A stretch of 64,000 bases of DNA, taken from the NCBI GenBank assembly GCA_022925895.1, contig JAKSYS010000220.1, positions 21,368-85,367 of the forward strand, given 5' to 3'. The notes under the pieces were generated by a model. That model saw nothing but the letters and a program-made list of their open reading frames with translations, made no database searches and was not told the DNA's origin. Below are positions 1 through 64,000 of the stretch, piece after piece. The translations under genes and the position numbers were made by a program. Origin of the DNA: Fragilaria crotonensis. Lineage: Eukaryota; Bacillariophyta; Fragilariophyceae; Fragilariales; Fragilariaceae. The number at the start of each line of letters is the position of its first letter. Position 1 is the stretch's first letter.

Positions 1-467
1 CGAATGAGTAAATGTCTCCAGGAATGCGGACCAAGTCGGCAACGATGTACCCAACGACGGCCAACATGGCAGTGCGGCCGTGGCGGAGTTCGGATTCGCG
101 GAAGAATGGAACGAACGGAGAGTAGGTTTCGGAAAGTTTCAACTGAAAGGCAGTGGAGGGGCGTTTGGGATGTTTGTGAGATAATAGATAAGGGTGAAGG
201 GAGATTTTGAGTGAAAGTCTGAGCCTTTCCTGAGTATCAGTCTGACAATAGAGGACAAGGCGCAAGCCATCGTCAACCAGCCATGCCCAACAGTGAAACG
301 CCAATACGTACTGGATCGAATTCGAATTTCTGTCCACGCAGATCCACACCACCGACGTAGTCATCAAAGACGGAGTTCAAGGCAACAGCAGCCTGGCTGG
401 ACTTGGCAGCAGGGGCGAAAGCACTTGCACCAGCGGCGCAGGCAAGAACGGCAACGGCAGTCTTCAT
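1..467 (-). CDS. Fucoxanthin-chlorophyll a/c binding protein (FCP), 3' end cut by window edge
   Basis: Light-harvesting antenna protein of the diatom thylakoid, binding fucoxanthin and chlorophylls a and c. Exon 1 is 467-312 and exon 2 is 142-1, running off the window; the 169-nt intron starts GTACGT and ends TTTCAG. The leader MKTAVAVLACAAGASAFAP has a hydrophobic core followed by the ASAF motif (cleavage before Phe17) that marks diatom plastid import. The mature start reads FEFDPLKLSETYS across the splice junction, then the first LHC helix with the conserved ExxxRHGRxAMLA motif (ESELRHGRTAMLAVVGY). The helix 2 and helix 3 regions are outside the window. It is head-to-head with a second FCP gene at 906. 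The LHC family assignment is firm; the FCP subclass cannot be decided from this fragment. Confidence 0.93.
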
Positions 468-905
468 TTTTGATGACGGTGATGAGTGATTGAGATGAGT
501 CTTGTAGTTCGAGTATAGGGGATAGGGGGACAATGATGAAGGTGCCGGCTGGTTTGTTGGTGACAAAATGTGAAGGCGTACAACCCTACGCACGGTCAGT
601 ACTAGAGGCCGAAATACAGTGCGTGCTTGAGGCGTATCCGGAATTCCCGATGCAGAGAAAGTTGAACTCGATAGATCGCGATCCTTGTTTTTGCGCCAGT
701 TGCCAGTATCAATCTGTCGTAGAGATCCTGAAATCATTCCACTGGTACTAAGGTTACACGCAGGGAATGTCCATGTCCTATGAATGCAAGCAGTCTACGA
801 ATACTTGGAGTACAGTACAATGTATGTAAGACCTCCTTCTTAGCATTCACCTCGTCAACCAAACTGATCCGTAAACGTAACATCAAAGTCAAGTCTCAGT
901 TCAAC
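468..905. promoter_or_regulatory. Shared intergenic promoter region of two divergent FCP genes
   Basis: The 438 bases between the two FCP start codons (467 on the minus strand, 906 on the plus strand) must hold both 5' UTRs and promoters. No gene is visible in it. A bidirectional promoter driving co-expression in light is inferred from the arrangement; no specific light-responsive element was identified by eye. Confidence 0.5.
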
Positions 906-1909
906 ATGAAGTTCCTCCTCGTCGCTGCTCTTGCTGGATCGGCTGCCGCCTTCAGCCCTGCTGCTTCTGTGAAGCAATCCTCCACTGTTGCCAACGCCTT
1001 TGCAAATGGCTTGGTCGGAGGTGAAGGCCCAGAGCCGATGCCTTTCACAAGTAAAGGTACTTCGGTCAACTTTGACCCAGTGGGTTTCGCCGAGGTAAGG
1101 ATTTTGACTGCGTTAGTGCTGCATTAAGCGAGTTATTCTTGCCTCTTCCACACGACCTTGTCGCCTTTCATACTTTATATCGATGCTAACACCGCCGTCT
1201 TGATGCTCTTCGTTCGTATCCCCATGGTCGACCTATTTTTACTGTACTTATTGCTATACTTTCGAACTTCCCCACCCCCTCCCTCCATTACATCCATGAA
1301 TTTCACACAACAATTATCAAATTCCCTATTTCTGCATAAACACACATACACATGCTTACGTAATCATCAACAACAACTACATTAATACAGCGCGCTCCCG
1401 AGTGGTTGCCATGGTTCCGCGAGGCCGAATTGAAGAATGGCCGTGCTGCCATGTTGGCCTGTGCTGGCTTTGTCTTGCCGGAGTTCATCCGCATCCCCGG
1501 CGAACAGTTTTCGTTCGAGGCCATCCCCCCGAGTGATTGACGCCCACGATGCCCTTCCGGAATCCATGATTCAAATCTTTGGATGGATCTCCTTCCTCGA
1601 GGCATGTTCCTTCCCTGCGTATGCCAACATGAACGAATATGATCGCGAACCAGGTGATTTCTCATTTGATCCATTGGGACTTTACCCAACTGACCCGGAG
1701 AAGCAGAAGAACATGAAATTGAGCGAATTGAAGAACGGGTGAGTGTTAAATTATGCGTACGGATTTGTGAGGCCTACTGCGTTGGAGAATTTAGTCTTCC
1801 TAACCCTATCATCTCTCGTTCTGGACACAGGCGTCTTGCTATGATTGCCATCGGAGGTATGGTTGCTGGTGCCACCGTTACTGGACATGGATTCCCTTAC
1901 TTTCCTTAA
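906..1909 (+). CDS. Fucoxanthin-chlorophyll a/c binding protein (FCP), complete, one apparent frameshift
   Basis: Antenna protein of the FCP/LHC family. Exons are 906-1094, 1391-1738 and 1831-1909, with introns GTAAGG...ACAG and GTGAGT...ACAG. The leader [18 protein letters not shown] has the AAF plastid cleavage motif before Phe16. Helix 1 is [18 protein letters not shown], helix 2 is [14 protein letters not shown], and helix 3 [16 protein letters not shown] spans the second splice site; the two ExxxxGRxAM motifs carry the chlorophyll ligands. Exon 2 holds one extra C in the run at 1525-1530. Without it the protein reads [17 protein letters not shown] and totals about 204 residues, normal for FCPs; with it, translation stops soon after. 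A sequencing or assembly indel is more likely than a real break, since everything else is conserved. Confidence 0.92.
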
Positions 1910-2172
1910 AGACGAGGTGCACGCCTCACTATTCAGCCACGGTGAACAAATACTGCAAGAATTGTAGGCAAGAAACAAGGATTTGCATAGGACACTTTGG
2001 ATGCTTGGGTCATTGTCGACGTTCGAGTGGACAGCGTTGATACGATGGAGAACTTTAGACGTGGTACTAAGCTAATTACTCCTTGTATTGATACCACAAC
2101 GTCTACCGGCCTATTTCAAGAGGGAATCAGTCTCTAATCTTTTCAACCGAACACCCTCCTACTACTTTGCTG

Positions 2173-5100
2173 TTAGTCGTCCGCGTCACCGCCAAAGGCA
2201 CTCCTCATTTTCTTCCGCAACTTCTTCGACTTCAGTTTCGCGGCCAGTTTTGCTTCTTCAAGCCGTCGCACGACGATAGCCTCCGGTCGCCCCCCTGCAG
2301 CCATGGTACTGGCGATGCACGCCTCGAAACTCTTTACCGCTTCACTAAATTGGCGAACAGCACTTTGGGCCGATCCGAGACGAAAATATCCCTTTGCTTC
2401 CAGTTCCGCAGCCGCCACGAAGGTGGATTCGGGCTCTTCCCTGCCGATATCTGAGGCGGAACTGGCAACAGTAAACACTTTCCCTCTCTCCGTAGTAAAG
2501 GGGCGGAGCTCGTGCAGGGCAGTCTCCGCCATCGAGATGGCCACTCTGGGTTCAGGTTCCGGTAACTTCAACAAAACCATGGATAGATTGAGTCGCGTAG
2601 ACACGAGCAATTTCAACATTGGCGTCCATTCCAGTCTCGGATCCCTGTCCCAGCCCGTCACTAGCAAGTCCAAGTTGTCACAAGGGAATTTCATGTACAC
2701 GACCGCACAATATCGAATCGCTTGGTCATATCGGCGGGCCGCCAGGTTCAAAAGGCCAGCTTGCAGTGCCGTATTACCAGAGTCCTTCAATGTAGTAACG
2801 GTATCCTGAAGTAGCTTGAAAGCGCGTTCAGTTTATCCACAGGCGCCTCTCCAACTTCAGATGAGGCAAACGAAGATCTGGATTGAACGGAGTTCACTTC
2901 TGACTTATCCGGGGTTACGATTTGGATGCTGTCCGGCATTGAGAGGCCGCTGTCCCCGTTTAAGAGAATCCTTGGTATTGACACTTCGTCAACGTCCACT
3001 CTATCTAGCTTCCTCTTGTTAGGTGGTGCGCATTCAGGGTCGACGTTCACCATTTTAGTTAACGTATCAACCGGGCTTGCATCCTCAGGGAGAACATAGT
3101 TTCGTCTGTAAAATTCCCCATAGTCTTCGATATTCAAATTCAGTGAGCAGCTTTGGGGTTGTTAGTCATCTCTGGATCATAGGGCAACCAATCGCTTGGT
3201 GACATTGGAATAAGGTCAGCAGGATGTGCGTAATCAGCGTGTTCTCCTTGCAGAGAATCGCGTTTCGCAAGAGCCATGCAATGCGGCCTCGCCTCCAGCT
3301 GCCACGGAACATCTGGATTCGATACGAGGCCTCTCTCGTGAGCCTGATGCTGCAAACAGATCAAGCTTATGCGCCGCTTGAGGTCATCGAAATTGCTTTT
3401 AACAGGATCGTCTTCGTCTCCTTGGCGCGCCAGAATGCAAGAATAAAGGTTGCGACGGAGAACCTCAGGTAAACTCTGGAGGTCGTTCCCTATGTATTCG
3501 CCTCTCGTGCCAATCACTCCATGTTGCCGAAGGAAGAGTATTTGGTTCCCACCGAACATTCCCCGGTCGTATATTTCAGACGATGGTGGGATCTGATCAG
3601 GCATCACGCTGACGTCTTCTTCGTCATCCCCAGTAGTCAACCTCAACAAATTCTCTCTGCAGTACTCCCATCTACTTACCAGCGGGCTTCGATTGTATCG
3701 CTTTGTGTGATGGTAAAACGTAGATCGCCCCTGAATGACGCACGGCAACGTTTAGAAAAAAGTAGCTAACTCAGCAGGCATAGAAAACGATATGCATCAC
3801 CAATTACTTACCAGCGGAGAATCATCAAGGTCTCGATCTACTGGTATCGTCGCCCTCCACAGCTTTGCAGTTGAATCGATGCCATAGGTGACAAAGAGAG
3901 GAAGGGACGGGTGTGGTATGACACCATTGCAGGTGGTGGAATCCGCACAGAGGAAGGAAACGACCGATCCGCTTGATTTTTCGAAGATCCAACCATGTCC
4001 TGAATCAGATCCCGTACAAATGTACTCATCGGAGGGGCCGGCATACTTGGCATTCTTCAACGACAGAAGTTAGGAAATCTGAATCACATCTGGTCTTCAG
4101 GATTTTCGAATGGTGGTACTTACTTTCAGAAATGTGTATCGATTGAGATGACCCCCGTACGCACACAATTCTGGCTGGCATGTTCCTCTCTCTTTCGTTT
4201 CTTTCGCAAGTTCCAACATTTCGTCTACCGAAGGGCCTGAAGCACAAGCAGCACTAGGGCAGATTGGAAAGGTGTATATTTGGTCATTCTCGTACGATAC
4301 CAGCAACTCCTTTTTATTCTTCGATAAATCAATGCCACTGACTGAGACCTGTGCATCCGCTGATAAGCCACGTGGACGGTATAGTTGGACCACCTTGTTC
4401 AATGGCCCGCCATCAGAAGTCATGCGAAGATCGTAAAGGGCAACATTGGCCGAAGCCCCGCCCGCTGACATAATAAAATGAAGAAGGCTTGTTAGGGGAA
4501 TGATGCTGAAGGGAAAGGACAACACTATCAAACCTTACCAAAGACATAAGCGGATATGTCTGAATCTTTTGACCATATAGCACATGTCTTGCAAGTCTTT
4601 CTGGAATTGGAAAGCATCGATCGCATCTGTTGTTCTCGAGGATTGACTCGAATGTCAAATCGAAGCAGCCCACGGTCACTGCACAGGAGCCCAGAATGCG
4701 TGTCAACAAAGTGGTGCGAGAAACACATTCTTTGCATTCTGTACGAATAGTCGATTTGAGAGTTATCTGCGTACTCAGGTGAGATGATAATGGTGGAAGA
4801 CCCCGAAACAAGATCAGAGCATCGGAGATAGCCGTCGGCACCGCACGTTACAACTTTGCCAGGCTCGTGATCCAAAGGCGTTACGTGAAACACGTTGCCA
4901 AAATGTCTTGTCTGCAGTGTGGCCAGATGAATTACACTTCCACTGATAGGAGCGGTTGATTTTGCATGGAATTCTTTCCACATATCAGCAGGTGATTCCT
5001 TTTGGATCTCAGACGAGAACGGGCAGATAGTGTCCTTTCCTCCAGGAAGAGGGCTGCTTGTACCCATGGCATGGCGAACGTCCCAGAATTTCACCAGTCG

Positions 5101-5820
5101 GTCATCACCCGAGGTGATGAGCTGCGTTGGACACTCATCTGAAAACACAGGACTAGCATTATCTCCACTCTGGTCGCAGAGTGAAAGACGCCATGGGCTG
5201 GTCAACCATGACGCAGTGTTTATACATCCGCCATGACGAAGAGACGGCACGAAACGATCGATTCTTGCAGGACCGTAATCAGGCTCTTCGTCCTCACTTT
5301 GTTCACCGTCGGAATCCATCCAGCCAACAAGCCGTTGCGCGAATTCACGCGGCCTGTCCTCGAGAGCCGTGGCTTCCTCTTCTTCCAGCATTCTTTGCCT
5401 GCTTTCGTCAACCGAATGCGAATCAACGTCGATATTGTCATTTTCTCCTTCGTCAATTTCATCTGCGTGATTACCATCATTGTCAGCGTCATCATCCATT
5501 TCATCTTGCTCGCGATCTTCTAGGTGTTGATCATGATCACGGTCACTACCTTCTTCGTCGTCACCTGCCGCCGAAGAACTACTGCTACAGTAGCTCGAGG
5601 ATTCCCGAGCCATAAACACCGTCGCAGGCGTACCTGGACCAACTGAAAGGATCATATTTTGCATGCGAGTCGGATTCCAAGCGATTTTGCTGGCTAGCCG
5701 CGTCGTGGTTACACTTTTATTCTTGAAGGAACACATTCCTAGCTGTTGCCTGGCGAACAGAATATCAGGAATGGTAGCACAACGCGGTGGGTGGCGATAG
5801 GATGCAACGATAGAGTCCAT
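2173..5820 (-). CDS. WD40-repeat and C-terminal TPR protein, DCAF-like (CUL4-DDB1 substrate receptor type)
   Basis: Exons on the minus strand are 5820-4539, 4464-4124, 4054-3812 and 3730-2173, with GTAAG donors. The first exon encodes an acidic, low-complexity stretch (about residues 88-140), then WD repeats including QLITSGDDRLVKFWDVRHA. Later exons encode GHLNRYTFLKNAKYAGP, then EYICTGSDSGHGWIFEK and PHPSLPLFVTYGIDSTAKLW. This block closely follows the DCAF8/WDTC1 group of DDB1-CUL4-associated factors. The C-terminal part (from about 2820) has TPR-like helices such as AALQ..NLAARRYDQAIRYC and EAKGYFRLGSAQSAVRQFSEAVKSFEAC. Two single-base losses are needed in the last exon, near 3140 and near 2800, to keep one frame of about 1141 residues; no plausible intron explains them. 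Role as a ubiquitin-ligase receptor is inferred from family only. Confidence 0.82.
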
Positions 5821-7578
5821 GATAGCCCAGTTGACAACACTTGCTGCTGAACGCTTCTACAGAGTGTGTATCAATGAACCTGGACTGAAACGGAGGAGCG
5901 ACGATTCTTTTCCGTAGGGATGCGGTAAATTTTTTTGTATACACGTGCTATATCTGAAGAACAGAAAGGTTCGACGAGGGAATCACAAGATTTTCGGACG
6001 GAATCGTGCTGCCGAATTTCATTGATAACATTCATTCACGTGGAAGTATATGTTGGATCGGGATGTCACCCCTCCATCGTGCTTGATCGCTTGATCCGTG
6101 ATCCGTGACGTCGTTGTACACGGTACCAATGATAACCCGAATATCTGGGTTGTATGTCATGCTATACTGTCAACGAGAGAGTTGAGTACAGTACCAGGTA
6201 CTATCGTCCAGCGTCCATCGTCCCCACCTTGCTCATGTTTTCGAAACGTGCACTGGTGCTACATCTAACTAGCAATATATGCAATTACATGCAAAACTCT
6301 AATATGTTTCCATATCAGTACAGTTCAAGGACATTTAATACTTCACAACAAGACTCATAACACTGATACATCTCTTTTCTTAAGTTGTGCCTTTCGTTGC
6401 ACTTTGCTCAGTTAGCGTGAGCCCAATTAACTCCATCCCTTTGCCTTGCTTTAATCCAAGTTTCTTTGTGATTGAAATCAAAGCGCTTTGTTGCTATCAC
6501 ACGTCAAAGGTGGCAATGACTCAACCAAAAACTGTGATGGGCTTCCAACTTCTTCTCGCTTCCTCCCATTCAACGTATTGCTTGATGTGATGCATCATTA
6601 CCTTGTATCTTTGTTCCTCATCGGTTGATTCCTTGCAATTAGATTCATCAATCCAACACTGTTCCCAAAATACTTGACTTTTGGTTATCAAGATAAATTG
6701 GCTGGTGAGATTTTATCCATCATGCTGACTTGAAATTTCTTGAGGTGCTCGTTCCATGAGAGATTGCATTACTACTAAACTTACCAAGCTCAACAGTCTG
6801 AGTTTGTTGTAGAATCTCACATGGCCACCAGTGTCTTGAGTAGTGTGTTTTTGTTTACCACAATTGTTTGAGACTAGCAACCATGTGCCACCTGCAGGGT
6901 ACAAGGCATAATACCAAAAGTTAAAATATAGGATGGAGCTTTGCGTCTTGGCTTGTGCCCCTCCAAAAGGTTGTGGAATCCCTTTCTGCATTAATATGTG
7001 CTGGTTCAGTTGTTGACAAGCCTCCATACATCAACACTAGTACTCCCAGGTCCATTTAATCATTTGTATGATGGCATTTTGGTTGTAGCTACTAGTATGC
7101 CACCACACAAAAAACATGGCTTGTACTCAGAGCATGGAGGTGTCTAATGCTGCAAAAAGATTATTGAGGTCCCTTCTCCCTTCCCTTGACAACATTTCTC
7201 CAGCCATTCTGTTCTTCACTTGCCAACTACAAAATGTGTATGTGTGCAATGTGATGCCCGTTTTAATACAAAGTTTGCATGCTCTCAGAGAAACGGTACA
7301 ATATTACCGGCTGCTGTCGCTACTGTATTTTAGTCTCCGGTATGCCAGTCCTGGGTCTTGTCTTCGAAATTCGAAACTCTGTTCGAAACATGAGAGTAGA
7401 ACCCCTATCCCTACTGCGTTGAAACATGCTCGCTGAACGAAATGTTCGGGTCAAAAACAGTAATTCCCATATTCTAGACTACTCGGAGAGTTCAAGACAA
7501 CCGACAGTAGACATTTATTGAAGCCACCGCCTTCGTCTCCCGCTCACCCTCTCTCACACCCACTGGCAAACCCTCAAC
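5821..7578. other. Intergenic region, no gene recognised
   Basis: This 1.76-kb spacer holds the divergent upstream regions of the WD40-TPR gene and the Snf7 gene. Open frames in it are short and show no recognisable domain. A 104-codon minus-strand frame at 6713-7027 has an unusual composition and no known motif. AT-rich blocks at 6240-6700 look like ordinary non-coding or old repeat DNA. Confidence 0.5.
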
Positions 7579-8486
7579 ATGAACTGGTTTGGAAAGAAGA
7601 AGGAGACAAAGCCATCAACGGTCTCGGCAACCTCATCTCGACCTGCAACTGATCCCCAATCGACCATGGTCACCCTGCGTGAGAACATCCAAATGCAAGA
7701 AAAGAGGTATGTTCAATTTTTAATACTTGTATTCGAAGAATTGGTTTCTGTATTCGTGTGAAGGCACGATTCCGGAACGAAAATCGAAGCGTCCCCGACA
7801 TTCGATTGGGATTGAACTCGCCGCGATACTGGGCGTCTCCTTCATATGAAAAGGCTACCCTGTTGTCTAACGTGATAGCCTCCATTTCTCAAGATAGTGT
7901 CTAACTTTCTTTCTTTCGTCTTGAAACCAACCACGATACAGACAAGATCATATTATGAAAAAAATTGACGGTTGCGTGGCAGAAGCCAAGGCCAAGATGG
8001 CCAAAGGCGACAAGAAGGGCGCACTCTTCTCCATGAAACGAAAGAAGCTGTACGAGGCTGAAATCGACAAGATTGAGAATGTGAAGATGACGCTCGAAAC
8101 GCAAGTCATCAATCTAGAATCTGCTGCACAGAATGCTGAAACCTTCAAGGCCATGCAGGCTGGAACAAACACCATGAAGAAGCTACGAAACGAAGTGGGT
8201 CTCGAACCAGTGGACAGTGTTATGGATGACATTAAAGAAGAGATGGACTTGGCCCAAGAAATCAATAATGCGATTGCTCAGCCGATCGACCCACTCATGT
8301 GCGACGACGACGAACTATTGGCGGAACTCAACGACTTGGAGACTGCCGACTTGGAGGCGGAGTTGCTCAGACCTGCGCATGCCAGTCCTTTGTCGATGCC
8401 GCAAGCTCCCGCCTCGAAGCTTCCCTCTTGCCAAGTCGGAGGAAGATGAATTGAGACAGTTGGAAGCTGAATTGGCAGGAATGTAA
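7579..8486 (+). CDS. ESCRT-III subunit, Snf7/CHMP4 (Vps32) family
   Basis: Core filament-forming ESCRT-III protein for membrane remodelling, multivesicular body sorting and abscission. Exon 1 is 7579-7706 and exon 2 is 7942-8486; the junction reads QMQEKRQDHIMKKID, matching the family's charged helix 1-2 hairpin. The N-terminus (MNWFGKKKE) is basic, as expected for the membrane-binding helix. The second half is acidic (DDIKEEMDLAQEINNAIAQP, then DDDELLAELNDLE), typical of the autoinhibitory helices. One extra C in the run at 8423-8425 breaks the frame just before the end; removing it gives a tail ending DELRQLEAELAGM and a protein of about 223 residues, the usual Snf7 length. The tail resembles a MIT-interacting motif. 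The indel is probably technical. Confidence 0.93.
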
Positions 8487-9500
8487 AACTGATTCTGGCC
8501 ATGCATGTATTTACCGATTTTCCGCCCTGTTCACGCTTCTTCATTTCCTGAAAATATCGTTCTTGGAATGTTATGCAATTGCTCTTCTCTATTAGATCGT
8601 CAACTATAAGTACCCCGTGCGCCTTTTCGAATGACTTGGCAGTCAATTTGCATGAGACATGACGACATGACTTGTAGTCCGAGTACAACTACTTCGGGAT
8701 GTGAATGTGGATCAACCTATAAAACACTCGTTCTCTTCCCGTTTTTGAGGTGTCCCACCTTTACACTTAACGGGTGTGATCAAGTCGGATGGCATCTCTC
8801 CAACCACCGGATGATAGCAAACAGCATGGTCATGAAGTGTCTCCAGTCTGCACGGGAGACACACGTCTCGATTCTGGAAATCGATGCCACTCGTGATACC
8901 GGCAAAATGTGCTATTCACATACTACTGTACTGTACATAGTACATACAACAGCGTACAGTGTATGTCGTACCGTTTACTGTTCTCGAGCTCCGAGCACAT
9001 ATGCTACGTATTCAGGTATGAATATGCATATTCATACATGCATTGAGAACTGCGAGTACTTTGTACTCGTACCAGGTGATGTACTGAGTACTTAACGATA
9101 CTGTACCGGAGGACATGCATAGTACTGTACATGACTCTTACATGACATGCCAGTACTGGTACTGGGAATCGCCTTTGAGCTTTGAGCTGTGGACAGTGCT
9201 ACAGTACACTCTACACTGTACCATTATCTCTGCTCAATGGCTGGTGAGCATGTGAATTTGGGGCCCCTCGCCCCAGCAGTGGCGGCTCCCAGAAGGTCCT
9301 GTGCCGCCTGCATCGTACAGTGTGAGGCCGCAGAACGTCAACAGTGTTTGTTGCCTGTCGATAGGCGGCACTTCAACTGCCAACACATCAGTCACACGGT
9401 TGATCTCATCATTGTAACTCATACAATCTACCGGTAGTACTCGAGTATCCATCAACACAACGGCAGTTCACTCCCATTCCCACCCTTCGCCTGCCACCTC
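8487..9500. other. Intergenic spacer with GTAC-rich block and a 22-bp palindrome
   Basis: No coding gene is recognised. From about 8920 to 9230 the sequence is crowded with overlapping GTAC, TACTGTA and ACCAGGTAC words. A perfect 22-bp palindrome centred on ATGCAT lies at 9016-9037. Similar GTAC-rich blocks recur in most large spacers of the window. Confidence 0.5.
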
Positions 9501-9856
9501 AACACTAACTTGTTCCTCTTGACTGGCCTTGCAGGACAAATTGAGAACGAAGGACACAGTAGTACAAGGAACCATCTTACCATATGGTACGTTCAATTGC
9601 GCCCTCCTCAGCTCCGTCCTGCCAAGTGGGTTGCTTTAAATGTCTTTCGTCGTTCACCTCCTGTGCATGGTGATGGGGTCAATTCTTTGCTCTCATGTCG
9701 TGTACACCGTCTTCTAACACGGCTATCGTTTGCCTTCTACCTTTCAATTTCCTCCCTTCGCACAATGTACATACCACTCGTTCGCATACGCCCTCCTGAC
9801 ACAACAACAACAACAACAACATTAGTTACCATTATCCTTATTACGCGCTGCGACAG

Positions 9857-10347
9857 GCTCACCACTGTTGGTGGAACTCAAATCGGGCGAGACCTACAAT
9901 GGACGTCTCGTGTCATGTGATGCTTGGATGAATATGAATTTGCGCGACGTTGTTTGCACCAGCCGCGACGGAGACAGATTTTGGAAACTTGCAACCTGTT
10001 ATATCCGCGGGTCGGCCGTCAAGTACTTGAGATTGCCACCAGATCTATTGGAAAAGGCAGCGGCGGAAGCCGATGATCAGCAGCAACAGTACAACAACAG
10101 CAGCGGTGGTGGAAGAGGTCGAGGTCGAGGAAGGGGAGGAGGGGGGCGTAGTGGAGGGACTCCAAATGGAGGTAGAGGGCGAAGTGCTAGTGGTGGGAGA
10201 GGTGGCGGAAGAGGACGCGATGGAGGAAGAGGCCGTGATGGAGGACGAGAAGGAGGGAGAGGCCGCGATGGAGTCAGTGGTGGACGAGAAGGTGGGAGAG
10301 GTCGAGGAAGGGGCAGAGGGCGAGGACCTCCAACTAGCGATAGCTAA
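9857..10347 (+). CDS. LSM4: U6 snRNA-associated Sm-like protein LSm4 (main exon; 5' exon(s) unresolved)
   Basis: LSm4 is part of the LSm2-8 ring on U6 snRNA and the LSm1-7 ring in mRNA decay. The exon follows an ACAG acceptor at 9856 and reads [21 protein letters not shown] (Sm1) and [20 protein letters not shown]...[14 protein letters not shown] (Sm2 with the IRG signature), which is diagnostic for LSm4. The C-terminus from about 10090 is a long Gly/Arg (RGG) tail, as in LSm4 of other eukaryotes. The reading phase needs one base from an upstream exon. A candidate mini-exon 9535-9586, flanked by TTGCAG and GTACGT, ends in the right phase and encodes ILPY, but it contains no ATG. The true N-terminus is therefore not settled. 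Confidence 0.88.
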
Positions 10348-10548
10348 CTTATGTGAATACAAACAAACAAAGAGGATTATTGAATTATCATCGTGTGACC
10401 AGATCTGTAGCTGTTGTCTAGGAGATCGTCACCATACCACTGTCAACATTAGTATTCATCGTTTCGCGCAATCCAAAACCTAGATTAAATATGTAGGACA
10501 AAGAGCCAACGCAATCAACAACGCATGATACGTCCAATTCTCAACTTA

Positions 10549-12399
10549 TTAAAAATCATCAATGTGTCTTCGGCTGCTCTTGGACCTCGTCGACTTGGAT
10601 CGCGTGGAGGGTGGCTCGTAGGTGCCACCACCCGTGCGTTCCTTGCGGCTCGACGATCGTCGGGACGCGCTCTTGGATCTGCTGCCACTGCCACTACCCG
10701 CGCGAGACTTGGAGCGCGTCGCACGTGAGCTGGATCGAAAGACACCGTCTCCATCGGGCTGGCGAGACGAATCCAGCAGTCTACGAGATCTTCCGGACGA
10801 CCGCTCGCGGTGACGCGAACGACGAGCCACGGCAAAGGCCAAGAAGGTGGCGACAAAGACAATAAAGGCAAACGAGACGAAGACGTTGGACAGCATGCGG
10901 GTCCAGCGCGATTCGTCGGCACCGGCGGCGGAGGCGAGCTCTTGAGCGGTGGCAGTTCCAACTGTGTAGAACTCTGAGAGCGTCTCGCCAAAGACGACGC
11001 CACCGTAGGTGACTGAGAGGATTGTGCCCTGCGCGTGACCGAGCGAGATGCAGTCAGCATCGCAAGTGTAGGAGTTGTGGGAGTAGAACTTCCAGCACTG
11101 ATTGATGAGATCATCGTCATCGGTACCGTAGTCACCGATGAAGTAACCATCTTGGTATGTTGGATAGTCAACACATGAGGTGCAATACTTGTAGGATTCA
11201 TAGACGTCGTTGAGTTGAGTGAAGGTGTACTCCTGAGTGTCCGACCACCACGTATACATATCACCGTCATAGTTATACGCATCTCCATTTCCATTTCCAT
11301 TCTCGCCGTTCTTGTCTTGTGAGGAGAGAGCCATGGAAGTGGTGAGGCCAAAGCTATCATATGTGACGCCCAGGTTGTCATTGGGCGTTAAGCAATAGGC
11401 ATCGGTGTAGAGAGCCATTTCAAATCTCGCCTCCGCTTTTGGGGCAACGGCGGCATAGATGGCTTGCCCATCTGAGCTGTAACCAACTTGGAAGCACTCG
11501 TATTTGGTCATGTAAGACAAGCCTGCCAACGCCACAACGTACTCGTATTCATCAATAGCCCAAAGATGCTTCGAAATCTGCTCAATATACTGATAGAACT
11601 CTTGCCTGTACACGCCAATAAGCTCCCAGTCACTATCTGGATTGTGACAATCCAACACTCCACTTGGATTGCCACCAAAGTATTCGTCATAACCATTTCC
11701 AGAGTAGTTAGGGTCAACATACTGTTATGTTGATGAGTTGAATGAGGGAGGAACCACGCCTTGAGTGAGTTTTCGTTTCGGCAGCGACGAGAGCGAGGAC
11801 GCACAGAAGCAAACTTATGGCGTCAATAACAAGGAAAGAAAAGAAGTACTTACCGCAGCCCACATCATCCAACGGGAGCATCCCACAGTGTCTGCATCTT
11901 GATTTTGCTGATTATCACCGCTTTTGTGATTGTTGCTGACCTTCGGATGATCGCAATCTATGAATCCTCCCAACATACGGTACGCCTGCTGCCACTTATC
12001 ATATTGCTGACTAGGATCGGCCAACCCCGCATTGCTGTAGGGATCATAGTTTGAATTCGAGTTCCAACCGGCACGACGAACCCATGGATGATCCTCTTGG
12101 GCTGCCTTGTCCCATTCTTCCTTGGACAATCGCTGCATGCTGGAGATATCAGGAGATATCGATGCAATCTTTTGGCGTGCCTTCTCTCGTCGAGTGCGCT
12201 GCCTCTCCATGCGAGCCTCGCGATCAAGCTCAAGCTTTTCAGGATCCAAATACTTTAGGTTTCGGCGAATGTCCTCGATCGTCATGTTGTTGTTGATGTT
12301 GTTGAAGTTGATTCGGTTCGCGTCCATACCGCCGGCTCCGACGGAAAATGGGGCGACCAACAAGACAGTCAATGTCACGATGGACTGGAGGAACATCAT
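10549..12399 (-). CDS. Type I membrane protein with Arg/Ser-rich cytoplasmic tail, family not recognised
   Basis: Exon 1 is 12399-11854 and exon 2 is 11721-10549, with donor GTAAGT and acceptor AACAG, giving about 572 residues. The N-terminus (MMFLQSIVTLTVLLVAPFSVGAGG) is a clear signal peptide. The luminal part has paired aromatic and cysteine motifs (GFIDCDHP, VGCSRW, YKYCTSCVDYP, CDADCISLGH), suggesting a disulfide-rich fold. A single transmembrane helix lies near residues 460-481 (MLSNVFVSFAFIVFVATFL). The last 90 residues are a basic tail with many RS/SK repeats, a likely phosphorylation-rich cytoplasmic region. Signal peptide, luminal domain, one helix and a basic Ser-rich tail is the layout of several diatom silica-associated membrane proteins, but no family signature was recognised and no function is claimed. 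Confidence 0.82.
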
Positions 12400-13205
12400 C
12401 AGGTCCTACAACTGCAGCTACAATTGATCTGTATTAAAGGAGCAACGGATGATGTAGGATGAGGTTTGGTAAGGGGATGTCGTATGCTACCTTTTTGTGC
12501 TCTGTACATACAATACCACTCGATTGGACCACAAAAGGTATGTACCAGTAGAACGACCGTGTCGTGTGGAGAGTTTATGGCGTTCAATTGCTTACACTCA
12601 GGACTCGCAGAATCTCCGCCAATGATTTCCTCATATATGAAGACCAAGATATGATAACTGCTTTTCGATTGGCTTTTTTCCAGCGGCTATCGAAATACTT
12701 CATGATTGAGATAATGTTCTTTGTACAACCCTGTATACATTACTCTCGCCTTTCAACGGATAATCCATTCCTAAATATTCGTTTCTTCTAAGGATTTGAC
12801 AAAATATATCGGGGAAGGTTTCTCGCAATAAAAAAGTAAGAGATGTCGGTAATTGTACGGTACTTGTACTACTGTAGTGTACTGGTCCAAGGTATTCACG
12901 CAAATAGCTGTACCTGGTATTGTACTTGTGGTACTTGGACTTTGAGTACTTGCCATGTACCATGTACAGCAGGTTTCATCCTCAAAACTCCTAAGCTTGT
13001 GCTCGGTACAAAATGTACGTGTAGCCAATAGAAATTAGGGTTGGACGTCATCGAAAGATTTATTTTTCGTGTTAAATGCGTGAGTTCCACAATGAGATTG
13101 CATGCCGTTGTTTGTCACTTTTCCACTCCTTACAAACGGACTCACCCCAACAGTTGTCTCCCAAATCCCCTCAAGTATCGAGCTGACCGAGCGAGTCAGT
13201 TTACT
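12400..13205. other. Intergenic spacer, GTAC-rich near 12840-13020
   Basis: No gene is visible. The left part is the upstream region of the membrane-protein gene. The stretch 12840-13020 is dense in GTAC and TACTTG words. No inverted repeat marking the left end of the downstream transposase element was found by eye. Confidence 0.4.
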
Positions 13206-16200
13206 ATGGCAGAAAGTGGCGGTATCATCTCACTTATTGCGAGGGCAGTGGTGTTGCTTCATTCCGACAAGTTGTACGGACCAAGATTGTCAAGTCGCTG
13301 GCTCCCAGCGGCAGCATGGGCTGAACTATTGGTCAAATCGGGTCACATTGATCCCACAATTGTGAGTATTGTTGATGCTCGAAAGTTTAATACTGCCATG
13401 TCCAAGTCAATTCTATTTGGTGAGTCGATGACCCGCTTTGACGGCACAAACCAATCTGGTATGTTCCGAGTGTGCTATCAGAAGCAATTCTTTTACTACT
13501 TTACTGAGAAGAAAAGGCAAGTCTACTATCCGTTTCCATTGGACAAAGCATGGAAGGAGAGAGCTGAGCAAGCAGCAGTGAATGCCCTTTCCATTCCTTT
13601 GACACGAGGGCGACCACCAGCAGCAGAGAGTACACAAACTACGTCCGACAATCAAGAAGTTCCGGAAAATAATGACCGTCAGCCAACAATTGGTGACATC
13701 TCTGAGCCTCCAAATAAACTACAACGGACAGATAGTTCAGTTGGCGGTGGTATTTCCTCCACATCGTGCTCGTATTGGCCTTCGAGTCCAGAGGCCTACT
13801 ATTTGTTTAAACCGAGAGCTGGTACAGGTGAGACTCCGCAAGAGGCAGTGGAGCGGCGAATCCAACTGCTGCAATCCGTTCATAAGCATGAAGACAGTTG
13901 GAGAAACGTTATTGTTGGCCGAGATGCGGACCACTTTTGCACCAAGGCCGAAATAGTGGAGATTCGACAGCGTGCAACATTTCTCTGCTGCGCGTATCAG
14001 CTTGCACTTGAACATATGAATCGATGGACATGGCAGGATTGTTGCAGGGAGGCCTGCAAGCTTGAATAGTCTTGGTATGTCCCAAGCTACATTCTACAAG
14101 ACCGTTTCAGAGTGGAACGGTGTCTTCAGAAGCTTAGAGTTTCCCCATCCCAACTTGTACGTCCAGTGTGGGAAGCGACCTCTTCCTCGTCTTCTCGAGA
14201 TGTATCCAGATGCTAGAGATCAGATTGTTTCATTTGGAGTGAAGAACTTAGCTACCTTAACAATAGAAGGCATTCACGACTTCATTGTTAGCGTTGTTAT
14301 TCCAAGACTTGCAACTGTTTGGAAGGAAGATCAACAAAAGGTGCTGGCGACAGCAGACAATAGTACTAGTACTGCTGCTGCCGCCATACTATCCCAAGAA
14401 GACGAACACGACGACAAGAACAAAGAACTGCTGACAGCATCTTTTCTCAAAGCACATGGGCTTGAGTCTATGAGTTTCACTACTGCTTGGCGTTGGATGC
14501 GATTGTTAAATTTTAAGTACGACGCTCGCAAGAAGAGTTTCTACGTTGACGGCCATGAGCGCGATGATGTTGTCCAGAATCGGAAGGAATTCTGCAAGCA
14601 ATACTTGACAGAACTAGAGCCCTACTGTAGACGATGGGTGCAAGTATCAAAAGAAGATGCGATGACTATGAATGGTTTAGATCTTCGATTAGGGCATAGC
14701 TACTTCGATATTGTAAACGATACTGAAATGTTCGAGTTCCACATCGACTACTGGAAATATTGCACCAAGAAGAATGGACCAACAAACCCGCCATTTACAA
14801 CCACGTTGCATCCGACAACCAGCATACGAGTCTCGTTAGAGCGACGCCCTAATGATTATTGGGCAGGACGAGAGCGTCTTTGCTCAGTACTTGCTTGGTA
14901 ACAGGACTTGGATCGGGCCTTCTGGACAACGCCCGTTGTTGCCGAAGTCTGAAGGGACGGATACATGCTTTCGGCATTCGTATCTCGTGAGTTCGGCTTC
15001 GGCAGAGTGCTGACAAAGAAGAGTTAGATCAAGTAAATGCAGCAAGGCGAGCAGTCGGAAGAAATACTTACGTCGACAAACATGCTGCAAAGGAAGTACT
15101 TGGAACAATCAACAAGTCCGACTTGAAAGAATCGCCGCTAGTCAAGTATTGTACATTGGAGCAAGTAATGAAGGCTACTGGAACAGCTTTCATATGAGCG
15201 TTCAATTTGAAGACGTTGTGGATTGCCTCAGGTATTGTATCCTGAATTTCAATTTGTTTTCTGTTCGACCACAGTCAGGGACACGCACGCAAGAGAGACG
15301 GAGCACTGACTGCGTTAAGTATGTCAAAAGGCTATGGCGCACAAGCAAAGATGAGGGACACAATTATTTTGCAAGACGAAGGATACCTCGGTCCGCACTC
15401 ACCTATCCTAAAAGCTGGTGACACTCAGAGTCTGGTTTATCTTGAAAGCGATAGTGGTCCATGGTACTTGTCACCAGAGCAACGGCAATCACAAAACACG
15501 ACCGACCCACTGGTCGAAGCAAACGTGTCGAAAGATCAAAGAAGGTACTTGTGGAGTGTCTCCGTGCTGGGTGTGACCCTCCAACAGCAACGTGGATATA
15601 CAAGAAAGGAACTCCAAGAATTTGCGAAGAACAATGGCATCGATCTCCATGAGCAGAAGGAGGTTGTCACATTTGGTTGGGAGCGACAACCGAAAGGGCT
15701 TCTGCAAGTGCTTTGGGAAAGAGGACTGATTGATTGTGAGGCAATAGACAAGTATACAGTTGACGGCCGCAAAGATATCATCAGCGGCAAGGTTGACTTA
15801 CAGTATTCTTTGCGAGGCATCATGTCAAACTGTCGAGACTTCAAGGAGGAAGAAACTGCACTACAGCACTTAGGACGGCAATTAGGAGTAACTGTGATGC
15901 TGACGCCGAAGTTCCATGCTGAACTTGCGGGAGAAGGTGTTGAGTACAGCTGGGCACATGCAAAAGCCTTTTATAGGCGTCTGCCAGTCTCGAGAAAGAG
16001 AGGGCGCGACAACTTTAAGCAGCTCGTGAAAGAGAGCACATGTCCTGCAAGCGTATTGACAAAGATTAGAATCGAGTTTGCATCAAGGGCAAGGGCTTAC
16101 ATATGTACATACCATCACATTGAAGAAGAGAAGAACAAGAGGTCGAATCCTGTCTCTGATATTGTTGAAGAGCACGCCACCAGAACAGCAGTATTACCTG

Positions 16201-16346
16201 GTGGTGGTGACGATGCCGTTCAAACCCAATGCACCAGCAATTGCACTTCACGAAGATTGAACGGATCTCGAAAGCCTTCAAAGGGCACAGGTGTGCCCTC
16301 GACTTTGACAGCGGCTTCGTCAATTCTGAATTCAGGAAGTGATTGA
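13206..16346 (+). pseudogene. DDE-type transposase gene broken by several frameshifts
   Basis: The blocks lie in order in changing frames. 13206-14069 (from MAESGGIISL) is an N-terminal region of unknown fold ending in a helix-rich segment. 14062-14840 includes the helix-turn-helix-like stretch SLGMSQATFYKTVSEWNGVF and the motif KSFYVDGHERDDVVQNRKEF. About 14840-15010 has IIGQDESVFAQY, a probable first catalytic Asp near 14867. About 15000-15240 is a linking segment. About 15240-16346 has FDHSQGHA (second Asp near 15267) and PKFHAELAGEGVEYSWAHAK (candidate third acidic residue at 15921-15944). The GHERDDVV and PKFHxEL motifs occur in a DDE transposase group widespread in fungi and algae, plausibly IS630/mariner-related. 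At least four frame changes exist. No TIRs were found. Some shifts may be sequencing indels. Confidence 0.72.
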
Positions 16347-17497
16347 GATCAACGACGAGATGTAAATCAATTTTTATGATGACGACCGTGTTACAATTCT
16401 GTTTGCAGAAAGATTTCCCGGATATTTACTTTGGAAAATTGTAGGTCGTAGATTTTGTACTGACCTCTACTTTAGGAGGTTCATGATGAAACCTGCTGTA
16501 CGACTAGTAGGACAGATCTAACATGCATATTCATTTAAATATAGTAGTATGATATAGTGATACTCGAGTACCGGGTATCATACAGTACCAGTACGCGTCT
16601 ATGTGTACCTATGTAGATGACACATACACATACACATACAGTATCTGAAGAAAATGGTCATGAGACCATCCTGATTTATAGCATCATTTGCATGCTTGGC
16701 GAAACAAATAATACTCGGAGTAGGCGTTCGGTCGTCTACTACATGTACTGATAGCCCGATAGCTAGTAGCTACCGGTAGTACAAGTAGTACTGGAGTAGA
16801 CAATAGCAATTTTTGAAGATGGCAGTCGTGATTTGTCGACAACAACAAATACTCCGAGTACATGTACTGGTGCTGCAGTGCAGTACTGGTATCTGTACCA
16901 GTTGTATGTATCATAATGTTGTAGTGCTCGAATCACGTGTATGTATGTATGTATACGCCGTTGACATGTTGAGATAATACAGTAGGTACTGGTACCGTGA
17001 TAGGCGTACGCTACGGGCACCCGCAATACGCAATCGACATTTGTCAAGTCGCATGAGTCGATTTCGTCCAAGTTGGTGATGTCACCAGAATGTGAATGTA
17101 AAAGAAGAGAATCCTTGAGTTCGGGGTCGAAGAATCTTAAGTGAGAGTTGGCTGGCAAAGCGTGTCTTGCCTTCACTATTGATTCCTACGTGGAGCGTAC
17201 AGAAAACAACGATTCAAAATTGTTGCTGTGAAATTCTTTCCCACGAGGGAGCGCTTCCTTTATGCCGTAGTGAATCAGTGCGCTGCACTCCTCTCGAAAA
17301 GTCTGTTAAAGAAGTGACTGTGCCGACGACAACGACGGCCTTCCACCAACAGCAGAGCAACATTGATTTTCTTCACTGCTCTGAATAATTGATATAGAAC
17401 TTGGTGTGATAGGATGAGCGTCCCGACCGACGTAATCGAAGTATTTCAAGTCATGGAGAAGAATCAGTCACAACTGGTTCACTCAGGTCGCCAACGA
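16347..17497. other. Intergenic spacer, GTAC-rich
   Basis: 16480-17000 is crowded with GTAC and TACCGGTA words and short runs of CATACA and TATG. A minus-strand open frame at 16763-17176 has no ATG start and no recognised domain. The last 100 bases should contain the promoter and 5' UTR of the HNH gene. Confidence 0.4.
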
Positions 17498-18904
17498 ATG
17501 GCAACAAGTCATTGGCGCTGGGTCGCAGGTTTGGTCATCGCCATGGCTGCCTCAACACCGATCTCAGTCCATTCCTTTGTGCTGTCGAATCGTCGCATGT
17601 TTACAACTCCAGTTAAAGGCTCGACGCAACCAGGTACGGCCGAAGTATTGATTCAACGAACATTCCGACAAAGAGTGCGCCAAGCCGGTATCTGTGGAGG
17701 CTCAACTGTACTGCTTCCATCATTTTTTCTGACTATCTCTTTTTTACACATACAGTAGTGACCAGCAGCACGGCGCGACTTTCGCAATTAGAAGAAGTGT
17801 CCTTATCGTCGTCCTCGTCAGCCACCACCATGCCCGTTCGCAAGGCGAAACACAAGGGTCGTCGCAGCAGTAATCCAGCTAAAAAAGAAATTTCGAGTCG
17901 GGGCTCAATTTTAACAGAAGAGGAGCTTTGTCAGCATGTCACGGCGCAATACATCCATGGTCCAGGGGGAACCTTGCGTGCGTCGGCGGCAAAGCGCTAT
18001 CATCAGCAAGAAGAACAAGAGTTGGAGAATATTGTCCAGCTTAAACGGCTGGATCAACACCCTGCTCTGGTTCTCAATGCAGATTATCAAGTACGTGTTT
18101 CATATGACAATCATTGCTTATGTTGGGGATGCTGCTGTTATGCCAAGGGCAACTTACTCATTTTTGTTCCGACCGTGGGTGTAGCCCATAAGTTTCCTTC
18201 CTCTCAGCATGTGGCATTGGCAAGAAGCTGTCAAGGCAGTGTTTAGCGGCAAGGTGACGGTGGTCGAGGTATATCCTGATGTGACCATTCGTGCCGCAAA
18301 CCTGGAAATCCCTCTACCTAGTGTCATTGCCTTGAACGAATACGTTCAGCAGCCGAATAATGTACGTCTCTACGGTACTGCTTCTATGTCACTTCGATCT
18401 TTCGTCTACTCACAACCCAGTTCGTTGGTAGAAACCGGCTTTTACAAAGCGAAATGTTTTTCTCCGCGATGAATACCGGTGCCAATACTGCAGTCACAGA
18501 TTTCACACTCGAGACTTGTCGCTCGATCATGTCATGCCTCGATGCATGGGCGGTAGGCTGGTTTGGTAAGTACCGGTTCATCCCCTGTGATGGCTCTGCC
18601 GCCTTGGACTGATTGCAATTGTTGAGTTTGTTCTAACTCGATTTTCGTCAGGGAAAATGCAGTCACCTGTTGCAAAAATGCAATGGACGCAAGGGCTCCT
18701 TGACGGTGGACGAAATTAAGCACGTGGGGATGAAGCTGCGTCGAGAACCCTATCTCCCACAATATCAATTGCACAAAATTGCGGGCCAGATGCTGCCAAA
18801 AAGTACATCCCTGCTGGGCACCTTACTTAGGTCTTGGACCATCGACATCAGCAGCAGGGGACTTTTTCTTCTCGGAAGAAGTGTATCTGGAAGATATTCC
18901 TTAG
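17498..18904 (+). CDS. HNH endonuclease-domain protein with probable plastid-targeting leader
   Basis: Exons are 17498-17687, 17756-18090, about 18185-18361, 18432-18565 and 18652-18904. The third acceptor is uncertain; the polypyrimidine site at 18206 is an alternative. The core reads ALVLNADYQ...PLSMWHWQEAVKAVFSGKV, then KPAFTKRNVFLRDEYRCQYCSHRF, then LSLDHVMPRCMGGRLVWENAVTCC and CNGRKGS. These are the paired CxxC zinc ligands, the DH of the HNH, and the Asn/His-finger, as in plant and cyanobacterial HNH proteins with the same VLN.xYxPLS beginning. The start MATSHWRWVAGLVIAMAASTP begins a hydrophobic signal followed by SVHS-FVLSNRR, matching the diatom plastid motif (Phe at +1, then basic transit peptide). 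An upstream ATG at 17414 is also open. Two homopolymer indels (18668-18674, about 18795) must be allowed to keep the frame to the stop at 18902-18904. Confidence 0.82.
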
Positions 18905-19213
18905 ACTGAGATGGGATTTGAAGTGCAATATCGTAGTAAAATACTTGTCATGTATAAAAGTGTGTTTTGTAAATACTATTACTACGTTGCTACGCAGTGT
19001 TTGGTGGGCATGCATATGTTGGCAGTATTTGATTCGTCATGATGACGATTCACCATGCCAAAGGCACAAAACAACATACTCCACCACGACAAAAGCCAAC
19101 CCTGGGAAAACATTCTACTCAATCATTCCCCACGACTTTTGTCGTCTTCCAAAACGAGGCAGGAAACCCAAGTATGGATTAACACCACCTCCTCCTTTCG
19201 TTTCTCCTTGGTC
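18905..19213. other. Convergent 3' spacer
   Basis: About 300 bases between the 3' ends of the HNH and OTU genes. Nothing recognisable beyond presumed untranslated regions. Confidence 0.4.
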
Positions 19214-20067
19214 CTAGCCTCTGCCACTGCCACTGGAAACACAGCCAAAAGTGATTGCCCGCAGCCAATTGCTTCCCCGGAACGACATCGGGAATCGCGA
19301 ATCGGCCGACAGTATATGCAATGCTTCCTTTCGATCAAACCGGGGTGACCCAAAGCATGCCATGCGACGCAACCGAAATTCCTCTTTATTTCTCTTGTAC
19401 GGGTACAATTCGTAGATATGTATGGGTCGTTTTAAAAGATTGCAAAGCGCCACAACTTCGGGGCCTCCGCCCCAAAGGATTCTTGTCGCATTGTCTCGCA
19501 ATATTCCTCCGGAGTACAACCGTAGGAGAAGCCGCTGTCTCGATCAAATCGCGGGCACGCATGTACTCACGACCCTGCAAATACAAGAGTCGCTTCGGCC
19601 AAGTAATCAACGGCCCGTTCTCTTAAAATGCGGGAATGTTCCCGCAGTTGGTCCATATTATTGTCATAACAAAAGTGCGTCCCATTCTCCACCTTGCTCA
19701 AACAAATCGTCAAGGAATGGAATAGGCAATTTCCATCACCGGGAACTTGTCGGATGCGGACCGGCACGCCCGTGAGAAGTGATTTGCAATGCTTGCCTCC
19801 AATCGCATCCTTGCCCACTTCGAGCTCCGATGGGATCCGAACGTACGGACGGGCCAAAAATCCCTCGCGATCAATTTGGGATGATGGATTCCAAAGCAAC
19901 GCGGGAGATGACGATTCGCCACCGTCTGAAAAGGTTCGGAAATTGACGGATCGCGGAAGTGCAGGTTTCGTGGGCGCGCTGCTGTCGGCCAAGACATTGA
20001 AGATTGCGAATGAGAGGACTACATAGCGGAGGGCGTTACAATGGGAAGGTCGAACAAGGGGCAACAT
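19214..20067 (-). CDS. OTU-domain cysteine protease (deubiquitinase-like) with signal peptide
   Basis: The central motif VPGDGNCLFHSLTICL carries the OTU catalytic Asp-Gly-Asn-Cys. Downstream come LREHSRILRERAVDYLAEA, TPEEYCETMRQES, WGGGPEVVALCNLLKRPIHIYELYP and EALHILSADSRFP; the WGGGPE block and the PIHIYEL strand are typical of the family, and the C-terminal His is probably in the ALHIL segment. The N-terminus (MLPLVRPSHCNALRYVVLSFAIFNVLADS) looks like a signal peptide or anchor, so the enzyme may act in the ER lumen or in the periplastidial (ERAD-derived) compartment rather than the cytosol. About three single-base shifts (near 19600, 19540 and 19470) are needed to read one protein of about 284 residues; at least one lies in a T run. 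No intron with proper borders explains them. Confidence 0.78.
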
Positions 20068-21387
20068 AGCGACGACACAGCACAGTTAGAAGACTGAGTG
20101 GCGCTGCGTTTTCAGCTATTCCATAAGTCAAGCTCAAAGCTTTCAACAGTACCAGGTACAGTGCCAGCTGTCTGTATTTCTGATTGGATCCGGTGGTTTC
20201 ATGTCGTCCCAGTCCAAGACCTGTCTGTCGGACACTTGTCATGAACTTCCGCGAAGCTTCATGGCACAGTGATCAGTACCAACTGAAGTACTGTAGTACT
20301 ATGTACCACGTACCAATCCATTTGAATCACTTTAAATCCTGGTACTGTACTGATAGTACGTACTACATACTACTACTAGCTAGCATGTACTACAGTAGTA
20401 TTATACATTTGATACTGCGTGTTAGACCAGTTACTCGTACTTGTGCGACATACAGACTATCTGTACTGGAGTATTAGTACGATGCATACGAACTACACAA
20501 CACTCGCCTAGTAGTGTAGTAGAGTACTGGAGTACTACCGGTAGTACAAGGTGACAGACTTCCAGCATCGCCCTACATGTTTTTACATGTATCCCTATCC
20601 CTAACTGTCGCCCGTGTGCACAGTAAAACGTTACATCCGTGCTCCAGTAACCAGTGCGACACTGCACGACTGGAATCAAAACTCTCGTCGATTTGAATTT
20701 CATGTTCATCTCATCCCATGAGATTGAACACTCATTTTCAGACTCAACGCCTCGTATACGGACGACCACGCCGCGACACGAAACAGCGTCTCCGCGAAAC
20801 GAGTGTTCCTTATTGTTCCAAAGGAACACTCCTTCATTCAGACCTCTCATCTGTTGCCCCTCCTCACTCTTCTCACAATTGTCAAAATAATTCATTTTAG
20901 TGCCACTTACCTTTTCGTGAATACTGCACATATTTGCACATGATGAATGAATTCTTTGACCATAATTTTTACCGCCGGTCGTCAAATTGTCAACCTCACC
21001 ATACTGTACATATATCAGTAGTCAGTACGACGGTACTCACTATTACGACAGCACACAGCACGGCAAGCAGTACAACAGTACTTCTTGCACATCACTTCCT
21101 CTGCCCGGCCATAGTCCGTGCGTCTGAGTCTATCGTTACCGTACATAACGATAAACTATTAGACAGTGCCCACTATGACCAAAGCGATATTACTAGTCAG
21201 TCCTCGCACATTTATGTAGCGATAGACCGACAGATAGTATACGTATCGTTGTCTGTAGCGGTAGACAGCAGTGTATTGCTGTACCGTTAATAGACACACT
21301 AAGCAGTAGTCAGTGTCGTACTAGACACTTACCTACTGGGGCGTGCCCGTAACGGTCACGTCCTGGTTCTTAACCGGAACCTTATGC
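20068..21387. other. Intergenic spacer left of the MULE cluster, GTAC-rich
   Basis: 20270-20560 is full of GTAC, TAGTAC and ACTACTA words and 21000-21320 of CGTAC and TAGACAG words. A 184-codon minus-strand open frame at 20431-20985 shows no recognisable domain and sits partly in this simple sequence, so it is not called as a gene. Confidence 0.4.
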
Positions 21388-21423
21388 GGATCCGATTAAC
21401 TGTCACCTATTTTTCGTCATCGT
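21388..21423 (+). repeat. MULE-1 left terminal inverted repeat
   Basis: 36 bases, begins GGATCCGATTAACTGTCACC and ends TTTTCGTCATCGT. It matches perfectly the reverse complement of 30376-30411. The core ATCCGATTAA.TGTCA is also present in the MULE-2 TIR. Confidence 0.9.
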
Positions 21424-21677
21424 ACGACACGTTACTTAAGGACCTTGTAGAAAATTTAGCTACAAGTGGAAGCTGTTCAAGATGGGAATTTTGTTTCCTT
21501 TCCTCGACATATTTTCTCAATCAATTCACCACGCCTGCCCTCCCTGCTCTGAATTTGAATTTGAATTCATGCACATATTCACGTACATAAATCTGATTTA
21601 AAATAAGAATAACTCTCCATTTTTTCACCGTACTGCAGCACCATTCCATTCATTGTTCCCACTCCTATTGTATTGAG

Positions 21678-24600
21678 ATGTCTACCGACACCACAACGTT
21701 CTTGCAAACAAGCCAAGCCGCGGTGACAAAGTCATTACAGGTGGCTTTGGACGGCGCATCCAAGGATCTGAAATACTGGAGAGCGGTTATTCCTTTCCTT
21801 ATCAGGGCATCCCATGCACCAGGCTCTTTACTAAATGTTCCTTCAGATAGTCATGAGTGCGAGGACATTCTTGAGTATTTGCAACCTATGTACAAAGGTT
21901 ACAAGATATACTTCAGTGACAAGTACTCTGCATCCATTTCTAGTGGCGGTGGCTGGAAGGAGCTTCTGAAGGACCTTGCAATTGCAGGAATGCAAGGTGG
22001 ATTCTACCTAATTGGAAATGGTAGTTACAAGGACAAACATATTGTTGTGTGCCGAGGAAGCCGCTTGTATCAAGGTACTAAGAGGCAGCAGCTGAGTCCC
22101 AGCCAGAAGCCGCAATACAGGAATGAAACTTTGCACTCTGATCGCAACAATTCACGTGGAAATGTTGGGAAACTTCTTCCCCGCAAGACTCGCACTACTC
22201 GTGCAATAGAGAAAGGTTCTGTCTGTCCATTTCGAATGAATATTGGACTGGATTCTTTTGGATACTATCTTGCTGGCGGAACCGGAAATTCTCATCATGC
22301 ATATCACCCGAAGGTATTGAAAGTTGAGTATGCTGTCCCAACGCGACTTATTGGTGGAGTTGAAAAGGACATCCTAGTTAGCGTTGGTAGCGCAAAGGCT
22401 AATGATGGTGTGGGGAGAAGTATTCATTTCTCTCGATGCGGATACGTGATTCCTAGAAGTCAGGTTAGATACATCAATGGGTTTCGGGGTGGGGCCTGCA
22501 ACAATGATGGTAATTCTGCACTCCGAGACAGTCCTGATCAGAGTCCAATTGACAAGCTTCTTACTTCCTTTCGAACCAAAGGTTTTGATCATTGCGTGCT
22601 TTACCATCATCTTCCGCATCAAAACGGGGATGTCACGATGGGTGAGGAAATTCCTTCATCCATGGATCAAGATAATGCGAATCCAACAATAGGAATAATG
22701 GTGAATGAGTCATTTGGTGATGACGGTGATCACAATGTTCAGCCTTCTCCACCAACATCCATAAAAGTTGTGCTTCCTGATAGTGAGGATTTGGACATGC
22801 AGTTATTTGCGAGAACACATCGACACTCACTGTTGGTGGATGACAAGCAAGACCTCATGATTGGTTGTGCTTGGACAACACCTCCAGCGCCTATTCAAAA
22901 TGTTCGGTGAGGTGCTCCACATCGATTGTACTGCCGATACAAATTACGAGGACAGACCGTTCCTCACAATAACTGGGCGGGACTCGAATGGAAAGATGTT
23001 CACTGTTATCCGCGCTTTTCTTCCGAATGAACGTGCCTGGGTTTTTCGCTGGTTATTTCAGACAGTAATGCCTTCTTTGCTTGGAAGGAATTCATTGGAA
23101 GAGTAAAGGTCATTGTGACAGACGGCGATTCACAAGAAACATCACAGCTTGATATTGCAATTGCACTACACTTTCAAAATGTTTGTCGCGTACGATGTGG
23201 CTGGCATGTTGTGGACCGTGGTTGGATTCGCTGTTGTCCTGGCGTCAGATCAGTTTCGAGAGAAACCAAGCTGCATTTAAAACAAGCATCATTCAAATCA
23301 AGGCGTGGCTTTACAGCTGGATGCACTCGACCTGTGAGTCGGAGGAAGAGTACCGGATTTCAAACGCCCTTCTTGCTGCATATCTGCGTTCACCTTCTTT
23401 CGTTTCCACTGCTACAGAGCCTGTGGCAGAGCGCATCCGATTGTTCATCCGTGACAATGTGGAGCCTCTCGAAACTTTCCTCTGCTTTTATCGCCGTCGC
23501 AACATTCGCCACTACGACACATATACCAACTCTCCACATGAGGGAACCAACAATGGATTGAAAGCTGGAGCTGCCCCTGTCATGCCGCAGCATTCCCTTG
23601 ATCGATCTGCATCCATACTTAATCATAACGCACAGATAAAGGCCACATCAAGCTCGATACTATCCGCGAATGCGGTATCGAGCAAGTCGCTCTGGTCGTC
23701 TCTACCAACGTCACAGAGATTAACTCACAAAGGCGAGGGTCTTGTAACACAACAGTGGAATCTACGCAACAATTACATTTCTCAAAGGGTTGCGGAGGAA
23801 CACTGGTTGGTGAGTGCTAAACGTGACGAAAACAGAGTTACATCCGGACTTGTTCCACGTTTTGCACGTGTACGAAAAGTTTCCATTTCGGATGACAGGA
23901 TTCTTGTCTGTTCTTGCATGCACTTCGAACGTATTGGTATCCCCTGTCGCCATCAGATGCACATCCTGAGCTCCCTTTCTAATGACTATTTGGGCATAAC
24001 CCACCATGATGTATGCGTTACTTGGTGGCAGGAGTTCCTTGCGTATGGGTTCAGTAATGACCCCAAGTGCCACAACGTATCATCCTTGTACAAACGATTG
24101 CTTTTCAATGACATAAGAGGGCCTTCGATACCAAACGGAATTGAACTTCCACCTATTCAGCCAACCCTTGCTGATACGTCGCTTGCAGTGAAACCCACCA
24201 AAGAAACATGCCTTAACTACGATGTGTCAACTATAAACTTGGCATTGAGGCGCTCTAATTTCTCCGATGTTGAACCGAACCGGACTTTTTTTGGGTGTGA
24301 AGAACCAACTTTGACATCAAATGAAGACAACGATGACTTCATTGGCAATCCTTGCAACACACAGCAAGAAACAACTTTGTACTCAACAAATGAAGACGAA
24401 GATGCTGCGCTTGTGTTCCCAGAACTCGTTCCAACAGTTGTTAGGAAGGAAAGTGTTCCATACAGTGTTCTTGTTCCCCTTGCAAAAGAGCTGGCATCGA
24501 TTCTTGAGGGAAACTGCACAGTGGAGGAGCTGCAGCAGTACGAGGCAATGTTATCAAATTGCATTACGAAGAAAAAGCACGAAATAATGGCACAGCGTGG

Positions 24601-24847
24601 GTCTGCCAATGGCAGCATGGTCTCTTCAGTGTTCGCTCCAACAAAAGCTGAAAACTCATGGGACAAAGCACATGTCATTTGGGTAACGTTGACGAACAAA
24701 AAGCCACCAGCAAAGAAGCTGAAGGATGCGAAAGGAATAGTATTAGTAATCGGATCAGTGCATCATTCTTCATTCATGGTACTGACATTGGTGGCGTCTA
24801 ATACAACTTCCAATTACATTATTGCCAACGTATCAGCATGTTGGTGA
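21678..24847 (+). CDS. MULE (Mutator-like) transposase with GCM/WRKY-like N-terminus and SWIM zinc finger, copy 1 (frameshifted)
   Basis: DDE transposase of the Mutator superfamily. The N-terminal block contains CPFRMNIGLDSFGYYLAGG..HHAYHPK, a C..C/H..H arrangement like the GCM/WRKY zinc finger of MULE/FAR1 proteins. The catalytic core follows: HIDCTADTN (first Asp at 22924), VIVTDGD (second Asp near 23121) with RCGWHVVDRGW, and NSPHEGTNNGLK (Glu at 23540). A SWIM finger (ILVCSCMHFERIGIPCRHQMHIL, CxC...CxH) comes next. The frame changes near 22890, 23100 and 23180, so the gene is either inactive or affected by indels. It aligns along its length with the copy at 30826-33848, including the tail motif SILEGNC. 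It ends 107 bases from the convergent Ulp1 gene. Confidence 0.88.
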
Positions 24848-24953
24848 CGACACAAACAGCATCAGAATGCATACCTAGTAACCACCATACTAACATGAAC
24901 TAACTTATCGCTTCTCCTTTCAATACTCTTAACTGAACTAATCCTTCTTCCTT

Positions 24954-26709
24954 TCACAAATACAAATTCACTTCCTCGTTCTTGCACGTTCTTTTGTTGT
25001 GGCCCTTCTGACCACATTGTCCACATTTGATTTTGGAATCTTCTGGTCTAATGCACTCGCTTCGGTGACGAATTCTATTCTCTTTTGGACGCCCAGCCTG
25101 TCGTCCACAGACAATTTTCTTGCGCTCTACCTGCGATTGAGCGCCACTTTCGCGCTGCAGAGCCCGCCATGCAGCAATGTACGGAACGACCTCACCCGAT
25201 TGCGTAGCTGCAGTTTTAATGACATCTGCCGGGGTGGGACGTTCCTTCTTCATATTCCTGACCTTGACAATCATCTCGTCAAGTTTGTTAGCTCGACGTT
25301 TCTTGTGACGACGCCCATCAAGAGCACGTGGCTGCCGTCGAACAGAACTGTGCTCAGATATGACTCTTTTTACCAAATACATGCCATCGCCTCGTCGCCT
25401 GCCAACAAAAATCTGAAACGTACAATCAATGTGTTCTTTGCAAACGTACAAGCGAAAGGAATTGCGCTCGCCGCGCTTAATTGACAGCTGATTTCCTGAC
25501 TTTTCTTCGTATTCTTCAATGAAGGGGTCCACATCTTCCAGGGCAACAAAGGAATCAATCTTTCGCTCGTTCAAGATTTCCTGAAAAAGTGTGTCACACA
25601 CACCGGTTGAAGTGGAGGACGTGGAATCCACAATCTTCGTCTTTGTAACTGTTGCCGGAAGAGATGCCACAGATGTCGATTTTGGACATCAGTGCTGGCA
25701 TCCGTATGAATGGAATCAACATCAATAAATTTACAACTGTTGTTGTCATTGTCATCACCGTCGTTATATTTCGAATCGATGCACGCGTGGCAGTTGTATC
25801 CACATCGGCAGGGATGTGCAACGGAGTGACATCCTCAACACCATACTCGCTCACAATAGTCGTTCCTCGCAGACTCGGAAAACAATCTCGAACAACTTTG
25901 CTGGTGGGTTCATGGTTTGGTTCGTTACTACGGTTGTGTTGAGAACCCATGAAATGGTTGCCCAACTTGAACCTCAGTTCCGTGACATGTTCCTTACTGA
26001 ATGCGTCCCTGTCAATAGTCTTTCCGTCAAGTATGTGCAATACGACCCCAACACAAAATAATCCGCAATCAATTCCATTGAGTTGCTGTGGACACTCCTG
26101 GTATTTGAGCTTCTCAAGTACTTCATAATGCGCGCGTTGCAAATGATTGTGTTCGGGTCTATGCAACACGAAATTACACAAGAAGTCATTCACTTCTGCC
26201 ACAATTTCTGATGAGTCTGAAGGAAGATTTGCGGACGCTCTTGTGGAGCGTCGCAAAGAATCGTAGAAGTGAACATTGATGAAGAAGTCAGGGCAGGCCT
26301 GGTTGAAATCGACAACAAAGACAAAGAAATGCACGTCCTCAACAACGGGGACGATGAGCCTGTTCACACAGTCATTGTGCAAGTCAAAAACGTGTTCGAG
26401 ACGAGAACGAATCTTTGCAATTTTCTTTTCCTTGTACGTAGATGTTCCACCAGTCGTATCTTCAAACAAGGCATTGTTTGCAGCCATGTATGAGCGCACA
26501 GCAAGAGACCCAAGAAGAACTTTATCAGAAGACTTTGCTGCCGGTGGTGGTGCAGCGCGCTGGATGAGGCAGTTTAGGAGTCGGGTATTCAACATTCTTC
26601 CATGTATGAGCGCACCCACATCTTGTCTTATTACACGCTCCTGCACGCCATACCGCGGATCACCAGGAAAGTGTGTCTGCTGGTTCTTTTTTGGCTTCTT
26701 CCTCACCAT
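24954..26709 (-). CDS. Transposon-borne Ulp1-type (C48) cysteine protease fused to MuDR-like zinc finger and CCHC knuckle
   Basis: The N-terminal domain (26709 to about 25800) is a SUMO/ubiquitin-like protease. His127 is in EDVHFFVFVVDF, Asp150 in VHFYDSLRRS, and Gln209/Cys215 in CPQQLNGIDCGLF, the canonical H-D-Q-C layout of Ulp1. After one frame change near 25680 (an extra base) it continues into GVCDTLFQEILNERKIDS, then a MuDR-type zinc-binding segment (FRLYVCKEHIDCTFQIFVGRRRG...VISEHS), and ends with the zinc knuckle CGQCGQKGHNKRTC, the same combination seen at MULE transposase C-termini. Joined, it is about 584 residues. Ulp1-like proteases are known cargo of plant MULEs (Kaonashi type). 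Here the protease is on the opposite strand to the transposase. Without the frame correction these would be two adjacent proteins. Confidence 0.82.
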
Positions 26710-26898
26710 TGTTTTGCTTGAGGCACATGAGTCCGGTCCGAGTTACCCTGAAGGTTACCTTAGCTTTGTTGTGTTGTGTCATGCGACGAAACAATGTAGT
26801 GCATCCGGGCGTAGCATTGGTATTTCCCGCGCAAACCAAACACGTATTTTAGTGATACACTGTTTTGAAAATCCTGGTTATTGCGTACGTTATCCTAC

Positions 26899-27340
26899 GG
26901 TGTTATTGAAAAATGGAAAGACAACAGGTGTTTTTGAGAATTACAATCCACCGAAACCTGTTTTACTATTTCACTTATCAATAACACCGTCTAAGTTTTA
27001 CACTAATTACAATAACACCTTTTAAGATTTCGCATTATTACAATAACACCGTCTAAGTTTTACACTAATTACAATAACACCTTTTAAGATTTCGCATTAT
27101 TACAATAACACCGTCTAAGTTTTACACTAATTACAATAACACCTTTTAAGATTTCGCATTATTACAATAACACCGTCTAAGTTTTACACTAATTACAATA
27201 ACACCTTTTAAGATTTCGCATTATTACAATAACACCGTTTGCAGCTTGTAAGGACATAGGTGTTATTGAAAAATGGAAAGATAACACATGTTCTCTGGTG
27301 TTATTGAAAAATGGAAAGATAACACGTGTTTCTGAGAATT
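26899..27340. repeat. Repeat cluster: four 62-bp units (each a 31-bp dimer) framed by longer direct repeats
   Basis: At 26986-27233 a 62-bp unit recurs four times. Each unit is two diverged 31-bp halves, both starting with ATTACAATAACACC. On both sides (26899-26945, 27259-27296, 27297-27340) lies the oppositely oriented word GGTGTTATTGAAAAATGG, which gives the cluster an inverted-repeat character. It separates the Ulp1 gene from the dioxygenase-like gene inside MULE-1. Confidence 0.85.
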
Positions 27341-27349
27341 CCCCTTCAA

Positions 27350-29316
27350 TTATTGCAGGACTCCAGCCTGAAGTACCCTGAACTTTGCTGCAGTAAAGGA
27401 GCCGAACAATAAGTTTTGCTCCTCAACATTGCTTGCACTCGGCTCACAGAGCGACGTACAGTGCCTAAGCACCCTCCCGTCCCAACTTATTGCCACGCCA
27501 TGGGTAAGCTTCACAGCGAGTCCATGAAAGTTATTCCCGGCCTCGTCAACCCCAACCACATTGGGCATTACAAAATACCAATTTTAGCTGCACCCGGAAT
27601 CGTTTCGGTCCAAACGCTGAACCCAGGTGAGGCATCCCAAACATCAAAATGGGAAGCGTTCATGAGGTTGACACTCATGTCAATGGAGAAGCCCACACGA
27701 AGAAAGTGGCCATCGCCATCCATGGGTGGAACTGGGGGGATGCCTGAATTGGCCTCTAGCTCTTGGATCATCGTGAGAACGTCAGGAAACAATGCCTCCC
27801 CACAATCGAAAGACTCTGAACGAACTCTCGCAGAACTGGCTCGGGGACCAACAAATTGGTTGTGTACGCACTCATTCCCACCCCATCACGGTGAATGCGA
27901 GTCCCAATTGGATGCATCGCACCGAAGTCCCCCCTCGAATTCCTTGCCTTTCCATCCGGACGTTTATTCGCCACCATGGTGTTGTGCAAGTTAATCTTGT
28001 CCAATGCCCCACTCAGCGCGGCCTTGGTTGCACAATCAGGGGATGACAGGACGTTCCTGATCAGAATCAACGTCTTCCGGCTTTTCAGGCGGCACGAGTA
28101 TGCAAGCTCAACAATGAAGTCCACAACCGGGGTGACGGTTGGGTCCACAACACAGCATGTTGCCGGAATACGAAAGTGGTGACATCCCTTAGCATAATGC
28201 CCACCCCCATCGCGTGCGGCGTTGGATTCCGCGAGGCGTACGTTGAAAATATACGCCCGATCAGCAGGCGACCAATCGGAATGGTGGCCATCAAACACGT
28301 CGGGAGGCATTGCTGGACCATCAGCATCACTCAGCTGTCTCCCGGAACGGATCAGCCTCGTGGGCAGGAGCCGACACCCATGTTAAGGGACACCCTCCAT
28401 GCCGAAATGTTCCCGCCACTGGCATCATGCAAGCACCTCACATACCCTCCATCCCCAAATTTGCCATCCCTCATCAATCGTAACCAACTCATGTCGTGGG
28501 GATTAAGTGATTTCCGCTCCTGTCCGGCAGTTATGTCTTGGCGCCTCTCCCTAGCACAATAAAAATGCCCCACAGACGGGATGACGGCAATCACAGTTCG
28601 AAACTCCCCATCCGCCTTGGTGTCGAGACGATGCACATCGCGGCTCCGAACGGGGACCACGGCTCCACCCCTAACGGCGGAAGCAAGATCGACGGGCGTC
28701 AATGCTCGATTCAAGACGACATCCATCAGAATGAATTCTTGCTGAAACGAGCTTACAGAGCCGGATGGACGGAAGACATCGTCCTCACGAAGGGATTCCA
28801 ATTGCTGTATTTGGAAACGCGGATAGCCACCACCCATAATCCCAACACCTCTTGCAGCCCATCCGCAATCCACCGAATGGGAGTGTAGCAAATCGTGGGC
28901 TCGACATGTTTCGCACTTTCGGCTTCGTTTTTAACGCATGTCGAGAAGAACTCATCGAAACCCCCCCTCAAGTCCCCCGGCAAACACTTCAGAAGGACAT
29001 CCAGCACTTGTAACTGTGAGGGGACGCGTTTCCGAACGGACCGAATTTTCGGTTTCCTACCCTTCCGACCTCTCCGATGTTTTCCGGCATGATGATGCGA
29101 TTGCACAGGGTTAACAGCAGGGACAGGAACGCCAACATTTGCTGCCTGCCCGGAAGCCACAACCCTAGTAGGCGTGCACCCGAGATTAAGAATGGAGGAG
29201 CGACATGGATTCGTCAGCACCCTCGTGGCCAACACGTCGTTTGCGGCATTCCTCGGGAACAATCCCGCAACAACACCACTTACAACATGATCATCGACAG
29301 CGCTATCCGTCATCAC
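27350..29316 (-). pseudogene. Degraded copy of transposon-associated dioxygenase-like (HxD...H) protein
   Basis: Five minus-strand pieces in shifting frames (29316-28753, 28891-28352, 28310-27768, 27792-27568, 27568-27350) align in order with the intact 801-residue protein at 48991-51396. Shared blocks include CRSSILNLG, TPIRWI, MSWLRL, GHYAKGCHHFR, MHPIGTRI, FSIDMSVNLMNASHFDVWD, GFSVWTETIPG, and GVAISWDGRVLRHCTSL. The candidate metal ligands are kept: H-x-D near 27651 and distal His near 27463. The C-terminal extension of the intact copy is missing. Overlapping or abutting frames suggest only a few single-base shifts, so breakage may be partly technical. It lies inside MULE-1, between two repeat arrays. 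Confidence 0.75.
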
Positions 29317-29329
29317 AAAAGATGAGGCT

Positions 29330-30045
29330 GCACGAGGCTGCTACCGGTTCGGGCGGAAAAACGAACAATCCCTGGCAACCCACTCCGCAGTTGTGGCAGA
29401 GCGTGATCGATCGGGAAAGCAAGCTGTCACGTCCAAGGGTGCTGCCGGTTCGTACGAAAAAACAAGCAATCCCTGACGACCCACTCCACAGTTATGGCAG
29501 AGCGTGATCGATCGGAAAGCAAGCTGTCACGTCAAAGGTGCTGCCGGTTCGTACGAAAAAACAAGCAATCCCTGACGACCCACTCCACAGTTATGGCAGA
29601 GCGTGATCGATCGGAAAGCAAGCTGTCACGTCCAAGGGTGCTGCCGGTTCGTACGAAAAAACAAGCAATCCCTGACGACCCACTCCACAGTTATGGCAGA
29701 GCGTGATCGATCGGGAAAGCAAGCTGTCACGTCCAAGGGTGCTGCCGGTTCGTACGAAAAACAAGCAATCCCTGACGACCCACTCCACAGTTATGGCAGA
29801 GCGTGATCGATCGGGAAAGCAAGCTGTCACGTCCAAGGGTGCTGCCGGTTCGTACGAAAAACAAGCAATCCCTGACGACCCACTCCACAGTTATGGCAGA
29901 GCGTGATCGATCGGGAAAGCAAGCTGTCACGTCCAAGGGTGCCGCCGGTTCGTACGAAAAAACAAGCAATCCTTGACGACCCACTCCACAGTTATGGCAG
30001 AGCGTGATCGATCGGGAAAGCAAGCTGTCACGTCCAAGGGTGCTA
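29330..30045. repeat. About seven tandem copies of a 100-bp repeat
   Basis: The unit contains GCAGAGCGTGATCGATCGG, AAAGCAAGCTGTCACGTCC, GTGCTGCCGGTTCGTACG and ACGACCCACTCCACAG. The marker GCAG(A) recurs at 29396, 29497, 29596, 29696, 29796, 29896 and 29997, giving spacings of 99-101. Copies are almost identical, so the array expanded recently. It begins directly upstream of the start of the degraded dioxygenase-like gene and lies in the right subterminal part of MULE-1. Confidence 0.93.
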
Positions 30046-30375
30046 CAGGCGGCAGATCCTTCAATTGCTTGTACAGAAACGACAAGGAGGGTGCTTGTTT
30101 GGTGGGTCACGACAAAGGATGATCAACAGCAGAAGCAATAACAATGAGGTATCGTAGTGTTTCAGGCAAAAATGAAATGAAATGAATGTCAGATCAGCAA
30201 TGCAAAATCTCACGAAATAGATGTATCGATATACAGATATACACATCGTGATACATGTATTGAGTTGGATGGGGAACAATGCCGATTTGGCTGGCGCGCA
30301 ATGCCGGTTTGAATGTTACACATACAAATTTTTTGATTTTTGTTTTCGACGGATGAGCAAGATTCCTATGATGTC

Positions 30376-30411
30376 ACGATGACGAAAAATAGGTGACAGT
30401 TAATCGGATCC
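30376..30411 (-). repeat. MULE-1 right terminal inverted repeat
   Basis: Perfect inverted partner of 21388-21423; ends ...GTTAATCGGATCC. MULE-2 begins only 129 bases further on. Confidence 0.9.
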
Positions 30412-30540
30412 CAAGTAGTGCGTGGCTGCCTCACTGCCTTCTGCCTTCCTCCGTTCGGCGTCATCGGCGAGTACATACATACTGTACATACTGAAGAGGA
30501 GAACGTAGTATGTATGTAGTGCTGGTACTTGTACCAAGTA

Positions 30541-30571
30541 CAAATCCGATTAAATGTCATTCAAGTGACGT
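30541..30571 (+). repeat. MULE-2 left terminal inverted repeat
   Basis: 31 bases, starting CAAATCCGATTAAATGTCAT and ending GTGACGT. Perfect inverted match with 36460-36490. Confidence 0.9.
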
Positions 30572-30825
30572 CGGCATACGACACGCCATTTGGGGACCTC
30601 GTTTAGAATTTGCTTCCATTTGGAAGTCTCGTACACGAGGAATCTCAAAGAATTACTTTTTTCATTTTTTGCCAAAAGCATTGGTGTCGCCGGCCGTCCT
30701 CTGTTCTTTCAAATTTGAAATGAAAGACATCGGCCGGCGGCGTTTTCAATGCTACCAACGTCATTCGTTTCAATTCGTTTGTACCACTCGCTCGTATATA
30801 AATTTGCTTCGTTGTTTGCACCACC

Positions 30826-33800
30826 ATGGAACCATCTCTGGAAGCCCATAGCTCTGCAAAGGTGACAAGGCATTTGCAAGATGCTTTGGATTCAGCATCA
30901 TTGCAAATGAATGATTGGACCACTGCTCTTCCTTTCAAAGTACGACAGCCAACCTGTAACGATGCAGAGAGTCTTTGTGTCAACATTCTCGATTACGTGA
31001 ACCCAATTTACCGCAACTATAAGCTTTACTTCAGTGCAAGGTACAATCATTCAGACTCTCCATCATTCAGTCATGGAGACAAAGGCTGGAAAGAGCTCTT
31101 GAATGACCTTGAGCGTGCAGGCATGGAAGAGGCTGGGTTAAACCTAATCAGCAATGGCGGCCACTGCGATACCCGTTGGATAGTTTGTGGTCAAGGATTC
31201 AAAAGATATCAGGGTACAAAACAGCATGAGCACAGTCCCAGTAAGCAGAACTATCGGTGCGAAACCCTCCATTCTGATCGCAAGAATTCTAGAGGTCAGG
31301 TTGGCATGAAGATGCCTCGGAAGACTCGGACAAAGCGAACACTTGATCTTACATGTCGATGCCCCTTTCGTTTTGTTGTAAAGGTGGACCATTTTGGATT
31401 CTATCTCCTTGGGGGTAGAGGCAATGCTAAGCATTGTTACCACCCAAAGTTGACTCGGGGTGAGTGTGCTGTCCCCACGCGTCTGATTTGTCCTGAGGAG
31501 AAGGATGTCATGGTTTCCATTGGTACTGCCAAAGCAAATGATGGCGTTGGCAGAAATGTTCATTTCAGTCGAAGTGGTAATGTCATTCCTCGAAGTCAAG
31601 TGCGCTACATAAATGGTTTTCAAAACGCAGCAAACAATCCTGAACATGATAATGTACGTCGATTGGAACCTGGTGTGAGTTCAGTGGACAAGCTTCTTAA
31701 GTCTTTCAGGAAAAGAAATTTGACCATTGCGTTTTGTTCCATCACGTCAGCCAAAGAAGTCAATGTCATGACGAAGGTGATGTGCACAGAAGAATTGCTG
31801 GTTCGTTGGTGGTTCCGAGAGGTGTTGATGACGTGGTGCTCAATGAGCATCATGTTGTCACTGGTAATGATGGAATTTGTCCGACATTTACATCATCTCC
31901 TCCACTGCAAGTGCTCACATTTCCTGACACTGAGGTCGGTGACATGCAGTTGTTTGCCAAACAACACAGGTTGTCTCTTTTAGTGGACGACAAACAGGAT
32001 TTAATGATGGGGTGTGCATGGACGACACCACCTGAACAGCGATTGTTCAGAATGTTCAGTGACGTTCTGCACATTGATTGTACTGCAGATACAAATATTG
32101 AATCTCGCCCATTTCTATCTGTAACTGGTCGTGACTCAAATGGTCACATGTTCTCTGTCATTCGTGCTTTTCTCCCCAATGAAAGGGCATGGGTATTCCG
32201 CTGGATATTCCAAACTGTGATGCCTGCATTGTTGGGCAAGGATTACATCGGCAGAGTGAACGTCATAATCACTGATGGTGACGCATGTGAAACATCACAG
32301 TTGGATATAGCCATTACAAAACATTTCCCAAATGTCTGTCGTGTGCGATGTGGGTGGCATATTGTTGACCGTGGTTGGAGAAAACATTGTCCTGGTACCC
32401 GATCGGTGTCCTTGCCAAATCAAGCTGCATTTGCCTCAATTTCCAATCAGATAAAAGCCTGGATTTACAGCTGGATGTCTCCACGTTGTGAAACTGAGGA
32501 AGAGTACAAGATTTCGAAGTCGCTTCTATGTGCTTACCTGCGCCACTCTGATTTCCTTCGTGTTGCCAGTGAGGCTGTTGCTGATCAAATTGGGACTTTT
32601 ATCCGTGAACATATTGAGCCACATGAGGCTTTTTATTGTTTTCATAAGCGACGCCATGTTCGTCACTTTGACACCTACACAAACTCGGCACATGAGGGGA
32701 CAAACAATGGCGTGAAGTCAGCAGCTGCACCCATTCTACCTCAGCATTCTTTGGATCGATCTGCTTCAATCCTGAACCAAAATGCTCTGATAAAGGCAAA
32801 TGCTAATTCTATCCAGTCCGCAAAGGTTATTTCGACAAATGCCCTCTGGTCAAAACTTCCAACTGCACAAAAGTTGACACATAAGGGTGAGGGTCTCATC
32901 ACTGCACAATGGAAGATGCGAAACAATTATGTTTCTCAAAGGGTTGGAGATACATCCTGGCACGTCGCTTTGAAGTATAGGGAGAATCGGGATCCGCCTG
33001 GCCTTATACCCAATTTCTCCAGGGTGAGAAAGGTCTCCATCACGGATGACCGAATTCTTTTGTGCTCATGCCTGCATTTTGAGCGGGTTGGTATTCCGTG
33101 TCGTCACCAAATGCATATACTGGTGTCGCTTCATGAAGGCTATGCGGGTATCACTCACCACGATGTTTCTGTTACTTGGTGGAATGAGTTTGCCAGGTAT
33201 GCGTTCTCCTCTGACCACGAGTGCAAAGTTATTTCTTCCCTCTACCAGAAGTTGCTTTTCAATGACATATGTGGACCTTCCATTCCAAACGACATTGACC
33301 TTCCACCCCTTGTACAGCAAGTTGTTGATCCCTCCCTTGTCGTCAAACCTGCCAGAGAAACATGTCAAAACTATGACGTTCAAACCATTAACTCTTCAAT
33401 GAAGAGCTTGCATTTTTGTGGGTCCAAACAGGGATCAACATCTGACGATGATCCCCTCCTGATGTCGTACGTTGATGACGACAATGAGAGTCTCAACTTT
33501 GGTCCTTGCAACACGCAACAAGAAACCAATAAATACAGTACTGATGATTGTGTGTTAGTCTTCCCTGCAGTTGACGCCAACTCCCATGATGAGACGATGA
33601 ACAAGAATTCTCCATATAACGTTCTCTTCCCCCTTCTGAAGGAGCTTACATCCATCCTAGAAGGAAACTGTTCTGTTGATAGCTTATCACATTACAAGGA
33701 CATGCTATCAAATGCAATTGCAAACGAAAAGAGGAAGTTATTAGAGAGGTCAAAAGGGTCGTCATCTGGACAACCAAGTGGGAAAATGGTCTCATCTGGT

Positions 33801-33848
33801 GTCCAGTCTAACAAAAGACACCGAAGTCATGGTACACGGCACATGTAG
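30826..33848 (+). CDS. MULE (Mutator-like) transposase with SWIM zinc finger, copy 2 (one frameshift)
   Basis: Start MEPSLEAHSSAK at 30826. One missing base near 31735 separates the N-terminal part from the catalytic part; corrected, the protein is about 1007 residues. The zinc-binding segment is CPFRFVVKVDHFGFYLLGG..KHCYHPK. The catalytic triad is Asp in HIDCTADTN (32076), Asp in VIITDGD (32274) and Glu in NSAHEGTNNG (32694). The conserved RCGWHIVDRGW block follows the second Asp. SWIM is LLCSCLHFERVGIPCRHQMHIL. The whole frame from 31734 to the stop is open, so this copy is much better preserved than copy 1 and could be the active source of the family. It starts about 285 bases inside the left TIR; the promoter must lie between. 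Confidence 0.9.
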
Positions 33849-33964
33849 ATTGATAACGAGTAAACGGCTATTTGTTAAACAGATGTTCCACGGCAGAGAA
33901 AAAAATGAGCTAATGAAGGCAAACCAGGTAGCAAAAGGAAGAATGGTATCGTCAAGTGTGAATG

Positions 33965-34690
33965 TAACGAGGATATGTCCAACGACCGTGCAGAAAGATA
34001 ACATGGGTTTTTGCAAACAGCGTGAAGTATACATAAAAACATAACGTGGGTTTTTGCAAACATCGTGAAGTATACATAAAAACATAACGTGGGTTTTTGC
34101 AAACAGCATGAAGTATATGTAAAAAATAACGTGGGTTTTTGCAAACAGCATGAAGTATATGTAAAAACATAACGTGGGTTTTTGCAAACAGCGTGAAGTA
34201 TACATAAAAACATAACGTGGGTTTTTGCACACATCGTGAAGTATACATAAAAACATAACGTGGGTTTTTGCAAACAGCATGAAGTATATGTAAAAAGATA
34301 ATGTGGGTTTTTGCAAACAGCGTGAAGTATATGTAAAAAGATAACGTGGGTTTTTGCAAACAGCGTGAAGTATATGTAAAAAGATAATGTGGGTTTTCAC
34401 TGTTTGCAAAAACCCACGTTATCTTTTTGCACGGTCGTTGGACGTATCCTCGTTTCACGCGCTGTTTGCAAAAACCCACGTTATCTTTTTGCACGGTCGT
34501 TGGACATATCCTCGTTTCACGCGCTGTTTGCAAAAACCCACGTTATCTTTTTGCATGGTCGTTGGACATATCCTCATTACAAGCGCTGTTTGCAAAAACC
34601 CACGTTATCTTTTTGCACGTTGGACAAATCCTCTTTGTTCATCACCATGTTGCAAAAACCCACCCACGTTATCTTTCTGCATGCTTGTTG
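33965..34690. repeat. Inverted array: about ten 43-bp units facing four to five 63-bp units
   Basis: 33990-34393 is a tandem array with GTGGGTTTTTGCAAACA recurring every 42-44 bases. From about 34395 the complementary word TGTTTGCAAAAACCCAC recurs every 62-63 bases to about 34660, with an extra spacer containing GTCGTTGGACATATCCTC. The same spacer in opposite orientation stands at the far left (about 33970-33995). The block is therefore one large imperfect inverted repeat centred near 34395, just downstream of the MULE-2 transposase stop. Confidence 0.9.
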
Positions 34691-34729
34691 CACTAAACTT
34701 TTTTCTATGGTTTTTGGAAATATAATTGC

Positions 34730-36160
34730 GTCAGCGCAGCGTCGCAACTGGTGTCGGTTCGACGGTTCCTCGTCGCGAGCGCAAACTCCTCCACCGAACC
34801 AAAATTGCGAGCGCAACCACCACTCCTGATGTATGACAGGTAGTGGCTATCGCAGCGTCGCAACTGGTGTCGGTTCGGCGGTTCCTCGTCGCGAGCGCAA
34901 ACTGCTCCACCGCACCAAAAATGCAAGCGCAACCACCACTCCTGATGTATGACAGGTAGTGGCTATCGCAGCGTTGCAACTGGTGTCGGTTCGGCGGTTC
35001 CTCGTCGCGAGCGCAAACTCCTCCACCGCGCCAAAAATGCAAGCGCAACCACCACTCCTGATGTATGACAGGTAGTGGCTATCGCAGCGTTGCAACTGGT
35101 GTCGGTTCGGCGGTTCCTCGTCGCGAGCGCAAACTCCTCCACCGAACCAAAAATGCAAGCGCAACCACCACTCCTGATGTATGACAGGTAGTGGCTATCG
35201 CAGCGTCGCAACTGGTGTCGGTTCGGCAGTAACTCGTTGCGAGCGCAAACTCCACCACCGAACCAAAATTGCGAGCGCAACCACCACTCCTGATGTATGA
35301 CAGGTAGTGGCTATCGCAGCGTCACAACTGGTGTCGGTTCGGCGGTTCCTCGTTGCGAGCGCAAACTGCTCCACCGCACCAAAAATGCAAGCGCAACCAC
35401 CACTCCTGATGTATGACAGGTAGTGGCTATCGCAGCGTTGCAACTGGTGTCGGTTCGGCGGTTCCTCGTCGCGAGCGCAAACTCCTCCACCGAACCAAAA
35501 ATGCAAGCGCAACCACCACTCCTGATGTATGACAGGTAGTGGCTATCGCAGCGTCGCAACTGGTGTCGGTTCGGCAGTAACTCGTTGCGAGCGCAAACTC
35601 CACCACCGAACCAAAATTGCGAGCGCAACCACCACTCCTGATGTATGACAGGTAGTGGCTATCGCAGCGTCACAACTGGTGTCGGTTCGGCGGTTCCTCG
35701 TTGCGAGCGCAAACTGCTCCACCGCACCAAAAATGCAAGCGCAACCACCACTCCTGATGTATGACAGGTAGTGGCTATCGCAGCGTCGCAACTGGTGTCG
35801 GTTCGGCAGTAACTCGTTGCGAGCGCAAACTCCACCACCGAACCAAAATTGCGAGCGCAACCACCACTCCTGATGTATGACAGGTAGTGGCTATCGCAGC
35901 GTCACAACTGGTGTCGGTTCGGCGGTAACTCGTTGCGAGCGCAAACTCCACCACCGAACCAAAATTGCGAGCAACCACCACTCCTGATGTATGACAGGTA
36001 GTGGCTATCGCAGCGTCACAACTGGTGTCGGTTCGGCGGTTCCTCGTTGCGAGCGCAAACTGCTCCACCGCACCAAAAATGCAAGCGCAACCACCACTCC
36101 TGATGTATGACAGGTAGTGGCTATCGCAGCGTCGCAACTGGTGTCGGTTCGGCGGTTCGT
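34730..36160. repeat. 116-bp satellite array, about 12 copies, inside MULE-2
   Basis: Unit markers are CGCAACTGGTGTCGGTTCGG, GCGAGCGCAAACTCC and CACTCCTGATGTATGACAGG. The period is 116 bases throughout. At least two unit variants (CGGTTCCTCGTCGCG and CAGTAACTCGTTGCG) alternate, and blocks repeat at 232 and 348 bases, indicating higher-order duplication. Because 116 is not a multiple of three, the minus strand cycles through all three frames and is still open in stretches of 105 codons. Confidence 0.95.
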
Positions 36161-36459
36161 CAAAGTTGATTGTCAGCTAGCTAGTCCTTCGCAACAACAA
36201 TGATGCAATAACAACGAGAAGGAACAACACCAACGCGACGGCAGTCAAAGTACAATGAGCAGCAGCAAAAGCAGCAACAGTAATGAATTGTGGCAAAAAT
36301 GAGCATTTAAATAAGCAGTTCGAACTTTTCAAACTAACTTGTGGCAACCGGGCTGGCGTCGATTTTGGCAAACGGTCAAAGCAACACACATGTATGTTCT
36401 GAAATTCAGTTTGCAAAAATTACAAAGCCGATTTCCAGGATTCCTATGATGTCACGAAA

Positions 36460-36490
36460 ACGTCACTTGAATGACATTTAATCGGATTTG
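36460..36490 (-). repeat. MULE-2 right terminal inverted repeat
   Basis: Inverted partner of 30541-30571; ends ATTTAATCGGATTTG. Confidence 0.9.
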
Positions 36491-37567
36491 TCATGTACCT
36501 TTAATACTGTACTCAGAACTCAGAACTCCAGTTCTCCAGGGCAGTTACGGTAGGGCAGTTGGGCAAGTCTAGAGTGAGGCACTGATGTCTGACCAATCCG
36601 AACTCCGAACTGCGAGTCTCCGCGAGTGCCAAGTACACGTCGTAGCTGACGGCGGAATGGTTTGAAGTTTGAAGACACTTAACTGCTACCAGGTACAACG
36701 TACTGTACCTTGTACCAGGTATGATAAACCTTTGAAACAACAAACAACTGAGTAGTGTAGTCTACCGCAAATACGTACCAGGTACAGTGTATCATAGCTG
36801 AACCTTTGCCATAGTTGTGTACGTTGTAAACTATGTCCTACGTCCTATGTGGGAAAAACGGTATTGTACCAGGTACCGTGCGTATGGGCCAGAGCAGTAT
36901 TCTGTTTGTAGCGCACGGTTCACGAACGAGATATGTACTCGTACTTGTACGCTGTACAAAACCTGTTATGTCATACTTTCGGACCAAAAAATGAGGGGCA
37001 TAGTCTACCGGTACATGTAGTGGCATTCCATATAATCACTTATCGACGTCGTCCAGAATGCAGAAACATGATTCATGACAACATGACCAATAGGCGCCAT
37101 AAAGAAACTTCCTGATACGACGGCTCAGTACATAGCAATCGAGGACACGTTTATAGCAGCACCCTTTCCAAACGGATTTGCTCGGAGGTGCACATCAAAC
37201 TCCACGATTCGGGTTGGTGAGGTTTAACTATTGTGGAAACCGTGTCTTCGTACGTCTTGAAAGTCGCATTAACCTTACAAGGTACTGCATCAAGTTTTGC
37301 GGCACCATGTTGGTTCATGATAATATTAGCCATGATGAACTGTGAGGTAGACATCAGAAACTAGATGAACGACGCATTATGTTTCGAGCTCGTAAACTGT
37401 GGTAGCTGCAGAAGCAATAGAAACCTTCAACATGCTATGTTGTTTTGTTTCCTAGCAATATTCCACTTGAATGCGCCGCTCGAAAGTCGAGTATCGTTAT
37501 CGTGACAGGGCGTCTCGACATCAGATTTTTCTATGCAATTATGTGAATCGTTGCGTCGTCAAGCATT
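36491..37567. other. Intergenic spacer, GTAC-rich in its left half
   Basis: 36660-37020 is dense in GTAC, ACCAGGTAC and TGTACG words. No gene, RNA or repeat unit was recognised in the rest. Confidence 0.4.
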
Positions 37568-38255
37568 TCAAATGCTTGAATAACTGAAGTTTCCGAATGA
37601 ACCCATCTCTGATTCACTGAACCCGACAAAACGTTCGTCAAAACCAAGGCTCGATTTTGCTTTAAACTGAGTCATACTGCTCCGCCGTGTAGGCCGTTCA
37701 TCACTCGAGTCTCCCAATTTCATTGATGCTTCGTGTACGTTTGGGTCATCGGTGTCAAAGATCTCATCTCCATCCAAGGAAAGCACGCTATCATTTGCGA
37801 TAGAATCAGGAACGGCCTGGCGTAGCTTGGCTTCTGATATGAAAGTTGGGCTTAGTGCAAACGTAAGTCGTTTGCATTCGGGTGACGCACTTCTCTTTGG
37901 AACATACGTCAAACCACCTCCATTTCGAAGAATTGACCTAACGGGCTTGGTCTCCCGTTGTGTCAATCTCTTCTTTCGTCCGTACGTTGACGCCTGTCTG
38001 CGAGGCATCGAATATGACTTTTCCGTCAATTCCATTAGTGCCATGGAATGGTTCATGATATCGGTTTCGTCACTCTCAGACTTTTCGAAGCGCTCGTCTT
38101 CCGTTGGAAATTCTGAAAGCACATCATCTTCATCGACAGAATCCTCTTTAAAAGGCGGGGGGAGGGCTCGGACGACGCCAGAATCGCCTCAGGGGATTCG
38201 ACGCGATCCCGTTTTTTTTGTCTTGCTTTCCTAGGGCGATTGAGTCAGAAGCCAT
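37568..38255 (-). CDS. Hypothetical protein, disordered and Ser/charged-rich
   Basis: Reading from ATG at 38255 gives MASDSIALGKQDKKN and a basic patch (RRFWRRPSPPP). One extra base in the G run at 38157-38162 (C run on the coding strand) must be removed to join the main frame (FKEDSVDEDDVLSEFPTEDERFEKSES...), giving about 228 residues. The protein is polar, with acidic stretches, an SMPRRQAS-like phosphorylatable motif, PVRSILRNGG and a Ser-rich C-terminus; no folded domain is evident. PVRSILR resembles a short basic-hydrophobic docking motif but this is weak. Composition and codon pattern look like a host gene, not a transposon. Function unknown. Confidence 0.55.
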
Positions 38256-38829
38256 ATCAAGACCGACTGTGTACCAGCGTGCAATCAACTCTTCGTGGAA
38301 AATGCTTGGTTACAACACTCGCGCAGGATAAGGAGTATCGTAGAGGTCGACAAGGGTTATGCAAGGTCGTAGGAGTACAAGGTCAATTTACCTCAGGCCT
38401 CAGGGCCTTGATTTTGCTCAGGGGGTCACAAATATTCTTGAAATGCCTGCCTCCATGTCTTCAAGGTGGATTTCTGGCCCCTCGGTATCCCGAAGTTTTG
38501 TTGTTTTCGAACATATTTTTCGAACTTCGGACTCCTCTCAGTTGTACTTTCAAAATTTGACGAATAGTACTTCTATATAATGCAAAACAGAGAAGAAGTA
38601 TGTATGTTTAGTATCCCGATGTTGATGTGCATAGCAGTATGACATTTCGGTCTAAGTCAACCGCGTTTTGGGTTCATCGTAAATCACTTCTCGCCACTAT
38701 CTTGTATTAGTACTGTAGATAACTGTAGCACCAAGTACTCCAGTAGTCGTATCTACACTACAACAAGTTATGGGTCTAATACCGGTAGTCAAAAATAGGA
38801 GCTATAGCGAAACTCAATGCCAATGCAAT
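38256..38829. other. Spacer between hypothetical gene and copia remnant
   Basis: No gene or repeat recognised. It includes the presumed upstream region of the minus-strand hypothetical gene and, on the right, possible decayed 5' sequence of the retroelement; an LTR was not identified. Confidence 0.35.
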
Positions 38830-41800
38830 CTCCATCCACTCCTGCCTATTAAGGAGGTGGACTCAATGGTTAGCTATCTAATGCTGACCATCACTCCTGC
38901 CGCGTACCTCGCCATGGCCGAGTCCCTTTCGTGCCCCCAATTGCACCTCCTCCTGCGGAACCCGTATTCCCAACCATGCGCCCTCAAGCGCATACATCAC
39001 AGAATCCAATCCCTTGCGTCTTATTTGCCAGAAAACATTTCGACTATACCATGATGTCAATAAGGCCCTCATTTGTCAGATCATGCTTGCTGCCACTCCA
39101 GCCAGCATTTACCTGAATGCTGCCCCTAGTAACAATTGCCAATCCGGTTTCTCGCGTGTCATCATGTGTCTCCAAATGCTTCCTCACCTACATAAACAGT
39201 ATGGAAAAATCACAATGGCAATGAAAGACAAAAATGCTTGTCGCATGACGGCCACCTGGCAGCTCCCCACTCCCATTGACAGGTTGTTACAATAGCTTGA
39301 AGATGGTGTCTACTTTGCCCATGCGGCGCTGGAGCCCTTAGTAGTAGTAGTTTACATAGCTGTCGCTAGAATGGGTTACAACATCATGATTGCCGCAACT
39401 GGTCTCTTCACCGAAGCGTGCAGAGATTGTTGTTTGCTTGAGCCCAACGCCCAAACCTTTTTGGCCTTCCAAGAACATTTCCGGAACATAGGCTATTATT
39501 GGATGGTGGCGTCCGTTACCTCCACCACAGCAAGATTTCAGACCGGTGTTCGCGTGGCAAATCATAGCACCACATCCGCGCTCACCACCGACGCGACCAT
39601 TCTTGCTGCCAAGATTGTGTCCTAACGAGCTCAATTGGTGTTTGAAGTCATCTCTACACCCGCCGCAACGCCGGTCATGATCAGCAGCCAAACAGCGGCC
39701 ACGTCAGGCTAGTACTGCTGGACGCATGGGAATAGTGGGCATGTGCACCAGCCACACCAGTGTCACTTGCACCGCCAATCCCGCCAAAATTCATCAAACT
39801 GCTGCCACCAATTGCAACCAAATGGGTCGTAGCGCCCGTCGTGATGGCCGCATGCCCGGAGCAGCCCTGCCAGTCCAGTGGCTGCGGCAACAGCAGCCAG
39901 TGTGCCACCTGTCGACTGACCAGGAGGGATAGCTAGCTACTCCCAGCCCAGCAGCATGCGTATATCCCCAGTGTTGCGACTATAGTTCTTGATCCTATAC
40001 GAACAATTGCCCCTGATCCATCTGCCTCTCCTCAATTTGATGCCTCCTCCCCACCCACCAAAGCTCATCTAGTATCTGCTGTTCCAATAACAACTCCTGC
40101 ACAATCATACTCAACACCGGCTGCACCAATCATTTTCTATGATGACTGGACCCCACACAGATGCATGCCCAGTATCCCGGGGCCTCGACGTGCTCCTCCT
40201 TACCGGTGCCACTATCACCTCGTCTAGTACGGAGCAAGCCACGCTCAACATTCCATCCCTACTACCGCTAGGACCCACAAATGCCATCTCTCCCCAACCT
40301 TATGTCAGGGGGCAACTATGTGACTAGTATGGCTGCGTGGCTCAATTCACAGCCACTCCTGTTCCTATGCACCCACAAGGGCACTTCTGTCCTCCATGGT
40401 GCATGTGCTCCCCTTCGGGTCTTTGGTTGGTCAAACCGCCTGAAGCACGCGCACTCTCTTCTGAGCCACCCTCAGGCTACTACTCTCCGCCTCATACCAA
40501 AACTCGGTGGCAGACAGAGTCGCGTTCTATGTTCTATCATGCCGCAATGTTCTCCCGGTTGCTCTCAACGTGGTGTGCGGCTATTGATGCCAGGTACTTA
40601 AACACTTGGCGGAATTTTACTTCCACTCAAGTCCGATGTCACCCCCCTTTCTTGATCCGACGATCGAAGGGCATCTTGAGCAGCAACGGCCGAATCTCCG
40701 CTCCACCTAGAAAACCGTGCCCAGCAACATCACGGCGGATCCCAAACCGCCTACCAACGTCGCCAACGCTGCCAATCCCAGCATGCAAGCCACCCTGCTG
40801 CACGAGTCTGCTCCCGTCCGCATGCACAATCTCTTTGTTGATGAATGCCAGCTTGTCACTGGCCAAATTGCTAGCAATCTTCCTCGCCGTTTCCTTGTTG
40901 CTTCCAGCCAGTGGCGATAACAGTTACCTTCTTGTTGTCATTGAGGACAACAACAGCAACTACATCCACACAGAGCCACTTCACTCCCTCTCCGTTCCCA
41001 GTAAACTGACTGGATACACGTGAACCATCAACCTCCTGGAGAGCAGCGGGCTGGCACTGCGTCTACAGCGCCTCAACAACGAAGCCTCCCAGGCCCTCCA
41101 GCAATTCCTGCAACAAGATGAGGGGATTGACTACTACCAGCTCGCGCTTCCGCATGTGCACCGCCGCAACTCTGCAGATCGCGCTATCCGCACGTTCAAT
41201 AATCACTTCATCGCGGGCCTCAGGAGCGGAACAGATCCCTACTTTCCTCTAAATCCGCCCTCTCTGCGATCGCTTAGTACTACCCCAAGTGCTCTTCCCT
41301 CGCAATCTGCTGCGCGGCGCATCCCGAATCAATCAACAACTCTTGGCACTCGCGCAACTCCATGGAGCCTTTGATTTCATTTGCACGCCCCTTGCTCCCG
41401 CAGGCACCCGCGTTATGATCCACGAGAAGTCCGGCTTCCGCGGCACATGGGCTCCACATGCGGTTGACGGTTGGTACTACCCTTGGGCCACCGGGACACC
41501 ACTACAGGTGTTCTTGCATCTTCTACTTCAAAGAGACTTCCGCAGAGCGCATTGCCGACACGGTCATCAGGTTCCTGCGACACGTCCATCTCCCTGTTGT
41601 GTCATCCAGTGATGCCGCCACTTCAGCAGCCAGAGCTCCTCTTACACATGCACACCTCCACCCCATGCCCGCATCGCGGTTATCCGCCATCATCACCAGT
41701 GATTATCAACACGACAACGCGACGCGCTCCGTGCCTTGCGGACATCCTTGCCGAAGTTACCAATCCGACCTCTGCGCACACGCCCGGCGCACCTGTTCCA

Positions 41801-43080
41801 ACGCTACCACTCATTTTCACCGCCCTACTACCACCACTGCTTGCGGTCACACCATCTCCAAGCGAGAGCTTCCGCACCACTGCTGTTGCCCGCGACTCCG
41901 ACTGTGGCCCCTATGGCCGATACCCCCTGTCACGGATGGTGTTTCCACTTCTCCCACCCTGTTGCCGCCAGCCGCTGTCGCTGTTGCTGTCCCTGCCATC
42001 ATCACCACGTTTACCACCCTCACCGACAACAGCCGTCGACGCCGCCAAGCTGCCGGTCGCTCGTGATACAACGCCCAAGCCCGCCCTGAACGTCCTTGTC
42101 CTGCTACACAGCACACACCGTGCAACGTGACGTGGCGTCATGCCGTGTGCCCACTCAGCCTCCCAGCTTGCAAGAGCAGCCCATGCCCACTTTGTGGCCC
42201 TCTGCGTACCTTTGCCAACTACCACACCACCGAGTTTCTTCCACAGGATCCGAGTCCTCTGTGAGCTTCGCTGTGCCGAACAACGCCCCTCAATTCCGCA
42301 CATACCGTTCTCGACCTTGTATCTGGCGCCGCCTTATGGTATCTCCGGGAAGATTTCATGGGCCCGGAATGGCTACAAGTGCAGCCAACAAAATCGGTAG
42401 ACTGCTGGCAGAAGGAGTCCTACCGCATATGTCCCACAGCACCGACACAATCCACTTCATCCGTCGTCATGGTAGGCTGCCTCCCAGTCGCAAGGCAACT
42501 TATCTCCGCATCGTTGCGGAGCCCTGCCCACTCAAGGCGGAGACAAAATGCATCCCCTTCACCGCCGGCGGCAGCAATATTGATACCCGGTACTATGAGC
42601 ACCCCACTGCAGATTTAACAACTGTTAAACTACTGCTCAAGAGCAGCGTACTGTCCACCCTCAATGCATGCTGCTTTGCTTTGGGCGACCTGGCATATTT
42701 TCACGTCAACAATCCGATGAACAGGTGCAAACACACGCAAATTCCTGTCCGCGATATTCCCCATCCATTATCACCCAGTATAATCCCCTTCCTCTTGTAC
42801 ACACAGAGACCGGGTCCTCGTAGAGATACAGACAGCACGTACCCTACTACTGCAGGCTGGCATTATTGCCAACACACGCCTGGTGAAACACCTGGCCACG
42901 CACGGCTATATCGGTCGCCCATACTGCTGGGTTCTTGACCCATGTGATGCACCTTGTCATGTTCTGCTGTCAGAATGTCAAAGACTTTGGCATCAACAAG
43001 TATGTTGACAATGCCAATGCTGATCACTTGTTTCATGCCCTGCATGCACTCTTCACTATCATGCTGGGGAATTGTGTATA
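38830..43080 (+). mobile_element. Decayed Ty1/copia-type retrotransposon (diatom CoDi-like), gag-pol remnant
   Basis: Recognisable pieces follow the copia order in many frames. Gag is at 38.88-39.6 kb (ICQIMLAATPASIYLNA, LQMLPHLHKQYGKIT, LPTPIDRLL, GYNIMIAATGLFTEACRD). The Gag C-terminus with HTSVTC and NQMG is near 39.75 kb. A protease-like remnant (NAISPQPYVRGQLCD) is near 40.3 kb. Integrase C-terminal sequence is at 41.16-41.6 kb (RAIRTFNNHFIAGL, LAQLHGAFDF, TPLAPAGTRVMIHEKSGF, TWAPHAVDGWY). A Pro-rich linker covers 41.6-42.1 kb. Reverse transcriptase remnants are at 42.4-43.08 kb (RKATYLRIVAEPCP, TADLTTVKLLLKS, VKDFGINKYVDNANADHL). Stops and frameshifts are everywhere, so it is long dead. 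RNase H and both LTRs were not found. Confidence 0.8.
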
Positions 43081-46053
43081 GTAGTATAGTAGTTGGCTAA
43101 AATCTCAAGAAGCAGAGGCATCGCGTTGGGTGAGGCTATGGGTTCAAGTTTATTCATGAACCTACGGTATGATGCTATCCACTAAACAAGGGTGGTATTG
43201 TGCCGTGTGAGTTGAGTCTCGAGTCCTCCAAATCATGAGCACAGCGGCAGCACGTAAATAAGATTTGGGATTTATCTTCACCATCAGCTGGACTGAACCG
43301 GCACTAAACACTGCGGTCTCACTCTCGCGTGGGAAATTAAATCATGGAATATTATGGCCTGCTACTTAAGGGCGGTCTTTCTCAATATTGAAGTTATCGG
43401 CCTTCTGAATTTGTCATGGACAAGCAACCTGGAAAGAGTCATGTTCGTTGTGATAAAATTGAGCAAAAAAAACACCTGTCGGCCAATTGTGGATATGGAA
43501 TGAGCTTTGAGCAAGTCAATTGTAAGGTGGTGACATGATTGCACATTTCATTCTCATGATCGACATGCATGAGTGTCTCTTTGCACTGATGTGATTACTG
43601 ATGCTAATTGGAGAACACTTTTTGTGTGTCAACAAGTTGGAGCAGCCAGATGAACTCACCAAGCAAGGGAATTTTATACACTGGGCATGTGCTTCCAACA
43701 AACAGTCTGAATGATCGATTTTGTGTGTCCATTGTGGCCACATATAAACTTCAGAGTCCGGAATTTGTGCTTCAATGACAGACTGTTGCTTGCAGTCGAT
43801 GAGCTGTCTTCTGCAAAGGGACAATCTACTCATGAGCGATGCCCGCATTTGGTGAGAGTAGTAGAGCAATAATCCTGCCTGCTAGAATCAACACTCCTCT
43901 TTGCTCGGGGCGCCAACCAAAGATTGCGATCCGCTCATCCTGCTGGCTGTTCCTTGACACCCCAGTCTGAAATGGTGGTCCTGAACCGCTCCTGCTTTGA
44001 TCCGGTTGAGATTGATCTTCACATTCCTAACTATGTAATGCCGGGTCTCCTCATCTTAACTACACGACTTACACGAACAGTATGACCATACCCTCCAAGT
44101 AGGATATTGGGTCCAATCACAAATTCAACAACATGTTCCCAGCTAGCTATGCATTCCTGCTCCAGTGGGTGCCTCTTAATTATTCCACTCATTCTGTGTC
44201 AACCAGCTATGCATTCCTGCTCCGGTGGGTGCCTCTTGATTATGTCACTCATCTTGTGTAAATCATCAGTCCATCCCATTCAGCCTCCATGCTTTTTCAT
44301 TTGGGAGAAAAATTTTGCTTGCGCCGCCATTTATTCTCACCTCTTGATTCATCTCAATGCGCTCAACACATCTCATCAGGGCATTTTGACCAGAATGGCA
44401 TAAGGACGACGAGGATGAACAACTGGCAGTGTTCGTTGTCTCTTTCGCAGCAGTCCCTTCTGGTCATGTCACTCAGATCTCCTGTTTGGATATCCTAGAA
44501 TGGGGAATCAAGAAACTGCACAAATCAACACCTTGGTGCATTCCTTTGGGCTGGAACGATATCCATAGAAAGGCACTCATCACCGATTCTGTCAAAGTCG
44601 ATGGTCTGATGACATACCTCGACATCACTATCACAAACGAGAGATCAGCCAGTCAACCATTGGAGCAACAAGGTGGTGTATGTTTGGATTGAAAAGGATC
44701 AGGTTTGTCCCAACATAAATTGGCTCCAATTTATCTACCTGTTCTAAGTCACAGAGTACAATCTTTCTCAGGATCCAGTGGTCATTCAACTTTGAATCTC
44801 TCCATCCAGGGCAGCATGGATTGGTTCCCTTGGACAACCATGGACCCAATCATGCTCACACAAACTCGTCACCGACCTGTGTCGGATCCTGAAACAACAA
44901 AACCTAGCAAGAATCAAAAATGATGCCAGTGCATTCTATGGTTGCATCATTATCAACTTTGGCATGCTGGCAGCTTATTGATGTGTGACGATGCAACTGA
45001 ATGTTATCCAGCAACCCCTCCCAGATAGACTTCAGCCAGTCCATGTATCAATGCATTGTCAAGATAATTCACTTCAGCATTTCTTCCAATAAAAACAGCT
45101 GCTCTCCATTGCACTACCGCCATTTCTTGAAACCAGCCAGCCTAGGCAGTGGTGTCTGCCCGGCAGTGTGATTGTCCCTTGTTGTTGTTGCTTTGTGAAA
45201 CTGATGAATACACTTGGCCACCTTGCTGATAGTGAAAACTCAAGAGTTATGTCCTGTGATGAAAAACCTCACTCTTACCTCATGACTCCTCATTTGTCAA
45301 TGATACCTCGTGGACCCACTGACAAACCTCAGCCAAACCTTCATGATCACTTGCATCAACCAGTATAGTGTCCAAGCATAGGAGTATTGATTCTTTAGTG
45401 AACATCTCAAGCTCCTGGTTCGTGGCGTTGTCAGATTAGTGCAGTACACCGCACATGCCCTTAGCGTAGAAGCGATACAGTATACTTTATTACTAGTATC
45501 AGTACTACAATACAATGGCCATGTATAGTACTTGGATAGACCGGTGGACTAGTAATACCATAGTACAGTGCAACAGTAGAGCACTGATCCTGTACAGCAG
45601 TACAACCGTACACATTAGGTGAGTAACCAGTAGAAATGAGAACTGGCTGGTTCATCAGGGAGGCCAAATCTCTGGTTTGTACTTCACCCGGTGGGTTTTA
45701 ATCACATATTCCATCAATTTCTACTTATTTCTGAGAAATGTTTGCTTTATTGTAAATATATATGAACAACAAAACACATTTCTCCTATTTATTGGCAATG
45801 TATGATTTTCAGATATTTGTAGCTTTGTTGTAGATATTGTTTTACAATAATAACTCTTTGTGCATTATTCAATGGTAATTTATCTTGAATTCCCTGTAAT
45901 GGGTCACCACTGGGCCAATGTTCACTCATGCTCAAGTTCCAACGATGCCCGCGCAATTTTCTTCACGCGCCAGACTCAGGATTATGTTGCTTATGTCTTG
46001 CGCCAAAATTTGTTCCCTCAAAGCTGCACCATCAGGCATTGTTGACAATTGTC
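43081..46053. other. Gene-free region with a 60-bp direct duplication
   Basis: No gene was recognised. AT-richer old repeat-like DNA covers most of it. A 60-base segment beginning AGCTATGCATTCCTGCTCC is duplicated in tandem at 44145 and 44205 with a few changes. 45430-45610 is another GTAC-rich block. The last 300 bases, AT-rich, precede the transposase start and may include its promoter and the unlocated left end of that element. Confidence 0.45.
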
Positions 46054-48913
46054 ATGTTTGATTGCTTTAACATCAATTGCTATGCTAGGTTTAAATCTGA
46101 ACGCGGACTGCGTATGCACCTTTGGCGGAGTTCATCCTGTAAGGATTACATGGAAAGGCAGCAGTCAGGAACTCGGGCAAGCGTGGATGGTTGCCCCGAA
46201 ATTGTTTCGACAGTGCGACGTCCCTGTTATGGTGTAGAATCAACCCGCCTGAATCCAGGAATGGACACAAATCCTCCCACGCACATGCCATTCGAAGAAT
46301 TTGACTATGGAACAACTGGCTATGACGACGGCAATGATGATGATGATGACAATGAAAATGACAAGAATGAAATGTGTTTTAACGCCCAGCAGTTAGATCA
46401 ACTTCCAATAACAACGACACTCTTTCCTGGAATTGACAATACTGCATCTCCTGCAGTTGTCCATGCGTTGATGGAACGCATTCGTGCAAATGAGAGGCAT
46501 GCAGTGATGGTTTTGCAACATGATGTTGAACATCGATGCATTGTTGAACTTTTGAAGATTCTGGAGGACGCCCAGTGTCCTGACTACATGCTGCACAAAG
46601 TTTTAATGTGGGCTTACAATGCAAAGTCTAGCGGCTTTGACTTCAAGCCAAAAGCTATGTCCAGGAAAGCGAACATCCGATGGATGTATCAGGCTTTGCA
46701 ACATTCACACCACCATCTCCCCCAGGTGATCTCCATTGCCCTTGAAGATCGTGACAAACCTCAAGAGATTGCTTGCTTTGACTTTGCTCCCATCCTTTTG
46801 TCGTTGCTACAGGATGAAGACTTGATGGCACCAGAAAATCTTGTGCTTAACCACGAGGATCCCACGTCAATGTACCTCCCACGCAACAACAAAATTGGTG
46901 AGGCACACACTGGAAGCCGCTACCGTGAGCTCTATCATGAACTTATCACTCGAAAGAATCAGCTACTTGTCCCTATCATCCTCTATATTGATGGGACTGC
47001 CATTGACAGCAAGGGGCATGTTGAAGTGTGTCCTGTGTCCTTCACGACATCTCTCTTCACTGAGAAGCTCAGGAGAAAGAGCACATCCTGGCGAGTACTA
47101 GGCTATGTTCCCGACTTGAATCGCGGACGATCATCCGCAATGAACTCTCAAGCCAATAACGCACAGTCCAAAGGACGCACCACACGTAATTTTCATGCAG
47201 TGATGGACGTAATTTTGAATGGCATGTCAAAGGCACAAGCTGGAAATGATTGTCGTTTGAGGAATGTTCCTTTGAAACTTGGCGGTCAGTGGGTGGTTGT
47301 TGATATTGTTTGTCCACTGCTTTTTGTGATTAATGATGGTAAGCAAGGCGATCAACTTTGCTGCCGTACAAACAGTCACCATAGAAGTACACCTCGTCAC
47401 CATCGGTCCTGTGATTGTGTTTTTGACGATCTTGACAATCCAAATGTTGAGTGTTCTTTTCTTCGCATGGATTATGTCAATGATGCATGTCGCAATGGGA
47501 AAGACGATTTTCTTCAGCAGCTCTCAATGTACAGGGTTGACAATGCCTTCAACCGTGTCCAGATGGGACGTAATCCTCATGGCATCTTCATGTGTGCCGT
47601 CATCGATGTCATGCATACTGTGCAGCATGGTGTCATCATGTATGTACTTGAGTCATTCAAGACTTTTCTTGGCGCCGAGATCTTGGCAATCCTTGATGAC
47701 ATGGCACTTAAATTTGATGTCACATGCCTCCAAACTATTCGTCAAGATTTTCCTCGAACTGATTTCGCACGCGGCATCACCAACCTAACACTTATTGAGT
47801 GCTCGGAACAATCAGGTACTTTGTTCCTTTTCGCTGCACTGACTATGCAGGCTGAGGTATGGCATGCCATCTCAAGGTACATCCCCGATCTTCCGGCAGT
47901 CCTGGGTACAATGGAATGCCTTCTGTGCTTCGAGGCATGGCTGGATGCTGATACCTATTGGGACGCTATAGGAGGAGATAAAGTTGGGGAGGCAGCCTTG
48001 GCAGAAAATGCAATTACACGGCTCATGTCTCTTATTCTGAAGTACCTCCCACGAGATGCTGGTAATGGCTGGAAGGTGTCAAAATTCCACGAATTGAAAC
48101 ACATCGTCCGTTTCATTTCTACGTTTGGAGCACCTCGTGGTTACAATGCCTCACGACCCGAGGAACATCACAAGGCCCATGCAAAGCGCCCTGCTCGTCG
48201 TTCACAAAAGTGCATTCAGACGATAGACCAGCAGTGCGCACGGAGAATTGCCGACACATTAGTCATAGACACAATGCACGCCGTGTTTGCAGAAGAATTC
48301 CGTGAAAAACGCTCCCCTCAACACATCACGTCCACAAGCAACAAAAGAAGTAGGTCGTGGCACTCGCTATCACATCCGATGCTTCCGTGATCCCAATCAG
48401 AACAATCGTTTGGTTCGTGAAGTTGTTTTCATAACGGAAACAAGGGAACGCATCGACCTCGAACCAAATCTTGCACTTTTCATAGTGCAATCGTACAGTG
48501 AAACTGACTTGGATGAGAATGGGGAGGGTACGATAGAGTGTAGCACTGAATACACAAAGTACGAAGTTGATTCAGAAGAGAAGTGCATTTCCATTCGAGC
48601 CCATCCAAATTTTCGAGGTGATGGATATCCCTGGTATGATTGGGCATTGATTCGGTTTGAAGACGATCAAGGAAACTTGGATGACTTCCCATGTCGTATT
48701 GTCAGTTGTATTCACCGACGTGGACATCCCCAGGAGGATAAGTCATTCGACCTCGTGGTCCAATCTTGCAATCAGCCCACTGGTCGCGAGTCCATATTGT
48801 TCACTGAGTGGACCTTTGACCGAAAATTCTACGTTGTTTCCAGCACTGCACTTGTTTCTTTGTGTTATGTACTTGTCGATGGTTGCGAGCTTACGGACAC
48901 AGTTTTGTCGTGA
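46054..48913 (+). CDS. Plavaka/CACTA-like transposase (large DDE family) with N-terminal zinc finger
   Basis: The start at 46054 (MFDCFNINCYARFKSERGLRMHLWRSSSC) encodes a C2H2-like finger typical of the family's N-terminus; the frame is open further upstream but that part looks non-coding. An acidic linker follows, then the conserved core: LVPIILYIDGTAIDSKGHVEVCPVSF with SWRVLGYVPDL, the cysteine-rich HHRSCDCVFDDL, and the MCAVIDVMHTVQHGVIMYVLESF segment, then KFHELKHIVRFISTFGAPRGYNASRPEEHHKAHAK. The C-terminal part (in another frame from about 48340, one extra base) carries GYPWYDWALIRFEDDQ, the usual terminal region. Corrected length is about 952 residues. IDGT and the VIDVMH Asp are candidate catalytic positions. 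It converges on the dioxygenase-like gene 78 bases away. TIRs were not found. Confidence 0.78.
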
Positions 48914-48990
48914 AGGATAAGGAGGAGTGGGCATCTCTGTTTTACAAATCTGTGTGGTGATCCGCATTCTTCAACTATAGTATGTATCAA

Positions 48991-51396
48991 TTAGTACCTC
49001 AACCTCTTCCTTCTTGGTACCGTGTAGTTGCCCTGCATCAGCATGGCTGCCGTTATAGATTCAGTTGGTGTCCCTTGTGAACGGTCTCCCGACAACATCA
49101 CCCGAGGATGAAGGTCTTCATTGAGACTGACATGTCCCTCTCCATCAAAGTTATCCATCGCCACGGAGTCAGAATATTCATCATCAATATCGCGAGAGAA
49201 TAGGGATGAGTCGTCATCAGCAGTCACCGCTTCATCAGGTTGGTGTACCTTATCCCAACCCTTCTTCTGCGCGTAAAAACACAACCAGTGTTCCTCCGAG
49301 CCATCTTTGGGCGGTGGATGCCCGTCAGGGTCCGCATCCTCAATTTTGGGGACGTAAGGTGGAAGCACTTTATCCCACCAAGGAACAAGGTCATCGTCAT
49401 CATTGCTGTTGTCATCACCGTTAACTCCAGCGGCTCCAACAACATCCACGCCCACGTGCGGTGCAATGATTTCGTCACCGGATGCTGTGACAGGACATCC
49501 AGCAGCCGCAGCCGCAGCTGCCCTGCATCGTCCTGCATTTACAATCCGCTCTTTAGCGGCGGAGAATGTACCATACACATGGTTCAGTGTGGGATGGTCG
49601 CCACCCCCATATGGCTTGCCAGTTCCGTCAGGACAAGTCAGTGACGTACAGTGACGTATGACTCGGCCATCCCAACTGATGGCTGTTCCATGGTATAGCT
49701 TGACAGCAACGCCATTGAATGGCGCACCGTTATTGTTCCCGAATAGATTTGGCATCACAAAAAACCAGTTTGCCGCCTTGCCAGGGACTTCTTCAGTCCA
49801 AACTGAGAAGCCCTGTGAGGAGTCACCCACATCGAAGTGGGAGGCGTTTCCAAGGTCCACGGACATGTCAATGGAATACGCCACACGATCTTCACTTCCC
49901 TTGTCAGCCATTGGTGTTACAGGGTGGAGACCGGTGTCGCCTTCAGCATCTTGCATCACGGCAAGAACTTCCGGAAAGCAGTTCGCACCAATCTTAGCCA
50001 ACGACTCAACAAACTTCCGCAACATTCGCTGGGGAACTTTCGAGTTTGCAGCGTACTCTGCCGTTGTCACTCCGTCAAGAAGGATGCGAGTCCCAATCGG
50101 ATGCATGTTTCCAAGATCACCGCGACTGGCCCTAGCCGAGCCGACAGGAACACGCGTCCTCAACAAAGAGTTGTGTAACGTGATGAAACGCAAGTCCTCA
50201 ACCATGAGTGGTCGCCCTGCTTCACCCTTACACAATGGATCCAGAGTTGGCGATAAGATCTGGCGAACCATGATGATCGACTTCCGAGATGTGCAATTGC
50301 CAATTGGTGCAATATCCACAACAATGTCAACCACAGCATTATCAGCCCCATCAATCACAAGACAATCGCTGGGCAGGCGGAAGTGATGGCAGCCAGGAGC
50401 ATAGTGTCTCCCCCCAATTCTGACAGAGTTTGACCTCGCCAAGCGGTCATTGAAAGCTTGCCCACGATCAGCTGGATGCCACGCACCAATATCAATGCCA
50501 CCGATGACATCAGGTGGCATTCGAGGACCGTCAGCATCGGAGCACTGACTTGCCCAATACACCTGGCGACTCAATTTTTCGTGATGATAACTCCGGGATA
50601 TTTTCCAAGCGGATACAAATCCACCATCTGCAGAGGCATCGGAGGCAAGTTTTCTCACGTATCCACCCAGACCGAAGGCCAATCGGTCCATTCCAGTATC
50701 TGATGATTCACTTGTTGCCCGAGAGAGTCGAAGCCAGCTCATGTCCAGCTGTACAAACGAATTCTGCAAACCCGTCTCAGCCTTGCGTCGCTCGCGGTGG
50801 CTATACAAGGTGCCAGCACCGGGAAGGAAAGCAAGCACCGCACAGTACTCGTAATCCTTCCCATCCTCGTCATCGCTGTCAGTGTAGACGCACGCATTAG
50901 CGACAGCGTCAGGATCTCGTTCGGCCAGAGGAGCCACACCCTCTCCCAGTTGTGGTCGCGCGCGATGAAGAATAACATCTAGCAAGAAGAATTCCGAAAC
51001 ATGGTCATGTACACCAGGTCTACAGTAGAGTTCATCAAGGGAACGAAGTTGTGTGACATGATACTGTTTTTCTCTTAAAGAATCCTGAATCCACCGCAGT
51101 GGAGTCCCACAAATACATAGATCATCAGGCATCTTTGGACGTGAATCCATCGCAGCCTTGAAGCCACGACGAACACTCCCGAAAACCAAGGGAACACACT
51201 TCAACAGAAGCGACAGAACCTTTGGATGGCCAGGGTAGTAGTTCCTACGGCCACGCGAACGTGGCATTCGTTGTGCACCACCTGCAGCTTTTCCAGGGTT
51301 TACACGCGGGTTGTCCCCAAGATTCAGAACGCTCGAACGACAGATCGATGTCCGACCACGTGTAGCCAAATGGTCGTTGTCATCATTGCGAATCAT
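48991..51396 (-). CDS. Transposon-associated putative 2-oxoglutarate/Fe(II) dioxygenase-like protein, intact 801-residue copy
   Basis: One uninterrupted frame of 801 residues. The N-terminal half has conserved but unrecognised blocks (CRSSVLNLG, CGTPLRWI, MSWLRLSR, GRHYAPGCHHFRLP, GNMHPIGTRIL). Residues 507-585 read as strands of a jelly roll: SIDMSVDLGNASHFDVGD (H520-x-D522), GFSVW, WFFVMPNLFG, GVAVKLYHG, and AISWDGRVIRHCTSL (distal H582). H-x-D followed about 60 residues later by a strand-end His is the Fe(II) triad layout of 2OG oxygenases, including TET/JBP and AlkB types. An acidic, low-complexity C-terminus follows. A diverged second copy at 27350-29316 keeps the same residues. The fold call is inference by motif only; no database comparison was possible. 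The gene is convergent with a Plavaka/CACTA-like transposase. Confidence 0.6.
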   Translation of the reverse strand: MIRNDDNDHLATRGRTSICRSSVLNLGDNPRVNPGKAAGGAQRMPRSRGRRNYYPGHPKVLSLLLKCVPLVFGSVRRGFKAAMDSRPKMPDDLCICGTPLRWIQDSLREKQYHVTQLRSLDELYCRPGVHDHVSEFFLLDVILHRARPQLGEGVAPLAERDPDAVANACVYTDSDDEDGKDYEYCAVLAFLPGAGTLYSHRERRKAETGLQNSFVQLDMSWLRLSRATSESSDTGMDRLAFGLGGYVRKLASDASADGGFVSAWKISRSYHHEKLSRQVYWASQCSDADGPRMPPDVIGGIDIGAWHPADRGQAFNDRLARSNSVRIGGRHYAPGCHHFRLPSDCLVIDGADNAVVDIVVDIAPIGNCTSRKSIIMVRQILSPTLDPLCKGEAGRPLMVEDLRFITLHNSLLRTRVPVGSARASRGDLGNMHPIGTRILLDGVTTAEYAANSKVPQRMLRKFVESLAKIGANCFPEVLAVMQDAEGDTGLHPVTPMADKGSEDRVAYSIDMSVDLGNASHFDVGDSSQGFSVWTEEVPGKAANWFFVMPNLFGNNNGAPFNGVAVKLYHGTAISWDGRVIRHCTSLTCPDGTGKPYGGGDHPTLNHVYGTFSAAKERIVNAGRCRAAAAAAAGCPVTASGDEIIAPHVGVDVVGAAGVNGDDNSNDDDDLVPWWDKVLPPYVPKIEDADPDGHPPPKDGSEEHWLCFYAQKKGWDKVHQPDEAVTADDDSSLFSRDIDDEYSDSVAMDNFDGEGHVSLNEDLHPRVMLSGDRSQGTPTESITAAMLMQGNYTVPRRKRLRY

Positions 51397-51402
51397 GGAA
51401 GT

Positions 51403-52245
51403 TGAGCGAAGGCGACGTCAAGCTGCGTCGTCTGTTGAATGGCAGCTTCAGCGACAGGACAATATCAGTCCTCCCAAACAACGTTGATTGCGGCTCGCTA
51501 GATGATGACGTCAAGTCGCGTCGTCTGCTATATGGCAGTTTCGGCAACAAGACGCTTCCAACAAAGTCAACAGCGATTGCAGGGCAGGCCAGATGACGTC
51601 AAGCCGTGTCGTCTGCTATATGGCAGCTTCGGCGACAGGACGCTCCCAGTCCTCCCAACAACGTTGATAGCGCTCGCAAGATGACGTCAAGTTGCGTCGT
51701 CTGCTATATGGCAGTTTCGGCAACAAGAGCGACTCCCAACGAGACGCTCGCAATCAGTCGCTGTCGTCGCAGTTGTTGTTGTCCCAGTCGTTCGTCGGAA
51801 GATATTCCGAACTTAATGCACTCAACGCCGTCGTCACAGTCGTTTGGCAGGATTCCGAACTCAGCCAAGCAACGCAGGCTCACGTCGAAGGTGCGTCGTC
51901 TGCTATATGGCAGCTTTGGCAACACAACGCTCGCAATCTGACGCACGCTGTCGGAAGATATTCCGAACTCAACGCACTCAACGCCCTCGTCACAGTCGTT
52001 TGGCAGGTAAGTGCAACTCAACGCCGTCGTCGTTCGTCACAGTCGTTTGGCAGTGATTCCGAATTCCGAACTCAAGCAACGCAGGCTCACGTCGAAGGTG
52101 CGTCGTCTGCTATATGGCAGCTTCGGCAACACAACTTAATGCACTCAACGCCGTCGTCACAGTCGTTTGGCAAGCAACGCGGGCTCACGTCGAAGGTGCG
52201 TCGTCTGCTATATGGCAGCTTCGGCAACACAACGCTCGCAATCTG
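51403..52245. repeat. Complex tandem array upstream of the dioxygenase-like gene
   Basis: The word GTCGTCTGCTATATGGCAG recurs about seven times (near 51425 in variant form, then 51519, 51606, 51695, 51891, 52101 and 52198), usually followed by CTTCGGCAACA. A second word, GTCACAGTCGTTTGGCA, recurs four times from 51835 to 52170 interspersed with it. Spacing is irregular (about 90-200 bases), so this is a composite of two interleaved repeat types. It starts seven bases beyond the ATG of the minus-strand 801-codon gene. Confidence 0.88.
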
Positions 52246-53329
52246 ACGCTGTTGACAATGAAAAGACTTCCACAACAGCAATGTTGGTGTGAACAATTGG
52301 TGTGGTGTGAACAATGTTGGTGGTAACATGAACAAATTGCTTTCGATACGTAGCAAATGTACTAGAAAATTGATAGAGATTTCTAATTTAATGCGTAGCT
52401 AGTGTACTGGACGAAACGTAGAGACTCCAACAGCATGAAGTGGGACTTCGAACACAGTATACAAAAAAAACTAGAAGCTTCCTAGGAATTGATAAGAAAC
52501 TTTGGTTACAAGATCGATACATAGGATATATTAATCGCATACGAATTTTCGATTGCGAATGCGGAGAGTTTAACTCCCAGAAGACATGTGTCACACAAGT
52601 AAAGAAATTGCTATTTACACGAAATGATTTCTATTTATTTTTTAGTTTAGAAATGTGAGGACTTCAAGTCCCATTTCCGCGGTAAGCAAAACTATGGCAG
52701 GGATGCACATGTATGAATCTTGAATACACTTCATAGTGTGCTGATTAAATCCATATATGTTATATTCGTCTATAACTATCACAAGTAATATGTCCGAGGC
52801 AGTACAACAGCTTGTCATATAAACATGTGTGACCGTCAACAAACAATGTACAGATGTGCACAGTAGTACACAGTACCCCAAAGATAGCATGCAGTATTAC
52901 TATAGCTACTGTTACTTATTACAATAGTACAGTACGGTATTTCTACCACAGCATTGCAGTGTAGTTCTACCGTCATATGCACTTCATTACTTTGGTACGG
53001 TTATTACAGCGTCATTACATATGGATAAGTAGATATTTAAATGGATGTACTTATTGAGCAATGCATGTGCCCTTCGCTCGAAAGACTTGAAAATATTTCT
53101 TTTGAATAATTTAGTTCATAAAGAAATACATACATAAAACACAGATTTCGAGGGCGTTGATTTTTTACAAGACCAGCACACAAAGCACCATCCCGCAAGA
53201 TGCAGCACAATCATATTTTACAATAGTTCTCAACAACAAGAGATCTTGTTGATGACAGTTGGCTACACCACACCTGACGAGCCTGCCATATAGCTTGCTC
53301 TGATTGGTGTGTACCTGCAGTCAACCAAG
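52246..53329. other. AT-rich spacer
   Basis: No gene recognised. 52840-52990 is another block of TACTG/GTAC words. The unlocated right end of the Plavaka/CACTA-like module should fall between 52245 and about 52650. Confidence 0.4.
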
Positions 53330-54986
53330 ATGTCGTCGAGCGCGGGAAAAAGAGGCACCAGCAATCAAGGTGGTGGCAGTCGTGATCATGGACATGGAAA
53401 AGGTGCTGGGCCTCCAAACGCAGCGCCAGTTACAGTTAGGGGGCAATCTTCAAACTGGCAAGGAAAAGGATCACCATCGCCTTCTGGCAATTCGCAAATG
53501 ATACGACGGAGTCAAGCTGCAACGTTGTCGCCCAGCAGAACCCGCAGTCAACAAGATGCAGCAACATTGTCACCCATGATCATGACCCGAAGTCAAACTG
53601 CAGCATTGTCACCCATGATCATGACCCGCAGTCAAGCTACAACAGCTGGTCGACATGCTGGTTTCACGAATCCAGGAAGTGGAGTTGGAGGAATGTCTGG
53701 TAGATCACAACAGGAACGACAACAAGAGCGACGACAACAAGAGCAACGATATCTACAACGACTTCAAGAACGATTTCAAGAACAACAACAGCGACAGCAA
53801 GTTCAACAACAAACACCACCAGCAGCAACAACAATAGGAAGGCAAGACGATATTGCACGCGATTTAGGAATTCACACATGTGAATTGGTGCAAGAAGCGT
53901 CACGACGGGAGGATAGCAGCCGCACTGCATTGACGAAAACGGTAAGGAGAAGATTGGAAATGGGTGATCATGATGGACTGACAAGAACTAAGCTTAGAAA
54001 AGTAAGCCAAGAGTTCATGCACGACAAGGTGGTCAAAGAGCTCTTATTTCAAGCAAAGTTTGCAACTCTGGCTGAACTTGACTTCAGCAACAGTCCACAC
54101 TCAATTTGTAGGTTCATGGCGAGCAAGCTCCAGATAGAAGGCGAGGATGAAGTGAAGACTTGGTGGGATGGAGTCAAGAAACATGTTAATGATGCATTGA
54201 AAAGGCATAGAAATAATGTCATCAAAACCATCAAACAACTTTTTAGAGGTGAGGAGCGTGCATATTGCTCAGGATGGTGGTAACTGTGATTGACTTTCTG
54301 TACTGACAACTGTTATTTCACAGATAAAATACTGGGGCGAGATGGATATGCTGTCACGTTTGAACTTAATCAGATTGCTGGAATGAGGAGTCCAGCATCT
54401 AAAGAAAGATACATTGACTTCCTTGACTGCCTTGTCAAGGCTGTTGTCAGGTACAGCAAGTACATGGAGAATCGCACAAGGCAGCCTCTGAGTCAGTGGT
54501 TCACACTGACGGACGAGGCCTTCCTGATGGTGTGCATCGAATCGTACATGACAAAGTGGAGGCATGATTGGATGGTACAGAGAATGGGACCTCCAGCCAC
54601 ATTGCCACCTCGCGATAGTTCTCCACAATTATATGAGGCAAGATACACTGGAAAACTTACGGAACGAAAGAAGTTGGTCGAAGGAAGGGTTAGAGCGTTT
54701 CAACGCATTAATGATTGACGTGTTTCGCAACCGTCAAGAACATGGAGCAGCATTTGACGCTGACTTCTTGGAGGAAATGAAGTTCAGGTATGCTTCTGGA
54801 ATTGACGCTGCAAGTGGACAATCTGGAGAAGAAGCTGAGGTAATTCCTGTGGCGACTGTTCAGCCAACAATTGTCTACAATGATTTCAATATGGAATTGT
54901 TATTAGCACACGCAAACATCACTGGAGGTGCAGGGATGAATGGAGAGCAGCAACCTGACGATGGAGTTCGAGGAGTATCAGTTTGA
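53330..54986 (+). CDS. Spliced gene of unknown function, possibly transposon-associated
   Basis: Exon 1 is 53330-54248 and exon 2 is 54324-54986, with donor GTGAGG, acceptor TTTCACAG and a 75-nt intron; the junction reads IKQLFRDKILGRDGYAVTF. One extra base near 54680 must be removed to continue as SWSKEGLERFNALMIDVFRNRQEHGAAFDADFLEEMKFRYA. The N-terminal third is low complexity, with four to five repeats containing SPMIMTRSQ(A/T) and a long Gln/Arg/Glu coiled-coil-like stretch (about residues 125-170). The central part is helix-rich (WWDGVKKHVNDALKRHRNNVIKTIK). The W..EG..RFN....V..NR......FD..FL pattern near the end is, from memory, frequent in diatom proteins linked to DNA transposons, but no catalytic domain is visible. 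Neighbours are transposon genes. Confidence 0.6.
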
Positions 54987-57900
54987 TAACAATGGTGCTT
55001 GTTAGTGTGCTGGCAACAACACACAGTAGTAGTACAGTACTGTGCCAGCTTAACACTAGAAATATTTGCGGGAAAGTTTGGAATGTCACACTAGAAATAT
55101 TTGCGGGAAAGTTTGGAATGTCAAGCCAAATGGTGGGAAAGCCTTTGTACAGAATTATGTATAAAACTTTAAGATACTTCTGCAGTAATTTCACTTTTTG
55201 TACATAAATATCTAGAAATTTTCTAAGTAATAGCCAACGATAAAGGTGAAAGATATTCAAATATTTATTTATAAAATGTCAAAAATAATTATTCAGACTC
55301 CAGAGATTTGGCCCCCTGATGTTGACAACTCCTGGAGACTCACTGAGTCTCCTCTAGGTAATCTAAGATGATCAGTTCAGTCCCACCAGGGATGGGACTG
55401 ATCTCTCTTTGTTGTTAGTCTCATAACTTTAATAAGTCTACAACTATTACCCCCTTTAAACTAGCTACAAATAAGTCTACAAAAAATAAAACTGATTACT
55501 TCGCGCGTAGGGCAATTGGACATCTGGTAACCCGGCTCTTTGTCCTCACTCGCTCACTCACTCACTCTCTTACTCACTCATCAGTCCAAATGATCTACGT
55601 GTAAAAAACAGCCTCAACTGATAAAACACCATCCCTGTCACACACAATACTAGACAACGCCTCACAAGCTTGAGGGGTCAACCTATCAAGTTCAGAGGGA
55701 GTGATATATTCGCTCATGAAACTAATACAATGCAGTTCATTGTTTCTCACTTGCCTTGCATCACCTTGACTCTGAACACCCTTGGTCTGCGCACTGGTTG
55801 TCAACAAGGGGAGCCTTTTGGGTCCTAATGAAACCGTTCCAACAAGCATCATGTCTGTAGACCTCAAAAATCATGTTGACAGCACTTTACATCCTCCGGG
55901 ATCACCCCTGCAACTGAGTGGTACCCCCATTCGAGTCTTCTCCTGACTTCCACAATGGCAATACAGGCATCTACCAATCACAACTGAAGAGGAGCCAATC
56001 TCGTATAGGCACATGATTTCCTCAAGGCAATCCCCCGCTTTATCGAATACTACCTTCTTGTGTTTCACTGTGAGCAAAGTGCTTGCCAATGATCTAGTAT
56101 AAGTCTGTTGTCAAGCATTTCACTCCAAAAGTTAACTCCTAAGAATTGTTACTGACTGGAGTTCAGAGTCGCAATCCTGTGGAAGCTTTGAGCATGGATT
56201 GATCACACGACAGGATGTACCTTTATGCCTAGGCGATCATACTTGCACCAACTTGGTGATGGATTAACTGCTCCCTCGTTGTTTAAAATGGATTGGATTG
56301 GTGCTAAGTTTATTGGCTGAATTCCTGCAACTCATCAGTTGTGAGAATGTGAATTCAAACCTATGGGAAAGTGATCTGGTGGCTGAACAAATCAGCTCAT
56401 ATCCCACATCTTTCACTCACTCCAAGAACATTGTGAATGCACCAAGGCCACGAACCTCCTAGTGAGATCTTGCAACAGTGTCCCATAAGTGGTTAACCTG
56501 AATTTGTTCCAAATTTTTTATTGCTGAAAATGGCTGTTGCATCCTTCTTGTCGGCATTGTGGCATAATGAATTGATGACAGTCAGGGTGCTATTACTACA
56601 GGACAGCTGGTCACTCACTGAGGAACCAAATTGTGGTGCTGCCAATTCAACTAGTATGTGGATTAAATTGCAGTTCCCTTTGAGCTACAAGTACTAGCCA
56701 ATATATGGAAATGACTTGTTGGGTCAAGCATCACCAAGTCCAGACCGTATTGCTCTCCAAACTTTCCATCAATACAATGTTGATGTTGATGCACATGCAT
56801 CACCTCCGTCATAACTGGGCAAGTACCAAGCCAGTCTAACACATCTCACTTCTTCACATCCTCCTAATAGTCCCGATGACAGCCGGTAGAATTTACCTAG
56901 CATTGGTGAACATTTATGACTATCTCCATTTCCACATCGATGGATCTAAACTCCTCCGTGTTTATTCTACGCAAGAGCACCAATTCCAATGGAAGGATTG
57001 CATTTGGGACACTGTTAACCACATGCATTTTTGGAAGCACTTTCCTTCATTGAACAGCCACATGAACAATTCACACACATGAAGTTTGTGCACAACTAAC
57101 AACTTGTCACCGACATCAACTCATGGTCAAGTCCCCTGTATGCAATGGTCCCCAACATTTTTGCACGGCGCTACATTGGACATTTCGCCAATTGTCTCCT
57201 CTGATTTGAAACAGGACACCATAGTATACTGCTGATCTCTGTGGTTTCCCCTCTCACATGCATAATCAGTACAAGCCCTGATCCTCTAGAGGCTGTGAAT
57301 TGTCCATCAAAGGTTTTCTCAGCTCAATGTGGAACTTGCATGCATCTCTCCACATTTATGGTTTGTTACTGTCATAGTTTCACCATGACATTCGTGAACC
57401 ATTTTTGTGATGTGTTGTCTTTTCTTGATGTTTTGTATTGTGCTCTGCTGTGCGCTTTCCAGTTGATAAGTGTGTTCATTATTTTTCATTTTGATTCTTT
57501 TGTTGAATGTAGCTACTGTCTCAAGGTCAAAATGGTTGCACAACCTCGAATATCTGGAGCAAGCGTAGTTGCCCTTTGTTGTGTCCCCTGGCGATACACT
57601 TAATGGACGGCATTGAGTGTTTTCATTAACACTATGGGGTGCACTCCTCCATAGTGCTGTTCATACTATCCTTTTTCAAATGACATCAACATCAAGCTGG
57701 GCAAGAAAGACAAGATGTCGTACTCTCATTCTTGATCTTGGTGTTGTTTAGGTTCACAAGCAAGGCCAGTTATTGGATTCAACAGGACCACATCTGACTT
57801 AAGACTTGTGGGCTCTGGAGCTACAGGTCTGTTGTGGTTCATTTCTACAAAACAATATTGTGCCAAGCATGCCTTGATTGCTAGTTTGAATAATACCAGC

Positions 57901-60125
57901 CCATGTTCCACCCAAAGCCATGCATTCTGTCAGTTGAAAGCATTCTGCTACATGTAGCACAATCATAGGAGTCCATTGCTCTTCCTCGTCAAGGCGGACC
58001 CATGTGTCAAGCTACTCATTCCTCTTCCGCATTGCTAGTTGCCCACGACCTGAATCAAACTTCTCCGCCAATCCACCACTGCATGGCACGCAAAATGCAT
58101 CCTGAGGTTCAAAAGTAAAATGGAAAACATCTGCCAGCAATTTGGTGTCGGGTACCAAATTGACTTCTCTACATTCGTACCCAGCATGAATGTTGCTAGT
58201 TGAGGTTGACGTGGTATAGTATGAAGTACCATTGCCCACTACACAATGCGCCGCAGATTGTTTTGTTCCGCTTCAATTTCCACTGGTACAGCTGTAGATG
58301 GAATTGCCTTCATACAGTCTTGTTGTTTGCCTCTGTATTAATAGGTTCTGATTAACTTGTCTGTAGCCTTTGTTTCCACCTTCGTCCATCCTTGCATGTA
58401 ATTGGTCCGTAAATTTCACATGCAAAAGTGCAAGATGACTTACAATGGTCCTGGTTGCATGATCCCAATGGTTAATGAAGCATACCATTGTCCGTGATTG
58501 CTCCACAACAACATCTTTGCAGTTTCCACTGGTCCACTCAGCGATAGATGGTCTCTCCTGATGAACTTGTCGCTCTGTGCCAATCCCAAAGACATTGTCC
58601 TTATACCTACAACAGCTGAACTACTGGAAGAATACTGTCTAGCATTGTGAGGTAAATGAATGAAGGAGGCGGACTCCTAGCATTTGATAAAGCTGAGCAA
58701 GAGGCTAATGGACGATGGAGTGCTGTGATGCTGCCTGTCGCACTATGAGAATGTTCTCCCCGGAAAGATTCATCTGATTCAATGAGTGACACTTCTGGCG
58801 GAACAGAATACCCACTTTTGGGGCTTTTGCAATGGTTTCCACATACTTCCAATTTCACCCAGAATTTATTCCTTACATAGTAATGACCTACAATAGCTGA
58901 TTGATAGCCATTTTAGTGCATCATGACTATTACGTCCCATCAGCATTGACAGAAGGGCATGGTAGGAAGGATGTGGTAACACCTTCAATTAGCAAATTTG
59001 CTTAATTGCATCTGGTCAAATATGATTCTAACCACCACAAAAGTGAAAGAGATCATGTGGTTTGTGCTTCCATAATCCCCTCAAAAGCCTCTGGATGACA
59101 AGAACAATTCTGCATTTGCCAAGAGATTAAGGCGGAACTATGAAGCATTAGCATGACAGATTTAAAGAGGAGCTAGTTCATTCCGTATGCCCTTGACTTG
59201 TTGTTGTCATGATGTTTGTCGAGTAATGAAGTAGATGGAATTTTGGATTTTTGCTTTTATGACATTTGCTGAATCATTTCGGTACCTCAATTTTTTCTTC
59301 ATTGATATCATGGAATTGCAGATTAATAGTCAATACCATCATGCATAAAATGAAGTTGTGTTGTTCCCAATCCATTTGTTCTCCAGCAATGTTCTTTGGC
59401 AAAGAAGCAGAGGTCTGTCATTTATTTCATCATTGATTCTGTAGATTTGATTTCGCTCAAGTATCTCAATGGTGTCTTGTTGAGGATTGAGTGTGATGTC
59501 ATTTGTCCCTGCTTTATTATGTTGCAATCCTTTCTCGCAGCCGGGGCTGTAACTGAACGTTTTGTGCATGGGTCTTTGGGACCATGCTGCTCACCAGGTT
59601 GAGGTTTTGACTTGCCATTTTTTGACTGCCATGGAACTGAATCTCTTCTGCATAATCATTCTCGAGGAGTTCATGAATTCAATGATTGTGTGCAGGGTGA
59701 ATCAAAATTGTGGGACAGCCGGGACAAATGGAATTCAAGGTATTCACAACTTTTGCTCCTCTGTTTGAGCTGAACTGTAGCAACAACAGCTTTTATCATC
59801 TGCAAAGGATGGAAAACACTTTCAAGACACTCTAGCTAGTTCTTCTGATTTTTTTGCTCTACTGAAGTGGATGCAATGATCAGCCAAGTCAATGAGCTAA
59901 TGAAGCCTTGAATGACTGGAATTTCTCTAACCAGCTGCCCATCTGCGCACTATACATCTGGGTAAGGTGTGGTGTTGTTTTCCAACAATCAACTCTACTA
60001 TTACAGCCAGGCTACAGTCTATTCTACAAGAATGAAGGTCATTGGCCGTTGCTATTTTGGTTTAATGATATAATGTGAAGTTCATAGGCGAAATTTGATT
60101 TGATGAAAGATTTCACGACCGGTTT
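54987..60125. other. 5-kb gene-poor region, probably old repeats
   Basis: No gene is recognised; all frames are short and unlike known proteins. 55319-55530 (starting TGTTGACAACTCCTGG) followed by TGGTAACCCGGCTC near 55529 looks like a possible LTR plus primer-binding site, but the matching LTR was not found. 55545-55582 is a short CTCA microsatellite. 55040-55130 has a 34-bp direct duplication (ACTAGAAATATTTGCGGGAA). The composition of 56-60 kb resembles 43-46 kb, suggesting related dead elements. Confidence 0.4.
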
Positions 60126-60279
60126 CGATTAGAATGCAAGGAAATGACGTCAAGCATGACGTCACAGTAATGACCCTTTCATGTGCTACCTACGGTGAAA
60201 CAGTACTCCAGTAAGGCAGTAACATATCGAGAGCATGCTGATTGGTACGGCTTGACGTCACTTCCTTGCATTCTAATCG
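60126..60279. mobile_element. 154-bp MITE with 30-bp inverted repeats
   Basis: The left arm at 60126-60155 (CGATTAGAATGCAAGGAA...) and the reverse complement of 60250-60279 match over 30 bases with one difference. Just outside the right arm the sequence runs on as GATCC, so the end reads GGATCCGATTAGAATG, close to the MULE-1 terminus GGATCCGATTAACTG. No protein is encoded. It may be a non-autonomous relative of the MULE family, or the termini may agree by chance. Confidence 0.75.
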
Positions 60280-61500
60280 GATCCATACTGTGCCATCTTC
60301 CTTGGATGATTCTGGGCGTTCAGAGTTCAGACGCTCTACGAGAAGCTATTTATATAGTAGTCACAGCGTCACAGCCAGTGTCAGTCCACCACATCAACAC
60401 AAAGAAAGCGTCTGACAGTCACCAAATGATATATTTTGTATATACACATATATCCATTGCGTATTCATTCAAACGAAAGTTTCTGCTTAAATACACCCTA
60501 TATATATAAATACGTTTTTATTGTTCGACTTGTTTCAGTATCACAGAAATTGGCGACACTGGAGCACTCGAGCAGGCTTCATCCAAGTACAAGTATGTAC
60601 AAGCAGACAACTACTATGCATAGTAGTAGATAGTCGGAGTACCGGTAGAGAGACTCCGTTTTCTAAGGACTACGTACGGTAGGCGATACTACTACTAGGT
60701 ATTCATTTACTACTACATTCAAAGTATGCGAATGTAGTAAATTGTGATATACAAGTATGTACATAGTTTTCATAGATCACCTTTTCAGATTACTATCGCC
60801 AATCGTTGCATTTCATTTTTGTCGTCCAGTGTGTCTGTTCCAACTTCCAACCCAGTTTGTGATTGCTATGTATCTAATTAGCGACAACGACGTAACACAA
60901 CACCCTCGGTTATCCACATTCCAAACTTCTCAATCAAATCCTCGAATTTTAGTCATCTCAGAAGCATAGTCTAATGGAAAGACAACGGGCGCCTTGAGTC
61001 CCCGGAACGAGGAAATCGTGAGTGGGTTCCTGTGCTTCAGGGGTTTCGGCTGCGAAGAAAGCGCAGGCGAGTGAAAATCATGCTGACATGAAGACAAGGT
61101 CCGCTCCAATTCTGATTCTGAAGGGGCTTGGGACCATGACCTTGGGACGCCTTGGAGAGAAACAACATCTTGAGAGATGACATCGTTACATGGAAACACA
61201 GAATCGAGGATTCGCTTTACATTGGATGGATCACCTACACGACGCGGTCGAGTTTACCCGATGATTTCCATGAGTTTGCAAAGATACGATGTATTTGTCT
61301 CGAGCCGAGGAGAAAACCGCTTTCATAGTCATCGAGGATATCGAAGAACGCTCGGCCTATGAGGTGGAGTACTGTTTGATGGAGGAAAACGGCGCTAGCC
61401 AGACTTTGCTGCAGCTTTTGAAGTCCTAGAGGTAGAGCCAATAGATCATTCGTCTCAGCTCCTCGACCAATCCAACTCATCATTTTCCATCCGTAACGCC
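60280..61500. other. Spacer with GTAC-rich block
   Basis: 60590-60770 contains overlapping GTAC, TAGTAC and ACTACTA words. Open frames at 61180-61480 show no domain. Confidence 0.35.
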
Positions 61501-62010
61501 TAGAATCGAGATTTCTCTGGCGCTCTACGACTCGTCAACGACTTCCTCCAAGATCACCACGCCAGATTGGAGGAGCAGAAGGTCACGCCAACATTAGAGG
61601 ACACTTTAACCACCGCGTTTGCAATGCACAACAAGGCAGTGCTCGAGATGGTTAATGGGATCTTTAAGTGCAGTGTACTACTTCAAGGAGGCTGCCGACA
61701 TCAAGGAAGCCTTGCTGGGGTCAAGGCACAAATCTGTTCTTGAGACCTAGAGCAACTCGCTATTGCCATGTACGGAATGAGGCCTACGATCAGTCTCATG
61801 CAACACTTCGTTGCATACGCTCGCTCCAGCTCCCATATCCTTGGTACTCGATCTGGAACGGTATCGCGTGCCTTCATTTTCAAAGGGAGACTACGACTTT
61901 GCGATACAATGCGCCACTGTGCCACCGCTCGACGCGACGACGATGAAGTAGCGCCAGAATTGCCTTGGCAAACCTCGGGTACATGCAATTTGCGAGAGGA
62001 TTAGAGGAGG
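61500..62010 (+). pseudogene. Possible TPR-protein remnant (kinesin-light-chain-like repeats)
   Basis: Plus-strand pieces in two frames read SGALRLVNDFLQDHHARLEEQ, LEDTLTTAFAMHNKAVLEMVNG, then YYFKEAADIKEALLGSRHKSVLETLEQLAIAMYG. The last matches the spacing of a TPR repeat of the A.YKEAL...LG..H..V..TL..LA..Y type. The frame changes near 61680 and is lost after 61780. It may be a gene fragment or a real gene disturbed by indels; ends are not defined. Confidence 0.35.
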
Positions 62011-62468
62011 GGCGGATAACGCTCAACAGAGCTGACGAGGTAAGTGCATTATCAGAAAGTGGCAAATAACCTGCGTGAGTTTTGGCGCTCATAGATGTTT
62101 CTCGAAGCAACTCTCGGAATGGCTTGGACCACACAATGAAATCGTGCAGAGTATTCGCTACAACATGAATCAATAGTACTACTACCCACTTCCTGCAATA
62201 GGCCTGGAGGCCCAATCTTGGGTGACGACTCTGAAGATTGGGACTGCGCCAGCGCATCGAATTCTTCGAGACGGCGACTCCTATGCATACTTGATACGTC
62301 CTCATTCCGAACTGTGCACTAGGTGTAAGCCTAAGGATTGGCTACAACTGAGTTATGCTTTCGACATGAATGCGATCTGTGTTCAGTCAGTCAATCGAGT
62401 CGAAGGTAACAAAGCTACTAGAGGATCCAGGCACTGCATCATGTCGTTAAAGACGGCAATTGTTAATA

Positions 62469-63721
62469 CTACAATCCGTAAATAAGCCCATTCCAAAACT
62501 TTGCAACCTTCTCAGCTCCCAAATTTACGTTCAAAGCATTGACCATGAGGTCCCAGTTCCACGGAAGCCCAACATGGTACGCACATACAGGATGGTCGTG
62601 CGACGAGAAAATACCGTCCATGTGATACTCTCCATCAGTTCTATCACTGACCTCCCAAACCTGCTCTCCGTCGCAAATGGAATCCACGTTGTTTGCAACA
62701 GCATCTTGTGCAATCGTCTGCTCCAGTTGGGGAGCGAATGGACGATTTCAAACCATACCAACCATTTTTCACAGCAGTAATGATATGAATCTTGGCGAGT
62801 TCCTCATTGCGTAAAAGCGTCTGAACATTGGGAGTAACAACCAACTTATCCAAGAAATCGGTCACAACCCCATGATGTTTTGTCTCACCCGTTTGCCAGC
62901 GTTTCTGGACACCAAAACTCAAGTCCGACATTTGTTCAAGTGTGGAGTTGCTCAACGCTGCGACAACAGCTAGGCATCCAGCTGAATAGCAGTAGTAATT
63001 TTTCGACGCTGGATTTTCGACAGACTGGAGGCGCCCTATGGAAAACCAAAATCCTGTGAAACCTCCGCCACTTACATACACCGAGTTCGGATCCAGTGAA
63101 GGATTCGATCCAGACGGATGGCCAAGGTATATCACAATTAACAGCGCCGCGATGGCCACCCATGATGACTTGCGGCGCTTGTGCTCCGTCAGACAGGCAC
63201 GTCGTTCCGATATGGAGATCCGACCTGGGAGAAGTGTCGAATGGCGCCGTCGCGGCGCTTTGTCAGATGAGCAACCTGATATGTCATAACATTCCAGCGT
63301 CATGGCCCTTTCAAGCTCAAGTCGCTGTGCGCCCAACAAAACACTCCCTTGACACACATTGTCGTTCTGTGACAACCCCGTCGCGTGAAGCCTTCGCCAA
63401 GTCAAGCACCGACGCCTCAGGGGTTATCGGGAACGGAGTTTGCTCAATTGGGGTCGGCATATAGGAGTCAAATGAAATTTCAGGTAAGTGAGCTTCCGTT
63501 TGCTGACATGGAGACAAAGGTCCCGCGAAGTCATACATCTGTCTCGGAAGGAGCTCTTCATCGGCAATTACTTCGGTTGAAACCAAGGGAGAACCTGGCT
63601 GACGATGACATATCATCTGTCGAATCAGTTTATGGCGTAGTTGTTCATCTTCATTGTCAGAGTCAATGTCAACAAAGCTGCGTTTCAGTCGGTTTCCAGA
63701 CTTCGCCTGGATTGGAGTCAT
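62469..63721 (-). CDS. Patatin-like phospholipase-domain protein with membrane anchor
   Basis: Start at 63721 (MTPIQAKSGNRLKRSFVDIDSD) gives a disordered N-terminus. Near 63340 one extra base shifts into the frame with a hydrophobic anchor (SSWVAIAALLIVIYLG). The patatin features follow: oxyanion-loop SGGGFTGFWFSIGRL, nucleophile elbow YYCYSAGCLAVVA (Ser in C-Y-S-A-G, with Cys where Gly is usual), and catalytic Asp in HMDGIFSSHDHP. The C-terminal part reads VGLPWNWDLMVNALNVNLG...KFWNGL and stops at 62469. Two more frame changes, near 62740 and 62690, are required. The order of all motifs is intact, so this is probably one functional gene with indels. It would act as a membrane-bound acyl hydrolase; the substrate cannot be told. 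Confidence 0.7.
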
Positions 63722-64000
63722 CGTGATGTGAGTCGAACAACGTTGTGATGTACTTCGTACTCCGAAGTCAACGATGTATACTTCACAGTGCACCGGGAGG
63801 CCTGCGAATTGTGAGCGATGGAATCAGCCTGTGCAGGATGTGAGGCGAATTCCGAGGATCGATGCGTCAGGTGCGTACGACATAAGATGTCGAATGACGC
63901 CAGTTGCCTCAGGGTTCTCATGACATATCACGTCAAAACGAGGGGACGAAGTCTCGCCAGTAGTCTGCACTTCATACACTAGAGTTAGTGTTAGCGTCTA
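63722..64000. other. Right-edge spacer
   Basis: Upstream region of the patatin-like gene; nothing else recognised. Confidence 0.35.

Follow-up and report, generated by a model that had tools for sequence, protein, structure and literature searches.

A predicted TET/JBP-like oxygenase gene carried by Plavaka and MULE transposons in the diatom Fragilaria crotonensis

A DNA transposon of the freshwater diatom Fragilaria crotonensis contains, alongside its transposase gene, an intact gene for a protein of 801 amino acids that we read, with a probability of about 0.7, as a DNA oxygenase dependent on Fe(II), TET/JBP-like but highly diverged, that diatom DNA transposons have captured. The reading leans on structural models and on the conservation of presumed metal ligands among relatives. 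The gene family is carried by two transposon superfamilies, Plavaka and MULE, and the predicted TET-like shape of its product suggests that the element carries its own anti-silencing tool. The analysis concerns a window of 64,000 nucleotides from contig JAKSYS010000220.1, together with related loci in the rest of the genome.

The oxygenase gene occupies positions 48991..51396 on the minus strand, where 801 codons run from ATG to stop without interruption, while the plus strand of the same interval holds 17 stops. An earlier sequence-only reading had described an intact, transposon-linked protein here without stating the strand; its intactness is confirmed, H520, D522 and H582 stand at the positions it gave, and the segments GFSVW, WFFVMPN, GVAVKLYHG and AISWDGRVI are all found in the translation. 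The closest database protein is F. crotonensis MHU86_2151 (776 amino acids, 97% identity), a further 24 proteins match at E<=1e-3, and a profile of the core alignment gave 137 protein matches (120 of them listed); since such relatives exist, the frame is more than a chance ORF. The 801-residue protein and its relatives have a short basic C-terminal tail (e.g. VPRRKRLRY, IPRKKQRS), seen in 10 or more of the 26 relatives that were aligned, which may be a nuclear localisation signal.

The sequence-only reading had proposed a 2OG/Fe(II) oxygenase core and had set comparison of predicted folds beforehand as the check. In both of the two predicted models compared, the matches are double-stranded beta-helix (DSBH) oxygenases with the TET group first, and the modelled helix is closest to the solved structures of human TET2, NgTET1 and CcTET, at 7-10% identity, with the algal TET homologue CMD1 also among the top folds. 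The best TET2 match covers residues 124..635 in the first model (49492..51027, minus strand) and 80..590 of the domain model, equivalent to residues 124-634. This ranking comes from VIA-align, which re-ranks Foldseek's own matches, and the structures submitted here are predicted, not solved. With Foldseek alone the matches of the first model were not significant (best E 0.012). Foldseek's TM-scores were modest, at 0.27-0.30 when normalised by query and 0.21-0.41 by target, the rmsd was 7.2-14.9, and neither NgTET1 nor CcTET stood among the 50 matches listed. H520 and D522 lie in a loop with pLDDT <50 in both models (residues 516-520 and 522-526 fall below 50).

Sequence profiles did not reveal the same relationship. 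The Tet_JBP profile PF12851 matched 0 of 26 family members and nothing in the genome contigs, and the control genomes were likewise without a match. Profile-profile comparison, also proposed by the sequence-only reading, went against it: hhalign of the core alignment with two TET2 segments could not be told from shuffled controls (63, 20 and 37 of 150 reached the score for the segments apart and joined), and the Fe motifs were not paired with each other. Pfam searches with the protein and its relatives gave no useful match, nor did a search of IMG/VR contigs; one search of PDB sequences found none and another returned three weak matches (E 0.14-1), none of them named an oxygenase. The protein is called TET/JBP-like, and is not placed in PF12851, because its assignment to the family is based on predicted structure and conserved residues.

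Those residues are the second line of evidence. When 147 of 154 family proteins, including the query and 13 profile-making sequences, were aligned to the core profile, the HxD...H triad of presumed Fe(II) ligands proved near-invariant: in H520-x-D522 (49831..49839, minus strand) the histidine is kept in 134/137 and the aspartate in 126/136 relatives, and H582 (49651..49653, minus strand) in 120/124. These figures amount to 93-98% of the relatives covering each site, many of which are fragments, and together with the fold matches they support the proposed oxygenase core. W575 (124/127), D576 (122/125) and K615 (108/112) are also conserved. Both motifs have the same spacing as in TET2 (HxD-x6-G and HG-x11-H, which we take to be the TET2 Fe sites), a likeness seen post hoc. 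Three residues after D522 stands D525 (49822..49824, minus strand), a position occupied by D in 123 and by N in 10 of 137 relatives, i.e. D or N in 133, and by N in TET2. In CMD1, Fe binding requires H345 and D347, and D350 is described among the residues vital for binding the 5-methylcytosine (5mC) base (PMC7854593); D350 likewise comes three residues after the aspartate of HxD, so that D525 is spaced like a residue that reads 5mC.

The putative cofactor site may differ from that of the known enzymes. The arginines reported to hold 2OG (R1261 and R1896 in TET2, R224 and R289 in NgTET1; PMC7854593) are not recognised here. By alignment-end offset, with no gap assumed, TET2 R1896 and CMD1 R410 map to residue 607 and NgTET1 R289 to residues 599-600, a low-confidence loop that leaves the arginine position uncertain. 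In the core-profile alignment of relatives no conserved arginine is found at 605-606 or at the position usual for 2OG binding; around the place to which the CMD1 and TET2 arginines map, most relatives have N605 (N in 86/105) and H606 (H in 86/112).

The residues at this place bear on how the protein would work. One unlikely reading is that its chemistry resembles that of CMD1, acting on 5mC without 2OG, so that a larger modification hides the base and methylation is not erased. CMD1 is described as lacking a functional basic residue that would hold the C5-carboxylate of 2OG, which together with its place among the top folds and the N605/H606 pair speaks for a parallel; CMD1 nevertheless keeps the aligned Arg410 with its side chain pointing away, so that the two cases differ (PMC7854593), the well-kept K615 or another residue may anchor 2OG, and nothing points to use of ascorbate. 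That no 2OG anchor was found, together with the low confidence of the metal-site loop, could also indicate a catalytically dead DSBH protein that serves the transposase as a DNA-binding or structural partner, but this is very improbable given how consistently the three presumed ligands are retained. An N-demethylase of the AlkB/FTO kind, with N6-methyladenine or alkylated bases of DNA or RNA as its substrate, is improbable too: ALKBH3 and FTO come next in the structural lists, and the top match CcTET also acts on 6mA in DNA, yet Z drops from at least 13.4 in the TET group to at most 10.5 for these families, and their matches begin only at residues 342-346 compared with 67-192 for TET. The TET/JBP-like reading is preferred, and within it the enzyme most likely oxidises 5mC and so counters silencing, where metal binding, substrate, co-substrate and role are what we infer. 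A more far-reaching and rather unlikely proposal is that diatom elements of the unrelated Plavaka and MULE superfamilies share a family of TET-fold DNA oxygenases that escapes the sequence profiles tried and has no canonical 2OG arginine; such enzymes may rely on a different co-substrate or produce a novel modification of cytosine. If true, epigenetic base modification in diatoms would be written by transposons.

The transposon link seen in the sequence-only reading can now be made exact. The gene sits within a whole Plavaka-type element of 9,669 bp (45653..55321), bounded by terminal inverted repeats (TIRs) and delimited by the alignment ends of other copies, which fall at 45648-45653 on the left (7 loci rows) and 55322-55325 on the right (4 rows). 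The left TIR, CATCAGGGAGGCCAAATCTCTGG (45653..45675, plus strand), is preceded by TT, and the right TIR (55300..55321, minus strand; CCAGAGATTTGGCCCCCTGATG on the plus strand) is followed by TT, consistent with a 2-bp target duplication. Both ends were read at four loci (the window, C3, C103 and C764), and at each of them the two flanking bases agree (TT, TT, TG and AT, the AT case sitting in a microsatellite). The element thus has the CATCA..TGATG termini and the target duplications of 2-3 bp that are features of PlavakaB. Contig C76 is ~99% identical over window positions 40350-60000, well past both element ends, and probably represents either the other haplotype or a segmental duplicate, in which case the genome tallies may count a single insertion twice.

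The element holds three genes: an 820-residue ORF (plus strand), the oxygenase gene (minus) and a 324-residue ORF (plus). The first, at 45928..48390, encodes a putative Plavaka-related transposase in which CLLC and HELKH precede PEEHH. It has no Pfam match itself, and is assigned to the Plavaka type through PF18759 matches of relatives at 35-36% identity on C131, C5, C147, C728 and C620, and through motifs read by eye that fit the C(2)C and H(3-4)H patterns described for this transposase clade (Kojima 2025, PMC12730594). The third ORF, at 53309..54283, has a repetitive N-terminal half and no significant Pfam family; its C-terminal part (residues ~215-317) has relatives at 38-51% identity, several of which share contigs with both transposase and oxygenase genes.

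A second copy of the oxygenase gene, noted as diverged in the sequence-only reading, is real. Searches with tblastn recover it at 27362..29253 (minus strand) in five blocks of 36-57% identity, and since these are spread over three minus-strand frames the copy is broken; NASHFDV, GFSVWTE and AISWDGRVLRHCTS are retained in it. A MULE transposase gene (31734..33848, plus strand) lies divergent from it. This gene is one of the ORFs of Ulp1/C48 peptidase or MULE-type transposase around the copy, the others being at 25594-26709 (minus) and 23183-24847 (plus), and the setting recalls the MULE-type elements found at C131 and C87. At C87 a MULE transposase, a Ulp1-type peptidase (C48) and an open oxygenase frame of 808 codons stand between inverted ends of ~0.5 kb, with TAGATTAA outside both ends.

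Across the genome 119 merged oxygenase-family loci were counted, a figure that includes broken copies and the second window copy, may include haplotype duplicates, and fuses two loci at C873. Overlapping fragments of entered loci and rows below 65% identity in the C131-type list were dropped before the count, the latter to let this list stand for the MULE-type clade, as were rows duplicated across tables and fragment rows of the transposase list; five Plavaka loci remain in duplicate. In the first set examined, a Plavaka-related match lay within 8 kb at 25 of 49 loci, always on the 3' side and in 24 cases on the opposite strand. Among the 24 loci with an identity of 65% or more to the C131 member, a MULE transposase lay within 8 kb at 17, all on the 5' side and opposite strand and 16 of them 2.5-3.7 kb off, with neither transposon near the remaining 7; the second window copy has its MULE in the same arrangement. 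The other 94 loci have Plavaka within 8 kb at 45 (42 of them 3' and opposite), MULE at 4 (none 5' and opposite) and neither at 47. Overall, Plavaka is near 46 of the 119 loci compared with 3.8 expected, and MULE near 22 compared with 3.0, under even scattering, a weak null given that transposons cluster and copies share descent. It is these settings, the C87 element included, that identify two carrier superfamilies.

Transposon-borne TET/JBP genes have already been mapped in fungi (Kojima 2025, PMC12730594). As described there, TET+ PlavakaB elements are likewise cut-and-paste transposons that end in CATCA..TGATG, make duplications of 2-3 bp and combine a Plavaka transposase with a TET/JBP-type gene, and in fungi too the gene is spread over more than one lineage of transposons. 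The present case differs in its diatom host, in lacking a TET_JBP profile match and in having HxD where the PE type, the type found on fungal Plavaka, has HxE. Plavaka is a carrier common to both, whereas MULE is not among the 11 lineages named in PMC12730594 and is new relative to that survey. The shared features with CMD1 are the fold and the aspartate at +3 from that of HxD; CMD1, whose co-substrate is vitamin C (PMC7854593), has an arginine where N605/H606 stand here. A literature search, with most subscription journals outside its scope, turned up no earlier description of a TET-like gene from a diatom or on a MULE. The findings, from one genome and with relics among the loci, extend a known strategy of fungal transposons to a stramenopile alga; they would suggest that transposons have repeatedly met silencing by methylation with captured cytosine-oxidising enzymes, and they offer a concrete enzyme with which to seek oxidised or hypermodified cytosine in diatoms.

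In the mechanism proposed, the host would methylate CpG within the element, which would produce transposase, third protein and oxygenase. The oxygenase would bind DNA, flip 5mC into the DSBH pocket and read it with D525, while H520, D522 and H582 would hold the Fe(II) with which the methyl group is oxidised; with the mark lost or ignored, the element would stay expressed and mobile. Comparison of the window gene with the C131 gene over 731 codons (pS 0.80, which is saturated, and pN 0.385) fits purifying selection. CG->TG/CA differences exceed change at GpC control sites in C3 (p 0.0013), C764 (0.0057), C84 (1.4e-10), C103 (0.032) and C261 (0.0052), with no significant excess in C76 (p 1), C317 (0.7) or C188 (0.054); the p values are uncorrected for 8 tests, C103 would fail correction, and the window's own changes recur in several of the comparisons. 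An excess of this kind is what methylated CpG would be expected to leave behind. PF00145 gives 13 rows in the assembly, among which bacterial contigs may be included. In Phaeodactylum, loss of DNMT5a is reported to correlate with a genome-wide depletion of methylation and with overexpressed young transposable elements (PMC9998398), and in F. crotonensis all 48 of 48 differentially expressed mobilome genes are reported to be higher at high pH (PMC9732472).

Direct repeats with offsets of ~88-98 bp lie upstream of the intact oxygenase gene (51504..52249), and their 88-bp unit contains GATGACGTCA. Large tandem arrays are found at 34735-36158 (116 bp x 12.3), 33994-34397 (43 bp x 9.4) and 29335-30044 (100 bp x 7.1).
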